The position numbers and the translations under genes are program-made. 64,000 bases of DNA from Streptomyces sp. NBC_00683 (GTDB lineage Bacteria; Actinomycetota; Actinomycetes; Streptomycetales; Streptomycetaceae), in NCBI RefSeq assembly GCF_036226745.1, contig NZ_CP109013.1, positions 4,960,001 through 5,024,000 of the forward strand, written 5' to 3'. The notes under the pieces are model-generated. The model was not told where the DNA came from. It was given only the letters and a program-made list of their open reading frames with translations, and did no database searches. The number at the start of each line of letters is the position of its first letter. Position 1 is the first letter of the stretch. This document shows positions 1 through 64,000 of the stretch, piece by piece.

Positions 1-2
1 GC

Positions 3-2420
3 GTGAAGGCCCCTGTGGAGGACTCCGAGCCCCACGAGGCGGCCGAGGAGGTTGCCGCGGCTGACGGGGCGGCTGTGCCCCCGGAGACGGACGAGGCGGC
101 TGCCGTCGAAATCGACACCACGCACGAGGCGTCCGCCGATGCCGGGTCTTCGGACGACGAGGACCCGGACCCGGACTCCGACGCCGACTCCGCGCCGGCC
201 TCCGAAGCCGGTTCGGGCAGCGATGCGGGGTCGGAGGAGCCGGCCGAGCCGTCCGACTCCGGGCCTGCGCAGGAATCTGACTCCGACGCGGAAGCGGAAG
301 CAGACGCGGAAGCGGAAGCCGGCGCTGAGGCCGCTTCCGGGTCCGACGCCGAGCCGGAGTCCCGCTCCGGGGCCGAGCCCGACGCCGCCTCAGGAGCCGC
401 TGATGAGGCCCCCTCCGAGCCGTCCTCCACAGCGGAGCCGAACGACGCGCGGCTGCGCGCCGCCGTCGCGGCGTGGGTCGCGAAGGGGGGCGACGAGGAC
501 TCCGTGCCCGAGGACTCCGCGTCCGAGGACTCCGCGCCCGAGCCGGACGCGAAGCCCGCGCAGGGCGACGCGTCCGAGGCTGTGACCGGGGCGGACACGG
601 ACAAGGCTGCGGACGTCAGCGCCACCTCCGACGCGCCCCGCGTGCCCAGGACCCGCGAGGAGGCCACGCCCGAGAAGGCCGAGAAGGCCAAGACGTCCGG
701 CAAGGCCGAGCAGGCCGAGCAGGCCGAGCAGGCCGAGCAGGCCGAGCAGGCCGAGTCCGAGGACCCGGCCGTTCCCGCGGAGCCCGCTGAGGACAAGCGA
801 GGAATCGATCAGCCGACCACCGCCTTCAAGGCGCTGCGGCCCGGCCGGATCGACCAGCCGACGACCGCGCTGAAGCTTCCCCGGGACACGAGGCGGGACA
901 CCCCCGAGGCCCCCGCCGAGCGGACCAGCAAGTTCGTACCGCTGCGGTCGGACGACGCGGGCCCGCCCCCGGCGCCCGCCCCCCGCCGGTCCGATGCGTC
1001 CGCGTCCGCGCCCCGCATCGGCCCCACGGTCACCCCGGACCTCACTCCGGGCCGCACGGCGGATCCCGGCCGTCCGGCCGGCGCCGTCCCCGGGCTCACC
1101 GAGGCGGAGCGCACCCGGCAGCAGCCCATGCCGCCCCTGCCACCGCTCGACCTGCTCGCCGAGCTGACGAACACCCCGCCGCCCCCGCAGACCCCGGTCC
1201 GCACGGCGGTCCGGCGGGTCAAGATCTGGACGCCGCTGCTGCTGCTCGTCGTGATCGTCTTTGCGATCGCGCAGGCGGTGCGGCCTCTTCCCGAGCCCAC
1301 GCTGACGCTCTCCGCCGACCCGACGTACACCTTCGGCGGCGAGAAGCTGGAGATGCCGTGGCCGGAAGAGGGCCAGGGCGTCGTCGAGGTCGAGGGCGTC
1401 GGCACCATCGGTTCGTACGGCACGGAGAAGACCGCGCCGATCGCGAGCGTCGCGAAGATCATGACGGCGTACGTGATCCTCAAGGAGCACCCGATCACCG
1501 GCAAGCAGGACGGTGAGCAGATCGAGGTCGACAAGACGGCGGGCGAGGAGGCCAACCGTCCCCAGGAGTCGACGGCGCCCATCAAGGAGGGGCAGAAGTA
1601 CACGGAGCGTCAGATGCTCCAGCTCCTGATGATCCCGTCGGGGAACAACGTGGCGCGGCTGCTCGCACGCTGGGACGCCACGACGGTGGAGGCCTTCGTC
1701 GACAAGATGAACGCGGCGGCCAAGGACCTCGGGATGACGAAGTCGACGTACACGGACCCGAGCGGTCTCGAGTCCTCGACCGAGTCCACGCCCGCCGACC
1801 AGCTCAAGCTGGCCAGGGCGGTCCTGCAGTACGACGTCTTCCGCGAGATCGTGAACATGCCCCAGGCCGACATCCCGGGCATCGGCAAGACCATCTACAA
1901 CAACAACAACATCCTGCTGGAACCCGGTGTCAGCGGCATCAAGACCGGTTCCTCCACCCCGGCCGGCGGCAACCTCATCTGGACCGCGGAGACGGTCGTC
2001 GACGGGAAGAGCCGGCGGATCATCGGCGCGGTGATGGGTGCCGACGTCGACGGCACGCTGGACGCCAAGCTGCAGCGCGCCATACAGAGCAGCCTCGGCC
2101 TGATCCAGGCCGCGCAGAAGGGCGTCGACTCCGCCACCGTCGTCAAGAAGGGCCAGGTCGTCGGCTACGTCGACAACGGGCTCGGCGGCAGGACACCGGT
2201 GGTCTCCACCAAGGACCTGAAGGCGGTCGGCTGGGGCGGGCTCCAGGTGGAACTCGACCTCGGCGACGGCGGGGAGACGCTCCCGCACGCGGCCAAGGCG
2301 GGCACGGTCGTCGGCGAAGTGACGGTCGGTACCGGCCCGGGGAAGGTCTCGGCCCCCGTCGCCCTCCAGAGCGAGATGACGGAACCGGCCTTCGGCGACA
2401 GGCTGACCCGGATCACCTGA
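3..2420 (+). CDS. D-alanyl-D-alanine carboxypeptidase (peptidase S11) with long acidic N-terminal region
   Basis: This is a low-molecular-weight penicillin-binding protein that trims the terminal D-Ala of peptidoglycan stem peptides outside the membrane. The catalytic domain shows the S11 triad: SVAK (S482, K485), SGN (S546, N548) and KTG (647-649). One membrane helix lies at about 408-428, so the roughly 400-residue N-terminal part should be cytoplasmic (type II topology). That part is extremely rich in Glu, Asp, Ala and Ser, includes tandem Ala-Glu-Gln repeats encoded by a 9-nt repeat at 705-755, and two similar IDQPTTA motifs around residues 268-292. The GTG at position 3 is at the window edge, so the true start may lie upstream. 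The function of the acidic region is unknown; it could be a cytoplasmic interaction or phosphorylation region. Confidence 0.88.
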   Translation: MKAPVEDSEPHEAAEEVAAADGAAVPPETDEAAAVEIDTTHEASADAGSSDDEDPDPDSDADSAPASEAGSGSDAGSEEPAEPSDSGPAQESDSDAEAEADAEAEAGAEAASGSDAEPESRSGAEPDAASGAADEAPSEPSSTAEPNDARLRAAVAAWVAKGGDEDSVPEDSASEDSAPEPDAKPAQGDASEAVTGADTDKAADVSATSDAPRVPRTREEATPEKAEKAKTSGKAEQAEQAEQAEQAEQAESEDPAVPAEPAEDKRGIDQPTTAFKALRPGRIDQPTTALKLPRDTRRDTPEAPAERTSKFVPLRSDDAGPPPAPAPRRSDASASAPRIGPTVTPDLTPGRTADPGRPAGAVPGLTEAERTRQQPMPPLPPLDLLAELTNTPPPPQTPVRTAVRRVKIWTPLLLLVVIVFAIAQAVRPLPEPTLTLSADPTYTFGGEKLEMPWPEEGQGVVEVEGVGTIGSYGTEKTAPIASVAKIMTAYVILKEHPITGKQDGEQIEVDKTAGEEANRPQESTAPIKEGQKYTERQMLQLLMIPSGNNVARLLARWDATTVEAFVDKMNAAAKDLGMTKSTYTDPSGLESSTESTPADQLKLARAVLQYDVFREIVNMPQADIPGIGKTIYNNNNILLEPGVSGIKTGSSTPAGGNLIWTAETVVDGKSRRIIGAVMGADVDGTLDAKLQRAIQSSLGLIQAAQKGVDSATVVKKGQVVGYVDNGLGGRTPVVSTKDLKAVGWGGLQVELDLGDGGETLPHAAKAGTVVGEVTVGTGPGKVSAPVALQSEMTEPAFGDRLTRIT
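705..755 (+). repeat. 9-bp in-frame tandem repeat (Ala-Glu-Gln)
   Basis: Five consecutive copies of GCCGAGCAG followed by a partial sixth copy, within the acidic N-terminal region of the carboxypeptidase gene. Being a multiple of three, copy-number change would alter length without a frameshift. Confidence 0.85.
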
Positions 2421-2440
2421 CGGCAGTGAGGCCCGTGCTT

Positions 2441-2467
2441 CTGCCCGCCGCGTACACCGGCGGGCAG
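2441..2467 (+). terminator. Hairpin terminator after the carboxypeptidase gene
   Basis: A perfect 10-bp stem (CTGCCCGCCG with CGGCGGGCAG) and a 7-nt loop lie 21 bp after the stop codon. There is no T-tract, as is common in Streptomyces. Confidence 0.65.
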
Positions 2468-2640
2468 GGGCGCGGAGCCGGAGGTGCGGGGCAGGAAATG
2501 GGGCAGCGCGGAGAAAAACGCGCGTGCTAGCGTCCCGGAAGCAACGGTTGGGCGCCGGGACGCGTCCCTCCGGGTACGGATGAGGCCCGTGCGGTACATC
2601 GACGGTTCGGCAGGCCCGGGCGAGGACGGGGAGAGTCGCA

Positions 2641-4464
2641 GTGACGACGGCTGAGCCGACGCGGGCGAACGACAGCACGGCTGCCGGAAATCTGCGGGTC
2701 CGGATTCCGGCCCCGCGTGACGGCGGGCAGGACGGGCCCGACACGTCCGTACGGAACCGCCTCCTGCGCCATCCGGTCCTGCTGACGACCGCGGTCGCGG
2801 CCGCCGTGCACCTGCTGTGGTTCTTCTTCTTCGCGAACAGCGGCGGCGACATCGCCGCCCAGGACGCCTGGGCCGAGTTCGTCGGCCGCCACCCCGGTAC
2901 CGCGTACAACCTCGCCTGGTACGGGGGCATGCACCCCGTCTCGTACAGCGTGGTGTCGCCCTATCTGATGTCGGTGCTCGGCGTCCGTACGACGATGATG
3001 ATCGTCGGTACGGTCTCCTCCGCGCTCACGGCGCTGATCCTGGTCCGGGTGCCGGCCGTCCGCAACCCCCTCGCGTGCGCCCTCGCCGGGGCGTTCGCGT
3101 ACCTGTGCAACGCCCTGTCCGGACGGGTGACCTTCGGGCTCGGCATGATGTTCGCGCTGGGTGCGGTCGCCGCGGTCTTCTGCTGGCCCCACCGCTGGCG
3201 GTACAAGCGGTGGGCGAAGGCCGGTGTCGCCGCGCCGCTCGCCGGCCTCGCGACCGCGGGGAGTCCGGTCGCCGGGCTCTTCCTCGGTGTGGTGGCCGCG
3301 GCGCTCTTCCTGAACAAACGGCGCCCCGGGGCGTACGCACTGGGCCTGGCGCCCGCGGCGGTCGTGGCACTGTCCGCGTGGCTGTTCCCGTTCTCGGGTA
3401 CGCAGCCGATGGCGATCGGGACCCTGTCGCTGCCGTTCCTGTACGCCGTCTTCGTCTTCTTCCTCGTGCCGCGGGACTGGCGCACGGTGCGCACCGCCGC
3501 CGCGGTGTACGGCATCGGCACGCTGCTGACGTACGTGATCGACTCGCAGATCGGCTCGAACGTGTCGCGCATGGCGATGCTGTTCGCCGGGGTCGTGCTG
3601 CTCGCCGCCCTGCCGTACACGGCGCCGCGCACCCGCCGCTGGTACGCGCTGGTCATCGCCTTCGCGGGCCTGAACTTCTGGATCGGTTTCAAGGGCGTCG
3701 ACGACATCGTCCGTACCGCCCCGACCGCCTCCTGGAACCGCGAACTGGCCCCTCTGGTCAACCAGCTCCAGAAGGCCGGGGCGGAGAGGGGCCGGGTCGA
3801 GGTGGTGCCCGCCAGCAGCCACCGGGAGGCGTCGGCGCTCGCGCCGTACGTGAACCTGGCCCGCGGCTGGAACCGGCAGGCCGACATGAAGCGCAACCCG
3901 CTCTTCTACGACGACACCCTCAACGCCGTGAACTACCGGGAGTGGCTCGACCGCTGGGCCGTTCACTACGTCGTGCTGCCGACCGGGAAGCCGGACTCCA
4001 GCGGGGCGCTGCAGGAGACCGAGCTCGTCCAGGAGGGCCAGCCGTATCTGAAGGCGGTCTGGAGCGACGCCAACTGGAAGCTGTTCCGGGTCCTGGACCC
4101 GGTGCCGCTCGCCGATCCGCCCGCGACGGTCGAGCGCGCCGGAGCCGACGAGCTGACGATCCGGGTGCAGTCGGCGGGACGGGTGCTGATCCGGATCCCG
4201 TACTCGCGCTGGCTCGCCGTCGTGGACGACAAAGGCAAGAGTGTGGAGCGCCCGCAGGAGACGGAGGCCTCCAAGCAGCGTTCCGCGGAGGACGACGAAG
4301 CCCCGAAGGACTTCACCAACGCGCACGGCTGCCTGATCAAGGTGGACGAGGACCCGGACGGCGACGAGTGGACGGAGCTGCTCGCACCGCGGCCCGGGGT
4401 CTACCGGCTCGCGGCGCCGTACCAGCTGCAACCGGGTACGCCGTGTCCGGAGGAACTCCGCTGA
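2641..4464 (+). CDS. Polytopic membrane protein with large extracytoplasmic C-terminal domain
   Basis: A 607-aa protein. Roughly the first 350 residues form about ten hydrophobic helices, starting with a segment near residues 47-63 that contains FFFF. Residues about 350-607 are soluble and presumably outside the cell. The topology (multi-helix core, conserved acidic residues in the first loop such as DAWAEF, C-terminal soluble domain) resembles GT-C glycosyltransferase-like proteins. Similar Streptomyces proteins are sometimes called MFS transporters, but I see no MFS signature. It starts at GTG behind a GGGGAGAG ribosome-binding site. Substrate unknown; the glycosyltransferase-like idea is inference only. 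Confidence 0.75.
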   Translation: MTTAEPTRANDSTAAGNLRVRIPAPRDGGQDGPDTSVRNRLLRHPVLLTTAVAAAVHLLWFFFFANSGGDIAAQDAWAEFVGRHPGTAYNLAWYGGMHPVSYSVVSPYLMSVLGVRTTMMIVGTVSSALTALILVRVPAVRNPLACALAGAFAYLCNALSGRVTFGLGMMFALGAVAAVFCWPHRWRYKRWAKAGVAAPLAGLATAGSPVAGLFLGVVAAALFLNKRRPGAYALGLAPAAVVALSAWLFPFSGTQPMAIGTLSLPFLYAVFVFFLVPRDWRTVRTAAAVYGIGTLLTYVIDSQIGSNVSRMAMLFAGVVLLAALPYTAPRTRRWYALVIAFAGLNFWIGFKGVDDIVRTAPTASWNRELAPLVNQLQKAGAERGRVEVVPASSHREASALAPYVNLARGWNRQADMKRNPLFYDDTLNAVNYREWLDRWAVHYVVLPTGKPDSSGALQETELVQEGQPYLKAVWSDANWKLFRVLDPVPLADPPATVERAGADELTIRVQSAGRVLIRIPYSRWLAVVDDKGKSVERPQETEASKQRSAEDDEAPKDFTNAHGCLIKVDEDPDGDEWTELLAPRPGVYRLAAPYQLQPGTPCPEELR

Positions 4465-4546
4465 CGGGCTCGCGTCAGGCGCCCGGTCGAGCAAATAGTG
4501 CGGGAACTCTCCCTCTGCGGGCGCAGCACTGGCAAGGTGTGCTGCC

Positions 4547-5485
4547 ATGAGGTGCCAACATTGCGGGGGCGAACACATAGGTCCGTTGCCGGGCATGGTC
4601 TGTCCCCGGTGCGGTTCAGTGGCGCGTTCGGCCGGCGGGAGCGGTTCCTGGATCGCCCAAGAGACGCTGATGGGCCGGGTCTCCACCCTGCCCAGGAGGC
4701 GAAAAGTCCTGCTGGCGGCCGGAGTTGTGGTCGCGGCCGGGAGCCTGGCCACCGCTGTGTCGCTGCTCGCGTCGGGAGGCGGAGGAGGGCGCCCGGAGGC
4801 TGCGGGACGGGCCGGCGCCGTACCGGCTCCGATCGGTGGCGGAGCTCCGACCCGGATCGGACCGGGCGGCGACGAGAGCCCGGACGCTCCCGTGACGGAA
4901 TCCCCGAGCTCTCCGGAATCCCCCGACTCCTCGGCACCCGCGAGTGATCCGAGCAGTCCTGCGGATACGGGCGGGTACCGCTACAGCGCCTGGGCGGGCC
5001 CCGGTTGCACGACGGGCGACTACGCCGAGCACGGCCGCTTCGAGAACGGCGACGCGGGCTGGTACACCGTCGAGTCGGGTGGTTTCAGGGACAGTTCGTG
5101 CGACGGCCGGTTCAGCGCGGTCCCGATGTCCGGCAGTCCGACCGAGGACCGGGGCGGCAGTGCGGTCTGGTCCTGGCATCTGGGCGAAGGCTTCAGCGAG
5201 TGCACGCTGACCGTCTTCGTGCCGAGCAGCGTCCGCGACAACGACGTGGCGGGCAACCCCACCGTGTACCGGGTGCTCTCCGATCCCGGCGACGCGGACT
5301 CCGCCTATACGGGCTTCGCCGTGCGCCAGCCGGAGCACCGGGGTGAGCCGGTCGATGTGAAGAGCTACCCGGTGAAGGGCGACACCTTCGCCGTCCAGCT
5401 GATCGACCGGGGCCGGGACTGGGGCGATACGGACCTGGTGGGCGCGCACCATGCGGCGGCCCAGCTCAAGGCCTCGTGCCGCTGA
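4547..5485 (+). CDS. Zinc-ribbon-headed single-pass membrane protein, function unknown
   Basis: A 312-aa protein. The N-terminus has two CxxC knuckles (C3/C6 and C19/C22), a typical zinc ribbon. A positively charged stretch and one membrane helix follow at about 45-68. A Gly/Pro/Ser-rich linker (about 70-140) leads to a C-terminal soluble domain containing several Cys residues, which could form disulfides outside the cell. The architecture (cytoplasmic zinc ribbon, helix, external domain) is common in actinobacterial proteins of unknown role. The 3' end is 18 bp from the convergent ATP-grasp gene. Confidence 0.72.
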   Translation: MRCQHCGGEHIGPLPGMVCPRCGSVARSAGGSGSWIAQETLMGRVSTLPRRRKVLLAAGVVVAAGSLATAVSLLASGGGGGRPEAAGRAGAVPAPIGGGAPTRIGPGGDESPDAPVTESPSSPESPDSSAPASDPSSPADTGGYRYSAWAGPGCTTGDYAEHGRFENGDAGWYTVESGGFRDSSCDGRFSAVPMSGSPTEDRGGSAVWSWHLGEGFSECTLTVFVPSSVRDNDVAGNPTVYRVLSDPGDADSAYTGFAVRQPEHRGEPVDVKSYPVKGDTFAVQLIDRGRDWGDTDLVGAHHAAAQLKASCR

Positions 5486-5503
5486 GCCGGGTTGCCGTGC
5501 GGG

Positions 5504-6253
5504 TCAGCGGACGAACGCCCGGTCCCGTTCGGTGAGTTGGCCGACCGGGCCGGCGGCCCGGAGCACGACGTCCAGGGCGAGGTCCGGATCGGAGGCGTAA
5601 CAGCCGCTGGCCCAGGCAGCGTTGGCCTCGACGACCGCCCACTGCCCGGCGTCGGTGAGGCCGGCGTCGATGACGATCGCGGACGGCAGGGTGTGCCCTG
5701 CGGCGGCGAGCAGATCGGCGCCGAACGCGAGCGCCCCGGCAGACAGCGGACCCGTGCGGAGCCGGCCGTCCTCGGCGTACCGGCTTCCGCAGACCACGTG
5801 GCCGTCGAGCAGGTACAGGCGGTACTCGGCGGCGAACACGATGACATCGCTCACCAGCACCACGGTTTCGGGATCGATCGCGTCCGGACCGGGCAGCCGG
5901 GACCCGTCCGCGTACACCAGGGCCGGGATGCTCTTGTCGTTGGGCGACTTGACGAACGCGGGGCGGCGCAGCCCGTACGCCTCACGGATGGGCACGGCCC
6001 GGATCTCGCGCCGGGTGAACGCGACGGGCAGCCGGGCCAGCCAGTCGGCGGGCGCCTCCAGTGGCGCGATGCCCAGCGCGGGTGCCACGACGTCGGCGAA
6101 GGACGGTCCGGCATGTAGATGGCCGCCCCCGTCGCGCAGCCCCTCGGGCACGTCGAAGTCCGGCAGCTGCACGGTCCGCAGGCCGCGTCGGCGGGCGGTG
6201 TCGCGGAGGGTCCGCGCCGAGGCGGTGAGACGAGGGGGGAGTACGAGGGTCAT
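5504..6253 (-). CDS. ATP-grasp domain protein (R2K-like)
   Basis: About 250 aa. The C-terminal half carries features of the small ATP-grasp clade: a FVKSPNDKS segment (nucleotide-binding Lys), a central EYRLYLLDGHVV strand region and a late VIDAGL...VVEANAAW segment that supplies the metal-binding Asp/Glu/Asn. Family members ligate or modify peptides or amino acids; in Streptomyces they are often lone genes of unknown substrate. The start is uncertain: ATG at 6253 is used here, and GTG two codons upstream is possible. It is divergent from the phosphotransferase gene. Confidence 0.75.
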   Translation of the reverse strand: MTLVLPPRLTASARTLRDTARRRGLRTVQLPDFDVPEGLRDGGGHLHAGPSFADVVAPALGIAPLEAPADWLARLPVAFTRREIRAVPIREAYGLRRPAFVKSPNDKSIPALVYADGSRLPGPDAIDPETVVLVSDVIVFAAEYRLYLLDGHVVCGSRYAEDGRLRTGPLSAGALAFGADLLAAAGHTLPSAIVIDAGLTDAGQWAVVEANAAWASGCYASDPDLALDVVLRAAGPVGQLTERDRAFVR

Positions 6254-6395
6254 GGGCACCGATCATTCAGCAGGGGCACCCGTGTGACCCACCGGATTTC
6301 GCCGGGGCCCGCCACCGCCCCGGATGCCGCTGATGCCCGCCGCCGCAGCGGGATCTCGCTTGACGCCCGGCGCCGCAGCCCGCTTGCATCGCCTG

Positions 6396-7271
6396 ATGCA
6401 CGTCAACGAGGTGAAGACCGACACGGCGCTCGTACGCCGGCTGCTCGCCGCGCAGTTCCCCGCATGGGCGCACCTTCCCGTCGAGCCGGTCCGCTCCAGC
6501 GGGACGGTCAACGCCATCTACCGGCTGGGTGCGGACATGGCCGTGCGGCTGCCCCGCATCGAGGGCGGGTCGAAGGACGTGGCGACGGAACACCGCTGGC
6601 TGCCGCACCTCGCCCGGCACCTCCCCTTCGCCGTACCCGAACCGCTGGCCGAGGGCGCACCCGCCGAGGGCTACCCCTGGGCGTGGTCGGTCTGCCGCTG
6701 GATCGACGGCGAGAACCCGGAGGCGGGCAGCGGCTCCGTCCGGCTCGCGGCCGAACTGGCCGAATTCGTCGAAGCGTTGCGAGGCATCGACACCGAGGGT
6801 GGCCCGCCCGCGTTCCGGAGCGAGCCCCTGGAATCGCGCGACGCGGCCACGCGGGACGCCCTGGCCTCACTGCACGGAGTCATCGACAGCGCCGCGGCGG
6901 CAGCCGCCTGGGACGAGGCACTGCGGGCCCCCGGTCCACGGGATGCCGCCACCTGGGTCCACGGCGACCTTCAGCCCGGCAACGTCCTGCTCTCGGGCGG
7001 CCGGTTGAGTGCCGTCATCGACTTCGGGTGCATGGGGCTGGCCGATCCCGCGGTCGACCTGATCGCGGCGTGGTACCTGCTCACGGCCCCGGCGAGGCGG
7101 GCCTTCCGCGCGGCGCTGGAGGCGGACGACGCGAGCTGGGCACGGGGGAGGGGCTGGGCGCTGTCGATCGCGCTCATGGAACTCTCGTACTACCGGACCA
7201 CGAATCCGGTGATGGCGGCGACCGCACGGCATGTGATCGGCGAGATCCTCGACGACCGAAGGCCTGGCTGA
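6396..7271 (+). CDS. Aminoglycoside phosphotransferase (APH) family protein
   Basis: A kinase-like phosphotransferase. The catalytic motif VHGDLQPGNVLL (HGDxxxxN) and the metal-binding VIDFG motif are both intact, and the N-terminal lobe contains a RLPRIEGGSK segment. The length of about 290 aa fits the APH/choline kinase fold. ATG at 6396 is preferred because the conserved domain begins directly after it; an upstream in-frame ATG at 6324 would add 24 low-complexity residues. The substrate cannot be read from sequence, and most Streptomyces paralogues are not proven resistance enzymes. Confidence 0.82.
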   Translation: MHVNEVKTDTALVRRLLAAQFPAWAHLPVEPVRSSGTVNAIYRLGADMAVRLPRIEGGSKDVATEHRWLPHLARHLPFAVPEPLAEGAPAEGYPWAWSVCRWIDGENPEAGSGSVRLAAELAEFVEALRGIDTEGGPPAFRSEPLESRDAATRDALASLHGVIDSAAAAAAWDEALRAPGPRDAATWVHGDLQPGNVLLSGGRLSAVIDFGCMGLADPAVDLIAAWYLLTAPARRAFRAALEADDASWARGRGWALSIALMELSYYRTTNPVMAATARHVIGEILDDRRPG

Positions 7272-7306
7272 GACCGGCTCGACAGCGTGAGCACTCGCAC
7301 GGTGAC

Positions 7307-7807
7307 TCACACGGCGCGCTCCATGCACACCAGATCCTCCCGCTCGTCCCAGGACTCGGTGACGGCGAAGCCGAGCCGTTCGTACAGGGCGATGGCGCCT
7401 GTCCGCCACTTCCACACGGACAGCCCCACCGTGCTCACGCCGTCCTCCGCGCATCGCGCGAGCGCGGCACCGAGCAGCTCCGAAGCGACGCCTCGGCCCC
7501 GGGAGGACGGGGCGGTCCAGAGTCGTTTGACCTCGGATCTTCTCTCGACGGGGGCGGTCACCACGAGGCAGCCCACTGCCTCGCCCCCGCTCAGTGCCAC
7601 CAGCACGACATCGTTCGCGAACGCCGTCCGCGGATCCAGGATCTCCGCGCGATAGCGGTCCGGCAGCGCTCCGGCGTCGGGAACGGGCTTGCCCTTCTCC
7701 TCCTCGGTCCGCAGGTGGTAGGCCGCCAGCAGCCCGGACAGTCCGTCCTCCGTGGACGGGCCCGGACCGGGCCAGAGGACGATGGCGACCTCGCGTCGAT
7801 CAGTCAT
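7307..7807 (-). CDS. GNAT family N-acetyltransferase
   Basis: A 166-aa protein with a single GNAT fold. The acetyl-CoA binding motif is visible as APSSRGRGVASELL (R/Q-x-x-G-x-G/A), followed by the beta-5/alpha-4 region ending in ALYERLGFAVTESW. It is convergent with the upstream phosphotransferase gene. Acceptor substrate unknown. Confidence 0.85.
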   Translation of the reverse strand: MTDRREVAIVLWPGPGPSTEDGLSGLLAAYHLRTEEEKGKPVPDAGALPDRYRAEILDPRTAFANDVVLVALSGGEAVGCLVVTAPVERRSEVKRLWTAPSSRGRGVASELLGAALARCAEDGVSTVGLSVWKWRTGAIALYERLGFAVTESWDEREDLVCMERAV

Positions 7808-8056
7808 GGGCCCAGCATCACAGGACCGGTACCGGGACGGCGGACGGGGGCGTCATGGGGTGCCCGTGGAGGCCGGGGGAACGCGTGTGCCAGGGTATGC
7901 CGACAGCTCACGCCGGCCGGGCCTCGCGAGGTGGTCCGGCCCCGCGGCTGATTCCCGGGCTCCGGGACCCCGCGGTGGCGTCCGGGGCCGCGCTGTCGAA
8001 ACCTCCGGCGGAATTATCCCGTCCGGTCCGGCATCCCACCTCGTAGGAGTACATCC

Positions 8057-8491
8057 GTGAACGGAAAGCGCCGTCGACTGCTGCTGGCCGCCGTCGACCC
8101 CATGCTCGAGCCCGAGGAGCGGGTCGAGGTGACGTCCGTCGTGAACCTGAGTTCGGTCTCCGTGCGCCGGACAGCGGCGTTCGCGGCGGCCTCGGCGATC
8201 ATGAGCGGTGGTGGCATGGCCGTCGTCCCGGTGCCGGTCCCGATGTATCTGGCGATGACCGACCGCCGCATCTTCGTCTTCCGGGCGAACCCGACGTTCG
8301 CCCGGCCCGAGGAGCACCTGATGACGATTCCGCGCGCCGGTCTCGTCCGCTCGGAGATCAAGGAGCGGCTGCTCAACTCGTCCTTCGTCGTGTCCTCGCC
8401 GGACAACGAGCAGGGCTTGAAGATCGTCTTCCCGCTGGCGGGCCGCAAGGAACGGAACGCGATAGCGGCTGTCCTGCCCCTGGCAGGCTGA
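8057..8491 (+). CDS. Small protein with PH-like domain, function unknown
   Basis: A 144-aa protein without signal peptide. The centre contains a YLAMTDRRIFVFR strand pair followed by an acidic/basic beta-rich segment, resembling bacterial PH-like domains that recognise lipids or proteins. It starts at GTG 8057 behind AGGAG at 8045-8049. Its 3' end converges on the HxlR gene. Confidence 0.72.
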   Translation: MNGKRRRLLLAAVDPMLEPEERVEVTSVVNLSSVSVRRTAAFAAASAIMSGGGMAVVPVPVPMYLAMTDRRIFVFRANPTFARPEEHLMTIPRAGLVRSEIKERLLNSSFVVSSPDNEQGLKIVFPLAGRKERNAIAAVLPLAG

Positions 8492-8532
8492 CCGCCTCCC
8501 GGAGTGGTTCGGCGGCCGGGCGGAGTGACGCC

Positions 8533-8910
8533 TCAGGGATGTTCCGAGTCGTAGTCCGCCTGGCTCAGCTCGATGCCGGGGTTGTTGTCGACGGCCCACT
8601 CGGCCAGCTTCACGGCGGGTTCGATCAGGGTGCGACCCATCGCGGTCAGCTCGTACTCGACGCGCGGCGGTACCTCGGGGAACGCTGTGCGGGTCACGAG
8701 GCCGTCGCGCTCGAGGTGCCGGACCGTGCGGGTGAGCATGCGCTGCGAGATTCCCGGAATCCGCTGCTGGAGCTCGGTGAAGCGCATGCGTTCACCGTCG
8801 AGGGTGGCCACCACCAGCAGGGTCCACTTGTCGCCGATGCGGTCCAGGATGCCTCGGATCGCACGGCCGCCGTCACCGCGGATGAGGCAGCTGTTGCGGT
8901 ACTTCGACAT
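8533..8910 (-). CDS. HxlR family transcriptional regulator
   Basis: A 125-aa winged-helix regulator. It shows the HxlR signature: DKWTLLVVATLDGERMRFTEL, then GISQRMLTRTVRHLERDGLV and the wing PPRVEYELTAMG. A Cys near the N-terminus (C8) sits where redox-sensing members such as YodB/QorR carry their sensor Cys, so thiol/electrophile sensing is plausible (inference). ATG 8910 is chosen because the family's conserved Cys motif follows immediately. Divergent from the DoxX gene, its likely target. Confidence 0.88.
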   Translation of the reverse strand: MSKYRNSCLIRGDGGRAIRGILDRIGDKWTLLVVATLDGERMRFTELQQRIPGISQRMLTRTVRHLERDGLVTRTAFPEVPPRVEYELTAMGRTLIEPAVKLAEWAVDNNPGIELSQADYDSEHP

Positions 8911-8984
8911 CGGCGTTCCCTGTTCGCCACGCACACCGGTGTGCCTTTTGTAAGGCTTTTCATAGTCACCGATCATGTGCTTGC

Positions 8985-8997
8985 TTACAAGTCGTAA
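8985..8997. promoter_or_regulatory. Candidate HxlR operator
   Basis: TTAC-N5-GTAA dyad 19 bp before the doxX-like start codon. The left arm is part of a CTTACAA (8984-8990) that also pairs with TTGTAAG at 8948-8954. Location in the divergent promoter region fits autoregulation and control of the neighbour. Confidence 0.45.
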
Positions 8998-9015
8998 CCA
9001 TGACGGAGGACGCAG

Positions 9016-9378
9016 ATGGAGATCGCCTACTGGATCGTCGCCGGACTGCTGGGAGTCTTCTACCTGTACGCGGGCGGCAAGAAGGTCGTGCAGCGCAAGG
9101 AGCAGCTCGAGCCCATGATGGGCTGGGTGGACACGGTCCCGATGCGGTTGGTCCGGAGCATCGGTGTCGTCGAGATCCTGGGTGCCGTCGGCCTCGTGCT
9201 GCCGCCGCTCACGGGGATCGCGCCCGTCCTCGCGATCGTTGCCGCGCTCGGCCTCCTCGTGCTCCAGGTGCTGGCAACGGGTCTGCACCTGTCCCGGGGC
9301 GAGGTCAGGGAAACCGGTCTGAACGTCGCACTCATCGTGCTGGCCGGCGCGGCCGCGTGGCTCGCCACGGCCTGGTGA
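9016..9378 (+). CDS. DoxX family membrane protein
   Basis: A 120-aa protein with four predicted helices. The opening YWIVAGLLGVFYLYAGGKKV and a VRSIGVVEILGAVGLVLP segment are typical of the DoxX/DUF4870-like group. Family members are small membrane subunits linked to quinone or thiol redox. It lies divergently from an HxlR regulator, which usually controls such genes in response to reactive electrophiles. Confidence 0.82.
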   Translation: MEIAYWIVAGLLGVFYLYAGGKKVVQRKEQLEPMMGWVDTVPMRLVRSIGVVEILGAVGLVLPPLTGIAPVLAIVAALGLLVLQVLATGLHLSRGEVRETGLNVALIVLAGAAAWLATAW

Positions 9379-9403
9379 GGTCCACCGGTCGCCAGGAGTA
9401 CGT

Positions 9404-12322
9404 TCAGCGCCGGGGCGCGCGGGATTCGTGCACGTCGAGCACGGCCTGGAACTGCCGGCGTGCCTCCGGGACGCGGCCTGTCGCCAGGTAGGCGTGGCCG
9501 AGACGGCTGCGGATGTCCATCTCCAGCCAGTGGTAACTGGGGTCGGTGAGCGGGGACAGCAACCGGTGCTGAAGGAGGGCCTGGTGGTGGAGGGCTATGG
9601 CCGCGCCCGGGTTTCCCTCGCCCCGCTCCGCCGTTCCCAGGCGGGTCAGACTGCGTGCGCAGAGGAAGATGTCCCCGACCTGCTCGCCCAGTTCGACCGC
9701 CTGCCGGAACCGGCTCCTGGCCTCACCGTAGTGGCCGAGGCGGAGGTGGACGTCGGCGGCGCAGGTCAGGGTCCTGCCGAGGACGCGCGGCCTGGCGTCC
9801 CGCTCGGCGTGCGTGTGGGCGTCGGCAAAGCAGGCCAGTGCCTCCTCGTTGCGTCGCCGGAACTGGTGGGCGAGGCCGAGGGTGACGAGTGCTATCGAGA
9901 CGATCCAGTCGTTGCCCAGTTCCCGGGCCAGGTCCACCGCCGTCCTGAGATGGCGAATCGCCCGGTCGTCCTCTCCCACGCTCAGGTCGACGGCCCCCAG
10001 CGCGGCGAGAGCCCGGGCCTCCTCGAACGGGTCGTCGCGGCGTCGGCTGAGGTCCAGTGCCTCGGTGATGCTGGTGCGGGCCTGCCGGTACCGGCGTTGG
10101 TACACCCCGGTGTAGCCCAGGCAGTTCCGCAGCGCGGTGGCCATCCGCTCGTCCGTGGCCTCGTCCACGTGCGCGAGGGCGATCTCCAGGACCGTCTGGC
10201 TCTCGTGGTAGCGGCCCTGCCGTACGAAGTAGTCGACCAGCGCCTCGGCGATCCAGCAGGCGTAGTCGGCCTCGCCGAGGGCCGCGGCGTGTCCGACGAC
10301 ATCGGCGAGCTGGCCACCGGCCGCGTCCAGCCAGGTCTCCGCGTCCTGCCAGTGCTTGAACGGTGAGCCGGCGGGCTCGGGTCCGGTGGGGAAACCGGCC
10401 GTGCCGAAGTCGCTGGTGATCCTGGCCGCGTCCAGGAAGAGGCGGAGTGCGGCCCTGCGTGCGGTGGCGGCCTCGGCGGGCGCGCCCTCCGCGAGGCGTC
10501 GTGCGTGCACGCGGACCAGGTCGTGCAATCGGTAGCGGCCCGGACGCGAGTGCTGCAGAAGGCTCGTGTCGACGAGGCTTTCCAGGATGCTCTCGGTGTC
10601 GTGCGACGGACCGCCGAGCATGGTCGCCGCCGTCAGCACGTCGAACTCGACCGTCGGTGCGAGCCCCAGGGCGCGGAACCCGCGCTGCTGCTCGGGTGCG
10701 AGCTGGTCGTAGGACAGGCGGAAGGCGGCCTCCACACTGCGGTTGCCGACGCTCAGTTCGCCGAGCCGGTGCTCGTCGCCCGCCATGCGGCCCACCAGGT
10801 ACCCCACCGTCCAGGTGCCGCGGTTCTGCAGCCGCGACCCCGCGATGCGCAGTGCCAGCGGCAGCCCGTCGCACAGCCCGACCAGTTGCTGCGTCGCCTC
10901 CGGCTCCCGGCTCGTGCGGTCCTCTCCGATGATGTGCGTGAGCAGGGACACCGCGTCCCCGCTCTCCAGGGGCTCCAGGGTGACCCGGCGGTCGGCGTCC
11001 AGTTCGGCCAGCCGCCGCCGGCCGGCCACCAGCACCCTGCTGCCCGCTCCCGCCGGCAGCAGCGGCCGTACCTGGTCGGCGTCCAGGGCGTCGTCCAGCA
11101 CGAGCAGAAGTCGCAGCGGGCTGGTCGTCGCGCGCCAGACGGCGGTGAGCTCTTCGAGGTCGCTCGGCAGCTCACCCGTTGCCGCGCCGAGCGAGCGCAG
11201 CAGTCGCTGCAGCGCCCGCTCCGGAACCTGCCGCCGCTGCGTGCTGTGCGCACGCAGGTCCACGAACAGGCAGCCGTCCGGGTACCGGTCGCTGAGTTCA
11301 CGGGCCGCGCGTACGACGAGCGCGGTCTTGCCGACCCCGGCCGTACCGTCCACCGTCATGATCGATACGGATCCGGGGGGAGCGGGCGCGATCAGCTGCG
11401 CCAGCGCCGCCTCCCGCCCGATCAGGTGGCCGGCGTCGCCCGGCAGGTCGTTCACCGTGCGGTGGAAGGGGGGTGGGGCTGCGGGAGCGGCGGAGCGGCC
11501 CGTGGCGGGACCGAGGAGGCGTTCGTCGTCCTGGTGCAGCACCGCGTCGTACATCCGGCGGAGTTCCTCGCCGGGATCGACGCCGAGTTCGTCGCGCAGG
11601 CGCCCCCGCATGCCCTGGAAGGAGTTCAGGGCTTCGGCCTGGCGCCCGCTTCCGTACAGGGCACGCATGCGCAGGGCCAGTACCGACTCGTTGAGGGGAT
11701 CGGACGTGGACAGCGCGGCGAGTTCGTCCAGCGCGTCGGCGGACCGGCCGAGCAGCACCAGGCACTCGAGTCTCTCGAGCCGGAGCGAGAGCCGTCGCTC
11801 CAGCAGCCGCCGGCGCTCCTCCTGCGCGCGCCGTCCCGGCAGGCCGGTCAGGGGCTCGCCACGGAACAGGGCGAGTGCCTCGGAGTACCGGTCCATCGCG
11901 GTGCCCACGTCGCCGGACACCTTCGCCTGCCGTGCCACGCCGGCCCGTTCGTCCAGCTCGGTCACGTCGAGCCGGACTCCGTGGCCGCCGAAGCTGTACC
12001 AGCCCTTGCCGCTGCGGATCACCGATTCCGCGGGCCCGGCGCCCGGCACGTCGAGTGCCTTGCGCAGTGGGTGGATGTGGCTCGGCAGAACCTTGTGGCC
12101 GGACCCCGGCAGCTGCCCGTCCCACAGGTCGTCGAGCAACTGCTCATGGCTCACCCGCGTGTCGACACGCAGCACCAGCGCGGCGAGTACGGCCCGGCGC
12201 CGGACCGGCCCCAGGTCCACCGGTGTTCCGCCCCGCCAGGCCAGCAGCGGCCCGAGCACGTCGATCCGGAGCTCCTGAGGCGTTCCCCCGTCCACCGCGA
12301 ACCCTCCGCTCCCGTACATCAT
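9404..12322 (-). CDS. SARP/AfsR-like regulator: BTAD, NB-ARC ATPase, TPR
   Basis: A 972-aa signal-transduction ATPase regulator. Residues about 8-95 form an OmpR-like winged helix and about 100-250 the bacterial transcriptional activation domain (BTAD). NB-ARC spans about 300-560, with Walker A GTAGVGKT at about 325 and Walker B LLLVLDDA. TPR helices fill the rest. This is the AfsR layout: DNA-binding at one end, ATP switch, ligand-sensing TPR. ATG 12322 is selected because the DNA-binding domain starts at once; an upstream in-frame start would run into the divergent gene. Target genes cannot be read here. The adjacent divergent small gene is a likely partner. Confidence 0.88.
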   Translation of the reverse strand: MMYGSGGFAVDGGTPQELRIDVLGPLLAWRGGTPVDLGPVRRRAVLAALVLRVDTRVSHEQLLDDLWDGQLPGSGHKVLPSHIHPLRKALDVPGAGPAESVIRSGKGWYSFGGHGVRLDVTELDERAGVARQAKVSGDVGTAMDRYSEALALFRGEPLTGLPGRRAQEERRRLLERRLSLRLERLECLVLLGRSADALDELAALSTSDPLNESVLALRMRALYGSGRQAEALNSFQGMRGRLRDELGVDPGEELRRMYDAVLHQDDERLLGPATGRSAAPAAPPPFHRTVNDLPGDAGHLIGREAALAQLIAPAPPGSVSIMTVDGTAGVGKTALVVRAARELSDRYPDGCLFVDLRAHSTQRRQVPERALQRLLRSLGAATGELPSDLEELTAVWRATTSPLRLLLVLDDALDADQVRPLLPAGAGSRVLVAGRRRLAELDADRRVTLEPLESGDAVSLLTHIIGEDRTSREPEATQQLVGLCDGLPLALRIAGSRLQNRGTWTVGYLVGRMAGDEHRLGELSVGNRSVEAAFRLSYDQLAPEQQRGFRALGLAPTVEFDVLTAATMLGGPSHDTESILESLVDTSLLQHSRPGRYRLHDLVRVHARRLAEGAPAEAATARRAALRLFLDAARITSDFGTAGFPTGPEPAGSPFKHWQDAETWLDAAGGQLADVVGHAAALGEADYACWIAEALVDYFVRQGRYHESQTVLEIALAHVDEATDERMATALRNCLGYTGVYQRRYRQARTSITEALDLSRRRDDPFEEARALAALGAVDLSVGEDDRAIRHLRTAVDLARELGNDWIVSIALVTLGLAHQFRRRNEEALACFADAHTHAERDARPRVLGRTLTCAADVHLRLGHYGEARSRFRQAVELGEQVGDIFLCARSLTRLGTAERGEGNPGAAIALHHQALLQHRLLSPLTDPSYHWLEMDIRSRLGHAYLATGRVPEARRQFQAVLDVHESRAPRR

Positions 12323-12407
12323 CGGAATTTCATCAGCATTGCAGCACCCCTGGCCATGGTGGCGTGTACGAGATCGCACAACCCGCACAACTGAAGGGGG
12401 AGTCGCA

Positions 12408-12767
12408 GTGACCGAAGTGGAGTTGGTGGCCACCGCGTTCGCGACAGGGGCGGCGGCCGGACTCACGGGCTCCGCGCGCGGAACCGTCCATGACCTTTAC
12501 GCCGGGCTGAGAGAGGCGGTCCGCCGGAGGCTGGCCGGAGCCGGAGCCGGAGCCGGAGCCGGGGGAGCGGGTGGCTACGGCGTACGGGTGCTGGACGCGT
12601 ACGAGACCGACCCCGATGTGTGGCGGACGCGGCTGCTCCAGGTGCTGGCAGGTTCCGGTGTGGAGAGGGACGAGGAGATCCTCGCGGCCGCCCGCGCCGT
12701 GCTCCGCGCGGAGCGCCCGACGGGGCGCATCCCCGTGGCGGCCCGACCGGTCCGGTGGGGGAGTTGA
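12408..12767 (+). CDS. Small effector-associated-like protein beside the NB-ARC regulator
   Basis: A 119-aa protein starting at GTG 12408 behind GAAGGGGGA. It begins with an Ala/Gly-rich helix (ELVATAFATGAAAGLTGSA), then a charged helix, a short Gly-Ala repeat, and a C-terminal helical pair (DPDVWRTRLLQVLAGSG, DEEILAAARAVL). This layout matches a family of short Streptomyces proteins often found beside NB-ARC/TPR or RHIM-type genes, though the C-terminal V/I-Q-V/I-G (RHIM-like) motif is absent. Assignment to that family is from memory and is an inference. It is divergent from the SARP gene. Confidence 0.6.
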   Translation: MTEVELVATAFATGAAAGLTGSARGTVHDLYAGLREAVRRRLAGAGAGAGAGGAGGYGVRVLDAYETDPDVWRTRLLQVLAGSGVERDEEILAAARAVLRAERPTGRIPVAARPVRWGS

Positions 12768-12819
12768 ACCGCTGGTGGGAGAACCGCCGTCATCGAGCGT
12801 CAGCGTCTCGGCGCCGGCG

Positions 12820-14106
12820 TCAGGGCCCCTGGCCGGGACCGACCGCGGCAACGCGCGGTGATTCACGGGGGGTCCGCCGGAACCCGGTCCGCGCGACGAA
12901 GGCGGCGGCGAGCAGGGCAGCGAGGGCGGTGAGCGAGGTGCCCTGCCAGCCGATGGCTCCGAGCAGGGGCGCGGCCAGCGCCGTACCGATGGCGCCGACG
13001 ATGAAGTAGAGCACCAGGTAGACGCTGGTGAGGCTGCCGCTGCGATCGGGGTCGATGGCCATGACACGGCTCTGGTTGGCTGCCTGGGCGGCGAAGCAGC
13101 CGGCGTCGAAGAGGGCGAGGCCGAGCGCGGTGACCGGCGGGGTGTCCAGGCCCGTGGCGAGCAGGGCGGTCCCGGCCGCGGCCACCAGCATGCCCGCGAC
13201 GATCACCGTGCCGGGGGTGTAGCGGTCGGCGAGCCGCCCGGTGAGCGGGAGAACGGCGAAGCCGAGGACGCCCGCCAAGCTGTACAGCCCGATGGCGGTG
13301 GGGGTCAGCGAGTGGGGAGGCCGGCCGAGGGCGAGGACGAGGGTGACCCAGACGAGGTTGAACGCGAAGTACCACAGGCCGCCGGCGGCCACGGCGCGGC
13401 GCAGGCGGGAGTGCTGCCGCAGCAGGAGGGGGAGCGAGCCGAGGGCGGCCAGGTACCCGTGGCGGAACGGTGGCCGCTCGGAGGGAAGGAGCATGGCGGC
13501 AGCGAGCGCGCCGAGCAGGGCGAGGGCGGCGAAGACGAGCAGCATCTGTCGCCACCCGAGTACGTCGGAGAGGGTGCCTCCGACCAGTCGGCTGAGCAGG
13601 ATGCCGGCCGACATTCCGGCGGCAACGGTGGCCACGGCGGCGGCGCGGCGTTCGGGCCGGGCATGGCGGCCGACGATGCTTCCGGCCTGCGCCGCGACGC
13701 CGGCCGCGGCTCCGACGAACACGTAGGCGGCCAGGAGCACGCCCGCGCCGGTGGCTGACGCGGCCACGACGAGGGCGGCGGCCAGAGCGGTGAGCTGGCC
13801 GGCGATCAGGCGGTTGGGGGCGAGACGGTCGCCCAGGGGAAGCAGCAGTGCGAATCCGCTCATGCAGCCGATGAGTGCGGCGGTGGGCACGAGGCCGATC
13901 ACGGAGAGCGGTACGTCCAGCTGGGCGGCGACGTCGGTGAGCGCGGGCTGGATGGCGTAGTTGTTCGCGATGGCCGTCCCGGCGATCGCGGCGAGAAGGA
14001 ACGTGCGGCCCCGGCGTATCCCGCGGGACATTGCCGTCGGTCCCGGGTGCGTCCTGCCGGTCACGGCTGTTGCCCCCGGTAGGCCCGGGCGTATCCCGTC
14101 GGTCAT
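12820..14106 (-). CDS. MFS transporter (drug/metabolite exporter type)
   Basis: About 400-428 aa with twelve hydrophobic helices. It has an MFS loop 2-3 motif (PLGDRLAPNRLI) and a second copy in the C-terminal half (LTGRLADRYTPGTVIV). ATG 14106 overlaps the stop codon of the XRE-cupin gene (ATGA), suggesting coupled translation; ATG 14031, just before the first helix, is the alternative. The partner regulator probably senses the exported compound or a signal tied to it. Confidence 0.85.
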   Translation of the reverse strand: MTDGIRPGLPGATAVTGRTHPGPTAMSRGIRRGRTFLLAAIAGTAIANNYAIQPALTDVAAQLDVPLSVIGLVPTAALIGCMSGFALLLPLGDRLAPNRLIAGQLTALAAALVVAASATGAGVLLAAYVFVGAAAGVAAQAGSIVGRHARPERRAAAVATVAAGMSAGILLSRLVGGTLSDVLGWRQMLLVFAALALLGALAAAMLLPSERPPFRHGYLAALGSLPLLLRQHSRLRRAVAAGGLWYFAFNLVWVTLVLALGRPPHSLTPTAIGLYSLAGVLGFAVLPLTGRLADRYTPGTVIVAGMLVAAAGTALLATGLDTPPVTALGLALFDAGCFAAQAANQSRVMAIDPDRSGSLTSVYLVLYFIVGAIGTALAAPLLGAIGWQGTSLTALAALLAAAFVARTGFRRTPRESPRVAAVGPGQGP

Positions 14107-14702
14107 GGCCGTTGGTCCCGGGTGAGGACGACGGCGTAACGGCACTCGGCGCCGCTGTTGTTGGCGAAGACGCAGGGGGCGGGCTCGCCGAGTTCGATCG
14201 TGTCGCCCGTGCCGAGTTCGTGCACCGTGTCGCCCTCGTGGAAGGTCAGACGCCCGTCGAGCACCCAGACGACCTGCCGGACGAACGCGAAGGCCGCGGC
14301 CGGATACGGCACCTGGGCGTCGGCGGGCAGGCGGATCTCGACGATCTCCGTGGGGAAGTGCGGCCCGGTGATCTGACGGCGCCGGTAACCGGTGGTGGGA
14401 TCGCGCCACTCGGTCGCGTCGGCCGCCCGGCGCAGCCCCGCGGTTTCGCCCGCTGCCCCGTCGGGGGTGCCTTCGGCGAGGGCGAGCAGGGAGGAGACAC
14501 TGAGCTGGAAGGCGGCGGACAGCTTGCCGAGCACGACGGCGGTGGGGCTGCTCTCGCCGCGCTCGATCCTGCTGATCATGGCCTGGGAGACGCCGGAGGC
14601 TTCCGCGAGCTGGGCGAGGGTCCACCGGCGGCGGTCCCGTTCGGTGCGGACGCGGGCAGCGATCTGGCCCACCAGAGGATGGCTGTCTATCATGTTGGAC
14701 AT
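14103..14702 (-). CDS. XRE family regulator with C-terminal cupin domain
   Basis: A 199-aa protein. Residues about 8-65 are a Cro/CI helix-turn-helix (WTLAQLAEASGVSQAMISRIERGESSP). Residues about 120-195 form a cupin barrel (VVWVLDGRLTFHEGDTVHELGTGDTIELG). Such regulators bind small ligands in the cupin and usually control a neighbouring enzyme or transporter. Two starts are possible, 14702 and 14693. The 3' end is coupled to the MFS gene, and the 5' end overlaps the divergent acetyltransferase start region. Confidence 0.87.
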   Translation of the reverse strand: MSNMIDSHPLVGQIAARVRTERDRRRWTLAQLAEASGVSQAMISRIERGESSPTAVVLGKLSAAFQLSVSSLLALAEGTPDGAAGETAGLRRAADATEWRDPTTGYRRRQITGPHFPTEIVEIRLPADAQVPYPAAAFAFVRQVVWVLDGRLTFHEGDTVHELGTGDTIELGEPAPCVFANNSGAECRYAVVLTRDQRP

Positions 14703-14710
14703 GAATCCAA
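14695..14710. promoter_or_regulatory. Inverted repeat over the divergent start codons
   Basis: TTGGA-N6-TCCAA overlaps the XRE-cupin ATG and the most upstream ATG of the acetyltransferase gene. Binding here would block both genes, which fits an autoregulatory operator. Confidence 0.4.
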
Positions 14711-14718
14711 TATACGAA

Positions 14719-15234
14719 ATGACTCGATCGGCGGTGGTCCGACCGGCACATTCCGGCGACGCGGAAGCCGTCCTCGCCATTCGCAATCACGCGATCGAGC
14801 ATTCGACGGCCCTGTGGACACAGACCCCGCAGTCTGCTGCCGAAGGGGCCGCCTGGCTGGCCGTCCACCTGGAGCGCGGCTCGGCGGTCGTGGCCGAAGT
14901 GGACGGCGAGGTCGCCGGGTTCGCCGTCTACGGCCAGTGGCGGGAACTCGACGGATTCCTGCACACCGTGGAGGACTCGGTCTACGTCCGCGAGGGCCGG
15001 CACGGACTCGGCGTCGGCACCGCGCTGATGACCGCTCTGATCGCATCGGCGCGCGAGGCCGGCCATCGCGTCATGATCGCGGACATCGAGGCCGGCAACA
15101 CCGCGTCGATCCGGCTGCACGAACGATTCGGGTTCCAGCACGTCGGCACGGTGCGGGAAGCCGGCATCAAGTTCGGGCGCTGGCTCGACCTGACGATCAT
15201 GCGGCTGCCCCTGACCCCGGCTGCCGAATCCTGA
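14719..15234 (+). CDS. GNAT acetyltransferase (phosphinothricin acetyltransferase-like)
   Basis: About 171 aa. The acetyl-CoA loop REGRHGLGVGTALM and the C-terminal block NTASIRLHERFGFQHVGTVREAGIKFGRWLD are characteristic of the Pat/Bar-like group. Some members acetylate phosphinothricin or methionine sulfoximine. ATG 14719 is chosen; ATG 14701 would add six residues and overlap the opposite-strand start. A second paralogue lies at 42947-43528. Confidence 0.83.
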   Translation: MTRSAVVRPAHSGDAEAVLAIRNHAIEHSTALWTQTPQSAAEGAAWLAVHLERGSAVVAEVDGEVAGFAVYGQWRELDGFLHTVEDSVYVREGRHGLGVGTALMTALIASAREAGHRVMIADIEAGNTASIRLHERFGFQHVGTVREAGIKFGRWLDLTIMRLPLTPAAES

Positions 15235-15570
15235 CGGGGACGGCCGCCGGCAGGAACGGCGCGCCCACCTCACCCGGTCCGGCGCCCGCGGCCGCCAACG
15301 CGGCCCCCGCCCCGTGCCGACGTACCTCTCCATGGCCGTGGCCACGCCCGGCGGAAGAATCGGCCTCGTGCGAGGCGGAGCGCCCCAAGGGCTGACGTTC
15401 ACCCTCCGCAACGGCAACAGCCGTGCGTACAGCCACCTGCGCCTGGTCTTCCGGATGGAGATCCTGGTGGACGGAACCCCGGCAGCGAGCTGCGGACGCG
15501 CCGGGACTGATCGCGGCAGCCGGACGGCGGTAGCCGGACGGCGGGGCCGCGCTGCGGCGGCCCCGGCCGG
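15235..15570. other. Intergenic stretch with a possible gene remnant
   Basis: No convincing complete gene is present. Around 15388-15475 the + strand reads FTLRNGNSRAYSHLRLVFR, which looks like a fragment of a protein with a beta-sandwich repeat, but it lacks a normal start region and C-terminus. I treat it as a possible decayed fragment only. Confidence 0.3.
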
Positions 15571-16911
15571 TCACTTCGCGACGGTCGGGATCTCCGGCTC
15601 CAGCGAGTTGCCCGCGGGAATCCTGCCGCAGCTGGTGGGGGCGGTCCTGCCGGCGAAGCGGTCGTTCAGCCAGGCCATCGCGCGGGGCGCCCAGTACAGC
15701 ATGGAACCGACGTGGCTGAGCAGGTTGTACTGCTCGTACTTGATCGACTTGTTGCCGGTGGCGCAGTACTGCCGTGCCAGCGCCCGCACGTCGCCGGCGA
15801 CCATGACACCGTCACCCGTGCCGATACCGGCCGGGTTGTTGAGCGTTCCCTCGAGCACGCCCGCGTTCCCCTGTCCGATGAGCCCGGGGACGGTCGGGGT
15901 GGCGGCCTGACCGAGGTTGATCTTGTTGACCGCCTCGACGAAGGCAGGGATGGAGTTCGGGTCCTTGTACTCCGGCTTCGTCATGTCTTTCCAGGTCATC
16001 CCCGGGTAGCGGCCCAGCGCATCGACGATCGAGCCGTACTCGAGCTCGTTGTAGACCTTGAGGCCCTTCTCGCTGAGGTAGGGCTTGATGTCGATGCCGT
16101 ACGAGCGGGTGACGCCGATGAGAGCCATCGGGATCACGCCGTTCCACACCGGGGCGCCGTCGACGTACTTCAGATTGTGCGCCGGGTCGACGAGCAGTCC
16201 GCCCTCGGTGAAGCCGACCAACTGCCGGTTCACCTCGGGCGCGTACTCGGGGGCAAGGGCTGCCGCCCAGTTGGTGGCGATGGCCCCGCCGGAGTAGCCG
16301 AACAGGCCGAACCGAGTGGCGCTGTTCAGGCCGGTCTCCTCGGTGCGCGTGCTCGCCCGGATCGAGTCCAGCGTGTTCGTCCCGTACTCCGGTCCGGCCG
16401 CGAAGTCGGCGCTCTGACCCTCGGTGTCCGGGATGACGACGTCGTAGCCGTGGAGGAGCAGCGGCGCCAGAACGACGGTCTCGACGTTGGCGATGATGCC
16501 GCCGAGGGACACGTCGCCCGCGATGGCCCGGGAGGGTCCGTCCTCCGGGTCGAGGGAGTCGTAGAACGATTGGTAGGACACGGCCTTGCTGCCGTCGCTG
16601 CGATGACCGCGGACCACCGTGGTCACGTTGGCCGAGGGCCGGCCCTGGGCGTCGGTCGAGCGGTAGAGCAGCTGGATGGCCTTCACCGGCGTCGGGATGC
16701 CGACGATGTGGTAGTCCAGCGTGCGCTTCTTCAGTACGTCGCCGGGCTTGTACGAGGACAGCGGCTTGCTGCCGTCGTAGCGGTAGAACGGGTCGGACGC
16801 GGTGGCGTTCACCTCGCCCGCGGTGGGTGCGGCCATCGCTGCCGGCACCGTGCCGACGGTGAGGGCGGTGACGGCGGCGGTGGCCAGCAGGCCGACGGTG
16901 ATCCGGTTCAT
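15571..16911 (-). CDS. Secreted lipase (LIP family, alpha/beta hydrolase)
   Basis: A 446-aa protein with a clear Sec signal peptide (Lys/Arg-poor start, hydrophobic AVTALTVGTVPAAMA, predicted cleavage near residue 28). The nucleophile elbow GYSGG places the catalytic Ser at 207, and the YQSFYDSLD...VVIPDTEG blocks match the secretory lipase family. It would hydrolyse esters or triglycerides outside the cell. ATG 16911 has a strong GGGGGAG ribosome-binding site. Two palindromic TTAC...GTAA motifs just upstream suggest repression by a TetR-like or similar regulator. Confidence 0.87.
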   Translation of the reverse strand: MNRITVGLLATAAVTALTVGTVPAAMAAPTAGEVNATASDPFYRYDGSKPLSSYKPGDVLKKRTLDYHIVGIPTPVKAIQLLYRSTDAQGRPSANVTTVVRGHRSDGSKAVSYQSFYDSLDPEDGPSRAIAGDVSLGGIIANVETVVLAPLLLHGYDVVIPDTEGQSADFAAGPEYGTNTLDSIRASTRTEETGLNSATRFGLFGYSGGAIATNWAAALAPEYAPEVNRQLVGFTEGGLLVDPAHNLKYVDGAPVWNGVIPMALIGVTRSYGIDIKPYLSEKGLKVYNELEYGSIVDALGRYPGMTWKDMTKPEYKDPNSIPAFVEAVNKINLGQAATPTVPGLIGQGNAGVLEGTLNNPAGIGTGDGVMVAGDVRALARQYCATGNKSIKYEQYNLLSHVGSMLYWAPRAMAWLNDRFAGRTAPTSCGRIPAGNSLEPEIPTVAK

Positions 16912-16946
16912 GACTCCCCCGATGTGCGCAGCAAGGACAGGTGTTA

Positions 16947-16974
16947 TTACTCCGCGGTAAGTTACTGGTGGTAA
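16947..16974. promoter_or_regulatory. Paired TTAC...GTAA dyads upstream of the lipase
   Basis: TTAC-N6-GTAA (16947-16960) and TTAC-N5-GTAA (16962-16974) sit 36-63 bp before the lipase ATG. The tandem arrangement suggests an operator. The rest of 16912-17192 shows no gene. Confidence 0.42.
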
Positions 16975-17192
16975 ACGTCGCCTGTACATAGGCGCGTCAA
17001 CAGAGATTTCGGGCCCCGCACCAGGGGCCGGGCTGACGTGGGCGCGGTCAGATGTCCGGCCGCACATCGGATCGCCGGACGGAAGCCGCCCGGGCCCAGC
17101 CGGCCCCGACCTGTTGGAGAAACAGCTCGGCCCGGCTCCCAGCCGGGCACAAGCGGCCACCGAATCCGCCGATTCAGCTGACCGGCGGCCCG

Positions 17193-18092
17193 TCAGATGT
17201 GCAGCTCGGCCCGGAACGCCGTCGTCGCGTCACCTGCGATGGACACATCGAGCTCACCGTCGGACCGCGCCTCGACGGACACCCGGACGTCGCCCGACCG
17301 ACCCATCGCCGCCCTTTGCCGCCCGGTGAAGACCAGCCGGCCGCCCGACGTGGGGACGATGCCGTGCCGCACCAGGTACGCACCGAGCGGGCCGTTCCCG
17401 TTACCGGTCACCGGATCCTCGGTGATACCGATCGCGGGCGCGAACATCCGGGCCCAGGTGAGCAGGTGCGCCTCCCCCGTGGCCCTGGTGAAGAGGAAGA
17501 AGCCGTTGCTGCCCACCTCGCGGCTCAGAGCCGTCAACGCGACAGGATCCGGCCGCAGCCCGTCCACCACGGCGCGCTCGCGCAACTCCACCAGCACCTT
17601 GGAGTGCCCGGTCGACACGACCTGGACGGGACCGTTGTCCGCCAGGTCGCGGACATCGGCGCCCACGGCGTGCAGCAGCCGGTCCACCTGATCGCCGTTC
17701 AGCTCGGGCCCGAAGGCAGCCACCCCCTGGTGCATGCCGATCCGCACCCGGTCGCCATCGCGGTGGATCTCCACCCGCTGCAGCAGTCCGCCGCCCGTCT
17801 TCTGCACCAGCGAGGCCGACGGCAGCCCGTATTCGACTGCTCGGGCGTAGTGCGCCCCGACGGTGGCGTGCCCGCAGGTCGGCACCTCTGTCGTCGGGGT
17901 GAAGAAGCGCACCCGTACGTCGTGGTCGGCGGCGTCGGCGGGCAGCACGAATGCCGTTTCCGAGTTGTTGAGCTCCCGTGCGACCGCGAGCATCTCGGCG
18001 TCCGTCATGCCGTCGGCCGCCAGCACCACGCCCGCCGGGTTGCCGGTGAACGGGGTGAGGGTGAAGGCGTCGACCTGATAGAGGATCCTCAT
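17193..18092 (-). CDS. PhzF family isomerase/epimerase
   Basis: A 299-aa protein with the two-lobed diaminopimelate-epimerase-like fold. Conserved blocks are present: DAFTLTPFTGNPAGVVL at the start, ELNNSETAFVLP with the catalytic Glu, PTCGHATVGAHY, and TEDPVTGNGNGPLGAYL. PhzF proteins shift double bonds or isomerise amino-acid-like substrates. ATG 18092 overlaps the RidA stop by 4 bp (ATGA). Last gene of a four-gene operon. Confidence 0.88.
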   Translation of the reverse strand: MRILYQVDAFTLTPFTGNPAGVVLAADGMTDAEMLAVARELNNSETAFVLPADAADHDVRVRFFTPTTEVPTCGHATVGAHYARAVEYGLPSASLVQKTGGGLLQRVEIHRDGDRVRIGMHQGVAAFGPELNGDQVDRLLHAVGADVRDLADNGPVQVVSTGHSKVLVELRERAVVDGLRPDPVALTALSREVGSNGFFLFTRATGEAHLLTWARMFAPAIGITEDPVTGNGNGPLGAYLVRHGIVPTSGGRLVFTGRQRAAMGRSGDVRVSVEARSDGELDVSIAGDATTAFRAELHI

Positions 18093-18475
18093 CGGCCGTG
18101 AACCCGCCAGGCAACTGCGTCCGCTGCCACCCGGAACCCGTGGTGCAGCCCGGTCACCTGGAGCACCGCCCGCGCGGGCCGATGGTCGCCGAACACCTCG
18201 CCGAAGACGGCGTCGACGCCTGCCCAGTCGGAGATGTCCGTCAGATAGAGGCACACCTTGGCCACGGAGTCGACGCCACCGCCACCGGCTTCGACGATGG
18301 ACAGCACATTGGACAGCGTCTGACGCGCCTGCTCCGCGACGGTGGCATCGGCGGATACGCCTACCGGAAGCTGCGCGGACACCCAGATGGTGCCGTCCGG
18401 CGTGACGGCGGCCTGCGCGTAGTGGCCGGACGGGTCGGGCGCTCCGGGCGTCGTGACCGCATCAAGAAACGTCAT
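18089..18475 (-). CDS. RidA family (YjgF/YER057c/UK114) imine/enamine deaminase-like protein
   Basis: A 128-aa protein of typical RidA length. It shows GHYAQAAVTPDGTIWVSAQLP and the C-terminal PARAVLQVTGLHHGFRVAADAVAW. The usual catalytic Arg corresponds to the R in PARAVLQV. RidA proteins hydrolyse reactive enamines/imines released by PLP enzymes. ATG 18475 lies 14 bp inside the aminopeptidase gene, so translation is coupled on both sides. Confidence 0.87.
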   Translation of the reverse strand: MTFLDAVTTPGAPDPSGHYAQAAVTPDGTIWVSAQLPVGVSADATVAEQARQTLSNVLSIVEAGGGGVDSVAKVCLYLTDISDWAGVDAVFGEVFGDHRPARAVLQVTGLHHGFRVAADAVAWRVHGR

Positions 18476-19976
18476 GTCCGCCTGCCGCAGTGTCCGCAGC
18501 CAACCGCACCAGGGTCCGGACCGCGCACCCGGTGCCGCCCTGAGGGGTGTAACCGTAGGGGGCGCCCTCGTGGAATGCCGGCCCGGCGATGTCCAGGTGG
18601 GCCCAGGGGGTGCCGGCCGGAACGAACTCTCTGAGGAACAGGCCGGCCACGAGGCCACCGCCCATGCGCTCGCCGTAGTTGGCGAGGTCGGCCACCCGGG
18701 AGTTCAGGCTCGGGCGCAGTTCGGCCGGCAGTGGCATGGGCCAGGCCCGCTCGCCGACCAGGCCGGCGGCAGCCAGGACCCGGTCGCGGAAGGCGTCGTC
18801 GTTGGACATGACCCCGAAGAGGTGGTTGCCCAGGCCGAACCGCATGGCGGCGGTCAGGGTGGCCACGTCCACGATCGCGTCGGGCCGCTCCTCGCCCGCG
18901 CGCACCAATGCGTCGGCGAGCACCAGACGCCCCTCGGCGTCCGTGTTGAGCACCTCGACGGTCCGGCCGCCGTACATCCGCAGCACGTCGCCGGGGCGGA
19001 CGGCGGAGCCGGACGGCATGTTCTCGGCCAGCGCCAGCCAGCCGGTGACGTTGACCCGCAGACCGAGCCGGGCGGCGGCCAGCACCGCGGCGCACACGGC
19101 TGCCGCACCGGACATGTCGCGCTTCATGATCTCGTTGGCGCCGACCGGCTTCAGCGAGATGCCGCCCGAGTCATAGGTGATGCCCTTGCCGACGAAGGCG
19201 AGACTCACTGTCGCCTCGGGGTGGGTGTGAGCGATCCGCACCAGCCGCGGCGGCCTGGCCGAGCCCTGCCCGACGCCGAGGATGCCACCGAAGGAGCCCG
19301 CGGCGAGCGCCTTCTCGTCGATCACCTCGACCGCCGGCCCGTACTCCCTGCCGGCCGTGACCACGGCGTCGGCGAAGCTCTCAGGGTGCAGGTCGTTGGC
19401 AGGCATGTTGACCAGGTCGCGGGCTCGGTTCAGCTCCTGGCCGAGCACGCCGGAGCGCCGCACGGCGTCCTCGGCGTCCGCCCGGCCGTGACGGCTCGTG
19501 GGAATCACCAGCTTGCGGACCGGGGCCGCGGCGTCAGGAGTGGTGCGGTAGGCAGTGAAGGCGTACGCGCCGAGCAGGCCGCCCAACGCCACCGCCTCCA
19601 CGGCCTCGGCAGTCCCGACCGGGAGAGCCAGAGCGACCGTCCCGGCGCCCGACATGGTCCGGGCCGCCACCCCAGCGGCCCGCCGCAGCGCCTCGGCGTC
19701 GTACCCGTCGTTCTCGTCGGCGGCGTCGCCGAGGCCGACCGCGAGGACCAGCCGGGCCTTGATGCCGGCGGGGGCGGGGAGCTTGACCGCCTCGCCCTCG
19801 GCGCCGGTCACGCCGAGCGCGCAGAGCAGGTCGGTCAGCCCGCCGTCGAACGCCGCGGCCACCGCCTCCGCGCCGGGCGTCAGTACCGGGCCCTTGGGAC
19901 CCTTGGCGGTGCCGATCACGATGCAGTCCGCAGGCAGCGATGCCACGTGGATGGTGCTTACCGTCAGTGCGGTCAC
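18462..19976 (-). CDS. Leucyl aminopeptidase family (peptidase M17)
   Basis: A 504-aa protein. The M17 signature NTDAEGRLVLADAL is intact, and the upstream metal/active-site segment VGKGITYDSGGISLKP carries the conserved Lys and Asp. The N-terminal about 170 residues form the macro-like domain. It cleaves N-terminal residues from peptides using two metal ions. It starts at GTG 19976, 35 bp after the EamA gene. Its place with RidA and PhzF suggests a role in handling a particular peptide or amino-acid-derived compound rather than general turnover. Confidence 0.9.
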   Translation of the reverse strand: MTALTVSTIHVASLPADCIVIGTAKGPKGPVLTPGAEAVAAAFDGGLTDLLCALGVTGAEGEAVKLPAPAGIKARLVLAVGLGDAADENDGYDAEALRRAAGVAARTMSGAGTVALALPVGTAEAVEAVALGGLLGAYAFTAYRTTPDAAAPVRKLVIPTSRHGRADAEDAVRRSGVLGQELNRARDLVNMPANDLHPESFADAVVTAGREYGPAVEVIDEKALAAGSFGGILGVGQGSARPPRLVRIAHTHPEATVSLAFVGKGITYDSGGISLKPVGANEIMKRDMSGAAAVCAAVLAAARLGLRVNVTGWLALAENMPSGSAVRPGDVLRMYGGRTVEVLNTDAEGRLVLADALVRAGEERPDAIVDVATLTAAMRFGLGNHLFGVMSNDDAFRDRVLAAAGLVGERAWPMPLPAELRPSLNSRVADLANYGERMGGGLVAGLFLREFVPAGTPWAHLDIAGPAFHEGAPYGYTPQGGTGCAVRTLVRLAADTAAGGHDVS

Positions 19977-20011
19977 GTACGTACGTCCCGTTCTTCATGG
20001 AAGGCGGTGGG

Positions 20012-20947
20012 TCAGGTTCTCGGCGCGGCCGGGGTCGCCGGGGTCTCTTCCAGGGCCGCCGGAGTCGGCATCCTGCGGCGGGTCAGGCCGACCCCGACCA
20101 GCACCACCAACATCCCGGCGGCGACCCGGACGGTGAACCCCTCGCCGAGCACGGTGGCGCCCAGCGCCACCGAGACCACTGGCAGCAAGTAGCCGACCGT
20201 CGCGGCGTTGGTGGCGCCTTCGGCGGCGATGATCCGGTAGGTGAGGTGGAAGGTGACCCCGGTGGCCACGACGCCGAGGACGAGCACGGCGACGAGGGTC
20301 CTCGGACCGATGTGAATCGACGTCAGTCCGCCGGCCGGCAGGGTCAGCGCGGTCAGGCCGGTCGCCGCGACGATCTGCGCCGCGGACAGCGAGATGGTGG
20401 GGAAGCCCTTCCCGACCAGGTTGCGGCCCATGTACGCGAAGCCGACGGCATAGCTCGCCGCCGCGGCGACGACGGCGAGGGCGCCCCAGCCGACCGGCCC
20501 GGCGGTCTGCCACGGCGCGAAGATCAGCACTACCCCGGCGAAGCCGAGCAGGAGTCCGCCCAGCCTGACAGGGCGGAGCCCGCGTTCGGAACCGGTCACG
20601 ACGCCGATCAGCAGGGACCACAGCGGGGTTGTCGCATTCAGCACGCCGGCCGTCCCGGAGTCGATGGTCTGCTGGCCGAGGCTGAACATGGCGAAGGGCA
20701 GGGCGTTGCAGAAGAAGGCGGCCACGACGATGTGGCCCCAGGTCGCCCGACCCCGAGGGAGCCGTCGCCCAGAGCCGAGGCACGCGAGCAGCAGGGTGAC
20801 CGACCCGAGTAAGCAGCGGCTGAAGGTGACCTGAACCGGAGTCAGGGCGTCCAGGGCCAGCTCGATCCAGAGGAAGGTCGACCCCCACAGCAGGGCGAGC
20901 ACGCCCACCCGCGCCCACGCCCATGTCCTGCCCGCGACATCGCTCAC
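20012..20947 (-). CDS. EamA/DMT family transporter
   Basis: A 311-aa membrane protein with ten hydrophobic helices in two EamA halves. The first half has LLWGSTFLWIELALDALTP; the second begins near the YAVGFAYMGRNLVGKG segment. DMT members of this size export amino acids, purines or other metabolites. It starts at GTG 20947 and is the first gene of the operon ending with PhzF, so it probably exports a substrate or product of that pathway. Confidence 0.86.
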   Translation of the reverse strand: MSDVAGRTWAWARVGVLALLWGSTFLWIELALDALTPVQVTFSRCLLGSVTLLLACLGSGRRLPRGRATWGHIVVAAFFCNALPFAMFSLGQQTIDSGTAGVLNATTPLWSLLIGVVTGSERGLRPVRLGGLLLGFAGVVLIFAPWQTAGPVGWGALAVVAAAASYAVGFAYMGRNLVGKGFPTISLSAAQIVAATGLTALTLPAGGLTSIHIGPRTLVAVLVLGVVATGVTFHLTYRIIAAEGATNAATVGYLLPVVSVALGATVLGEGFTVRVAAGMLVVLVGVGLTRRRMPTPAALEETPATPAAPRT

Positions 20948-21022
20948 CCGTGATCTCTCCTTGCCAGGACCTCGCCTCCATGAACGGTGCCCTGACCAAC
21001 CCGGAAGGACAAGTGAAAAGTT

Positions 21023-21049
21023 CTACATCTGGTTTAAGTCCTGCTACAT
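21023..21049. promoter_or_regulatory. Direct repeat upstream of the EamA operon
   Basis: Two CTACAT hexamers spaced exactly 21 bp (about two helical turns) lie about 75-100 bp upstream of the EamA start codon. Such spacing is common for regulators that bind direct repeats, for example MocR/PdxR types. No adjacent regulator gene is visible. Confidence 0.35.
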
Positions 21050-21114
21050 GCTTGATGAGAAGGCGCATGCAGGTGTTCGCCGGGACCGATCCCAAGCCGG
21101 CCGGCCCGGGCCGC

Positions 21115-21185
21115 GGCCGGGGATGGCGTCGCTCGGAACACCCAGCTCGATGGCGCGCGCGGTAGTGCTCGGCCTCGCCCCGTGG
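21115..21185 (-). pseudogene. Remnant of a YdcF/DUF218-type gene
   Basis: On the minus strand the sequence reads GEAEHYRAR and, after a frameshift, AIELGVPSDAIP. Together these match the conserved middle of YdcF/DUF218 proteins. No start, no other domain part and no downstream motif remain, so this is debris next to the integration site. Confidence 0.45.
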
Positions 21186-21256
21186 CATCCGAGGCGATCA
21201 GCCACATGGCCCGGCGGCTCAAGAGGCGGCCCGGCCGTGAGTGCCTGGCACGTTGA
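21182..21256 (+). pseudogene. 3' end of an unidentified gene at the left attachment repeat
   Basis: An in-frame tail reading ASEAISHMARRLKRRPGRE ends with TGA at 21254-21256, just before the left 97-bp repeat. Its last residues (L-K-R-R-P-G-R-E) resemble the tail of the integrase remnant at the right end (L-E-R-R-P-G-G-E). It may be the end of a second, mostly lost element gene. Confidence 0.4.
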
Positions 21257-21265
21257 TGTCAGCTA

Positions 21266-21362
21266 TGGATGTCAGAAGGGCCCCACCTCCGAAAATCCGG
21301 AGGTGGGGCCCTTCTGAACTGGTGCCCCCGGCAGGATTCGAACCTGCGACACCCGCTTTAGG
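21266..21362. repeat. Left attachment repeat (tRNA-Arg 3' fragment plus terminator)
   Basis: Identical over 97 bp to 23709-23805. It contains an 18-bp perfect-stem hairpin (21274-21291 with 21298-21315) and the 43 nt from the anticodon loop to the CCA end of the tRNA. It is not a functional tRNA because the 5' half is missing. Confidence 0.9.
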
Positions 21363-21880
21363 GGCGAGGTGGGGCGAGTTGGGGCCTGACCTGCAACATG
21401 CCGGCTTTGGCGTTTTGTCCGCAGGCGTCTCTGCCGACGTCCGCAGTTCCCGTGAGTCCCCGCCCCACCTGGCGCGGTTGTGGCACGGGGTACTTCTGAT
21501 CCGTAGCTCTATGTGGATCGGTCGCGCACGGTCATGTCGGCCTCGCCAAGACCACGTAAGGGTGTTACCGGACGGGGCGGCTGCTGCACTTCGCTGCTTC
21601 ATACGAAAGGGCCGGTTCGAGAAGGTCAACCGATCGGGCGCCGCCGTATCCCAGCGCTCCTACCGTCGTCGTGAAGGCCGAGCAGGGGTGCCCATGTGCG
21701 CCCCTGTCCGGTGTCGTTGATGTCAGCGGTGGATGTCAGGGCGCACCCGTCGCGCACACTCGGGCGGGGTCGCTCGGCACTCGGACGATCCGACTGTCTT
21801 GTGCTGCGGACCAGCAAGACGGACGCTGAGTTGAGGGACGGGGGATGGTCCACTCCCTTGGTCCCTTGGGCGTGAAGGAG
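21363..21880. other. Non-coding interior of the mini element
   Basis: No gene with a believable start, length and codon pattern is seen. The only recognisable item is a third copy of the 25-bp motif at 21715-21739 (CGTTGATGTCAGC, one variable base, then GTGGATGTCAG), which also occurs just outside or at the edge of both attachment repeats (21251-21275 and 23694-23718). Confidence 0.5.
21715..21739. repeat. Internal copy of the 25-bp att-flanking motif
   Basis: Matches 23694-23718 at 24 of 25 positions and 21251-21275 at 23 of 25. Each copy holds a pair of GATGTCAG words, suggesting integrase arm-type binding sites. Confidence 0.6.
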
Positions 21881-21908
21881 GCCCCCGCCGCGGCGAAGCG
21901 ACGGGGGC
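21881..21908. terminator. Terminator after the tyrosinase gene
   Basis: A GC-rich hairpin (GCCCCCG plus CGC pairing with GCG plus CGGGGGC) 26 bp beyond the tyrosinase stop codon. Confidence 0.6.
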
Positions 21909-21933
21909 TTGTCTCTTGCTGTCGCTGGTCCGG

Positions 21934-23094
21934 TCAGGCCATCACTTCACGGGGGGAACGCCAGGCGATCGCCCCGGACAGGCCGGTGACCTCCAAAGCT
22001 CCGTCCCCCGTCAGCCTGAGACGGTTGCCGCGCCCGTCGATGCCCAGGCTCCACACCCGCTGTCCGTCGGCGTCGTCGATGGTGAGGTCGCCGTTCATCT
22101 GCATGACGCACATTCCAGGAGACCTGCGCTGTGTCTGGGACGACCACTGCGGAGTACGTTCGCCGTCCTGGTACAGGACCAGGTTCCCGTCGGTCTCGTA
22201 GACGAGCCGGTACCGGCCGCCCCCCGAGCTGATCGAGTCGCCGCTGCGCAGGGTGTCCCCGGGATGCATGTGGTCGCCCTGGGCCGTGGGGTTCTCGGTG
22301 TCGTAGACGTAGCCCAGGCTTCGGTGGTCGAGCACCGCGCTCACCCGCACGCTCGACCACGGGGGCATCAGGTCGTTGACGTTCTGTCCCGGCGGGCCGC
22401 CGCTCTGCGGGAGGTATGTCTCGTTCCGGTGGTTCTGCTGCCACAAGGCCCAGAGCCGGTCGATGTTGCAGTGATGCAGCCAGAAGACGGGGTCGTTGGG
22501 CGAACTGGTGAGTTCCATGTTGCCGCCGATCCACCGATGGACCCTGTTGTGGATGTCCGGCGTTATCACGCCTTCTATGGATTTGCGGAAGCTTTGGCTC
22601 ACCCCCTCCCACGGCTCGCTGTCGTACGGCGTCATTGCGAGGCAGGCGGACACGTCGCCTGTTGTCGGCAGGTGGTCGGCGCCGGCACCGAACTGCCGCC
22701 TGAGGTACGAAGGGATCTCCCGACTGGGATCGACGCAGAACCATCCGTTGCCTACGGCGAACGGACCGGTCATGACCCGGTCGTCGCTCGCCCTGCCGTT
22801 GCCGCCCATGAAGTAGTCGGCCCATGGATCGCTGGTGCCCGTCCAGTCCCAGTACGGAATGGTGAGCGTCGGCTGACCGGACGGGGTCGGCAGTGCCGTC
22901 TCGAAGATCCGGACGAACTCCCGGTGCCAGGGCAGGAAAGTGGGGACGTGGTGGTAGGAGTTCGCACCTGCCACGTGCGCCTTGGTGAACTGGTCGTATT
23001 TGCCTTGGGACTTTAGGTCCCACACCGCTGTGACGAGTTGCCGCTTCTGGTCCTCGGACAACAGGGCCTGGTTCCTGCGGACAAGTAGGGCCAT
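21934..23094 (-). CDS. Tyrosinase-domain copper protein fused to a bulb-type (GNA-like) lectin domain
   Basis: A 386-aa protein. Residues about 30-240 form a type-3 copper tyrosinase domain. The CuA site shows H...YHHVPTFLPWHREF, and the CuB site shows HNRVHRW followed by SPNDPVFWLHHCNIDRLW. Residues about 275-386 form a beta-prism II lectin domain with two QxDxNxVxY-like repeats (ETDGNLVLYQDGERTPQWSS and a degenerate MQMNGDLTI). No signal peptide and no MelC1-type copper chaperone gene is nearby, unlike the classic melC operon. It could oxidise phenolic residues on glycan-bearing targets (inference). It is the only intact gene of the mini element. Confidence 0.85.
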   Translation of the reverse strand: MALLVRRNQALLSEDQKRQLVTAVWDLKSQGKYDQFTKAHVAGANSYHHVPTFLPWHREFVRIFETALPTPSGQPTLTIPYWDWTGTSDPWADYFMGGNGRASDDRVMTGPFAVGNGWFCVDPSREIPSYLRRQFGAGADHLPTTGDVSACLAMTPYDSEPWEGVSQSFRKSIEGVITPDIHNRVHRWIGGNMELTSSPNDPVFWLHHCNIDRLWALWQQNHRNETYLPQSGGPPGQNVNDLMPPWSSVRVSAVLDHRSLGYVYDTENPTAQGDHMHPGDTLRSGDSISSGGGRYRLVYETDGNLVLYQDGERTPQWSSQTQRRSPGMCVMQMNGDLTIDDADGQRVWSLGIDGRGNRLRLTGDGALEVTGLSGAIAWRSPREVMA

Positions 23095-23212
23095 GGTGAG
23101 CCTCTCTCAACGATCGGCCGGATGGGTGAATGCCCCTCGACCAACATCGGATCGCAGCCGACTCGTCGCCACACGGAGTACGCCATTCGGGTGACGTCGC
23201 CAGAGCATCCCC

Positions 23213-23686
23213 GTGCCCACTCGGTCGGCAGAACTCTCCGGGTGGCTGCCCTACTGGTTCGACAACGTGGTGAAGCCTCGGCGCAAGCTCGGCACGTACG
23301 ACAAGTACGAAGCGCGCGTCCGGCTGTACCTGGTGCCCATGGTCGGAGGGAAGCGGCTGGGTTCGCTCGGTGACGCTGATGTCCGGCGCTTCCTCGTCCA
23401 GCTGAAGAACAAGACCACCGCGGCTACTGCAAAGGAATCGCACCGGGTTCTGCGCACCGCCCTCACTGCGGCCTCCTCTACATCCGCCGGCAGACCCAGC
23501 GGCGGCGCGGTGTTTCTTTACGACGACGATCCCAAGGCGCCGACTGGCTGTTCTGCTCCCGGCCATGTCATCGCGCCCCTTCGCCGGCACAGGATGCGAC
23601 AGGTTGCGGCCAAGGCTGGAGCGGGGGAGTCGTGGCAGGAGGCGGGCATGTCTTCGCTGCTCGAGAGGCGGCCCGGCGGTGAGTGA
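23213..23686 (+). pseudogene. Truncated, frameshifted tyrosine-recombinase integrase
   Basis: The N-terminal 85 residues are a clean SAM-like core-binding domain (GTYDKYEARVRLYLVPMVGGKRLGSL, then DVRRFLVQLKNK). After that the reading frame shifts: another frame carries GLLYIRRQTQRRRG and GADWLFCSRP, then the first frame resumes with RMRQVAAKAGAGESW, which resembles the segment before the catalytic RHxxR box. The box itself and the Tyr nucleophile are missing. It points toward the tRNA, the normal orientation for such integrases. Confidence 0.78.
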
Positions 23687-23708
23687 CCGACACCGTTGAT
23701 GTCAGCTG

Positions 23709-23805
23709 TGGATGTCAGAAGGGCCCCACCTCCGAAAATCCGGAGGTGGGGCCCTTCTGAACTGGTGCCCCCGGCAGGATTCGAACCTGCGACACCCGCT
23801 TTAGG
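23709..23805. repeat. Right attachment repeat (overlaps intact tRNA-Arg)
   Basis: Perfect 97-bp match to 21266-21362. Contains the 18-bp stem hairpin (23717-23734 with 23741-23758) and the 3' 43 nt of the intact tRNA gene. Confidence 0.9.
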
Positions 23806-23838
23806 AGAGCGGTGCTCTATCCCCTGAGCTACGAAGGC
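23763..23838 (-). tRNA. tRNA-Arg (anticodon CCU)
   Basis: A 76-nt cloverleaf including encoded CCA. The acceptor arms GCCTTCG/CGGGGGC pair with two G-U pairs. The anticodon stem CCGCT/AGCGG encloses loop CTCCTAA, giving anticodon CCT (reads AGG). The T-arm GGTTCGAATCC is canonical. A strong hairpin follows the 3' end. It is the integration target of the element to its left. Confidence 0.95.
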
Positions 23839-24445
23839 GCGGGGCCGCGGAAAGTCTTGTCGAAAACCCAGGGGACGGATCTTCGTCAAGGCTTGCAGGC
23901 CCGCTGGTCAGGCGTGGCGGACTGTCTTGTGCGATCTTGCTCGAGCAGACAGGCGGGACGTACCAACGACCGACCAGGGACAGCCTAGCGGATTCGCCGC
24001 CGTGGAGGGCTTCTGTATGTGGTTAGTGGCGCCGGACACAGGCGGCAGGGATCTGACCTGCGGTGTTCTCCGGATTGGCGTGATGCCGTCGCAGGTGGCG
24101 AGCGGCTCGGCCGGGGCGGCTCGACTGTTCCGAGGGACCGTCGCTCAAGTGATCTTCGGGGGGTGATCGAACACGGTTCCTGGGCGGGTGATCTTCAGGT
24201 CCGGGGTGGATGGAGGTCGGGGTGGGCGGCGGGAAGCTGACCGGGCATTCCCGGGAGCCTGCACGTCATCGGGCTCGCTGGGCTTGGGCCCTCTGCGGCG
24301 GGTGTCTCACACGCCGGGGCTGGGCGCGTCGGACTCGTCCGCCGTGGCGCTCGCCGTCGCGCCAAGGAGCGTCACCAGCACAATGAGTGACGTACCGTCA
24401 GGTGGTGAATTCGGCGGACCGTACCGGCATCGAAAGTGAGGCGGG
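23839..24445. other. Intergenic region right of tRNA-Arg
   Basis: About 600 bp without a supportable gene. Short open frames here lack ribosome-binding sites and typical codon bias. It may hold old integration debris, but no recognisable protein segment was found. Confidence 0.5.
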
Positions 24446-25033
24446 GTGGCCTTGAGCGAGGAAATCGAGGGCGCGGCCGAGGAGTTCGAGCGTTCGGTGA
24501 GCTGGCTGCACAGCGAATTGAGGGCTCTCGCGGCGGCCGTCGCGCCCGGGGTGGAGCCGGCGGTCGAGGAGCGGATCCAGGAGCGGCGCACCACGCGCGG
24601 GGCGATGGGCAGGCAGTTCACGGTGACCCTGACCCTGGCAGGCGCTTCCTGTGCTGCTGCGTCGGCCGTCGACGCCATGGCCGCGGCAGGCTGGTGTTCC
24701 GTCGAGACCGGCGAGGGCCTCGGGGGGTCCTCGGTGAAGGCGCGGCGCGACGGGTTCGAGGTGGGTCTCTTCAGTCGGCCGTCCGGCGGTCCGGTCATCT
24801 GGGGCAAGGCGCCCACCGTGTGGTTCCGCGACCGCTGGATACGTCCGCCGCGCGCGGCCGCGCCGCAGACACTGGCGCCCGGAGACCGGCTGTGCCGCAT
24901 GTGCGACGGCTGGGGCACATGCGGCGCATGCGAGGGGCTGGGCTTCGTGGACGGCAGCCGGTGTGGGGAGTGTGGTCTCGGAATGGACTGCTCCTTCTGC
25001 AGGGGCAGTGGCCGGGAGCGCCCGGACGGTTGA
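24446..25033 (+). CDS. Cys-rich protein with DnaJ-like zinc-finger C-terminus, function unknown
   Basis: A 195-aa protein from GTG 24446 behind GAGGCGGG. The N-terminal 55 residues are helical and charged. The C-terminal about 45 residues contain four CxxC-like knuckles of the CxxCxGxG type (CRMCDGWG, CGACEGLG, CGECGLG, CSFCRGSG), the pattern of the DnaJ cysteine-rich domain, without a J-domain. This suggests zinc-dependent protein binding. It lies about 400 bp upstream of the Fxs locus on the same strand; a link is possible but not shown. Confidence 0.7.
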   Translation: MALSEEIEGAAEEFERSVSWLHSELRALAAAVAPGVEPAVEERIQERRTTRGAMGRQFTVTLTLAGASCAAASAVDAMAAAGWCSVETGEGLGGSSVKARRDGFEVGLFSRPSGGPVIWGKAPTVWFRDRWIRPPRAAAPQTLAPGDRLCRMCDGWGTCGACEGLGFVDGSRCGECGLGMDCSFCRGSGRERPDG

Positions 25034-25431
25034 CCGCTTCGGTGCGCGCCCGCGTCTGTGGGGTGGGTCGGGGAGGCGGAGGGATGCACGGCAGGAAAGG
25101 CGGGTCCGTCTATTTCCGGTAATGCGTGGGACGTAAAGCCATTTGGTCCCGTCCTCGGTTGAATGATTTGACCGGATCGAAAGAAATAACCACAAAAGAA
25201 CCCTTGGGTCCGTCGCTCCGGTTGTCCGCCGCGCCGGGGGCGAGGCCGATTCCGAGGGGCTTCTGAATGGGTGTGCGGACAGGGCCGAGGCTGGTCAGCG
25301 GGGTCTGGGGTGAGGGGTGTTGGGCCGTCCGTGGCGCGTGTGCGAGGGCGAGGTTGATGGGTGGGTCGGTGCCGGTAAACGATCACTGACGCTCTGTTAT
25401 ATGCTCGCGCGAAAAGCGATGGCAGGGGAGC
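25034..25431 (+). promoter_or_regulatory. Upstream region of the Fxs locus
   Basis: No gene. It includes an unusually AT-rich patch at about 25150-25200 and a possible -10 hexamer TTATAT at 25397-25402, about 30 bp before the fxsA start; the -35 match is weak. A good ribosome-binding site AGGGGAG precedes ATG 25432. Confidence 0.4.
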
Positions 25432-25650
25432 ATGAAGTCAATCAATTCCGCCCCGCTGGTCTCGGTCCTGGCAGATGTCAGCGGGCTGAGTGACGCGGAG
25501 CTGGCCGAGCTGCCGGACACCGTATTCGCCGACATGGTGTCGCGGCTCAGGGAAGAAGTGCTCACCCCCTCCAGCGAGCCGGTTTCCGCGTTCACGTCGG
25601 CGCTCGACCCTGCGGCCGGGGAACGGGAGCGGACCCGCGAGCGGTCATGA
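25432..25650 (+). CDS. fxsA: FxsA-like precursor peptide with internal FxSxx motif
   Basis: A 72-aa peptide directly before, and coupled by ATGA overlap to, the radical SAM gene. The leader-like part has LADVSGLSDAELAELPD, similar to leaders of FxSxx-type peptides. The core motif FTSAL is at residues 54-58. In the named family (FxSxx-COOH) this motif ends the protein, but here it is followed by 14 charged residues (DPAAGERERTRERS). In the wider Fxs class the maturase is known to cross-link the aromatic residue with the Ser two positions later. The tail could be removed after modification, or could result from loss of the original stop codon. Confidence 0.75.
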   Translation: MKSINSAPLVSVLADVSGLSDAELAELPDTVFADMVSRLREEVLTPSSEPVSAFTSALDPAAGERERTRERS

Positions 25651-26891
25651 CGTTCCGCCAGTTCCTTCTCAAGTTGCATACGCGATGCAATTTGGCATGT
25701 ACGTATTGCTACGTATACGAGGCCGCTGACCAGAGCTGGCGGACGAAGGTGCGGCGGATGGAACACTCCACGGTGCGGCAGGTGGCCGCCCGGATCGCCG
25801 ACTACCGGAGGCCGCCGGGGGGCGGGACCGGGGCGGAACGGTCCGACGGGCCGATCTCGGTGATTCTTCACGGCGGTGAGCCCCTGCTCGTCGGGCATCG
25901 GCATCTCGACGGGACCCTGAGGATTCTGCGCGACGCGCTGGACGGCACCGGCGAGGTCGCCTGGGGGATGCAGACCAACGGGGTGCTGCTGGGCCAGGAT
26001 CCGGAGCTGCTGCGGGTGCTGCGCCGGTACGGCGTGCGCGTCGGGGTCAGCCTCGACGGGACTGCCGCGGGCCATGACCGGTACAGGAAGTTCGCCGACG
26101 GGCGAGGCAGTCACGGGGCCGTGGCCCGGGCGCTGCGCATCCTCGGGGACGGGGCCGACCGGGAGCTCTTCAGCGGAGTGCTGTGCACCATCGACCTGGA
26201 CGCCGACCCCGTGGAGACCTACGAGGCGCTGCTCGAATTCTCGCCGCCGCGGATGGATCTCCTGCTGCCGCACGGCACATGGGACGTCCCCCCGCCGGGC
26301 CTTGCGGCACGGCGCGTACCACCAGGAAGGCCGCCCGGTTCGCAGGACGGGCCGTGTGACGGGGCGCAGGACAGTCCGGGGGCGACCCCGTACGCCGACT
26401 GGCTGTGCGCCGTCTTCGACCGCTGGTACGGGGCGCCCCGGCGTGAGACCGGGATCCGGCTCTTCGAGGAGCTGATCATGCTGCTGCTGGGCGGCCGGGC
26501 GAGCAGCGAGATGGTGGGCAACGGCCCGCTGGACCTCGTCGTCGTGGAGACGGACGGCTCGCTGGAGCTGGCCGACAGCCTGAAGGTGTCGTACGACGGG
26601 GCGGCTGCCACCCCGCTGGACGTGTTCCGTGATGCTTTCACCGTGGCCGAGGCGCATCCGGCCTTCCGCAGTCCGGAGCTGTCGCCCGTCTGCGCTTCCT
26701 GCCCGCTGGTGGCGGTCTGCGGCGGAGGGCTGTACGCCCACCGGTACAGCCACGGGCCCGGTGATCCGTTCGCTCATCCCACGGTCTACTGCGCGGACAT
26801 GGCCGCCCTGATCGGGCACATCCGGCGCAGGCTGGAGCACGATCTGGCCAGGCTGAAGGAGCGCCGGCCGGCCGGTTCGGTGGCCCGGTGA
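25647..26891 (+). CDS. fxsB: FxsB radical SAM/SPASM peptide maturase
   Basis: A 414-aa enzyme. The radical SAM cluster motif CNLACTYC is at C14/C18/C21, followed by HGGEPLL (SAM binding GGE). The SPASM region near the C-terminus has CASCPLVAVC (C349, C352, C358) and a late Cys at 382. Members of the Fxs, Xye and Grr maturase systems form three-residue cyclophanes, joining an aromatic ring carbon to the beta-carbon two residues on. The first 25 codons are rich in non-preferred, AT-richer codons. ATGA overlap with fxsA and GTGA overlap with the next gene indicate one translational unit. It lacks the C-terminal hydroxylase-like extension of many Streptomyces FxsB homologues. Confidence 0.9.
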   Translation: MTFRQFLLKLHTRCNLACTYCYVYEAADQSWRTKVRRMEHSTVRQVAARIADYRRPPGGGTGAERSDGPISVILHGGEPLLVGHRHLDGTLRILRDALDGTGEVAWGMQTNGVLLGQDPELLRVLRRYGVRVGVSLDGTAAGHDRYRKFADGRGSHGAVARALRILGDGADRELFSGVLCTIDLDADPVETYEALLEFSPPRMDLLLPHGTWDVPPPGLAARRVPPGRPPGSQDGPCDGAQDSPGATPYADWLCAVFDRWYGAPRRETGIRLFEELIMLLLGGRASSEMVGNGPLDLVVVETDGSLELADSLKVSYDGAAATPLDVFRDAFTVAEAHPAFRSPELSPVCASCPLVAVCGGGLYAHRYSHGPGDPFAHPTVYCADMAALIGHIRRRLEHDLARLKERRPAGSVAR

Positions 26892-27961
26892 ACGGGCCGG
26901 GGGCCGCGCCTGCCCGGCATCTGATTCCGCGCGAGACCTTCCTGGCGCTGGCCCGGGGGCGGGGCGGCGCCTCCGCCGTGGCCGTTCTGCGGGCCGGACA
27001 GCTGAGCAAGCGCAGGCTGCTGCTGAGCGCGGTGCGCCGGGTCGCGGAGGAGCGTGCCCCGCGTGTGGTGCGGCAGATGCGGCTGGCGGAGACGTACGAC
27101 CGGATCGAGGAGTTGCGCCAGGAGTCCACGGAGCGGTGGGAGTCGGTGCTCCTCCATCCCTATCTGGACCTGTGGGCGGCCGGTGCGCTGCGCGCGCTGT
27201 ACACGGAGACGGGCGGCGGCGAGGTGGATCCCGTGCCTGGCGGGCTGGCCCGGCTGCTGGATCCGGGCGGCCCGGTCCTCCAGGTGGAGTCGCGGGGGCG
27301 CTGTCTCACCGTAAGGATCGATGACCGCGGCCCGTACCGAGAGGCGCACGGTGACCCGGTGCCGGGGCCCCTGGACGGCGCAACGGTGCGCCGCTGGGAG
27401 GGACTGCTGTCCGAGGCCTGGCAGTTGCTCGTCGAGCGGCATCCCTGGCACGCCGAGGCCGTCGGCGCCGGGGTGTCCACGCTGGTGCCGCTCCTGCCGA
27501 AGCCCGACGGCACAGCGGTGTCCTCGGTGGTGCGCCGCGGATACGGCGCGGTCGGCGTGTCCCTGCCCGCCGACGCCGAGCGGCTGGCGCTGGCGCTGGT
27601 CCACGAGTTCCTGCACATCCAGCTGGGCGCGCTGCTCGATCTCGTACCGCTGCACGGGCCGGACTCGGGGGCGCGCTATCACGCGCCGTGGCGCACGGAT
27701 CCGCGCCCTGCGGGCGCCCTGCTTCAGGGAACGTACGCGCATCTGGGGGTCTCGGACTTCTGGCGGGTGGAACGGGGCAGGGAGCACTGGCCCGGGCCGC
27801 TGACCCGGAGTTACGCCGGCGGCCAGTACAGCCACTGGCGTGAGCGGACCGCCGATGCCGCGCGGACTCTGCTGGGCAGCGGTGAACTCAACTACGAAGG
27901 AGAGCAGTTCGTCGAGGAACTGAGCCGTACCATCGGCGACTGGGACAGGGATACGGGCTGA
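26888..27961 (+). CDS. Stand-alone HExxH-motif peptide beta-hydroxylase homologue
   Basis: A 357-aa protein. The motif HEFLH (H239, E240, H243) is followed by a conserved block with H285 (TYAHLGVSDFW), the likely third metal ligand. This domain is known as the HExxH domain of RiPP loci, recently described as alpha-ketoglutarate-dependent peptide beta-hydroxylases. In many Streptomyces Fxs loci the domain is fused to FxsB in an inactivated form. Here it is separate and its motif looks intact, so an active hydroxylation step is plausible (inference). It starts at GTG overlapping the fxsB stop. Confidence 0.82.
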   Translation: MNGPGAAPARHLIPRETFLALARGRGGASAVAVLRAGQLSKRRLLLSAVRRVAEERAPRVVRQMRLAETYDRIEELRQESTERWESVLLHPYLDLWAAGALRALYTETGGGEVDPVPGGLARLLDPGGPVLQVESRGRCLTVRIDDRGPYREAHGDPVPGPLDGATVRRWEGLLSEAWQLLVERHPWHAEAVGAGVSTLVPLLPKPDGTAVSSVVRRGYGAVGVSLPADAERLALALVHEFLHIQLGALLDLVPLHGPDSGARYHAPWRTDPRPAGALLQGTYAHLGVSDFWRVERGREHWPGPLTRSYAGGQYSHWRERTADAARTLLGSGELNYEGEQFVEELSRTIGDWDRDTG

Positions 27962-28133
27962 ACGGCGTCCTGCCGACTCCGTAACGGCACTGCGTACCGT
28001 CGAGTTCTGGCCATAACGTGACCGTGGGCACAGTCTGCGTGGCCGCGGGCAATAACTGGCCGTTTCCGAGGGTATTCAGTTGGTGCCGGGGCACTGTGGG
28101 CCTGCGTTCAGCAGATCGAGTCGTGGGGGCGCG

Positions 28134-29498
28134 GTGGGGCCGTACTTCTTTCTGAGCTATGCCAGGACCGATGACCAGGACGCTTATGTGCGCCGGTTCT
28201 ACGACGACTTATGTGCGCAGATCATGGAACTGGCCGGTAGCGCGGTCCGGTTGCCGGTCGGATTCCGGGACAACAGCTCCATCCGTATCGGTGAGCACTG
28301 GAGCGAGCGCCTGGAAAGCGTGCTCGGCATCTGTCATTCGATGGTGGCGCTCTACTCGCCCGACTATTTCCGCAGCGAGTGGTGTTCGCGTGAGGCCGGA
28401 GTGATGATGCGGCGCGCGAACCAGTACTTCGCGCGGACCCAGAAGGGCTCGTCGGCGCTGATCCCCGTGCTGTGGCGCCCCGTCGACATTCCGTCCGAGG
28501 TCGCGCACATCCAGTACGTCACCGACGGCTTCGGATCCTGGTACGCCGATGCCGGGCTGCAGCGGCTGCTCCAGAAGGACCCTGCGGGCGAGGACTACCG
28601 CAACGCCGTACGGCTCGTCGCGCAGCGCGTCCTGTACGTCGCCGAGCGCGAGAAGCTGCCCGTGGCCAACGGCATCCGGCTGGCACAGGAACCCCTGTCG
28701 TTCCCGCCGCGCACCGCACCCACCAGGCCGGGCAGCACCGTCCAGTTCTTCGTGGCCGCCGGCACCGCGGACACGCTGCCCGAAGAGCGCAGGAGCGCCC
28801 CGTACTACGGCCGTGCGGGGCTCGACTGGAATCCGTACCACCCGCAGGAGGAGTACCCGATCTACCAGGTGGCTCAGCGCCTGGTGACGGCACAGGGGTA
28901 CGGCACCGCCTACCGGGAGGTGCGCAGTGGGCTCACCCGGCAGCTCAATCAGGCATGGCGCGACGACCAGGTGTCGATCCTGCTGGTGGACGCGTGGAGC
29001 GCGCCGGTGTCGCCGTACCGTGAGCAGTTGGAGCAGTTCGACCGGACGGAGCATCCCGCGACCGGCGTTCTCGTTCCCTGCCATCCCCGGGAGGACGGGG
29101 AGCGGGGGGAACTCTGGCGCGGGGTGACCGAGGTCTTCGAGCGGAAGTCGTCGCGCGGCACACAGGACAGGCAGTTCCAGGTCCGGGTCAGTGCCACGGA
29201 CTTCAAGCAGGCCCTGGGGCGGATGGTGTCCTCCGCGCAGAACAACCTGATACGCAAGCGCCATGCCCCTGTGGCCCCGGGTGCGGGCGAGCAGGGGACG
29301 GTGTCGGCGCGCCCGATCCTGCGGGGGCCGACCAGCGGAACCGGCAGCGGGCCGGGCAGCGCTCCGCCACGGATTCCAGGGCCGGCCGGTGGAACACCGC
29401 AGGCCGGCCCTCCCGCTGACCGGCCGGTGAACCGGCCTCGCAGGCCCGGCGGGCACGGGCCGCTCGACTCTCGTGGTGACGGAGGCGCAGGGCGATGA
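28134..29498 (+). CDS. fxsC: FxsC: TIR-domain protein of the FxSxx-COOH system
   Basis: About 454 aa. The N-terminus is a TIR-like domain (PYFFLSYARTDDQD...GFRDNSSIRIGEHWSERL...MVALYSPDYFRSEWC). The middle holds the FxsC domain (VQFFVAAGTADTLPEE...YYGRAGLDWNPYHP), with a Pro/Gly-rich tail. A TTA leucine codon is at 28209-28211 (codon 26), implying dependence on the bldA tRNA. The start is uncertain: GTG 28134 fits the domain edge, but TTG 28080 or GTG 28083 have a better GAGGG site upstream. The 3' end overlaps fxsT by 4 bp (ATGA). Confidence 0.87.
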   Translation: MGPYFFLSYARTDDQDAYVRRFYDDLCAQIMELAGSAVRLPVGFRDNSSIRIGEHWSERLESVLGICHSMVALYSPDYFRSEWCSREAGVMMRRANQYFARTQKGSSALIPVLWRPVDIPSEVAHIQYVTDGFGSWYADAGLQRLLQKDPAGEDYRNAVRLVAQRVLYVAEREKLPVANGIRLAQEPLSFPPRTAPTRPGSTVQFFVAAGTADTLPEERRSAPYYGRAGLDWNPYHPQEEYPIYQVAQRLVTAQGYGTAYREVRSGLTRQLNQAWRDDQVSILLVDAWSAPVSPYREQLEQFDRTEHPATGVLVPCHPREDGERGELWRGVTEVFERKSSRGTQDRQFQVRVSATDFKQALGRMVSSAQNNLIRKRHAPVAPGAGEQGTVSARPILRGPTSGTGSGPGSAPPRIPGPAGGTPQAGPPADRPVNRPRRPGGHGPLDSRGDGGAGR

Positions 29499-32400
29499 CC
29501 AGGGACGGTTGGGACGGTTCGGCGAGCGGGGACGCTTCGGGCGGCTGGGACGACGGAGACACCTTCGGGGGTGCGGAAGGCCTGCGGCTGGTGGACACCC
29601 CTGCGGGATCCGGGGAGTTCGGGGCTGTTTCCGGGGCTGTTGGTGCAGGGTTCGGAGCGGGCGGCGCCCAGGTGCCGGGTGCGAGGTCCCCGGCGGAAGG
29701 CGGCGCGGTGCCGGGCGAGAGGCCGGGTGAGAGGCCGGGAGCAGCCGGCACCGGTGGGAAGCGCACCGGGGAACCCGGCACCGTCGTGACGTTCTACTCG
29801 TTCAAGGGCGGCGTCGGCCGCACCATGGCTCTCGTCAACACCGCCTGGATCCTTGCCAGTAACGGCCTGCGGGTTCTGATCATCGACTGGGACCTGGAGG
29901 CGCCGGGGCTCCACCGCTACTTCCATCCACTGCTGGTCGACCCCGAACTCGGCTCCACCAAGGGCGTCATCGACCTCATCCGCGACTACTCCATGCGAGC
30001 CTCCGGGCCCGGTCCCGAGCCCCTGCCCGGAGGGCGGGTCGACTGGGACCGCTGGTTCCGTGACCACTCCGATGTCGACGACTGCATCGTCGGGGTGCGC
30101 ATGGACTTCGCCGACGACGGGCGGCTCGACTTCCTGCCCGCAGGTCTCCAGAACGACGGATACTCCGCGGCCGTCTCCACCTTCGACTGGGACCACTTCT
30201 ACACGCAGCTGCGGGGCGCCGAGTTCCTCACTGCCCTGCGCGACGAGCTGAGCGAACGCTACGACTACGTCCTGATCGACAGCCGTACGGGACTGTCCGA
30301 CACGGCCGGCATCTGCACGATCCTGCTGCCCGACGTCGTCGTCGACTCCTTCACCCTGAGCGCCCAGTCGATCCAGGGTGCCGCAGCCGTCGCCGAGTCC
30401 GTGCGGGCCCAGGCCACGATGCGGCCCATCCGGATCCTGCCCGCCCCGATGCGCGTCGAGTACGCCGAACAGAACAAGCTCGAGGCCGGCCGGGACCTGG
30501 CCCGCAGCAGGTTCCAGTCGTTCCTCGGCTCCATGACCCGCGAGGAACGCGACCTGTACTGGGGCGATGTGGAGATCCCCTACCGGCCCTTCTTCGCGTA
30601 CGAGGAGATCCCCGCCCCCGTAGGCGACCGGCCCCACCAGGGCAACAGCCTGCTGGCCGCGTCCGAGAGGCTCACCGGCCGGATCACCGACGGGCGGGTC
30701 ACGAAGCAGCGCCCGATGCCGGAGACGATGCGGCGGGCGCTGCTCGCCTCGTACGAGCGGACCAAGGCGCCCATCCCCTCCGACATCTTCCTCAGCTACG
30801 CGCCCGCGGACCGCATGTGGGCGGAGTGGATCGGCGCCCGGCTCACCGCGACCGGCTACCAGGTGGCCCTCAGCGGCTCGGCCGAGCACGCGGGCGCCGA
30901 CACCATGACCGACGTACGTCTGGCCCTGGCCGGATCCGGCCGGATCGTGGTGCTCCTCTCGCCGGACTTCGTCCGGCTGCCGCACGCCCACGAGCTGTGG
31001 AAGTCGGTGTCCTCCCGGGACCCGGAGGCCTCGCAGCGGATGCTGATCCCCATCCGGGTCCACGACGCCCCGCTGCCCGCCCCCTTCGCGGGCCTGGTGG
31101 CCGTGGACCTTGTCGAGCGGGACCAGGAAGAGGCGGAGCAGGCGCTGCTGGCGGCCGTGGGCAGGCCGGACAACGCCGTGGCGGGCACCCTCAGGACCCC
31201 CGGCAGGGCGGCCACCGAGGAGGAGAGCGGACCGCGCTATCCCGGAGTCGTTCCCCGGGTCTGGCACGTGCCTTCGCGCAACCCTTCCTTCACCGGTCGT
31301 GCCGGCACGCTGGAGCAGATGCGCAACGGCTTCGCCGCGAGCGGGCTGCAAGGCGGGCCGCCGCAGGCCGTGTTCGGGCTCGGCGGGGTGGGCAAGACGC
31401 AGGTCGCCATCGAGTACGCGCACAGGTTCGCCGCCGATTACGACGCCGTGTGGTGGATAGCGGCCGGTCAGCCCGGCCTCGTGCGCCAGGAACTGGCCGC
31501 GCTGGCAGCCGAGTTGGGTCTGCCGGCCCGTGACGACGTGGCGACGACGGCGGCCGCCGTGCTGGAGGCGTTACGGCAGGGGCGGCCCTACCGGCGCTGG
31601 CTCCTGGTCTACGACAACGCCGAACGGCCCGAGGAGCTGGCCCCGTTGATCCCGGCAGGGCCCGGCCACGTCCTGGTGACGTCGCGCAACCGGGCCTGGG
31701 TGGCACTCGCGGTCCAGGTGGAGGTCCATGTCTTCACCCGGGACGAGTCCGTGCGACTGCTCCGGCGGCAGAACCCGAACCTGACGGACACCGAGGCCGG
31801 TCAGGTCGCCGAGGCGCTCGGCGACCTCCCGCTCGCCGTCGGGCAGGCGGCGGCCTGGCTGGAGCAGTCGGCCATGCCCGTGGAGACGTATCTGCGGCTG
31901 CTGGAGACCCAGTTGACGCAGATGCTGGAGCAGGAGCCGCCCACGAGCTATCCGCGCTCGGCGGCAGCCACCTGGCTGCTGTCGCTTCGCGCGATGCGGG
32001 AGGCGACGCCCGCCGCCGCGCTGCTTCTGGAGATCTGCGCGTTCTTCGGCCCGGACCCGATCCCGATGTGGACGCTGTACGGCAGCCGTACGGCGGAGCT
32101 GCTGGAGCAGTACGACGACCGCCTGGACGATCCGATGCGGATGGGCAGGCTGTTCACCGACATCAACCGCTACGGCCTCGCCCGCACCGACCAGGGCGAC
32201 CGGACCATCAGCGTGCACCGGCTGGTGCAGGAGGTGCTGCGCTCCCAGGTGCCGCGCGAACGGTGGGCCGAGATGCGCGCCCATGTGCACGCGATTCTCG
32301 CCGAGGCCAATCCCGGGTACGCCGAGGACCCCGCCTCCTGGGGGCGGCACGCGGCACTGCTCCCGCACATGGCCCCGTCGCGGGCCTTCAGCAGCAGGTC

Positions 32401-33727
32401 CGCGCGGGTACGCCGCTGGGTGGTCGACGCGGTCCGCTACCTGTGGCGGCGCTCCGATCACAGTGCGGCCCTGGAAACGGCCGAACGGGCCCTGGGCCTC
32501 TGGGTTCCCGTATTCGGGGACGGCGACTCCCTGGTGATCCTCATGCGGTGCCAGCAGGCCAATGCGCTGAGGTCCGCCGGAAAGCTCGCGGAGGCGCACG
32601 CGCTGGGCCTGGAGGTGTGGGAGCAGGCCCGTGAGTCGCTGGGCGAGGACGACGAGTACACCCTGATCGCCGCCGGGAACCTCGGCGCCGACCTGCGCAG
32701 CACCGGCGCCTACACGAAGGCGCGGGACATCGACCGGGAGACCTACCGGGTCAGCCAGCGGGTGCACGGCCTGCGGACCCCGCGCACACTCAGCGCCGCG
32801 AACAACCTCGCGGTCTCCCTCTTCCTGTCCGGCGACCGGCAGGGTGCCCGCGAGCTCGACCGGTACGTGTACGAGACCCGGCGCGAAGTGCTTGGCGCCA
32901 CCCATCCGTACACGCTCACCTCCGCCAGCAACTACGCACGGGACCTGCGGGAGACGGGGGCGCCGGAACAGGCGCTGAAACTGCTCCAGGAGACCGTGGC
33001 GGCCTTCCGGGAGCGGACCGGCGACAAGCATCCGGAGACGCTGAGCGCGGCCCGCAACCTCGCGGCGGTGCTGCGCCGCACCGGTCAGTACGAGGCGGCC
33101 AGGGCGCTCAGTGCCGACATCTACGACACGTACATGAGCGTGCTCGGCCCCGACCATCCGGACACCCTCTCCGCGGCCACCAACCTGGCCTGTGCGCTGG
33201 TGGCCACGGGGGACGCGCAGGGGGCGCGGGCGCTCGCGCAGGACGCCCTCGACCGGCACCGCACCCAGCTGGGGGAGCGGCATCCGTTCGCACTGGCCTG
33301 CGCGAACAACCTGGCCGTGTACCTGCGGCTGACCGGGGCGCGCGATGCGGCGCTGGCCATGTCGCGCAGAACCCTCCAGCAGTACCGGGAGGTTCTCGGC
33401 GCCGCCAATCCCTACACGCTGACCAGCATGATGAACCACGCCACCGACCTGGTCACCAACAACAGGACGGCAGAGGCGGTGGCGCTGGAGCGTGAGGCGT
33501 ACGCCGACTTCGTCCGCGTCCTGACAGCCGATCACTACGACGCGATCGGCTGTGCGTCGAACCTGGCGCTGGACCTGCGGGCGACCGGGGCGACGGACGA
33601 GGCGGCGGCCCTGCACCAGGACGCCCTGGAGCGGGCCGCGGCGACGATGGGTGCGGAACATCCGACCACGCTGGCGGTGCAGGCGTGGGGGAGACTCGAC
33701 TCGGACATCGAGCCGCCCGCTCCCTGA
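29495..33727 (+). CDS. fxsT: FxsT-like protein: ParA-type NTPase, TIR, NB-ARC and TPR domains
   Basis: A 1410-aa protein and the largest of the locus. After a Gly-rich lead of about 95 residues comes a SIMIBI/ParA-like NTPase (FYSFKGGVGRTMALVNTA, P-loop 104-110, then IIDWDLEAPG). A TIR domain follows at about 428-560 (DIFLSYAPADRMWAEWI). NB-ARC starts near 620 with P-loop GLGGVGKT (628-635), then LLVYDNAE and VLVTSRN. Residues about 990-1400 are kinesin-light-chain-type TPRs. The combination of NTP switch, TIR and TPR sensor is typical of conflict/defence signalling ATPases. A TTA codon lies at 31571-31573 (codon 693). The role within the RiPP locus is unknown. Confidence 0.9.
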   Translation: MTRDGWDGSASGDASGGWDDGDTFGGAEGLRLVDTPAGSGEFGAVSGAVGAGFGAGGAQVPGARSPAEGGAVPGERPGERPGAAGTGGKRTGEPGTVVTFYSFKGGVGRTMALVNTAWILASNGLRVLIIDWDLEAPGLHRYFHPLLVDPELGSTKGVIDLIRDYSMRASGPGPEPLPGGRVDWDRWFRDHSDVDDCIVGVRMDFADDGRLDFLPAGLQNDGYSAAVSTFDWDHFYTQLRGAEFLTALRDELSERYDYVLIDSRTGLSDTAGICTILLPDVVVDSFTLSAQSIQGAAAVAESVRAQATMRPIRILPAPMRVEYAEQNKLEAGRDLARSRFQSFLGSMTREERDLYWGDVEIPYRPFFAYEEIPAPVGDRPHQGNSLLAASERLTGRITDGRVTKQRPMPETMRRALLASYERTKAPIPSDIFLSYAPADRMWAEWIGARLTATGYQVALSGSAEHAGADTMTDVRLALAGSGRIVVLLSPDFVRLPHAHELWKSVSSRDPEASQRMLIPIRVHDAPLPAPFAGLVAVDLVERDQEEAEQALLAAVGRPDNAVAGTLRTPGRAATEEESGPRYPGVVPRVWHVPSRNPSFTGRAGTLEQMRNGFAASGLQGGPPQAVFGLGGVGKTQVAIEYAHRFAADYDAVWWIAAGQPGLVRQELAALAAELGLPARDDVATTAAAVLEALRQGRPYRRWLLVYDNAERPEELAPLIPAGPGHVLVTSRNRAWVALAVQVEVHVFTRDESVRLLRRQNPNLTDTEAGQVAEALGDLPLAVGQAAAWLEQSAMPVETYLRLLETQLTQMLEQEPPTSYPRSAAATWLLSLRAMREATPAAALLLEICAFFGPDPIPMWTLYGSRTAELLEQYDDRLDDPMRMGRLFTDINRYGLARTDQGDRTISVHRLVQEVLRSQVPRERWAEMRAHVHAILAEANPGYAEDPASWGRHAALLPHMAPSRAFSSRSARVRRWVVDAVRYLWRRSDHSAALETAERALGLWVPVFGDGDSLVILMRCQQANALRSAGKLAEAHALGLEVWEQARESLGEDDEYTLIAAGNLGADLRSTGAYTKARDIDRETYRVSQRVHGLRTPRTLSAANNLAVSLFLSGDRQGARELDRYVYETRREVLGATHPYTLTSASNYARDLRETGAPEQALKLLQETVAAFRERTGDKHPETLSAARNLAAVLRRTGQYEAARALSADIYDTYMSVLGPDHPDTLSAATNLACALVATGDAQGARALAQDALDRHRTQLGERHPFALACANNLAVYLRLTGARDAALAMSRRTLQQYREVLGAANPYTLTSMMNHATDLVTNNRTAEAVALEREAYADFVRVLTADHYDAIGCASNLALDLRATGATDEAAALHQDALERAAATMGAEHPTTLAVQAWGRLDSDIEPPAP

Positions 33728-33796
33728 CCTGGTCCGCTCCTGACCCCACCCGGTCCCGGACACTCCTGGTCCCGGACGCCTCGACCCGATGTCACG

Positions 33797-33812
33797 TGTG
33801 ACGCGCATCACA
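33797..33812. promoter_or_regulatory. Crp-like binding site upstream of the ECF sigma gene
   Basis: TGTGACGCGCATCACA fits TGTGA-N6-TCACA. It ends 45 bp before the likely sigma start codon. Confidence 0.55.
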
Positions 33813-33857
33813 GGAACCGCGAGGCGTGGGCGGACAAGTCAGGAGGTGAACTACTCG

Positions 33858-34484
33858 ATGCATGCCCGCATCCGCGCGGGGGACCCGGAGGCGTTCCGCG
33901 AGCTGTTCCGCGACCATGCCCAGCTCGTCTACCGGCACGCGGTGCGGACCACGGGGGACTGGGACGCGGCCGAGGACATCGTGTCGCTGACCTTTCTGGA
34001 GGCATGGCGGCTGCGCGGGAAGCTGCGGGACGAAGGTGACAGTCCGCGGCCCTGGCTGATGGGGATCGCGGTCAACGTGCTGCGCAACACGGGGCGCGCC
34101 GCCCGGCGGCACGAGAGAGCGCTGGCCAGACTGCCCTTGCGGGACGTGTTGCCGGATTTCGCCGACGAGTTGGTCGGGCGGATCACGGACTCGGAGGAAC
34201 TGGCCGCGGCGAAGACCGCGTTGGGGCAGTTGCGCAGGAGCGAGCGCGAAGTCTTCGCACTGTGCGTGTGGTCCGGGCTCGGTTACGCGGAGGTCGCCGA
34301 GGCGCTCGGAGTGCCGGTGGGCACGGTGCGTTCCCGGCTGTCGCGGGCGAGAACCCGGCTGCGCAAACTCACGGACGGGGAGTTGCGCCGCCTGCGAAGA
34401 AAGAGGGAACCGGTCGGGACGGGCGGACAAGTACAGGGTGGCCGCGTCGATGCGGTCCGGTCGAACGAGGAGAGAAACCGATGA
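33858..34484 (+). CDS. ECF-type RNA polymerase sigma factor
   Basis: About 208 aa. Region 2 shows DPEAFRELFRDHAQLVYRHAVRTTGDWDAAEDIVSLTFLEAW, and region 4 shows LRRSEREVFALCVWSGLGYAEVAEALGVPVGTVRSRLSRARTRL; these recognise -10 and -35 elements. ATG 33858 is preferred, with AGGAGG at 33841-33846; an upstream ATG at 33789 has no ribosome-binding site and a Crp-like site overlaps it. The gene is coupled by ATGA overlap to the next gene, a common place for its regulator. It sits 60-130 bp after fxsT. Confidence 0.9.
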   Translation: MHARIRAGDPEAFRELFRDHAQLVYRHAVRTTGDWDAAEDIVSLTFLEAWRLRGKLRDEGDSPRPWLMGIAVNVLRNTGRAARRHERALARLPLRDVLPDFADELVGRITDSEELAAAKTALGQLRRSEREVFALCVWSGLGYAEVAEALGVPVGTVRSRLSRARTRLRKLTDGELRRLRRKREPVGTGGQVQGGRVDAVRSNEERNR

Positions 34485-35617
34485 ATCGCACCCCTTGGCG
34501 GCGGCGCCGTGAGCCGCTCGACCATGTGGAGTCGGCGGCGCTGCTGCCGGCGCCAGGCGATCCGGTGCTTTCGCGCGACCGCCTGACCACGCTCGAGGAG
34601 CACCTGATGAACGAGATCCGCCAGGCGCAGGACCGGAAGTCGACCGGGGCGCAGCCGCAGACCGTGGCCCTTTTCCCGCCGAGTTCTCCCGAGCCGCCGC
34701 GCCGTACCGGCAGTCGCCGGCTCGCGCTGATCGGGGCGGCTGCCGCGGTCGCCGTGCTGGCCGGGACGATCGGAGTCGCGCAGTTGACGGGGCAGAAGGC
34801 CGTCGAAGCCGCCGGTCCGCCGGAAGGATCTGTTCCCGCTTCGGTGGTACAGGTCGCGCAGGGCACGACGGAAGGGCTGAGCAGCACGGTCGACCGGATC
34901 TCCGTGGCCGCCGTGAAGGAGAAGCTCCCCGAGCCCCGGCCGGGGCAGTTCATCTACATCAAGAGCCAGGTCTCCTGGCTGACGATGTCGGAGAACGTGG
35001 ACACCGGGAAGAGCGAGACCTATGTGCAGAAGCTGCATGGCCGCCAGGTCTGGCTGTCGCCGGACGGCCGCAGGGGCTGGCTGATCGAGCCGGGAAACGG
35101 CACGACGTCCAGGGACGGGCTGACTCTGGACGACGAGGGGGAGGCCCTGGAGCCGAGCATCGGTTCGCCCAGCTACGACTACCTCAAGACGCTGACCACC
35201 GACCCCGACGAGCTGCTGAAGAAGATCTACGAGGAGACGGAGGGGCAGGGCAACGGCCCCGACCAGCAGGCCTTCACCACGATCGGTGACCTGGTGATGG
35301 AGCAGGTGATGCCGGCGGAGCTGACATCCGCGCTGTACCGGGCGGCCGCGAAGATCCCTGGCGTGGTGGTGGTGGACGACACGACCGATGCGGTGGGGCG
35401 GCACGGGATCGCCATAGCCCGGACCGATGAGACGGGCGGCGCCCGCACCGAGTGGATCTTCGACCCGAAGACCTTCAGCTACCTGGGGGAGCGCACGGTG
35501 CAGATGCGCGACATGGAGGGGGTCGAGGCCGGCACGGTGACCGGGCACACGGCGATCACGGAGCGGGCGGTTGTGGACGCGATGAAGGAGCTCCCGGGGG
35601 CCAAGGGCAAGGTCTGA
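34481..35617 (+). CDS. CU044_5270 family membrane protein, partner of the ECF sigma factor
   Basis: A 378-aa protein starting at ATG 34481 behind GAGGAGAG, overlapping the sigma stop codon. The N-terminal about 75 residues are cytoplasmic, one helix lies at about 77-97 (LALIGAAAAVAVLAGTIG), and the rest is an extracytoplasmic domain with a YIKSQVSWLT...GRQVWLSPDGRRGWLIEPG core. Proteins of this family are regularly coupled to ECF sigma genes. An anti-sigma role is possible, but no zinc-binding anti-sigma motif is visible. Confidence 0.8.
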   Translation: MNRTPWRRRREPLDHVESAALLPAPGDPVLSRDRLTTLEEHLMNEIRQAQDRKSTGAQPQTVALFPPSSPEPPRRTGSRRLALIGAAAAVAVLAGTIGVAQLTGQKAVEAAGPPEGSVPASVVQVAQGTTEGLSSTVDRISVAAVKEKLPEPRPGQFIYIKSQVSWLTMSENVDTGKSETYVQKLHGRQVWLSPDGRRGWLIEPGNGTTSRDGLTLDDEGEALEPSIGSPSYDYLKTLTTDPDELLKKIYEETEGQGNGPDQQAFTTIGDLVMEQVMPAELTSALYRAAAKIPGVVVVDDTTDAVGRHGIAIARTDETGGARTEWIFDPKTFSYLGERTVQMRDMEGVEAGTVTGHTAITERAVVDAMKELPGAKGKV

Positions 35618-35730
35618 CCTGGCCGAAAGGGTGAGCAGGGCTTGGGGCGGGGGGCTGCTGTTTCTTGACGGGGGCGGGGCGCGGGCATAGCGTCGCCGGG
35701 TTGCTGAGACAGCGCTTGGAGAGGTCGACC

Positions 35731-37509
35731 GTGCCACACACCGACCCCACCCCTTCCCCAGATTCCGCTCCCGCTCCCGCCCGCGATCGGGTCGCCCACG
35801 ACCGGGCCGCCCACGATCAGGCCGCCCGTGCACGGGCCGAGGCGGTACTGACCGCACCCGGTGCTCCCTTTGCCGTGGTCCGTGCCGAGCACGGCCCGCT
35901 CGTCTATGCGAACGGGCCCCGCACACTGCGCGAGTTCGTCGAGACCACCTGGGCCTTCGGCGACCAGCCGTTCCTGATCGCGGGTGAACGGACCTGCTCG
36001 TACGCGGAGTTCTTCGCCGGCGCGTCCTCGCTGGCGCGGCGGCTCTCCGAGACGTACGGGCTGCGTCCCGGAGACCGGGCTGTGATCGCGATGCGCAACC
36101 ACCCCGAGTGGCAGATCGCGTTCTGGGCGGCTCAGCTGGCCGGCCTCGTCGCCGTCCCGCTCAACGCCTGGTGGACCGAGGGGGAGTTCGGCTACGCCCT
36201 CGACGACTGCGAGCCGCGGGTGCTGCTGGTCGACGGGGAGCAGCTGCCGAAGGTGGCGGCATGGGGGGAGAAGGCCGGGGCGCGCTTCGTCGTCTTCCAT
36301 GACGAGGCACTCGGGGAAGGAGAGCTGCCCGACAGGGCCGAGCGGTACGCGGACCTGCCCGCCCCCGACCCGCTGGCCGCGCCTCCCGAGGTGGAGATCC
36401 GCCCGGAGGACGACGCCACGATCATCTACACCTCCGGCACCACGGGGCGGCCCAAGGGTGCTGTCGCCACTCACCTCGCGCAGGCGGGTGCCGCTCTCAA
36501 TCCGCGTTACCAGGCCGCCGCCTCCGCACTGGGCCGCGGGATCATCCCCGGGCAGGGACCGGCTCCGGTCACCCTGATGACGTTCCCGTTCTTCCACGTC
36601 GCGGCGTTCACCAGCCTCTACGCGGCGATGGCGGCGGGCGGCACCCTCGTCCTGATGCGCAAGTGGGACGCCGACGAGGCCCTGCGGCTGATCCGTGAGC
36701 ACGGGGTCACGCACTACGCCGGAGTGCCGGCCACCGCGCTCCAGTTGATTGCCGGAGCGGACCGTGCGGGCGACGGGCTGGAGAGCCTGCTGATGCTGAA
36801 CACGGGCGGGGCGGCGGCTCCGCCCGACCTGGTCGCGCAGCTCACCGCCCGGCACGGTGAGCGGATCGAGCCGCGCAACGGCTACGGCCTGACCGAGACG
36901 AGCGGGGGAGTGCTGGCCAACTTCGGCGCCTCGTACCGCGCCCACCCGGAGAGTGTCGGGACCCCGACGCCGGTCACCGAGGTGCGGATCGCCGGTGCGG
37001 CGGGGGAAGCACTGCAGGAAGGTGAGGTCGGTGAGCTGTGGCTGCGCGGTCAGTCCGTGGTCCGCGGCTACTGGCGCAACGAAGAGGCGACGGCCGAGGC
37101 GTTCAGCGGCGGCTGGTTCCGTACGGGGGATCTCGCCGTGGTCCGGGACGGGCGGGTCGCCGTGGTCGACCGGATCAAGGACATGGTGATCCGGGGCGGC
37201 GAGAACGTGTACTGCGTCGAGGTCGAGGCGGCGTTGCACGACCACCCCGATGTCGAGGACGCGGCGGTGCTGGGTGTCCCGCACCCGGTGCTGGGCGAGG
37301 AGGTCGCGGCGGTCGTCCGGCTGCGGCCGGGCGCCGAGACCGGTGTCGAGGAGCTGCGGGCGCAGGTGGCCCGGAGTCTGGCCCCGTTCAAGGTTCCGGC
37401 CCATGTCCTGGTGACGCACGAACCGCTGCCCCGGAATCCGACCGGGAAGATCCTCAAGCGGGAGCTCCGGGAGACGGTCAGGGACCATGCGCACAGGAGC
37501 GGGGGCTGA
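35731..37509 (+). CDS. Class I adenylate-forming acyl-CoA synthetase/ligase
   Basis: A 592-aa AMP-dependent synthetase. Core motifs are present: the P-loop-like YTSGTTGRPKGAV, the aromatic GYGLTETSGG, the hinge VVDRIKDMVIRGGENVYCVEVE, and the catalytic Lys near the C-terminus (PTGKILKRELR). It activates a carboxylic acid with ATP and CoA; the substrate, likely a fatty or aromatic acid, is not obvious. GTG 35731 with GGAGAGG upstream is chosen over GTG/ATG further upstream. The N-terminal about 30 residues contain His/Ala/Asp repeats. Confidence 0.9.
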   Translation: MPHTDPTPSPDSAPAPARDRVAHDRAAHDQAARARAEAVLTAPGAPFAVVRAEHGPLVYANGPRTLREFVETTWAFGDQPFLIAGERTCSYAEFFAGASSLARRLSETYGLRPGDRAVIAMRNHPEWQIAFWAAQLAGLVAVPLNAWWTEGEFGYALDDCEPRVLLVDGEQLPKVAAWGEKAGARFVVFHDEALGEGELPDRAERYADLPAPDPLAAPPEVEIRPEDDATIIYTSGTTGRPKGAVATHLAQAGAALNPRYQAAASALGRGIIPGQGPAPVTLMTFPFFHVAAFTSLYAAMAAGGTLVLMRKWDADEALRLIREHGVTHYAGVPATALQLIAGADRAGDGLESLLMLNTGGAAAPPDLVAQLTARHGERIEPRNGYGLTETSGGVLANFGASYRAHPESVGTPTPVTEVRIAGAAGEALQEGEVGELWLRGQSVVRGYWRNEEATAEAFSGGWFRTGDLAVVRDGRVAVVDRIKDMVIRGGENVYCVEVEAALHDHPDVEDAAVLGVPHPVLGEEVAAVVRLRPGAETGVEELRAQVARSLAPFKVPAHVLVTHEPLPRNPTGKILKRELRETVRDHAHRSGG

Positions 37510-37521
37510 GCGCCGCGGTTC

Positions 37522-38799
37522 TCAGGGCCGGGTGATCCGGACCTCGTAGTTGTCGTCGGCGTCCTTCGCGACGACGGATATGCGTATGCCGTTGGACCGG
37601 TCGGTGAAGACCTCGCCGGGCTCGAACGGGGCGTCGGAGAGTTCGGCGTGGACATTGGGCCGCCTGGTGCAGCCGCCGCTGTCCTCGGTGCTGTCCGCGA
37701 CGGAGACCGGCCCCTGGCCGGTGTCGACGTCGGAGCTCACCTTGTAGATGAGTACACCGGGCCTGCAGACCGCTTCGTCGTTGCCCGCCGGGGTGCGGAC
37801 CTCCACCGCGTAACCGGACTCGGCGCTCAGCGGTACGAAGGCCAGCTTGGTGCCGCCGGTCGTGGCGAGCGGGCCGAGGGTGTGTTCGCTGGTTCCGGGC
37901 ATGGCCGCGCACCTGATCTGGCTGTTGTCGAGCCAGCCGAGCTTCCACTTGTGCCAGCCCAGGAGGTCGTTGTTGGCGCCCCAGTCCTCGGACATGATGT
38001 CCCAGTGCCCGACGGAGCCGCCGCCCTCCATCGTGTACAGGTCGGGCAGCCCGAAGACATGGCCGTTCTCGTGGGGCAGGACCCGGTAGCCGGTTTCCGC
38101 GTACGAGCCCGACCCGTCGTCCTGGCGGCTGTAGACGAAGGACGTGTTGGCGAGCGGGACTCCGTCGGCGAGCGGGGCGTCATCGTTGCCGGAGAAGGTG
38201 ACCGACAGGACGGTGTCCAGCGCCGAGGGGCCGGCGTTCGGGGTGACCAGGACGTTGACCAGGTCGTACGCGGAGAAGTTCACCTTCGGGTCCGCGGTGC
38301 TCACGAGGTCCTTGACGAGCTTGCGGTAGCCGGGTTCGTACGGTGAGCCCCGCTCTATCCCGTACGCCGAGAACGGCTCGGGCATCCGCAGCCAGTCCTT
38401 CACCGGGGCTTCGGGCACATACGTGAGGCGGCCGTAGGAGCTGGTGCGGAACCAGTCGGACGTCTGCGGGAAGAACTCCGCGAGCCGGTCCTCGGCCGGT
38501 TCCGTCGCCTCCGCGTCCGGGAAGTCGATCATCAGGTTGAGGGCCTTGATCTCGCCCGTGGAGCGCGCGTATCCGGGCGGTGTCGGCATGCCTTCCGACA
38601 TCTGCACGCCCATCCCGGCAGGGATCCGGCACGGTGCGAGGCCTGTTCCCCGGGGCGCGGCCACCGGTCCTGCGGAGGCGCGGCTGGGGTCGGGGAGCGT
38701 GGAGCTCGCCGACGCCACGGTCGCGATGACCAGAGCCGTTGCTCCGGCGAGGGCGACGGTGCGGCGGTACCTGCGTATCCGGTGGCGGGGCTGCTGCAT
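37522..38799 (-). CDS. Secreted M6 family metalloprotease (immune inhibitor A-like)
   Basis: A 425-aa protein with an N-terminal signal region (RRYRRTVALAGATALVIATVASASS). The zinc motif HENGHVFGLPD (H243, E244, H247) is the M6 HExxHxxGxPD form, followed by the Met-turn-like DIMSEDWGANND. M6 proteases cleave extracellular proteins. It is convergent with the acyl-CoA ligase gene (12 bp apart) and divergent from TetR. Confidence 0.88.
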   Translation of the reverse strand: MQQPRHRIRRYRRTVALAGATALVIATVASASSTLPDPSRASAGPVAAPRGTGLAPCRIPAGMGVQMSEGMPTPPGYARSTGEIKALNLMIDFPDAEATEPAEDRLAEFFPQTSDWFRTSSYGRLTYVPEAPVKDWLRMPEPFSAYGIERGSPYEPGYRKLVKDLVSTADPKVNFSAYDLVNVLVTPNAGPSALDTVLSVTFSGNDDAPLADGVPLANTSFVYSRQDDGSGSYAETGYRVLPHENGHVFGLPDLYTMEGGGSVGHWDIMSEDWGANNDLLGWHKWKLGWLDNSQIRCAAMPGTSEHTLGPLATTGGTKLAFVPLSAESGYAVEVRTPAGNDEAVCRPGVLIYKVSSDVDTGQGPVSVADSTEDSGGCTRRPNVHAELSDAPFEPGEVFTDRSNGIRISVVAKDADDNYEVRITRP

Positions 38800-38926
38800 A
38801 GGGCGCCTTCGGGGGGTCCGCGGCAGTCGGCCGGCCCTGACTGCGCTCTGGCGATCAGCCTGTGCCGGGTCCTGCGGGTCCGCTCGTTGGGTGCGCCGAT
38901 GGAGGGGTTTTCACCTCGGTAGAATG

Positions 38927-38942
38927 TGTGACGCAGGTCACA
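38927..38942. promoter_or_regulatory. Crp-like binding site between the M6 protease and TetR genes
   Basis: TGTGACGCAGGTCACA fits TGTGA-N6-TCACA and the actinobacterial GTG-N6-GNCAC form. Shares TGTGACGC with the site at 33797-33812. Confidence 0.55.
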
Positions 38943-38955
38943 ATAGCTCGGGAAA

Positions 38956-39020
38956 TAACCGGGGATCCTTTCCCCGTTTGCATGGGTGTCCCCGCGAAAC
39001 GGGGAAGCGGTCCCCGGTTA
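38956..39020. repeat. Nested inverted repeat (large hairpin) upstream of TetR gene
   Basis: Outer arms TAACCGGGGA (38956-38965) and TCCCCGGTTA (39011-39020) match perfectly. Inner arms TTCCCCGTTT (38970-38979) and AAACGGGGAA (38997-39006) also match perfectly. A symmetric 4-nt internal loop separates them and the central loop is 17 nt. It ends 26 bp before ATG 39047, so it could be an operator or a hairpin in the 5' leader. Confidence 0.7.
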
Positions 39021-39046
39021 GTCCGAGGGGTCGCCCACACACCGAA

Positions 39047-39727
39047 ATGGGAAGGGCCGCCGTCGTGGAGACCGTCGCCGAAACCGCCGCCTGCGCCGTG
39101 CAGCGCCGTATGACCCGTCCGCGGGCCGACGCACTGCGCAACCGGGAGCGGATCGTGACGGCCGCGCGCGAGATGTTCGTCGAGTTCGGCCCGGACGTGC
39201 CGCTCGACGAGGTCGCACGCAGGGCCGGGGTCGGCAACGCCACGCTCTACCGGAACTTCCCCGACCGGGCCGCGCTGACCCACGAAGTCGTCCTCGCGGT
39301 CACCTCCCGCACCACCGAACGTGCCCAGGAGGCTGTCGCGGCGGAATCCGATCCGTTCGCCGCGCTCAGCCGCTTCGTGCACGCGGCGGCCGACGAACGG
39401 ATCGGCGCCCTGTGCCCGATGCTGTCGGGCGGCTTCGACAAGGACCACCCCGAACTGCTCGCCGCCCGCCGAGGCCTCGAAGAGGCCGTCGAAGGGCTCG
39501 TGGAGCGCGCCATGTCCGCAGGGCGGCTGCGCACCGACATTGCCGTCGGTGACGTACTCGTCGCCCTCTCCCAGCTCACCCGGCCGCTGCCAGGCATCGC
39601 CTGCCCGGACATCGACCGGTTCACCCACCGCCATCTCCAGCTCCTTCTGGACGGTCTGGAAGCTCCGGCACGTTCCGAGCTGCCCGGATCGGCGGCGACC
39701 TTGGAGGACCTGCGCCGCGGGCACTGA
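39047..39727 (+). CDS. TetR/AcrR family regulator
   Basis: A 226-aa protein (205 aa if it starts at ATG 39110). The HTH reads RIVTAAREMFVEFGPDVPLDEVARRAGVGNATLYRNFPDRAAL, and the C-terminal ligand domain is of the kind following multidrug-type TetR proteins. It lies about 200 bp upstream of an EmrB-type efflux pump on the same strand, its probable target. The intergenic 39728-39929 holds no gene. Confidence 0.87.
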   Translation: MGRAAVVETVAETAACAVQRRMTRPRADALRNRERIVTAAREMFVEFGPDVPLDEVARRAGVGNATLYRNFPDRAALTHEVVLAVTSRTTERAQEAVAAESDPFAALSRFVHAAADERIGALCPMLSGGFDKDHPELLAARRGLEEAVEGLVERAMSAGRLRTDIAVGDVLVALSQLTRPLPGIACPDIDRFTHRHLQLLLDGLEAPARSELPGSAATLEDLRRGH

Positions 39728-39929
39728 CGCCGGCGGCACATCAGAGACTCAGCAGACTCACGGGGCCCCAGCGGCCGACAGAACACACAAGGAGCAGGTC
39801 GGGGCCTGACGAGCAGGCCCGACCGTCGGCACGGTGCGCCCTTTTCCGGCGCCATCGGCCCGTTCCGCCGACCCACGACCCTTCACGACGACTCTTCGCG
39901 TCCACGCGCGTCCTTAGGTGGCTACTCCC

Positions 39930-41462
39930 ATGTCCAAAACAGCCGACACGCTGCTTCCGGATCCCAGTCGCTGGAAAGCACTGGCCTTCATCGCCCTCGC
40001 CCAGCTGATGGTCGTCCTCGACGCGACCATCGTGAACATCGCCCTGCCCTCCGCCCAGACGGACCTGGGCATCTCCGAGGGCAACAAGCAGTGGGTCATC
40101 ACCGCCTACGCGCTCGCGTTCGGTGGGCTCCTGCTCTTCGGCGGACGCATCGCCGACCTCTGGGGACGCAAGCGCACCTTCGTGGTCGGCCTTCTCGGCT
40201 TCGCCGCGGCCTCCGCGATCGGCGGTGCCGCCCAGGGCGAGGCGATGATGTTCGGCTCCCGTGCCCTGCAGGGCGCCTTCGGCGCGCTGCTCGCACCGGC
40301 CGCCCTGTCGCTCCTCGCGGTGATGTTCACCGACGCCAAGGAGCGCGCCAAGGCCTTCGGTATCTACGGGGCCATCGCCGGTGGCGGTGGCGCGGTCGGC
40401 CTGATCCTGGGCGGCTTCCTGACCGAGTACCTGAACTGGCGCTGGACGTTCTTCGTCAACATCCCCTTCGCGATCGTTGCCGCTGCGGGTGCCTACTTCG
40501 TCATCCGTGAGCCGGCCGGCGGACGCAACCGCTCGCCGCTCGACATCCCCGGCGTCGTCCTGTCCACGCTGGGCCTGGTCTCGCTGGTGTACGGCTTCAC
40601 CCGCGCTGAGTCGGCCGGCTGGTCGGACTCGCTGACCATCGGCATGTTCGTCGCGGCCGCGGTGCTGCTCCTGGCCTTCGTCGTCACGGAGTCGCGCGTC
40701 AAGTCCCCGCTGCTGCCGCTGCGCGTCCTGACGGAGCGCAACCGCGGAGGGGTCTACCTCTCGCTGGGTCTCGCCATCATCGCGATGTTCGGGCTCTTCC
40801 TGTTCCTGACCTACTACCTGCAGGTCGCGAAGGGCTACTCGCCGGTCAAGACCGGCTTCGCGTTCCTTCCGATGATCGCGGGCATGATCGCCGGTTCCAC
40901 GCAGATCGGCGCCCGGCTCATGACCCGGGTCCCGCCGCGGCTGCTGATGGGCCCCGGCTTCCTGGTGGCGGCGATCGGCATGCTGCTGCTGACCCAGCTG
41001 GAGATCGACTCCTCGTACGCGGGCGTCATCCTGCCGGGACAGCTGCTGCTCGGCCTCGGTATGGGTACGGCGTTCATGCCGGCCATGTCGCTGGCCACGC
41101 ACGGCATCGAGCCGCGTGACGCCGGTGTGGCCTCCGCGATGGTGAACACCTCGCAGCAGGTCGGCGGCGCCATCGGTACGGCGCTGCTCAACACGATCGC
41201 GGCGGGTGCCACGACCGCGTACATCGCCGACCACGCCGCAGGTGCCTCCGACCCGAAGCTGCTGCAGCTCCAGGCCATGGTGAGCGGCTACGCCAGCGCG
41301 ATCTGGTGGGCGGTCGGCATCCTCGCCGCGGCCTCGGCGATCGCTCTGACGCTGATCAACACCGGGCGCCCGGGTACCGGAGCCACCGGCTCCGGCGGCG
41401 GGTCGGCCGAAGGTGCGGACGGCTTCGAGGGCGAGCTCAAGATCCCGGTCGTCGCTCACTGA
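39930..41462 (+). CDS. MFS drug efflux transporter, DHA2 (EmrB/QacA) type
   Basis: About 510 aa with fourteen predicted helices. Family motifs are clear: MVVLDATIVNIALPS in helix 1, the loop GGRIADLWGRKRTF (motif A), and SRALQGAFGALLAPAALSLL. ATG 39930 has AGGTGG upstream; GTG 39918 is an alternative. Probably proton-driven export of a toxic compound, under control of the TetR gene just upstream. Confidence 0.9.
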   Translation: MSKTADTLLPDPSRWKALAFIALAQLMVVLDATIVNIALPSAQTDLGISEGNKQWVITAYALAFGGLLLFGGRIADLWGRKRTFVVGLLGFAAASAIGGAAQGEAMMFGSRALQGAFGALLAPAALSLLAVMFTDAKERAKAFGIYGAIAGGGGAVGLILGGFLTEYLNWRWTFFVNIPFAIVAAAGAYFVIREPAGGRNRSPLDIPGVVLSTLGLVSLVYGFTRAESAGWSDSLTIGMFVAAAVLLLAFVVTESRVKSPLLPLRVLTERNRGGVYLSLGLAIIAMFGLFLFLTYYLQVAKGYSPVKTGFAFLPMIAGMIAGSTQIGARLMTRVPPRLLMGPGFLVAAIGMLLLTQLEIDSSYAGVILPGQLLLGLGMGTAFMPAMSLATHGIEPRDAGVASAMVNTSQQVGGAIGTALLNTIAAGATTAYIADHAAGASDPKLLQLQAMVSGYASAIWWAVGILAAASAIALTLINTGRPGTGATGSGGGSAEGADGFEGELKIPVVAH

Positions 41463-41535
41463 GCCGGCGCGGGCGCGACGGTGTGACACCTGAAGCCGCC
41501 TGATATCAGGCCCCGGCCATCTGCCCTGGTTCCGC

Positions 41536-42039
41536 TCAGCGGAGCCAGGGCAGATCCGCGTCCGTGTCCTCCGGCTGCAGCCCGGTGGCGATGACCTGCA
41601 TGATCTCGCCCAGGTTCCGTACCTGTTCGGGCGTGAGCCGGGAGAACATCGCCTGGCGCACGGCGTCGACATGGCCCGGTGCGGACCGCGCGAGCATCTC
41701 GTAGCCGTCGTCGGTGAGGACCGCGTTCTGGCCGCGCTTGTCCAGGGGGTGTTCCTCCCGGCGGACCCACCCGTTCTTCTCCAGCCGGGCGACGGCGTGC
41801 GAGAGCCGGGAGCGGGTGATCTTGGCGTCCTTGGCCAGCTCGGTCATCCGCTTCCGGCGCCGGGGGGCCTGGGAGAGCTGGACGAGCAGTCCGTAGTAGA
41901 TGTGCGGCATGCCGGCATCGCGCTGCAGCTGGCGGTCGAGGTGATCCTCGAGGAGCGTGGTGGCGTGGAGGTACGAGCGCCAGACGCCCTGCTCTTCGGT
42001 GGTGAGCCAGTGAGGCCCGCCGGTGGATGCCGTGGTCAT
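41536..42039 (-). CDS. MarR family transcriptional regulator
   Basis: About 167 aa. The winged helix is seen in RMTELAKDAKITRSRLSHAVARLEKNGWVRREEHPLDKRGQNAVLTDDG. Start at ATG 42039, with GTG 42048 as alternative. It is divergent from the extradiol dioxygenase gene, so sensing of an aromatic compound is plausible. Confidence 0.88.
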   Translation of the reverse strand: MTTASTGGPHWLTTEEQGVWRSYLHATTLLEDHLDRQLQRDAGMPHIYYGLLVQLSQAPRRRKRMTELAKDAKITRSRLSHAVARLEKNGWVRREEHPLDKRGQNAVLTDDGYEMLARSAPGHVDAVRQAMFSRLTPEQVRNLGEIMQVIATGLQPEDTDADLPWLR

Positions 42040-42062
42040 GTACTTCACTGTACGACCTTTTC

Positions 42063-42119
42063 TTGAAAGTTGAACTAGATAGAGCTAAGGTCTCCCGGAG
42101 TTGGAACTTGAAGATTCAA
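42063..42119. promoter_or_regulatory. Candidate MarR operators in the divergent promoter region
   Basis: TTGAAGATTCAA (TTGAA-N2-TTCAA) at 42108-42119 and a related TTGAAAGTTGAA at 42063-42074 lie between the MarR and dioxygenase genes in an AT-richer stretch. Confidence 0.45.
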
Positions 42120-42216
42120 AGAAATGAGCCGTCGAGTTCCCGGTGCCTGCGGCAGGTGTCCGCCTCCGGTGCCTGTAGAGAACACATACCTTGATCGGCC
42201 GAGGAATGGGAGTGCC

Positions 42217-42999
42217 ATGACCGACACCGCGGAGCGCATGCCCGCCCTCTACCTCTCGCACGGCGCCCCGCCGCTCGCCGACGACCCGGTCTGGCCCGGC
42301 GAGCTGGCCGCCTGGTCGGCCGGGCTGCCCCGGCCCAAGGCGATCCTGATGGTCTCCGCGCACTGGGAGGAGGCCCCGCTCGCCCTCGGCGCCACCGAGA
42401 CCGTGCCGCTCGTCTACGACTTCTGGGGTTTCCCGGAGCACTACTACCGGGTGAGCTACGCCGCCCCCGGGGCCCCGGCGCTCGCGGACGACGTCCGCAA
42501 ACTCCTGCGCGGCGCGGGCACGCCGGTCCAGGACATCGCGGACCGCGGCCTCGACCACGGGGCGTACGTGCCGCTGGTGGAGATGTTCCCGGGCGCGGAC
42601 ATCCCCGTACTCCAGATCTCCATGCCGACCCTGGACCCGCAGAAGCTGATGGACATCGGGCGCAAGCTCGCTCCGCTGCGCGACCAGGGGGTACTGATCG
42701 TCGGAAGCGGCTTCTTCACCCACAACCTGGCGGCGCTGCGCCACCCCGGGGGCGGGATCCCCGGATGGTCGGCGGAGTTCGACGACTGGGGGCACAGGGC
42801 GCTCCAGGCGCAGGACATCGACTCGCTGCTGGACTTCGAGAGCAAGTCACCGGCGGGCAGGCTGGCCCATCCGCGCACCGAGCACTTCGCGCCGCTGTTC
42901 GTGACGCTGGGTGCGGCGGAGGGCGAGCTCGATCAGGGGCGCAGCGTCATCGAGGGCTTCTGGATGGGTCTGGCGAAGCGCTCGGTGCAGTTCGGCTGA
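42217..42999 (+). CDS. Class III extradiol ring-cleavage dioxygenase (LigB/DODA-like)
   Basis: A 260-aa protein of typical DODA length. Blocks include the N-terminal LYLSHGAPPL (metal His), ILMVSAHWEE, GLDHGAYVPL, and IVGSGFFTHNLAAL. Family members open catechol-type rings, for example 4,5-DOPA dioxygenases, using Fe or Zn. ATG 42217 is preceded by GAGGAATGGG. Its last 53 bp overlap the convergent acetyltransferase gene. Confidence 0.88.
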   Translation: MTDTAERMPALYLSHGAPPLADDPVWPGELAAWSAGLPRPKAILMVSAHWEEAPLALGATETVPLVYDFWGFPEHYYRVSYAAPGAPALADDVRKLLRGAGTPVQDIADRGLDHGAYVPLVEMFPGADIPVLQISMPTLDPQKLMDIGRKLAPLRDQGVLIVGSGFFTHNLAALRHPGGGIPGWSAEFDDWGHRALQAQDIDSLLDFESKSPAGRLAHPRTEHFAPLFVTLGAAEGELDQGRSVIEGFWMGLAKRSVQFG

Positions 43000-43528
43000 G
43001 CAACGGCTTCTCGTGCCAGGACACGTCCCAGTAGCGGCCGAACTTGCGGCCCACCTCGGTGTACGTACCGACATGGCGGAAGCCGAAGGCGTCGTGCAGC
43101 CGTACGGACGGTTCGTTCGGCTGGGCGATGCCCGCATAGGCGCGGTGGATGTCCTCGCCGGCCAGGGCCTCGAACAGGGCCGTGTACAGGAGCGTGCCGA
43201 TACCGCGGCCCGTGGTGCCGGGTGCGCAGTAGACGCTCACCTCCACCGAGGTGCTGTACGCCGCCTTGGGGCGGTACGGGCTGCTGGTGGCATAACCGAG
43301 GACCCCGGTCGCGTTGTCAGCCGTGGGCGCCTCCTGAGCAACCAGGAGGCGGTGCGGGCCGTCTTCAGGATGGGAGCGCAGCCACGGCAGCCTCTCGTCC
43401 GGAGTGAACGCAGCTGTATCGAATGTGAGCGCCGTCTCACGGACGTAGTGGTTGTAGATGTCCGTAAGAACTTCCAGATCGGCCTCCGTACCGGGCCTGA
43501 CCTGCACTCCAGTCGATATATGTGGCAT
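42947..43528 (-). CDS. GNAT acetyltransferase (phosphinothricin acetyltransferase-like)
   Basis: A 193-aa protein. It has VRPGTEADLEVLTDIYNHYV at the start, the acetyl-CoA loop CAPGTTGRGIGTLL, and QPNEPSVRLHDAFGFRHVGTYTEVGRKFGRYWDVSW near the end, matching the Pat/Bar-like group. The C-terminal tail is Ser/Pro-rich. It is a paralogue of the gene at 14719-15234. ATG 43528 is selected because the fold begins there. Confidence 0.85.
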   Translation of the reverse strand: MPHISTGVQVRPGTEADLEVLTDIYNHYVRETALTFDTAAFTPDERLPWLRSHPEDGPHRLLVAQEAPTADNATGVLGYATSSPYRPKAAYSTSVEVSVYCAPGTTGRGIGTLLYTALFEALAGEDIHRAYAGIAQPNEPSVRLHDAFGFRHVGTYTEVGRKFGRYWDVSWHEKPLLSRTAPSASPDPSRSPR

Positions 43529-43587
43529 GGGTCCTCCTGCTGGGGCCGACAGGGTACTGCATGATCTCGAAAGCGAACGGTCGCGGT

Positions 43588-43614
43588 GGGAATTCTGTCC
43601 GGATTCCAGTCGTT
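43588..43614 (+). promoter_or_regulatory. SigR-type promoter upstream of hrdD
   Basis: GGGAAT, an 18-nt spacer, then GTT, exactly the form of SigR-dependent promoters (GGAAT-N18-GTT). In S. coelicolor hrdD is known to have a SigR-dependent promoter, which supports both assignments. Confidence 0.6.
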
Positions 43615-43675
43615 GTTTCCATCGGATGCAGGGCACCCGAAAGGGTGTCGCGACCTACTGAGTAAGGGAGCACGC

Positions 43676-44677
43676 ATGGCAACCCGTGCCGTCGCCCGAC
43701 GTTCGTCCGCCACCAGCGGCGGGACCACCCGGGCAAGCAGTGTTCGCGCCGTGGGCGGGGAGATCGCCGATCGCGACCTGGTCGGCATGTACCTGGACGA
43801 GATCGCTCGCACACCGCTGCTCGACGCCGCCAAGGAGGTCGAGCTCTCGCAGACGATCGAGGCGGGCGTCTATGCCCAGCAGATCCTCGACGGCGAGGTG
43901 GAGAGCAAGGCCGGCGGAGCGAAGCGCAAGGAGCTCGAGGCGCTGGTCGCCGAGGGCGAGCGCGCCAAGGACATATTCATCCGTTCCAACCTCCGGCTCG
44001 TCGTTGCCGTGGCCCGGCGCTACCCGCGAGCGGGCCTGCCCCTGCTCGACCTGATCCAGGAGGGCAACGCGGGCCTGGTGCGCGCGGTCGAGAAGTTCGA
44101 CTACGCCAAGGGCTTCAAGTTCTCCACGTATGCGACGTGGTGGATCCGGCAGGCCATCACCCGTTCGATAGCCGACCAGTCCCGCACGATCCGGCTCCCC
44201 GTCCACCTCGTGGAGGAGCTCGGCCGGATCCGCAGGGTGCAGCGCGAGTTCAACCGCGAGCACGGCCGCGACCCGGAGCACTCCGAGATCGCCGCCGAGC
44301 TGGACTCCAACGCCGAGCGCGTCGGCAACGTCCTGGACTGGGCCCGTGACCCGGTCAGCCTCAACATGTCCGTGGACGACGACGGTGACACGCAGTTCGG
44401 TGACCTGCTGGAGGACACCTCTGCGGTGTCGCCCGAGCAGTCCGTGATGACGCTGCTGCGCAGCGAGGAGCTCGAGGACCTGATCGGCAAGCTCGACAAC
44501 CGCACCGCCTCCATCATCCGGATGCGGTACGGAATCGAGGACGGCCGTGAGCGGACCCTCACCGAAGTGGGCAAGCAGCACGGTCTGACGCGGGAGCGGA
44601 TCCGCCAGATCGAGAAGCACGCACTACTCGAATTGAAGCGAATGGCTCACGACACGGGCTTTGACGCTGCGGCGTGA
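43676..44677 (+). CDS. hrdD: HrdD-like principal-type (sigma-70 group 2) sigma factor
   Basis: A 333-aa sigma factor. Region 1.2 (DLVGMYLDEIARTPLLDAAKEVELS), region 2 (LDLIQEGNAGLVRAVEKFDYAKGFKFSTYATWWIRQAI), region 3 and region 4.2 (TLTEVGKQHGLTRERIRQIEKHALLELKR) are all intact. The start MATRAVARR and the size match HrdD rather than HrdB (longer) or HrdA. HrdD is a non-essential group 2 sigma induced by thiol and envelope stress; the SigR-type promoter upstream agrees. ATG 43676 is preceded by AAGGGAG. A strong terminator follows. Confidence 0.88.
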   Translation: MATRAVARRSSATSGGTTRASSVRAVGGEIADRDLVGMYLDEIARTPLLDAAKEVELSQTIEAGVYAQQILDGEVESKAGGAKRKELEALVAEGERAKDIFIRSNLRLVVAVARRYPRAGLPLLDLIQEGNAGLVRAVEKFDYAKGFKFSTYATWWIRQAITRSIADQSRTIRLPVHLVEELGRIRRVQREFNREHGRDPEHSEIAAELDSNAERVGNVLDWARDPVSLNMSVDDDGDTQFGDLLEDTSAVSPEQSVMTLLRSEELEDLIGKLDNRTASIIRMRYGIEDGRERTLTEVGKQHGLTRERIRQIEKHALLELKRMAHDTGFDAAA

Positions 44678-44753
44678 GCCGATAACCCGTAACCTCCCAA
44701 TCAAGCCGGTTCGCACCGGCCCGACGACCGGTCCTGTACCGGTCCCATGAGCT

Positions 44754-44789
44754 GAGTCCCGGCGCCCACCCCCCCCGGCGCCGGGGCTC
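44754..44789. terminator. Bidirectional terminator between hrdD and the WYL gene
   Basis: A 13-bp stem (GAGTCCCGGCGCC with GGCGCCGGGGCTC, one G-T pair) lies between the converging 3' ends, only a few bases beyond the WYL stop codon. Confidence 0.75.
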
Positions 44790-44791
44790 AT

Positions 44792-45784
44792 TCATTTCTG
44801 ATCCGCCCCGGGCCCCGCCTCCGACGACGCACGGGTCAGGCGGGCGCCCAGCTCGCTCAGGTACGTCACCAGCGACGACGGCCCGTGCGCGGTGAACTCG
44901 CAGTCCACCAGAGCCAGCCGCAGCGCCACCCACTCCAGCGAGTCCGAGGAGACCGAGCGCAGCCGGCAACTGTGCTCACCGGTCGGCTCCGGAACGCCGA
45001 GCGACGCGGGCAGCCGCGCCGTCACGAAGTCCGCCGGAGCCCTGAACGTCACGTCGATGCGCAGCTCCGGCTGCATCCGGGACATCGACCGGGCGAAGAA
45101 CTCCGCCGCGTCCCCGCTCTCGGTGGGCAGCTCGCGCGGGGTGAAGCGGGCCCCCGTGGCGAACGGGTTGCTCACCCGGTCCACCCGGAAGGTGCGCCAG
45201 TCCTCCCGGTCCAGGTCGTAGGCGACGAGATACCAGCGGCTGCCCGTGCTGACCAGCCGGTACGGCTCGACCTGCCGTTTCGACGCGGTGCCGTCCCCGG
45301 AGCGGTAGGCGAAGCGCAGCTGCTCCCGCCCGGTGACCGTCGAGGCGATCACTGTCAGCGTCTGCGGGTCGATGGTGGATCCGTCGCCGCGGGTGAGGGG
45401 CACGGTCGCCTTCTGCAGGGAGGAGACCCGGTGGCGCAGCCGTGAGGGAAGGACCTGCTCCAGCTTGGCCAGCGCCCGTACGGACGCCTCGTCGACGCCC
45501 TCGATGGCATGCCCGGCTCCGGCCCGCAGCCCCACCGCGATGGCCACCGCCTCCTCGTCGTCCAGCAGGAGCGGGGGCATGGCCGTGCCCGCGACCAGGC
45601 GGTAGCCGCCGACCGAGCCGCGCGATGCCTCGACCGGATAGCCGAGGTCGCGGAGCCGGTCGATGTCACGGCGGATGGTGCGCGGGCTGACGTCGAGACG
45701 CTCGGCGAGCTCGCTGCCCGGCCACTCGCGCGGTGTCTGGAGGAGCGACAGCAGATTCAGCAGTCGTGCCGGGGTATCTGTCAT
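44792..45784 (-). CDS. HTH/WYL-domain transcriptional regulator (DeoR-like)
   Basis: A 330-aa protein. The N-terminal helix-turn-helix (ELAERLDVSPRTIRRDIDRLRDLGYPVEASRGSVGGYRL) is followed by a WYL domain around residues 140-210 (QVEPYRLVSTGSRWYLVAYDLDREDWRTFRVDRV). It is divergent from the MFS gene, 61 bp apart. WYL domains sense ligands or nucleic acid. Probably represses the divergent efflux gene (inference). Confidence 0.87.
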   Translation of the reverse strand: MTDTPARLLNLLSLLQTPREWPGSELAERLDVSPRTIRRDIDRLRDLGYPVEASRGSVGGYRLVAGTAMPPLLLDDEEAVAIAVGLRAGAGHAIEGVDEASVRALAKLEQVLPSRLRHRVSSLQKATVPLTRGDGSTIDPQTLTVIASTVTGREQLRFAYRSGDGTASKRQVEPYRLVSTGSRWYLVAYDLDREDWRTFRVDRVSNPFATGARFTPRELPTESGDAAEFFARSMSRMQPELRIDVTFRAPADFVTARLPASLGVPEPTGEHSCRLRSVSSDSLEWVALRLALVDCEFTAHGPSSLVTYLSELGARLTRASSEAGPGADQK

Positions 45785-45845
45785 GCGTCCAGGATGCCGG
45801 TCCATCAGGACACGACCTGACCTAATGGGTCGGTAGTTTCTTCCT

Positions 45846-47393
45846 ATGACTTCTTCCGAATCCCTGCCGTCCGCGGCGGTCGGCCACGCACCATCCACGG
45901 AGCCGGCGGACCGGCGCCGCTGGCTCGCACTCGCCATCGTCATGACCGCCGCCTTCATGGACCTGGTCGATGTCACGATCGTCAACATCGCCATCCCGAG
46001 CATCACGCGGGACACCGGCGCCTCGTTCTCCTCGATCCAGTGGATCACCGCCGGATACGCCCTGGCCTTCGCTGCAGGCCTGATCACCGGCGGCCGGCTC
46101 GGCGACATCTACGGCCGCAAGCGGCTCTTCCTCATCGGCATCGGCGGCTTCACCATCGCCTCGGCCCTCTGCGGCTTCGCGGCGAACCCGGAGATGCTGG
46201 TCGCCTCCCGCATCCTGCAGGGCGGCATGGCCGCGCTGATGGTGCCGCAGGTGCTGTCGATCGTGCACGCCACCTTCCCGGCACACGAGCGCGGCAAGGT
46301 CTTCGGCCTGTTCGGCGCGATCGTCGGGCTCGGCGCGGTCTCCGGGCCGCTCCTGGGTGCGCTGCTCACCGAGTGGAACCTCTTCGGCCTGCAGTGGCGG
46401 CCGATCTTCCTGATCAACCTTCCGGTCGGCATCGCCGGGCTGATCCTGGGTCGCAAGTTCATCAGTGAGTCGAAGGCGCCGAAGGCACTCCGTCTCGACC
46501 TGGTCGGTGTGGTCCTGGTGACGCTGGGTCTGCTCATGCTGCTCTACCCGCTGACCCGCGGTCGCGACCTCGGCTGGCCGGTGTGGGGCCACGTGTCGAT
46601 GGCCGCAAGCCTCCTGGTGTTCGCAGGGCTCGTCGCGTACGAACGCCAGAAGGCGAGCAAGGACGGATCGCCGCTCATCGAACTGTCGTTGTTCAAGGTG
46701 AAGAGCTTCGCCGCGGGTGTCGCCGTGCAGCTGACCTTCGGGATCGCCCTCGGCATCTTCTTCCTGGTCTGGACGCTCTACATGCAGATGGGCCTCGGCT
46801 GGAGTGCGCTGCGGGCCGGTGCGACCGGGATCCCGTTCTCGATCGCCGTCTCGGTGGCCGCCGGCATCTCCGTCCAGAAGCTGGTGCCCCGCTTCGGCCG
46901 CAAGGTTCTCCAGGCGGGCGCGCTGCTGATGATCGCCGGGCTGCTGCTCTACATCGGGGAGGCGGCGCGGTACGGCATGGGCATCACGGCCTGGCAGATG
47001 GCCGCACCCCTGGTGATCATGGGTGTGGGGATGGGGCTGATCGTTGCTCCGCTGACGGACGCGGTGCTCTCCGGGGTGCCGAAGGAGCACTCCGGATCGG
47101 CTTCCGGGCTCATCAACACGGTGCAGCAGATGGGCACGGCCCTGGGACTCGGCCTCGTCTCGGTCGTCTTCTTCGGATCGATCAGTGACCGGCTGGCCCC
47201 GGAAGCGGTGGGCCCGGCGTTCGTGGACGCGTTCCAGGACTCGCTGTGGTGGGTGGCCGGAGTGCTCACGGTGATCTTCGTGGTGATGTTCGCCCTGCCG
47301 GCCAAGCCGCAGGTGCACCTGGAGGGCGGCGGTGAGGCGGCGGCCCCGGCATCGGGCGACGACCTCTCCAAGGAGCCCGCGCTCACGAACTGA
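45846..47393 (+). CDS. MFS drug efflux transporter, DHA2 (EmrB/QacA) type
   Basis: A 515-aa protein with fourteen helices. Helix 1 reads AFMDLVDVTIVNIAIPS, motif A reads GGRLGDIYGRKRLFLIG, and the region RILQGGMAALMVPQVLSIV matches motif B of this family. Substrate unknown. It is likely controlled by the divergent WYL regulator. A perfect palindromic terminator follows. Confidence 0.9.
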   Translation: MTSSESLPSAAVGHAPSTEPADRRRWLALAIVMTAAFMDLVDVTIVNIAIPSITRDTGASFSSIQWITAGYALAFAAGLITGGRLGDIYGRKRLFLIGIGGFTIASALCGFAANPEMLVASRILQGGMAALMVPQVLSIVHATFPAHERGKVFGLFGAIVGLGAVSGPLLGALLTEWNLFGLQWRPIFLINLPVGIAGLILGRKFISESKAPKALRLDLVGVVLVTLGLLMLLYPLTRGRDLGWPVWGHVSMAASLLVFAGLVAYERQKASKDGSPLIELSLFKVKSFAAGVAVQLTFGIALGIFFLVWTLYMQMGLGWSALRAGATGIPFSIAVSVAAGISVQKLVPRFGRKVLQAGALLMIAGLLLYIGEAARYGMGITAWQMAAPLVIMGVGMGLIVAPLTDAVLSGVPKEHSGSASGLINTVQQMGTALGLGLVSVVFFGSISDRLAPEAVGPAFVDAFQDSLWWVAGVLTVIFVVMFALPAKPQVHLEGGGEAAAPASGDDLSKEPALTN

Positions 47394-47416
47394 TCCCGTT
47401 GATCCACTGACGCCGA

Positions 47417-47452
47417 CGGCCCGCACTTCCCCGGCCGGGGAAGTGCGGGCCG
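47417..47452. terminator. Perfect palindromic bidirectional terminator
   Basis: A 36-bp uninterrupted palindrome (18-nt half, no spacer) 24 bp after the MFS stop, facing the convergent gene's 3' end. Confidence 0.75.
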
Positions 47453-47514
47453 CCGTGTGTCGTGGATCCGTGCCGCTGGACCGCGCTGCCCGCCGGGCCG
47501 CGCACGGGCGCCGG

Positions 47515-48306
47515 TCAGCAGATTCGGGTGCGGCTCTCCATGGCCCGGCGGGCGGATTCCTCGTCCCCGTAGACCTCGCACATGTGGCGGCCGTCCGGCG
47601 TGGCCGTGTGCTCGACCTCCCACAGGCTCGTCTCGCTGCCGTCCAGGAGCAGGAAGGCGTGCTCGTAGAGCGTGAATCCGGCGTCCCGTCCCTCGACGCG
47701 GCACTGGCGTCCGAAGATCTGCGTGATGTGGTGGGCGAAGGCGGCCCGGAGCAGCCCGGCCGTCTCGGCGCCCGGGTGGTCGCTGTTCTCCGCGCGGCGC
47801 AGGACGCGGCGGGCATGGTCCGCCGAATTGTCCGGAGCGTACATACGGGGCAGCGGGACCGGGGGCGCAGCCATCAGCAGCGTCAGGACCTCCAGGTCCG
47901 ACTGGAGGCTCTCGTCGCCGAAGGCCGGGGTGTCCCAGAAGCCTCCGGCCAGCCGTGAGGCGGCGATCCGGGCATCGCCCTCGTCGTCGTACAACTCGTG
48001 CCTGCGGGGGGACCCGGTGTCCCGGCCACTGCCGTGCACCAGCTCCCACAGGGTCAGCGCGGTGCCGTCGGAGAGCAGGTAGGTGTGTCTGTGGGTCTCG
48101 CGGTGGAGGGCCGCGCTGTGATGGGACGAGTGCAGCGCGCTGCTGTGCGCAAGCGCCGTCCCGAGCCGGTCGATCGTACTGTCGGACAGGTCGAAGGAGT
48201 TGAGGGCGCATCGCAGGAGTCGCTCGAGGTGCTGCTCGGTTGTCTCGTACGGATCGCTCAAGGTGCTGTCTCCAGGCCGTCGCCGCGCGTTACTTGATGC
48301 GTGCAT
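47515..48306 (-). CDS. DUF6227-like protein, function unknown
   Basis: About 263 aa. It holds two similar halves, each with a TYLLSDGTALTLWELVH / AFLLLDGSETSLWEVEH-type strand block followed by an acidic YDDEGDARIAASRL / YGDEESARRAMESR helix, suggesting an internal duplication of one fold. ATG 48306 is used; TTG 48261 has a good GGAGA site and gives the start LSDPYETTEQH, which may be the real one. It has no signal peptide. Role unknown. Confidence 0.75.
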   Translation of the reverse strand: MHASSNARRRPGDSTLSDPYETTEQHLERLLRCALNSFDLSDSTIDRLGTALAHSSALHSSHHSAALHRETHRHTYLLSDGTALTLWELVHGSGRDTGSPRRHELYDDEGDARIAASRLAGGFWDTPAFGDESLQSDLEVLTLLMAAPPVPLPRMYAPDNSADHARRVLRRAENSDHPGAETAGLLRAAFAHHITQIFGRQCRVEGRDAGFTLYEHAFLLLDGSETSLWEVEHTATPDGRHMCEVYGDEESARRAMESRTRIC

Positions 48307-48382
48307 AACGTAGTCCCTGGGTCTGACATCGTGACCGGGGTTCGCAAAAAACGTACCGCGCACGCAGAAAGTTCCCACGTTC

Positions 48383-49438
48383 TCAGGCGGTGCCGTAGAG
48401 GTCGCGGTACGAGGGGAACGCACCCCCCGGACCATCGACGCCCCGGGCCGCCCGTACGGCCTTGACGATGGCGCGGGCCAGCACGTCAGCGCCCGCTGCC
48501 AGGATGTCGTTCAGCTCGGCCACGGGCTCCGGCGGCAGTGGGAACCGGCCCGTCGACAGGGCGAAAACGGTGTCGCCGTCGCTGAGCAGATGGACCGGCC
48601 GCACGGCGCGCGCCATGCCGTCGTGCGCCGTCCCCGCGAGCTTCTGCGCCTGCGCGCGGGTGAGAGCGGCATCGGTGGCGACGACGGCGATCGTGGTGTT
48701 GAAGGGGCGTCCTCCCTTCGCCTCCCGGAGCTCCGCCAGTCGCAGCCGGGCGGCCTCGTGCACTTCGGGCGCAGGGTGCGCCGGGGGTTCGCCCGCGCCG
48801 TACTCCCCGTACAGCACCCCGGTCCGCGGATCGACCACGGAGCCGGCCGCGTTCACCGCGACCAGGGCGGCGACCGTGGCCCCCGAGGCCACCCGCATGC
48901 TCGCCGTGCCGACACCCCCCTTGAGCTGTCCGGCCACCGCACCCGTGCCCGCGCCCACCGTGCCCTCCGGGACCGCCGCCCCCGGTTCCGATGCCGCGGC
49001 CGCCTCCACCGCGGCGCGGCCGGTCGCGGCGTCGGGCCGGGCCCGCCAGTCGCCGCCCCGGCCGAGGTCGAACAGGCAGGCGGCGGGCACGACCGGAACC
49101 ACGTGGGCGGGGTCGGGGCCGACCCGGACCCCGCGCCCCTGCTCCTCCAGCCAGGCCATCACCCCGGAGGCGGCATCCAGCCCGTACGCGCTGCCGCCGG
49201 TGAGGACCACCGCGTCGATCCGCTGCACCAGATTGCGCGGGTCGAGAGCGTCCGTCTCCCGCGTGCCCGGGCCGCCGCCGCGTACGTCGACGGCGGCGAC
49301 GGCGCCGCCCTCGGGAGTCAGGACGACGGTGGTCCCGCTCAGCGCACCCTCGCCGGGCACCCGGGCATGGCCCACACGGATCCCGTCCACGTCCGTCAGC
49401 GCGTCCAGCGGTCCCAAGAGGCGTGGTTCCTCGGTCAT
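48383..49438 (-). CDS. P1/DmpA family peptidase (S58), NylC-like
   Basis: A 351-aa N-terminal-nucleophile hydrolase. The block GGRPFNTTIAVVAT contains the expected self-cleavage point before Thr248; the new N-terminal Thr acts as nucleophile. The upstream VVLTGGSAYGLDAASGV is another family block. Known relatives include aminopeptidase DmpA and the nylon-oligomer hydrolase NylC. It likely hydrolyses beta-amino or N-terminal amide substrates; the natural substrate is unknown. Confidence 0.85.
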   Translation of the reverse strand: MTEEPRLLGPLDALTDVDGIRVGHARVPGEGALSGTTVVLTPEGGAVAAVDVRGGGPGTRETDALDPRNLVQRIDAVVLTGGSAYGLDAASGVMAWLEEQGRGVRVGPDPAHVVPVVPAACLFDLGRGGDWRARPDAATGRAAVEAAAASEPGAAVPEGTVGAGTGAVAGQLKGGVGTASMRVASGATVAALVAVNAAGSVVDPRTGVLYGEYGAGEPPAHPAPEVHEAARLRLAELREAKGGRPFNTTIAVVATDAALTRAQAQKLAGTAHDGMARAVRPVHLLSDGDTVFALSTGRFPLPPEPVAELNDILAAGADVLARAIVKAVRAARGVDGPGGAFPSYRDLYGTA

Positions 49439-49615
49439 TCCGGGCTCCTCGTGATGTGCGGCGGTGCCGTGTCACGGCGAACGTACCGGTGATCGCGGGG
49501 GAGGGGGAACGCGCGGCCGCAGCCGGTCCGCGGGCCGGGGCCACACGAGCGACTCGCTCATCCTGCGAATGCACATAACAGGACCAAACGCTCCGTACAG
49601 CCCTACGGTGGCCGG

Positions 49616-50776
49616 GTGACCGAGCCACCAGAAGAGCCCGCCGCACCCGAACAGTCGGACCCCGTTACCCGCACCGGCGCTCCCGCCGGGACGGACGGCC
49701 GGAACCAGGGTCCCGCCTCCGCCGTAGCCGCGAAGGCCGCTGGAATCGTCCCGCGGTCCGTCAACGCCCGGGCGGCCCTGGCGGGTGTCGTCGTCTCCGT
49801 CCTGCTGATCCTCGCGATCGTGCTCGGCAGCCGCCTGCTCCACAACTTCGACTCGGCGCTCCTCCCGTACGCCGTGGCCACGGTCTTCCTCGCCTTCGGC
49901 GTGGCCTACCGCTACACGGTCTGGATCTCCGCTCCCGGCGCACGCCGGCTCCTCACCCGCGGCTGGGGCAGCCTGTTCTCGGCCGAGAACTTCCGCAAGG
50001 CCCCCACCGCCCTGCCGAAGATGATCGCCACCTACCTGGGCTTCCAGAAGTTCCTCGGCGCCCGGTCGCACGCACGCTGGGCCGCCCACCAGCTGATCTT
50101 CTGGGGCTGCATCCTCGCCTCGCTGATCACCTTTCCGCTGACCTGGGGCTGGTTCACCTTCACCTCGGGCAGCGGCTCGGGCCCCGGCTACGAGATGCGT
50201 ATCTGGGGCTTCAAGATCCTCGGCTTCGACTCGCTGAACATCCTCGGCTGGCTGATGTTCCACGGCCTCGACATCGCCGCCGTCATGGTCATCCCCGGGG
50301 CCGCCTACTTCCTCTGGCGCCGGATGAAGGACCGCGGTGCCATCACCGGTCAGCGCTTCGCGTACGACATGGTGCCGCTGCTCGCCCTCATCGTCATCTC
50401 CGTGACGGGCCTCCTGCTCACCTTCTCCTCGCTCTTCCTGCACGGCGGCGGCTACCAGTTCCTGGCGATCCTCCACATGGTGTCGGTGGTCTTCACCCTC
50501 ATCTACATCCCCTTCGGGAAGTTCTTCCACATCGTGCAGCGCCCGGCGGCGGTCGGGATGCAGCTGTTCAAGTACACCGGCCGCCAGGACGACCAGGTCT
50601 TCGCCTGCCGCCGCTGCGAGGAACCCATCGACACGGGGCCGTACGTCGAGAACCTGCGCGGCACCATGCGCGACCTCGACCTCGGCTTCGACGCATGGGC
50701 CGAGTACTGCCCGCGCTGCAAAAGGGTGCTGCGGGGCAGCGCCTACCTCTCCCAGGTGAAGAAGGGCTTCAAGTGA
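49616..50776 (+). CDS. Cytochrome b-like/NarI-like membrane protein with C-terminal zinc ribbon
   Basis: A 386-aa protein. After a disordered N-terminus, several helices span about 55-310, with His residues in H-x(n)-H positions (HQLIFWG, FHGLDIA, ILHMVS, FFHIVQ) suitable for heme binding. The C-terminal 70 residues have two CxxC pairs (CRRCEE, CPRCKR), a zinc ribbon or Fe-S site. It should pass electrons between the quinone pool and the molybdoenzyme encoded next. The stop overlaps that gene's GTG start. Confidence 0.8.
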   Translation: MTEPPEEPAAPEQSDPVTRTGAPAGTDGRNQGPASAVAAKAAGIVPRSVNARAALAGVVVSVLLILAIVLGSRLLHNFDSALLPYAVATVFLAFGVAYRYTVWISAPGARRLLTRGWGSLFSAENFRKAPTALPKMIATYLGFQKFLGARSHARWAAHQLIFWGCILASLITFPLTWGWFTFTSGSGSGPGYEMRIWGFKILGFDSLNILGWLMFHGLDIAAVMVIPGAAYFLWRRMKDRGAITGQRFAYDMVPLLALIVISVTGLLLTFSSLFLHGGGYQFLAILHMVSVVFTLIYIPFGKFFHIVQRPAAVGMQLFKYTGRQDDQVFACRRCEEPIDTGPYVENLRGTMRDLDLGFDAWAEYCPRCKRVLRGSAYLSQVKKGFK

Positions 50777-53097
50777 CCGCGGATCCACGCGCAGCCGACC
50801 GCCGCACGGCCCTGCCCCTCGACCCCTCCCTCGCACCGCCCGGCACCCGCGGCTTCCGGGACGCGGGAGGCATTCCGGCCGACCAGTGGCACGCCGACCA
50901 GAACGGCGAGACGCTCGTCCCCACCCACTGCTGCTTCTGCGGCGTCCAGTGCGGGATGTATCTGCGCGTGGACCGCGGCGGCAAGGTCTTCGGAGTCGAG
51001 CCCCGCAACCACGACATCAACCGGATGCGGCTCTGCCCCAAGGGCATCAACGCCTACCAGCAGGTCAACCACCCCGACCGGCTCACCGCCCCGCTCATGC
51101 GCCGCTCGCGCGACGAGGACTTCCAGGAGGTCTCCTGGGACGAGGCGCTCGACTTCACCGTCTCCGAGATCAAGCGCATCCAGCAGGCCCACGGAAACGA
51201 CGCGTTCGGTCTTCTCGGCGGCGCCAGCCTCTTCTCCGAGAAGACCTACCTCGTCGGAAAGTTCGCGCGGGTCGCGCTCAGGACCCGGCACGTCGACTAC
51301 AACGGCCGGCTCTGCATGGTCAGCGCCGCGGGCGCCAACAAGCTCGCCTTCGGCATCGACCGGGCCGGCAATCCCTTCTCCGACATCCTGCTGACGGACT
51401 GCCTCCTGATCGCCGGCTCCAACGTCGGCGAGTGCTTCCCCGTGCTGACCCAGTACGTCTGGGGCGCCCGGGACCGCGGCGCCACCCTGATCGTGATCGA
51501 CCCGCGCGAGACGGCGATCGCCCGCACCGCCGACATCCATGTCGCACTCAAACCGGGCACCGACTCCGCCTTCTTCAACTCCGTGCTCAGCGTGATCATC
51601 GCCGAAGGCCTCACCGACGAGGCCTACCTCGACGCCCACGCCACCGGCTGGGACGAGGTCCGGGCCAAGGCCGCCGAGTACCCGCCGTCCCGCGCCGCCG
51701 ACATCTGCGGCGTCCCCGCGGAGCAGATCGTCCAGGTGGCCCGTGCCTTCGCGCGGGCACCCAAGGCCATGGCCTGGCACGCCCGGGGCATCGAGCACCA
51801 CTCGCAGGGCGTCGAGAACTGCCTCACCGTGATCAACCTCTGCGCCGCCACCGGCCACATCGGCAAACCCGGCGCCGGCTACGGGACTCTCACCGGGCAG
51901 GGCAACGGACAGGGCGGCCGCGAGCACGGCCAGAAGTCCGATCTCCTGCCCGGAGGCCGTTCGATCCTCAACGAGGAACACCGGCGCCAGATCTGCGAGA
52001 TCTGGGGCATCGAGGAGTCCGAACTCCCGGCCGCCGGGACATCGATGATGGAAATGGTCTGGCAGATGCAGCGCCGCGAGATCCGCGGACTGATCGGCAT
52101 CTGCAACAACCCCTTCGTCTCCCTCCCCAACTACCGCGTGGTCAAGGAGGGCTACGACGCCACGGAGTTCCACGCCCAGTTCGACTTCTTCCTCTCAGAG
52201 ACCGCCGCCAACGCGCATGTCGTCTTCCCCGTCACCACCTGGGCCGAGGACGAGGGCGTCATGGCCAACGCCGAAGCCCGTGTGGTCAAGCACAACAAGG
52301 CGCAGGACCCGCCCCCCGGTGTACGGACCGACACCTGGGTGATGTGCGAACTCGCCCGGCGCCTCGGAGCCGGCGACAAGTTCGCGTTCGCCGACTCCCG
52401 GGCGGTCTTCGACGAGCTGCGGACCGCGTCCGCCGGGACCGTCATCGACTACTACGGCATCACCTACGAACGCCTGGAGGAGACCGGCGGCATCGCCTGG
52501 CCGTGCCCCGCGACCGACCACCCGGGCACCCCGCGCCTCTTCGAGGACGGCAGGACGTACCACCCCGACGGGAGGATCCATATGCAGGTCGTCGAATGGC
52601 ACCCGCCGATGGACCCGTACGACGACGAGCACCCCATGTCCCTCACCACCGGACGCACCGTCGCCCACTTCCTCTCCGGCAACCAGACGCGCCGGCTGGG
52701 CGCCCTCGTCGAGCAGACCCCACGGCCCTGGGCGGAGGTCCACCCCTCCCACGGCTTCCGCAACGGCGAACCCGTCCGCGTCGTCACCCGGCGCGGCAGC
52801 GAAGTCTTCCCCGCGCTCGTCACCGAGGCGATCCGCCCCGACACCGTCTTCATCCCGTACCACTGGCCGGTTCCCACCTCGGCGAACGCGCTCACCATCG
52901 ATGCACTCGACCCCCGTTCCAAGATCCCCGAGTACAAGGTGTGCGCCTGCCGGATCGAGCACGCCGAGAAGATCGACGAGGTGCCCTCGCCCCCCGTCGC
53001 CCCCGGCCATGTCGCCTACCCCGAGACCCAGGTGTCCCGGACCGACCCGCTGCCGCCCACGTCTCCGCAGGGCCGTGGCACCTCGGAAAGGAGCTGA
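50773..53097 (+). CDS. Molybdopterin oxidoreductase (NarB/NasA/FdhF-type)
   Basis: A 774-aa catalytic subunit of the DMSO reductase superfamily. The N-terminal 4Fe-4S site is C53, C56, C60 and C88 (CCFCGVQC ... RLCPKG). The Mo ligand is most likely C181 within GRLCMVS, as in assimilatory nitrate reductases. The molybdopterin-binding C-terminal domain (MSLTTGRTVAHFLSGNQTRR) is present. The substrate cannot be assigned: nitrate, formate or another small molecule are possible. GTG 50773 overlaps the upstream stop. Confidence 0.88.
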   Translation: MTADPRAADRRTALPLDPSLAPPGTRGFRDAGGIPADQWHADQNGETLVPTHCCFCGVQCGMYLRVDRGGKVFGVEPRNHDINRMRLCPKGINAYQQVNHPDRLTAPLMRRSRDEDFQEVSWDEALDFTVSEIKRIQQAHGNDAFGLLGGASLFSEKTYLVGKFARVALRTRHVDYNGRLCMVSAAGANKLAFGIDRAGNPFSDILLTDCLLIAGSNVGECFPVLTQYVWGARDRGATLIVIDPRETAIARTADIHVALKPGTDSAFFNSVLSVIIAEGLTDEAYLDAHATGWDEVRAKAAEYPPSRAADICGVPAEQIVQVARAFARAPKAMAWHARGIEHHSQGVENCLTVINLCAATGHIGKPGAGYGTLTGQGNGQGGREHGQKSDLLPGGRSILNEEHRRQICEIWGIEESELPAAGTSMMEMVWQMQRREIRGLIGICNNPFVSLPNYRVVKEGYDATEFHAQFDFFLSETAANAHVVFPVTTWAEDEGVMANAEARVVKHNKAQDPPPGVRTDTWVMCELARRLGAGDKFAFADSRAVFDELRTASAGTVIDYYGITYERLEETGGIAWPCPATDHPGTPRLFEDGRTYHPDGRIHMQVVEWHPPMDPYDDEHPMSLTTGRTVAHFLSGNQTRRLGALVEQTPRPWAEVHPSHGFRNGEPVRVVTRRGSEVFPALVTEAIRPDTVFIPYHWPVPTSANALTIDALDPRSKIPEYKVCACRIEHAEKIDEVPSPPVAPGHVAYPETQVSRTDPLPPTSPQGRGTSERS

Positions 53098-53103
53098 AGC
53101 CGG

Positions 53104-53706
53104 ATGATGGGCAGAACGATCTTCATCGACCCGGGGCGCTGCATCGGCTGCCAGGCCTGTGTCTCCGCCTGCCGGGAATGCGACTCGCACCGCGGCAAGT
53201 CGATGATTCACCTCGACTACACCGACGAGGGCAGCTCGGTCGCCTCCCTTCCCACGGTCTGCATGCACTGCGAGGACCCCGTGGCCCCCTGCGCGGAGGT
53301 CTGCCCCGCCGACGCGATCCTGGTCACCGCCGACGGTGTGGTGCAGCAGGCCGACACCACCCGCTGCATCGGCTGCGCGAACTGCGTCAACGCCTGCCCC
53401 TTCGGCGTCCCGAAGATCGACCTCCAGGCGAAGCTGCAGATGAAGTGCAACCTCTGCTACGACCGCACCGCCTACGGACTCGCCCCCATGTGCGCCACCG
53501 TCTGCCCGACGGGAGCGCTCTTCTACGGAACCCTCGAGGAGCTCCAGGCCGAGCGCCCCGGTGTCCAGGTCGCCGACACCTTCGTCTTCGGCGAGAGCGA
53601 GGTCCGCACCGGTGTGGCCATGGTCGTCCCCGCGGACCGGGTCCAGTGGCCCGTGCCCGGTGGCCTTCCCGTCGTCGAGATCAACGGTAAGGACGTCCGC
53701 CGATGA
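53104..53706 (+). CDS. 4Fe-4S dicluster electron-transfer protein (NrfC/HybA-like)
   Basis: A 200-aa protein with four cysteine groups typical of four 4Fe-4S clusters: CIGCQACVSACREC, CMHCEDPVAPCAEVCP, CIGCANCVNACP and CNLCYDR...CATVCP. It acts as the electron-transfer subunit of the molybdoenzyme. ATG at 53104 lies six bases after the preceding stop codon, with GAAGCCGG upstream; the ATG codon follows directly in frame (MMGRT). Confidence 0.9.
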   Translation: MMGRTIFIDPGRCIGCQACVSACRECDSHRGKSMIHLDYTDEGSSVASLPTVCMHCEDPVAPCAEVCPADAILVTADGVVQQADTTRCIGCANCVNACPFGVPKIDLQAKLQMKCNLCYDRTAYGLAPMCATVCPTGALFYGTLEELQAERPGVQVADTFVFGESEVRTGVAMVVPADRVQWPVPGGLPVVEINGKDVRR

Positions 53707-54452
53707 GCGTCACCGAACAGCAGCCCGGCAGCGGCCGGAACTCCGGCGGCGATCCCCGCGAGGCACTCCACGACCGTATCGCCGCCGACTCGCTCACCAC
53801 CCGGCGCGACTACCTCCGGATCGTGACCACCGTCTCGGGCGGCCTCGCACTCGGCGGAGTGGGGGTGGCGGCCGGGATCCTCCACCGTCACGGGGACGAG
53901 GAGGACGGCAAGGCCCCCGAGCCGAAGCAGATCGCCACGCAGCTGCTGCCCGGCCAGTCCCTCGCCTTCCGCTACCCCGGGGACGAGGACAGGGCGGTCG
54001 CCGTACGGATGGACGACGGCACCCTCGTCGGCTACTCCGCGATCTGCACCCACCTCGCCTGCGCCGTCCTGTGGCGCAACGACCGGGGCACGGAGGGGGA
54101 GCTCTACTGCCCCTGCCACGAAGGCGTCTTCGACGCCCGGACCGGCGAAGTCACCGCGGGACCGCCTCCCCGCGGACTGCCCAAGGTGGTGCTCACCGAG
54201 CAGACCGACGGCAGCATCTGGGCCGTGGGCACCACCCGTTCCGGCGAGAGCATCGAGCACGGGCTGTGCCGTCAGATCGGCGAGGACCGCCCGGACCTGG
54301 CTGCCCGGATCGGCTGCCCCGGAGTCAGCGGCGGCGTGGAAGCACCACCCCCGGCAGCCTCGTCGAGTGCCGGTGTGCCGGGCGCCGAGCCGGGCGCCGA
54401 TCCGTCCGGCAGCACCTTCGGCGGGACCGGAACCACGGGCGGGCGGTCATGA
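53703..54452 (+). CDS. Rieske 2Fe-2S protein with twin-arginine-type N-terminus
   Basis: A 249-aa protein. Residues 35-60 contain TTRRDYLRIVTTVSGGLALGGVGV, a twin-arginine signal/anchor. The Rieske site is C115-T-H117 and C136-P-C-H139 (CTHLAC and CPCHEG). The C-terminal about 60 residues are Pro/Ala/Gly-rich. It should carry electrons on the outer face. Its ATG overlaps the 4Fe-4S gene stop. Confidence 0.88.
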   Translation: MSVTEQQPGSGRNSGGDPREALHDRIAADSLTTRRDYLRIVTTVSGGLALGGVGVAAGILHRHGDEEDGKAPEPKQIATQLLPGQSLAFRYPGDEDRAVAVRMDDGTLVGYSAICTHLACAVLWRNDRGTEGELYCPCHEGVFDARTGEVTAGPPPRGLPKVVLTEQTDGSIWAVGTTRSGESIEHGLCRQIGEDRPDLAARIGCPGVSGGVEAPPPAASSSAGVPGAEPGADPSGSTFGGTGTTGGRS

Positions 54453-54862
54453 CGAACCCCCGACAGCCCCCGGAGCGCCCGGAACCCGGTGTCGGCCAGG
54501 AGGCCCCCGGGCACCGGTACCCCGAGTACCGGCCGGGCAGCGCCAGCCCCGAACTGAACCGGCCCGTACGCGAGCGCTACCCCCAGATCCGCGCCACCAG
54601 CGGTTACGGCGATCCTCGCGTGCGGCACACCGGCCCCGGTCCCGGAGCGGGTACCGACCAGGAGCCCGAGCGTTCCTCGAAGCTGACGGCCCGGCTGGTC
54701 CTGGCCATGACCGTGGTCGTCGGGCAGCTCTGGGGTCTGACCGTGCTGATCGACGAGTGGATGGAGGGCAACACGGGAACTGCCTGGTGGGGTGCCGGTT
54801 TCCTCGGCCTGTCGTTCCTCGTCGTCCTCGGCCTGTGGCTGCTCGACCCGAAGGACAGGTGA
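54449..54862 (+). CDS. Small membrane protein of the molybdoenzyme operon
   Basis: A 137-aa protein. The first 70 residues are Pro/Gly/Arg-rich and probably disordered; two helices follow (LVLAMTVVVGQLWGLTVLI and AGFLGLSFLVVLGLWLL). ATG 54449 overlaps the Rieske gene stop (ATGA). Likely an accessory or anchor subunit; no recognised family. Confidence 0.75.
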   Translation: MTNPRQPPERPEPGVGQEAPGHRYPEYRPGSASPELNRPVRERYPQIRATSGYGDPRVRHTGPGPGAGTDQEPERSSKLTARLVLAMTVVVGQLWGLTVLIDEWMEGNTGTAWWGAGFLGLSFLVVLGLWLLDPKDR

Positions 54863-54929
54863 GGCTGGATCCGGAGGGCCGGCGAGGCGGGGTCCGAACG
54901 GCCGGCGGGTGTCGCCGTACCCTTGACGT

Positions 54930-55133
54930 ATGAGTACCGCCCCCGCCCCCGGACCGCGAGATTCGAAGCCGTCGCAGGAGCCCAGGCCCAAGCAGCCTCT
55001 GATCTTCGACGATCCCCTGGACACGCAGTCCGCGGACGATACGGACCAGGGGTGGGGCGAGCGGGCTCCTGCCGGCGGCAGCGCCGCCGATCTGGCCCGC
55101 TTCCTCGACGAGAAGCCGCCCCACCACGTGTGA
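54930..55133 (+). CDS. Short conserved hypothetical protein
   Basis: A 67-aa acidic, Pro-rich protein with no membrane helix. A short motif near the C-terminus (SAADLARFLDEKPPHHV) looks like a helix plus tail. Its stop codon lies inside the first unit of a 14-bp tandem repeat. No function can be assigned. Confidence 0.6.
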   Translation: MSTAPAPGPRDSKPSQEPRPKQPLIFDDPLDTQSADDTDQGWGERAPAGGSAADLARFLDEKPPHHV

Positions 55134-55189
55134 CCCACCACGTGTGACCCGCCACGTGTGACCCACCAGGTGTGATCCGGCGCGTGTGA
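55120..55189 (+). repeat. 14-bp tandem repeat, five units, spanning a stop codon
   Basis: Five adjacent 14-bp units: CCCACCACGTGTGA (twice exact), CCCGCCACGTGTGA, CCCACCAGGTGTGA, TCCGGCGCGTGTGA. The first unit encodes the last codons and stop of the short upstream gene. Length not divisible by three, so the later units are untranslated. Confidence 0.85.
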
Positions 55190-55199
55190 TCGGGTTCGG

Positions 55200-55661
55200 C
55201 TACGCCTGGTCGCGCCGGGAGACCAGAGCGTCGCGGATTTCCTTCAGCACCTCCAGCTCGCTCACCTCCATCGTTTCCTGAACGCCTTCCTTGGCGGCCT
55301 GGGCGGCTGCCCGCCTGGCGAGGTACTTCGCCATGGGCATCACCATCAGGAAGTAGACGACCGCGGCGGTGATCAAGAAGCTGAGTGCGGCGCTCAGCAC
55401 CGAGCCCCACAGGATCTCGATACCGTCCATCCTGCCGGTGTCCGGATCCACGACGCAGGGCCCTTGGAGACAGGAGCTGTACTTCTCCAGGTCCTGGGTG
55501 CCGAAGGCCCCCACCAGCGGATTGATGATTCCCTTGACGACCGCGTTCACGATGTTGGTGAACGCGGCACCGATGACGACGGCGACCGCGAGGTCGATCA
55601 CATTGCCGCGCATCAGGAAGGCTTTGAACCCGTCCAGCAGACTGACCTTCTTCTCGCTCAC
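55200..55661 (-). CDS. mscL: Large-conductance mechanosensitive channel MscL
   Basis: A 153-aa protein. It starts SEKKVSLLDGFKAFLMRGNVIDLAVAVVIGAAFTNIV, the MscL N-terminal helix and TM1, and has a second helix (VLSAALSFLITAAVVYFLMVMPM). The periplasmic loop is longer than in E. coli, with a Cys pair (SSCLQGPC). The C-terminal charged helix is typical. GTG 55661 follows GAGGAGGG. It protects against osmotic downshift. Confidence 0.95.
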   Translation of the reverse strand: MSEKKVSLLDGFKAFLMRGNVIDLAVAVVIGAAFTNIVNAVVKGIINPLVGAFGTQDLEKYSSCLQGPCVVDPDTGRMDGIEILWGSVLSAALSFLITAAVVYFLMVMPMAKYLARRAAAQAAKEGVQETMEVSELEVLKEIRDALVSRRDQA

Positions 55662-55774
55662 GGATGGGCCCTCCTCTGTACGTGCCGTATGGGGAGCGAA
55701 CTGCCCTGCCACATAAGGCGCTGGGAGGCGGCACTGTCCAATCGGACAATTCCGACGGGGGAGTTGACGGTAGG

Positions 55775-56374
55775 TCAGTTCCCGTCGGCATGGGACACCA
55801 CGACCGCGAGACGACCCGATGCGCCGGCGCCCGCCAGGGCCGCTGCGGTGTCCCGTTCCACGGACAGGACCACCAGGGCGCCGCCTCCCGCGGTTGTCCC
55901 GTCGCCGTCCGTCCCCGGGTATCCGTGCCCGACGTCTTCCGTTGCGCGCGGCACGTCCTCCACCTGTACGTCCTTCGCCACCACCCGGGCCACGGGATCT
56001 CCGTCCTGCGCGGCGATCACATCGACGCGATCGCCCGCACGCAGCAGCCGCACCGTCGCCGCATCCGCGATCCGTACCGCCGCGGACACCCGTCGCACGG
56101 GACGCCGCTCCGGGGCCGGCGGCACACCGCCCGCGACAGCGGCCGCGCCTGCGGTGCCGCCTGTCCCCGGTGCGGCGGTGCCCGAGGTGCCCAGGCCCGA
56201 AGCGGCGAGTGCGGCAGAGGCCAGGGCGAGTCCCGCCGCCATCGCGCGGCGTTGTCCGCGTATCACCCGCCGCAGCCGTCCGGCACGGCTGCCGCGTACG
56301 CGCAGGGGGTCGAACGGCGGCACCCCGCGCGGTGCGGGAGGAGCCGGACGTGTATCGGGAACGGACGGGAGCAT
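55775..56374 (-). CDS. SAF-domain (CpaB/RcpC-like) protein
   Basis: A 199-aa protein. A basic cytoplasmic head (about 1-45) and one hydrophobic helix (AAGLALASAALAASGLG) are followed by an SAF-like domain: RRVSAAVRIADAATVRLLRAGDRVDVIAAQDG...RVVAKDVQVEDVP. Proteins of this type assist Flp-type pilus assembly at the outer face, but no other pilus genes are in the window, so the role is open. Confidence 0.72.
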   Translation of the reverse strand: MLPSVPDTRPAPPAPRGVPPFDPLRVRGSRAGRLRRVIRGQRRAMAAGLALASAALAASGLGTSGTAAPGTGGTAGAAAVAGGVPPAPERRPVRRVSAAVRIADAATVRLLRAGDRVDVIAAQDGDPVARVVAKDVQVEDVPRATEDVGHGYPGTDGDGTTAGGGALVVLSVERDTAAALAGAGASGRLAVVVSHADGN

Positions 56375-56551
56375 GGCTGACACCACCTGCCGTGAAGGAA
56401 ATCCAGGACGTGAGGGGGGTCCGGCGGGCATCGCCGCCGGACTCCCCTCACGATCCACCCTTCACGGGAATCCCGCCGGGGCCTGTGGACAGCCCCCACG
56501 TTGTGGATAAGTCGGGCACCCGGACGAGTCGGTCCTGTTGAGTCGGTCCTG

Positions 56552-57400
56552 TTAAGGCAGCTCGATTCCCGTGTCGATTCCGTCCAGCGCGCGCACGCAC
56601 GCGCAGTCACGCTCCCGGTTCGCAGGCAGCGCGGCCACCGCGTCGAACAGCACCGACCGCAGCCGGTCGACGTTGGCGGAGAACACCTTGAGCACCTCCC
56701 CGTGGCTGACGCCCTCGCCTGCCTCGGCCCCCGCGTCGAGGTCCGTCACCAGGGTCAGCGTCGTGTAGCAGAGCCCCAGTTCACGGGCGAGCACCGCTTC
56801 CGGATGCCCGGTCATCCCGACCACCGACCAGCCCATCGCCGCATGCCAGCGTGATTCCGCCCGGGTCGAGAAGCGCGGTCCCTCCACCACGACGAGGGTC
56901 CCGCCGTCCACCGGCTCCCAGTCGCGCCCCCGCGCGGCTGCGAGCGCCGCCTGGCGTCCATGAGGGCAGTACGGGTCGGCGAAGCCGAGGTGCACCACGT
57001 TCGGCTGGGCTCCGTCCGCCCGGATCTCTCCGTCGTAGTACGTCTGCGTGCGTGCCTTCGTACGGTCCACCAGCTGGTCCGGTACGAGCAGGGTCCCCGG
57101 CCCGTACTCCGGGCGCAGTCCGCCGACGGCGCACGGGCCGAGCACCTGGCGTACGCCGACGGAACGCAGGGCCCAGAGGTTGGCGCGGTAGTTGATGCGG
57201 TGCGGCGGGAGGTGGTGGCCGCGTCCGTGACGCGGGAGGAACGCCACCCGGCGGCCCGCGATCTCGCCCAGGAAGAGGGAGTCGCTCGGAGCCCCGTAGG
57301 GGGTGTCCACCTGGACCTCGGTCACGTCATCGAGGAAGGAGTAGAAGCCCGATCCGCCGATGACACCGATATCCGCTGTACCCGTTTCTGCGTTCACCAT
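56552..57400 (-). CDS. mtnP: S-methyl-5'-thioadenosine phosphorylase family (MTAP)
   Basis: A 282-aa purine nucleoside phosphorylase-II fold protein. It starts with IGVIGGSGFYSFLDD, has RHGRGHHLPPHRINYRANL (phosphate/substrate loop), and VVVEGPRFSTRAESRW, the MTAP signature, with MTGHPEAVLARELGL. It releases adenine and methylthioribose-1-phosphate from MTA in the methionine salvage route. ATG 57400. Confidence 0.92.
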   Translation of the reverse strand: MVNAETGTADIGVIGGSGFYSFLDDVTEVQVDTPYGAPSDSLFLGEIAGRRVAFLPRHGRGHHLPPHRINYRANLWALRSVGVRQVLGPCAVGGLRPEYGPGTLLVPDQLVDRTKARTQTYYDGEIRADGAQPNVVHLGFADPYCPHGRQAALAAARGRDWEPVDGGTLVVVEGPRFSTRAESRWHAAMGWSVVGMTGHPEAVLARELGLCYTTLTLVTDLDAGAEAGEGVSHGEVLKVFSANVDRLRSVLFDAVAALPANRERDCACVRALDGIDTGIELP

Positions 57401-57489
57401 GCGGTCACACTAACCGGGCGAACACGACCGGGACCCCGCCGAGTCGATCAGCGGGGTCCTGGTGAAGCGTGTGGTGTACGTGTACGGCC

Positions 57490-57843
57490 TCAGGCGGCCG
57501 ATGTGCCGCTCGACGACGAGGACGACGACGAGGACGCCGACGACGAGGAACTTGACGCGGCGGGCTTCGAGTCCGAACCCGACGACCCCGACGAGGACGT
57601 CGACGTGGCGGACGCGGAACCGGATGCCTTCGCGGGCGACGTCGCCGGCGTGCTGCTCGACGAGGAGCCGCGGCTGTCGTTCCGGTAGAAACCGGATCCC
57701 TTGAAGACGATGCCGACCGCCGAGAACACCTTCTTCAGGCGTCCCTCGCAGTTCGGGCACACGGTCAGGGCATCATCGGTGAACTTCTGCACCGCCTCGA
57801 GGCCCTCGCCGCACTCGGTGCACTGGTACTGATAGGTCGGCAC
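57490..57843 (-). CDS. FmdB family zinc-ribbon protein
   Basis: A 117-aa protein. The N-terminal zinc ribbon is MPTYQYQCTECG...LTVCPNCEGRLKKVF (two CxxC pairs), then GIVFKGSGFYRNDSR, the family block. The last 60 residues are nearly all Ser, Ala, Gly, Thr and Pro, a long disordered tail. Regulatory role proposed for the family; precise function unknown. Confidence 0.9.
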   Translation of the reverse strand: MPTYQYQCTECGEGLEAVQKFTDDALTVCPNCEGRLKKVFSAVGIVFKGSGFYRNDSRGSSSSSTPATSPAKASGSASATSTSSSGSSGSDSKPAASSSSSSASSSSSSSSSGTSAA

Positions 57844-57909
57844 TTGCTCCTCCTGGCACTCTCACTCAGTGAGTGCTAACGACGTTCCATACTGACGTAT
57901 TCCGAGCGA

Positions 57910-59190
57910 TCAGTCCACCGTGACCGGCTCGCGGTGACCGATCCCACGTGCCACCGTCCGCCCCCGGTACCTCGGTGTCAGCCGTGAGCGCAGGGCCAGC
58001 AGGGTTGCCAGCGCCAGCGCCGTTCCCAGCAGCGGCACCACGAAACCGGTGCTCGCACCGTGGGAGTCCGCGAGCTGTCCGGCCACCGTGACAGCGGCCG
58101 CCTGGCCGAGCGCCACAGCGCCCGTCAGCCAGGTGAAGGCCTCCGTCCTGGCCGATGCCGGCACCAGAGCCTCGACCAGCGTGTACCCGCTGATCAGGGC
58201 CGGAGCGATGCACAGGCCCACCAGCAGCCCGAGACCGGCCAGCAGCGGCACGGAGTGCACCGCCCAGAGCCCGGAAGCGGTCAGGGTCAGGGCCACGTAG
58301 CCGACGATCAGCCGGCGACGCGGGCTGCTCTTCCAGGCGATGGCCCCGCAGGCGATCCCGGCCAGCATGTTGCCGGCCGCGAACACCCCGTACAGCAGCC
58401 CGTTCACTCCCGGCCTGCCGATCTCCTCGGAGAACGCGGTCAGCGACACCTGCATTCCGCCGAAGACGGCGCCGATCCCCAGGAAGGTGATGGCGAGTAC
58501 CCGGACCCCAGGCACGGACAGTGCGGAGCGGTGCGGCTCGGCGGCGGTCGCCGCGCTGCGGGGGGCGGGCTGGGTGGAGCGCTGGGCGGCGAAGAGAACT
58601 CCGCCGATCAGTGTCAGCGCGGCCTCGGCGATCAGCCCGGCCGCCGGGTGCACGCCGGTGCACAGCGCCGTCGCCAGGACGGGGCCGACGACGAAGGTGA
58701 ACTCGTCCGTCACGGACTCGAAGGCGGCGGCAGTCGACATCAGCGGGGACGCGGGCCGACCCGGGGCGGCCCCGAGCCGGGCGGCCCAGCGGGCCCGGAC
58801 CATCGGCCCGATCTGCGGGATGGAGGCTCCGGTGGGCACGGCCGCCAGGAACAGTGCCCACAGGGGTGCGTGCGCCAGGGCGAGCCCGGTGAGGACGCCC
58901 ACGGACAGTGAGTGCACCAGCACGCCGGGCAGGAGCACGGCGCGCTGGCCGAAGCGGTCGGCGAGCCTGCCGCTCTGCGGTGCGAACAGTGCCATCGAGA
59001 CACCGGAGACGGCGGCGACAGCGCCCGCGCTGCCGTAGGAGCCGGTGGTGTGCTGAACCAGCAGCACGATGCCGATGGTCAGCATCGCGAAGGGCTGCCG
59101 GGCCGCGAAGCCCGGGAGGAGGAAGGTCCACGCACCAGGGGTGCGCAGCAACTGCCCGTAACCGGGGCGGTCGGAGACCGTGGATGCCAC
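57910..59190 (-). CDS. MFS transporter
   Basis: A 426-aa protein with twelve helices. Motif A-like loop SGRLADRFGQRAVLLPG lies between helices 2 and 3, and a Arg-rich loop (MVRARWAARLGAAPGRP) separates halves. Start is ATG 59190. No regulator is adjacent, though three copies of a TGGTCGATC motif occur about 200 bp upstream. Substrate unknown. Confidence 0.85.
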   Translation of the reverse strand: MASTVSDRPGYGQLLRTPGAWTFLLPGFAARQPFAMLTIGIVLLVQHTTGSYGSAGAVAAVSGVSMALFAPQSGRLADRFGQRAVLLPGVLVHSLSVGVLTGLALAHAPLWALFLAAVPTGASIPQIGPMVRARWAARLGAAPGRPASPLMSTAAAFESVTDEFTFVVGPVLATALCTGVHPAAGLIAEAALTLIGGVLFAAQRSTQPAPRSAATAAEPHRSALSVPGVRVLAITFLGIGAVFGGMQVSLTAFSEEIGRPGVNGLLYGVFAAGNMLAGIACGAIAWKSSPRRRLIVGYVALTLTASGLWAVHSVPLLAGLGLLVGLCIAPALISGYTLVEALVPASARTEAFTWLTGAVALGQAAAVTVAGQLADSHGASTGFVVPLLGTALALATLLALRSRLTPRYRGRTVARGIGHREPVTVD

Positions 59191-59394
59191 GGTCCTTGCC
59201 TTTCTGCCGCCTGGTAGCCGTGCTCCCGGGGCGCCGCGGCACCCGGGGTGCGCGGCTCGTGCGGGAGCTGCCGAGAGCTGTCCTCTTCGCGCGGAACTGC
59301 GGTAGATGCCGGGCGCTCGCTCCAGAGGTGAAAAGGAGGCGAAAAGGACGCCACGACCGCCATACGGTCGCGCCAGCTCTGCATCAGACAGAGG

Positions 59395-59431
59395 TGGTCG
59401 ATCAAGACTGGTCGATCAATGTGGTCGATCT
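59395..59431. repeat. Three direct repeats of TGGTCGATC
   Basis: Copies start at 59395, 59409 and 59422 (spacing 14 and 13 bp), between the divergent MFS region and the antiporter 3' end, within an AT-rich stretch. They could be a regulator binding array. No gene was found in 59191-59531. Confidence 0.55.
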
Positions 59432-59531
59432 AGATTAATTCAGGTGGATCTTCGGTAGCAATCCTTCATCTTACAGGCTGCAGTCCGAATATGCCTGCGA
59501 TTGCGAACGAGGTGCGCGTCACCACCTCCGA

Positions 59532-61127
59532 TCAGTGGTGCGTCCGCGTGTCCTCGTGCCTGCCGCCCCTGCCCAGCTTCTTCGCGAGCCTCACCACGTG
59601 CGGGACCTCCAGCCCCGGGGACCCGTTGTCCCGGGGGCCGCCCGCGCCCAGCCAGCCGGCCAGCTTGCCGCCCTCGCCGACCGCACGCAGTCGTGCTTCC
59701 GCCGCGTCGCGTACCGGGTCGGTGGCCACCACGAGCAGTTCGTCCCCGCGCCGCAGCACGGTTGTGGGCCCGGGTACGAAGCTCTTCCTGTCCCGTACGA
59801 CGAGGGTGACGGCGGCCCCGGCGGGCAGTCGCAGCTCGCCGATCTCGACGCCGTGCATCTTCGACTTCCCCGGGATCGCAACGGACAGCAGATGCCCCCG
59901 CAGCCGCTCCAGGGGCGCCGACTCGATGCCCAGGTCGGCGGCCTCCGACGGATCCTCGGCGATCTTCAGGGCCTTCGCGAGCCAGGGCAGGGTCGGGCCC
60001 TGGATGAGGGTGTAGACGATGACGAGGACGAAGACGATGTTGAAGACCTTGGTGCTGCCCTCGATCCCGGACACCATCGGGATCGTCGCCAGGATGATGG
60101 GCACGGCGCCGCGCAGCCCGGCCCAGGACATCAGGGCCTTCTCGCGCCGTGGCAGCCGGAACGGCGCCAGGCTGATGAAGACGGACAAGGGCCTCGCGAT
60201 CACGGTGAGCACCAGCCCCACGACCACGGCAGGCCAGAAGTCGTCGCCCAGGTCGTGCGGGGTGACCAGCAGGCCGAGCAGGACGAACATGCCGATCTGC
60301 GCCAGCCAGCCGAGCCCGTCGGCGAAGCCCCGGGTGGCCGGCCAGTGCGGCAGCTTGGAGTTGCCGAGGACCATGGCGGCGAGGTAGACGGCCAGGAATC
60401 CGCTGCCGTGGGCCATGGCGCCCGCCGCGTACGCGGACACCGCGATGGCCATCACGGCGATCGGATAGAGGCCGGACGCGGGCAGCGCCACATGACGCAG
60501 TCCGAAGGCGCCGAGCCAGCCCACCGCGAGGCCGATGGCCGCGCCGATGGTCAGCTCCAGGGCTATTTCGCCCACCAGCACGTACCAGTGCTCCACGGGG
60601 CCGACCGCGGAGAACGCCACCACCAGGATGACCACCGGGGCGTCGTTGAAGCCGGACTCCGCCTCCAGTACGCCCGTGATCCGGGACGGGAGCGGGACCT
60701 TGCGCAACACGGAGAAGACTGCCGCCGCGTCGGTGGAGGAGACGACCGCACCGATGATCAGTGCCTGCCGCCAGTCCAGGCCGACGAGATAGTGTGCCGC
60801 GCTCGCGGTGACGCCCACGCTGATGCCCACCCCGACGGTCGACAGCATGGCCGCTGCCGGCAACGCGGGTTTGACTTCTTTCCACTTCGTGCCCAGTCCG
60901 CCTTCGGCCAGGATGACGACCAGCGCGGCGTAGCCGATCACCTGGGTCAGCTCGGCGTTGTCGAACTTGACGTCGAAAATGCCGTCCTGCCCCATGGCGA
61001 TCCCGATGCCGAGGTACAGGAGCAGGCTGGGAAGCCCGCTGCGGGACGAAATGCGTACGGCCGCGACAGCGACCAGCAGGACGAGCGAGCAGACGAGCAG
61101 AAGTTCGTTGAGATCGTGGACAGTCAG
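59532..61127 (-). CDS. CPA1-type cation/proton antiporter with RCK-C (TrkA-C) domain, CTG start
   Basis: About 531 aa. Twelve to thirteen helices contain the CPA1 core (VVSSTDAAAVFSVL, GFNDAPVVILV, with the ND pair). The C-terminal about 90 residues form an RCK-C/TrkA-C domain (HLLSVAIPGKSKMHGVEIGELRLP...RGDELLVVATDP). The first in-frame ATG (60995) would drop the first helix and part of the second, but reading in frame upstream gives LTVHDLNELLLVCSLVLLVA and RSGLPSLLLYLGIGIAMG, the normal N-terminus. The only candidate start there is CTG 61127 behind AAGGAA; a stop codon (TAA) blocks the frame further up. Confidence 0.85.
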   Translation of the reverse strand: MTVHDLNELLLVCSLVLLVAVAAVRISSRSGLPSLLLYLGIGIAMGQDGIFDVKFDNAELTQVIGYAALVVILAEGGLGTKWKEVKPALPAAAMLSTVGVGISVGVTASAAHYLVGLDWRQALIIGAVVSSTDAAAVFSVLRKVPLPSRITGVLEAESGFNDAPVVILVVAFSAVGPVEHWYVLVGEIALELTIGAAIGLAVGWLGAFGLRHVALPASGLYPIAVMAIAVSAYAAGAMAHGSGFLAVYLAAMVLGNSKLPHWPATRGFADGLGWLAQIGMFVLLGLLVTPHDLGDDFWPAVVVGLVLTVIARPLSVFISLAPFRLPRREKALMSWAGLRGAVPIILATIPMVSGIEGSTKVFNIVFVLVIVYTLIQGPTLPWLAKALKIAEDPSEAADLGIESAPLERLRGHLLSVAIPGKSKMHGVEIGELRLPAGAAVTLVVRDRKSFVPGPTTVLRRGDELLVVATDPVRDAAEARLRAVGEGGKLAGWLGAGGPRDNGSPGLEVPHVVRLAKKLGRGGRHEDTRTHH

Positions 61128-61342
61128 GGTCCGTTCCTTCCCTGCGTACGCCTTCCGGATCGACCTCCGGGGGCCAGTACTTCGTTACCTTACCTAATCT
61201 TTAACGTTTTCTTGACGCTTCGAGTGTTCGTGCGAGCAGTGCGCAAATGGATGCATCCCCATACCGCGTCCGAGTGGCTTCGGCGGGGCGCCTATGGTTG
61301 CTCCTGCACTCCCAGGACCACCCTGCCCCTCGAAGGACAGCG

Positions 61343-64000
61343 ATGCCCGCCAACACAACCGCCTCTTCCGGTTCTTCCGATGCGAAGAAGCCCGGCAGGA
61401 AGAAGGGGCGACGCGCCCGCCTGTTCGTGATCGTCCTGGTGCTGGCGCTTGTCGCGGGTGTCGGTTACGGCGCGTTCTGGTCCGTTTCCACGGTTCGGGC
61501 CTCGTACCCGCAGACGACCGGTTCGATCGAGCTCAAGGGTCTGACCGGCAACGTCGACGTCGAACGCGACAGTTACGGGATCCCGCAGATCTACGCGGAC
61601 TCCGACAGCGACCTCTTCCGCGCCCAGGGCTTCGTCCAGGCCCAGGACCGCTTCTGGGAGATGGACGTCCGCCGTCATATGACGTCCGGGCGGCTCTCCG
61701 AGATGTTCGGCTCCGGCCAGGTCGAGACCGACTCCTTCCTGCGCACGCTGGGCTGGCGCAAGGTCGCGCAGGATGAGTACGACAAGAAGCTTGACGAGGA
61801 CACCAAGAAGAACCTCCAGGCGTACGCGGAGGGGGTGAACGCGTATCTGGACGGCAAGGACGGCAAGGACATCTCCGTCGAGTACGCCGCCCTCGGCCTG
61901 ACCAACGACTACAAGCCCACCGAGTGGACCCCGGTCGACTCGGTCGCCTGGCTGAAGGCGATGGCCTGGGACCTGCGCGGCAACATGCAGGACGAGATCG
62001 ACCGCTCGCTGATGACCAGCAGGCTCAGCGAGAAGCAGATCGAGGATCTCTACCCGGACTACCCGTACGCGAAGAACAAGCCGATCGTCCGGCAGGGCGC
62101 CGTCTCCCCGGTCACCGGCAAGTTCGACCCGGAGGCCGAGCCGTCGGACAGCATCGGCTCGAACACCCCCGAGGGCGCCACCGAGGGCCTCAACACCCAG
62201 CTCTCCGCGCTCTCCGAGACCCTCGACGAGATCCCGGCGCTGCTCGGACCCAACGGCAGCGGCATCGGCTCGAACTCCTGGGTCGTCTCCGGCAAATACA
62301 CGACGACCGGCAAGCCGCTGCTGGCCAACGATCCGCACCTGGCGCCGCAACTTCCCTCGCTCTGGTACCAGATGGGGCTGCACTGCCGGGTGATCTCGGA
62401 GACCTGCCAGTACAACACCGCCGGCTACACGTTCTCCGGGATGCCCGGTGTGATCATCGGCCACAACGCGGACATCGCCTGGGGCTTCACCAACCTCGGC
62501 GCGGACGTCACCGACCTCTTCCTGGAGAAGGTCTCGGGCGAGGGCTACCAGTACGACGGCAGGACCAAGCCCTTCGACACCCGTGAGGAGACCATCAAGG
62601 TCGCCGGCGGCCGCAGCCGGCACATCACCGTGCGCGAGACGAACAACGGCCCGGTGGTCTCCGACCGCAGCAGCGAGCTGGAGAAGGTCGGCAAGAAGGC
62701 GCCCGTCACCAACGACGCACCCGACCGTGCCGACGGCTACGTGGTCGCCCTGAAGTGGACCGCGCTGAATCCCGGCAAGTCCATGGACGCGGTCTTCGAG
62801 CTCAACCGGGCCAAGGACTTCACGTCCTTCCGGGCGGCGGCCAAGAACTTCGAGGTGCCCTCGCAGAACCTCATCTACGCGGACACCAAGGGCAACATCG
62901 GCTACCAGGCCCCCGGGACGATCCCGGTGCGGATCAAGGGCGACGGCCGGCTGCCCACCCCCGGCTGGACTTCGGACTACGGCTGGAAGAAGGAGTTCGT
63001 TCCCTTCGACGAGCTGCCGTACGAGTACAACCCGGAGCGCGGTTACATCGTCACCGCCAACCAGGCCGTCATCGACGAGAAGTACCCCCACCTGCTCACC
63101 AAGGACTGGGGCTACGGCGCCCGCAGCCAGCGGATCAACGACCTCATCGAGTCGAAGACCAAGGGCGGCGGGAAGATCTCGACCGACGACATGCAGAAGA
63201 TGCAGATGGACAACCAGAGCGTGATCGCCGCGAAGCTGGTGCCCGAACTGCTGAAGATCAACATCTCCGACAAGAACGTCCGCGAGGCGCAGAAGCTGCT
63301 GGAGAACTGGGACTACTCCCAGGAACCCGACTCGGCGGCCGCCGCCTACTTCAACGGCGTCTGGCGCAACATCCTCAAGCTGGCCTTCGGCAACAAGCTC
63401 CCCAAGGAGCTCCGCGCCGAGGGTGACTGCCTCAATGTGCCGCCCGCCGCCGGCACCGGTCCGGTGGACGAGCAGGACCGGCTCGTACGGGAATGCGGTC
63501 AGCGCGCCCCGGACGCCGCCCAGCCGGACGGCGGCGACCGCTGGTACGAGGTGGTCGGGTCCATCCTCGAGGACAAGGACAACGAGTGGTGGAAGGCTCC
63601 GGTCAGGGGTCGCGAAGAGGCGATCGACGACCGTGACGAGCTCTTCGCCCGGGCCATGGAAGACGCCCGCTGGGAGCTGACGGCCGAGCTCGGCAAGGAC
63701 ATCACCACCTGGAGCTGGGGTCGGCTGCACCAGCTGACCCTGCGCAACCCGACGCTCGGCACCGAGGGCCCCGGCCTTCTGCAGCGGGCCCTCAACCGGG
63801 GTCCCTGGCACCTCGGCGGCGGCGAGGCCGCCGTCAACGCCACCGGCTGGAACGCGGCAGGGGGCTACGACGTCATCTGGGTCCCGTCGATGCGGATGGT
63901 CGTCAACGTGGGGGACTGGGACAAGTCCCGCTGGATCAACCTGACCGGCGCCTCCGGGCACGCGTTCAGCGCGCACTACACCGATCAGACCGACAAGTGG
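61343..64000 (+). CDS. Penicillin acylase family N-terminal nucleophile hydrolase (3' end outside window)
   Basis: At least 886 aa, incomplete at the window end. One N-terminal membrane anchor (LFVIVLVLALVAGVGYGAFW, about 28-47) precedes the A-chain-like domain (DVERDSYGIPQIYADSDSDLFRAQGFVQAQDRFWEMD). The self-cleavage site is G-S310 within GIGSNSWVVSG, making Ser310 the nucleophile of the B chain. ATG 61343 follows GAAGGACAG. Relatives cleave acyl groups from beta-lactams or acyl-homoserine lactones; the substrate is not known here. Confidence 0.92.
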   Translation, partial: MPANTTASSGSSDAKKPGRKKGRRARLFVIVLVLALVAGVGYGAFWSVSTVRASYPQTTGSIELKGLTGNVDVERDSYGIPQIYADSDSDLFRAQGFVQAQDRFWEMDVRRHMTSGRLSEMFGSGQVETDSFLRTLGWRKVAQDEYDKKLDEDTKKNLQAYAEGVNAYLDGKDGKDISVEYAALGLTNDYKPTEWTPVDSVAWLKAMAWDLRGNMQDEIDRSLMTSRLSEKQIEDLYPDYPYAKNKPIVRQGAVSPVTGKFDPEAEPSDSIGSNTPEGATEGLNTQLSALSETLDEIPALLGPNGSGIGSNSWVVSGKYTTTGKPLLANDPHLAPQLPSLWYQMGLHCRVISETCQYNTAGYTFSGMPGVIIGHNADIAWGFTNLGADVTDLFLEKVSGEGYQYDGRTKPFDTREETIKVAGGRSRHITVRETNNGPVVSDRSSELEKVGKKAPVTNDAPDRADGYVVALKWTALNPGKSMDAVFELNRAKDFTSFRAAAKNFEVPSQNLIYADTKGNIGYQAPGTIPVRIKGDGRLPTPGWTSDYGWKKEFVPFDELPYEYNPERGYIVTANQAVIDEKYPHLLTKDWGYGARSQRINDLIESKTKGGGKISTDDMQKMQMDNQSVIAAKLVPELLKINISDKNVREAQKLLENWDYSQEPDSAAAAYFNGVWRNILKLAFGNKLPKELRAEGDCLNVPPAAGTGPVDEQDRLVRECGQRAPDAAQPDGGDRWYEVVGSILEDKDNEWWKAPVRGREEAIDDRDELFARAMEDARWELTAELGKDITTWSWGRLHQLTLRNPTLGTEGPGLLQRALNRGPWHLGGGEAAVNATGWNAAGGYDVIWVPSMRMVVNVGDWDKSRWINLTGASGHAFSAHYTDQTDKW

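Follow-up and report, generated by a model that had tools for sequence, protein, structure and literature searches.

A complete stand-alone Fxs locus in Streptomyces sp. NBC_00683 sets peptide-modifying enzymes beside an NLR-like protein and a separate TIR protein

Why do enzymes that modify a small peptide accompany TIR and NB-ARC proteins? We approached this through one locus of Streptomyces sp. NBC_00683, in a window of 64,000 nucleotides (contig NZ_CP109013.1); all coordinates are those of the window, and all features lie on the + strand. Positions 25432–33727 hold, in order, FxsA, FxsB, a HExxH protein, FxsC and FxsT. A sequence-only reading had named these five proteins, and in profile searches against the FxsA, FxsB, FxsC, HExxH and FxsT models each scored above the curated family cut-off (NCBIfam). 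The start-stop overlaps that it described for all but one junction can be read off the sequence: ATGA at 25647–25650, GTGA at 26888–26891 and ATGA at 29495–29498. Only the HExxH–FxsC junction lacks an overlap, having a gap of ~120 bases. The identical gene order, peptide gene included, recurs in G157 and G272, which are further genomes of the genus, so the locus is not a chance arrangement. It is a stand-alone Fxs system, complete and of an already known kind. The sequence itself shows the gene content, the intact enzyme sites and which of the two TIR domains keeps its glutamate. The same genome has a second Fxs locus, where the enzyme is fused and HExxH-less.

The block CGATCAnnGnnnCTnTGnTATAT (25380–25402) lies 29 bases upstream of fxsA and is conserved in G157 and G272 amid otherwise divergent upstream DNA. 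It is promoter-like, a putative promoter. The genome has one exact copy and one with three mismatches, and a backwards control likewise gave two; a regulon signal was rejected, there being no second exact copy. An RNA-family scan of 20000–40000 returned a single tRNA at gathering scores.

The fxsA gene (25432–25650) encodes a precursor peptide of 72 aa (TIGR04268, 38.6 bits, cut-off 28), with ten relatives besides itself, several of them near-identical. By motif position, its core is FTSAL, residues 54–58 of 72 (25591–25605). A Phe54–Ser56 cross-link is expected by analogy with MscB, for which PMC11002830 gives Phe C4 joined to Ser Cbeta. FxSxx is not at the extreme C-terminus of FxsA: FTSAL is followed by 14 more residues (25606–25647). 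The tail beyond FxSxx measured 4–14 residues in all seven sequences counted, the window’s FxsA included, and FxSA is fixed across relatives while the tails vary. In the fxsA–fxsB junction alignment, the window runs past the TGA of G157 and G272 in a different reading frame; judged by this and by the tails of relatives, the tail is probably a read-through of the former gap between the two genes. With its FxSxx internal, the system is classed among the Fxs kind as a variant. NCBI still names relatives with a four-residue tail FxSxx-COOH.

FxsB (25647–26891) is a radical SAM/SPASM maturase (TIGR04269, 384.6, cut-off 370) and matches the ChlB structure 9gm3 (E 1.3e-56). Among rows above 400 bits, Cys 14, 18, 21, 349, 352 and 358 were present in 106/106 and Cys 382 in 105/106. 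A separate gene (26888–27961) encodes the predicted aKG-HExxH-type peptide beta-hydroxylase (TIGR04267, 150.2, cut-off 40). Its metal site HEFLH (27602–27616) was recognized from sequence and conservation; H239, E240, H243 and R273 occur in 75/75 rows above 200 bits, a threshold that excludes the HExxH-less L086. Its solved relatives are 22nu and, weakly, 8s5f. The “split hydroxylase” noted earlier is confirmed as a separate gene and is no special trait: in 99 FxsB loci the HExxH protein was separate in 71, fused in 4 and missing in 25 (L012 has both kinds), in a sample drawn by similarity to the window’s split FxsB, where fused forms may be under-counted. We therefore rejected the split as a novelty. 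A phage origin was also rejected, with no FxsB match at E 1e-10 among 50,697 phage records.

FxsC (TIGR04276, 128.4, cut-off 55; NF040588, 166.7, cut-off 130) spans 28083–29498 or begins at 28080; the start may be GTG 28083 rather than TTG 28080, and the database copy has 471 aa. By a structural model and fold comparison, FxsC consists of a TIR domain and another domain of Rossmann type. The TIR fold of the model matches SPARTA and RUN1, and the profile matches the plant TIR-NLRs Roq1, L6 and RUN1 (E 3e-4 to 2e-3). Conservation points to Glu105 (28392–28394, numbered from 28080) as the catalytic-type glutamate; it is invariant in the window’s FxsC and in 42 chosen among 85 other listed FxsC. 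FxsC thus has the TIR fold with glutamate by which TIR NADases are recognized, and is a putative NADase. The NCBIfam Thoeris model ThcB4 gave 22 bits against the FxsC TIR (cut-off 220).

FxsT (29495–33727) combines a KGGVGR ParA-like domain, TIR, NB-ARC, DUF7779 and TPRs (NF040586, 978.5, cut-off 300; NF047398, 148.3, cut-off 90). Pfam recognized TIR_2 and TPR, with NB-ARC at 21.7 bits, slightly below its cut-off of 23.5; the P-loop Lys634 of NB-ARC was present in 82/82. The TIR domain of FxsT (30785–31147) has Leu in the glutamate column. Glutamate occupied this column in 24/25 FxsC, in 0/26 type I FxsT (the FxsC/ParA type) and in 49/54 type II (other) FxsT, after removal of three duplicate loci and with 2 of 85 FxsT rows dropped as too short. 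Profile comparisons backed the alignment register, and the pattern is in effect one evolutionary contrast. It suggests that the key residue has been lost from the TIR of FxsT, with its job falling to the separate FxsC. FxsT was close to FxsB in 91 of the 99 loci, and all 24 FxsC loci among them also encoded a ParA-like domain. PADLOC, run on the proteins other than FxsA, gave only PDC-M28B matches within the ParA portion of FxsT and one viperin match within the radical SAM portion of FxsB.

FxsC also occurs outside Fxs loci. On a Streptomyces plasmid it forms the C-terminal part of SAV_2336-type proteins adjoining VMAP and AAA genes, and in all seven frames of at least 949 aa in the genus FxsC list it is likewise C-terminal in SAV_2336-type proteins. 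These large proteins occupy the vWA place of VMAP systems, the vWA label resting on position. Near such fusions, in eight loci picked for long FxsC frames, we found no FxsB or HExxH genes. The glutamate was retained in 9/9 FxsC copies outside Fxs loci, Rhizobium included. In L158 an FxsC end domain is followed by a KGGVGR ATPase. This ATPase was found in 12 plasmid records, a survey that left out one of two R. phaseoli records; annotated FxsC was absent from the ten regions examined besides that of Rhizobium beringeri. One region, L143, carries an annotated TIR protein, and another, L146, a SAV_2336 protein and a caspase alongside. The earlier idea that the TIR/NB-ARC modules are executors gains support from the VMAP-type FxsC ends and the distribution of the TIR glutamate.

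In our preferred reading, held tentatively, an intracellular cyclophane peptide gates FxsT, an NLR-like receptor, and FxsC is the NADase of this receptor. FxsB would link Phe54 of FxsA to Ser56, giving a three-residue cyclophane, and the HExxH enzyme would next hydroxylate a residue within or beside it, Asp59 being one candidate. The peptide would remain intracellular, because none of the five genes encodes a transporter or protease. As an NLR-like (STAND) receptor, FxsT might use its TPRs to sense the peptide or, during an attack, that the peptide has been lost or altered; NB-ARC would then oligomerise, and the glutamate-less TIR would recruit FxsC, whose own TIR would split NAD, causing growth stop or cell death. 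The ParA-like KGGVGR domain appears coupled to FxsC, probably for assembly or placement. A broader proposal, possible though somewhat less likely, is that stand-alone Fxs systems have shifted the catalytic TIR away from their NLR-like receptor. The dead TIR of FxsT would recruit FxsC as a plug-in NADase shared with VMAP systems and the Rhizobium KGGVGR ATPase pair, and the cell’s own cyclophane peptide would gate the receptor as ligand or guarded decoy. If true, it becomes testable why RiPP cyclophane enzymes accompany NLR-like receptors, and the locus would be a bacterial example of a dead-TIR receptor employing a separate live TIR.

Four other readings were weighed. FxsT is kin to ParA/MinD, and the locus appears inherited in place because the genes immediately downstream match in G157 and G272; ParA-like and TIR modules could affect growth on a peptide cue in normal development or cell division, without any invader. 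Kaur et al. (PMC7159879) also associate systems of this sort with bacteria whose development is complex. We consider this unlikely, given a patchy distribution (FxsC in 72 of 199 genus genomes; FxsB of the window type, at least 74% identical, in 3 of 392, its own included) and the presence of FxsC on four plasmid records and in VMAP systems. Many RiPPs made by radical SAM enzymes are secreted products, and the peptide might be an exported signal or antibiotic, with FxsC and FxsT regulating it or protecting against it. However, no transporter or protease match was found in the five proteins (NCBIfam, Pfam; further genes were sampled), and FxsA, inspected by eye, has no hydrophobic signal segment, which makes export rather less probable still.

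A “peptide toxin or signal” is offered by Kaur et al. (PMC7159879), and the modified peptide could itself be the toxin, held or released by FxsT/FxsC. FxsC, however, is an end domain in systems without nearby peptide enzymes and keeps its TIR glutamate; a second toxin is therefore unneeded, and we regard this as very improbable. We give equally little credence to the HExxH enzyme also cutting the chain oxidatively, as PflC does, to remove the tail after FxSA. It would fit the variable tails behind a fixed FxSA, and a C-terminal ARMD motif is the cleavage site of both PflC and PosC, a small first residue being favoured (PMC12636437). Yet tails of 4–6 residues occur in the FxsC loci L129, L130 and L132, where no HExxH gene was found, and the HExxH-bearing L006, L119 and L124 can be tail-free. 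Tail removal by this enzyme is unsupported because tail length is independent of its presence.

The preferred reading, of a peptide-gated FxsT acting through FxsC, can be set against known systems. Literature searches on FxsC, on FxsA/FxsB/cyclophane, on NB-ARC with radical SAM and on cyclophane/RiPP/TIR/defence, most subscription papers being outside their scope, found nothing relevant. The names FxsA/B/C/T are established, the enzymes being named by NCBIfam, and all models of its FxSxx-COOH system (TIGR04268, TIGR04269, TIGR04267, NF040588/TIGR04276 and NF040586) matched over cut-off; unlike that system, the window’s FxsA does not terminate in FxSxx. The triceptide enzymes ChlB and ChlH were reportedly described by Morishita in 2024 and Ruel in 2025. 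FxsB matches ChlB (9gm3) and the HExxH protein weakly matches ChlH (8s5f), but ChlB/ChlH is a fused protein, with FxsC/FxsT unmentioned in the accessible part of PMC12636437, whereas FxsB and the HExxH protein are separate in the window. The analogy with conflict systems, drawn in the sequence-only reading, holds and was already proposed: section 24 of Kaur et al. 2020 (PMC7159879), as far as its text is accessible, describes peptide-processing systems of the stand-alone FxSxx type that include AP-ATPase and MinD/ParA. They share with our locus the peptide, the radical SAM-SPASM enzyme, the HExxH protein and an NB-ARC-TPR protein with a ParA-like domain; in that text, however, the HExxH protein is termed a metallopeptidase and FxsC goes unnamed, and the window’s FxSxx is internal. 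VMAP-MoxR-vWA ternary conflict systems share the FxsC end domain and, in L158, also the following KGGVGR ATPase, but the five proteins gave no VMAP, MoxR or vWA match (NCBIfam, Pfam). The plant and bacterial TIR NADases RUN1, Roq1 and SPARTA resemble FxsC, a putative NADase, in fold and glutamate position; here, in contrast, the glutamate-bearing TIR sits on the separate FxsC and not on the NLR.

The five genes lie on the forward strand of the window: fxsA, encoding the precursor peptide, at 25432-25650, fxsB (radical SAM/SPASM maturase) at 25647-26891, the gene of the aKG-HExxH-type peptide hydroxylase at 26888-27961, fxsC (TIR protein) at 28083-29498, with an alternative start at 28080, and fxsT (ParA-like/TIR/NB-ARC/TPR receptor-like protein) at 29495-33727. 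All five proteins exceeded an NCBIfam model cut-off, bearing out the family identities proposed by the sequence-only reading. The three start-stop overlaps it had claimed were all present, and the HExxH-FxsC junction was the sole one without overlap. The genome is one contig of 8.52 Mb, which contains the window. A tRNA gene was found ~1.6 kb upstream of fxsA (23766-23838, minus strand). Directly after fxsT there were an ECF sigma factor gene and a further gene (33789-35617), with no blastp match within the stretches compared from two other genomes of the genus, G157 and G272.

The order fxsA, fxsB, HExxH, fxsC, fxsT was common to the window, G157 and G272. The downstream genes of G157 and G272 matched genes shortly downstream of the locus in the window, so the locus seems to have been inherited in place. 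FxsB at ≥74% identity was found in three of the 392 genus genomes searched, this strain included (in G272 over residues 1-231).

A second Fxs locus of the strain, at 6.727 Mb, had FxsC and FxsT, an FxsA-like frame of 57 aa with FSSAL at its end, and a fused FxsB-hydroxylase of 749 aa without HExxH. The inactivated form is represented by NCBIfam model NF040587. The same genome encoded a third HExxH protein and an NB-ARC-TPR-like protein at 1.459-1.475 Mb, with no FxsB match within 16 kb.

We compared 99 distinct FxsB loci: 80 from one search, the window, the strain's second locus and 17 others, from a set of 20 with three duplicates left out. FxsT was close to FxsB in 91 loci; among the eight without it, a contig end lay near FxsB in L059, L063 and L064. 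HExxH was a separate frame in 71 loci, fused in four and not found in 25, L012 having both kinds. The motif was intact in 74 of the 75 matches, the sole exception being the strain's second locus. FxsC was present in 24 loci, all encoding a ParA-like domain, and three had this domain without FxsC (L046, L136 and L120, on a 5.5 kb contig). A peptide-like frame was detected in 70 loci with a home-made profile at a loose limit; neither all matches nor all absences are certain. In L129, L130 and L132, two FxsB genes and differing FxsA-like peptides flanked FxsC-FxsT genes (one pair each in L129 and L132, two in L130), and one receptor may be shared by two peptide modules.

Site conservation in the enzymes was counted after removal of three duplicate loci. 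In FxsB, six cysteines, three of them the radical SAM ones, were kept in 106/106 sequences above 400 bits, and a seventh in 105/106. H239, E240, H243 and R273 of the HExxH protein were conserved in 75/75 sequences above 200 bits, a limit excluding the strain's second locus, which lacks HExxH. Related solved structures were ChlB (9gm3) for FxsB and, for the hydroxylase, 22nu/22ob (strong match) and ChlH (8s5f, weak match). We take IPR026335 to be the FxsB family. According to a review (PMC11002830), its member MscB makes a Phe C4-Ser Cbeta link, and PMC12636437 describes the fused enzyme of Morinaka, Zhang and Nicolet as hydroxylating Asp and His once the cyclophane has formed.

The 72-residue FxsA carries FTSAL at residues 54-58, with 14 residues beyond. 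The database held ten relatives besides the window's own, several near-identical. Across seven FxsA sequences including the window's, tails had 14, 14, 4, 4, 4, 8 and 8 residues and variable letters, and the preceding EPVSAFxSA(L/I) was constant; in other FxsC-type loci tails had 0 to 6 residues. Sequences P0001 and P0091 differed at 4/14 tail positions and 4/58 elsewhere (Fisher one-sided p 0.04), a weak contrast because this is a single chosen pair. In the fxsA-fxsB junction aligned to G157 and G272, a length difference makes the window bypass their TGA and continue to a TGA overlapping the fxsB ATG. The 14-residue tail therefore probably arose late, by reading through the gap, with the ATGA overlap there as its by-product.

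FxsC E105 (numbered from 28080) was invariant in the window and 42 other FxsC chosen out of 85 listed. It aligns with the CxxE glutamate of plant TIR-NLRs (profile match to Roq1), which is catalytic. Structure 7s2z is, per its title, the RUN1 E100A mutant with NAD bound. In one joint alignment of the TIR domains of FxsC, type I (FxsC/ParA-type) FxsT and type II (other) FxsT, from which 2/85 FxsT sequences were dropped as too short, this column held glutamate in 24/25 FxsC, 0/26 type I and 49/54 type II sequences after removal of three duplicate loci (27/28, 0/29 and 49/54 with them). Of the five type II proteins without it, the one in L134 sits in an FxsC locus. The alignment register is supported by the Trp following the column (22 FxsC, 19 type I and 53 type II sequences) and by matches of the type I profile to those of FxsC (E 4e-5, probability 69%) and type II (E 1e-18); type II and FxsC gave no direct alignment. 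An acidic residue stood one position ahead of the column in 17/26 type I proteins (E500 in the window). Type I FxsT is in effect one clade, so the glutamate contrast counts as one event. In the ParA-like domain of FxsT (29783-30403 in the window), Arg replaced the P-loop Lys (KGGxGR) in 26/27 sequences, with other motifs retained.

FxsC was found in 72 of 199 genus genomes (70 above cut-off) and, by tblastn, in four plasmid records. On a Streptomyces plasmid it formed the C-terminal part of a 1524-aa SAV_2336-TPR-FxsC protein, preceded by an AAA ATPase and a VMAP-M2 protein. By gene order, as in the excerpt of Kaur et al. (PMC7159879), this protein occupies the vWA place of VMAP-MoxR-vWA ternary conflict systems; Pfam gave no vWA domain, and the MoxR model stayed below cut-off. 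All seven FxsC frames of at least 949 aa among the 199 genomes had relatives of the three proteins in the same order, and neither FxsB nor HExxH was matched in the 14-15 kb covered for each; chosen for long frames, these loci are uninformative on how often FxsC is fused. One of them, L152, was as long as plasmid record H2, closely akin to the first Streptomyces plasmid, and another, L158, had a KGGxGR ATPase 3' of FxsC. On a Rhizobium plasmid, the gene of an FxsC-like protein (119.3 bits, below the 130 cut-off) overlapped that of a KGGxGR-ATPase-FGE protein (pair at 8992-12533 of L140), with no FxsB or HExxH match within 19 kb; other TIR, WD40 and SLOG genes lay nearby. The glutamate was retained in 9/9 of these outside FxsC (Streptomyces plasmid, seven long frames, Rhizobium).

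FxsC would split NAD, which, like the role of the FxsA peptide, we infer. The system type of the five-gene locus is already known, and the difference in the peptide is a modest one. What the analysis mainly adds is that a glutamate-less FxsT TIR is paired with a glutamate-bearing FxsC, which also forms the end domain of proteins from other conflict systems.
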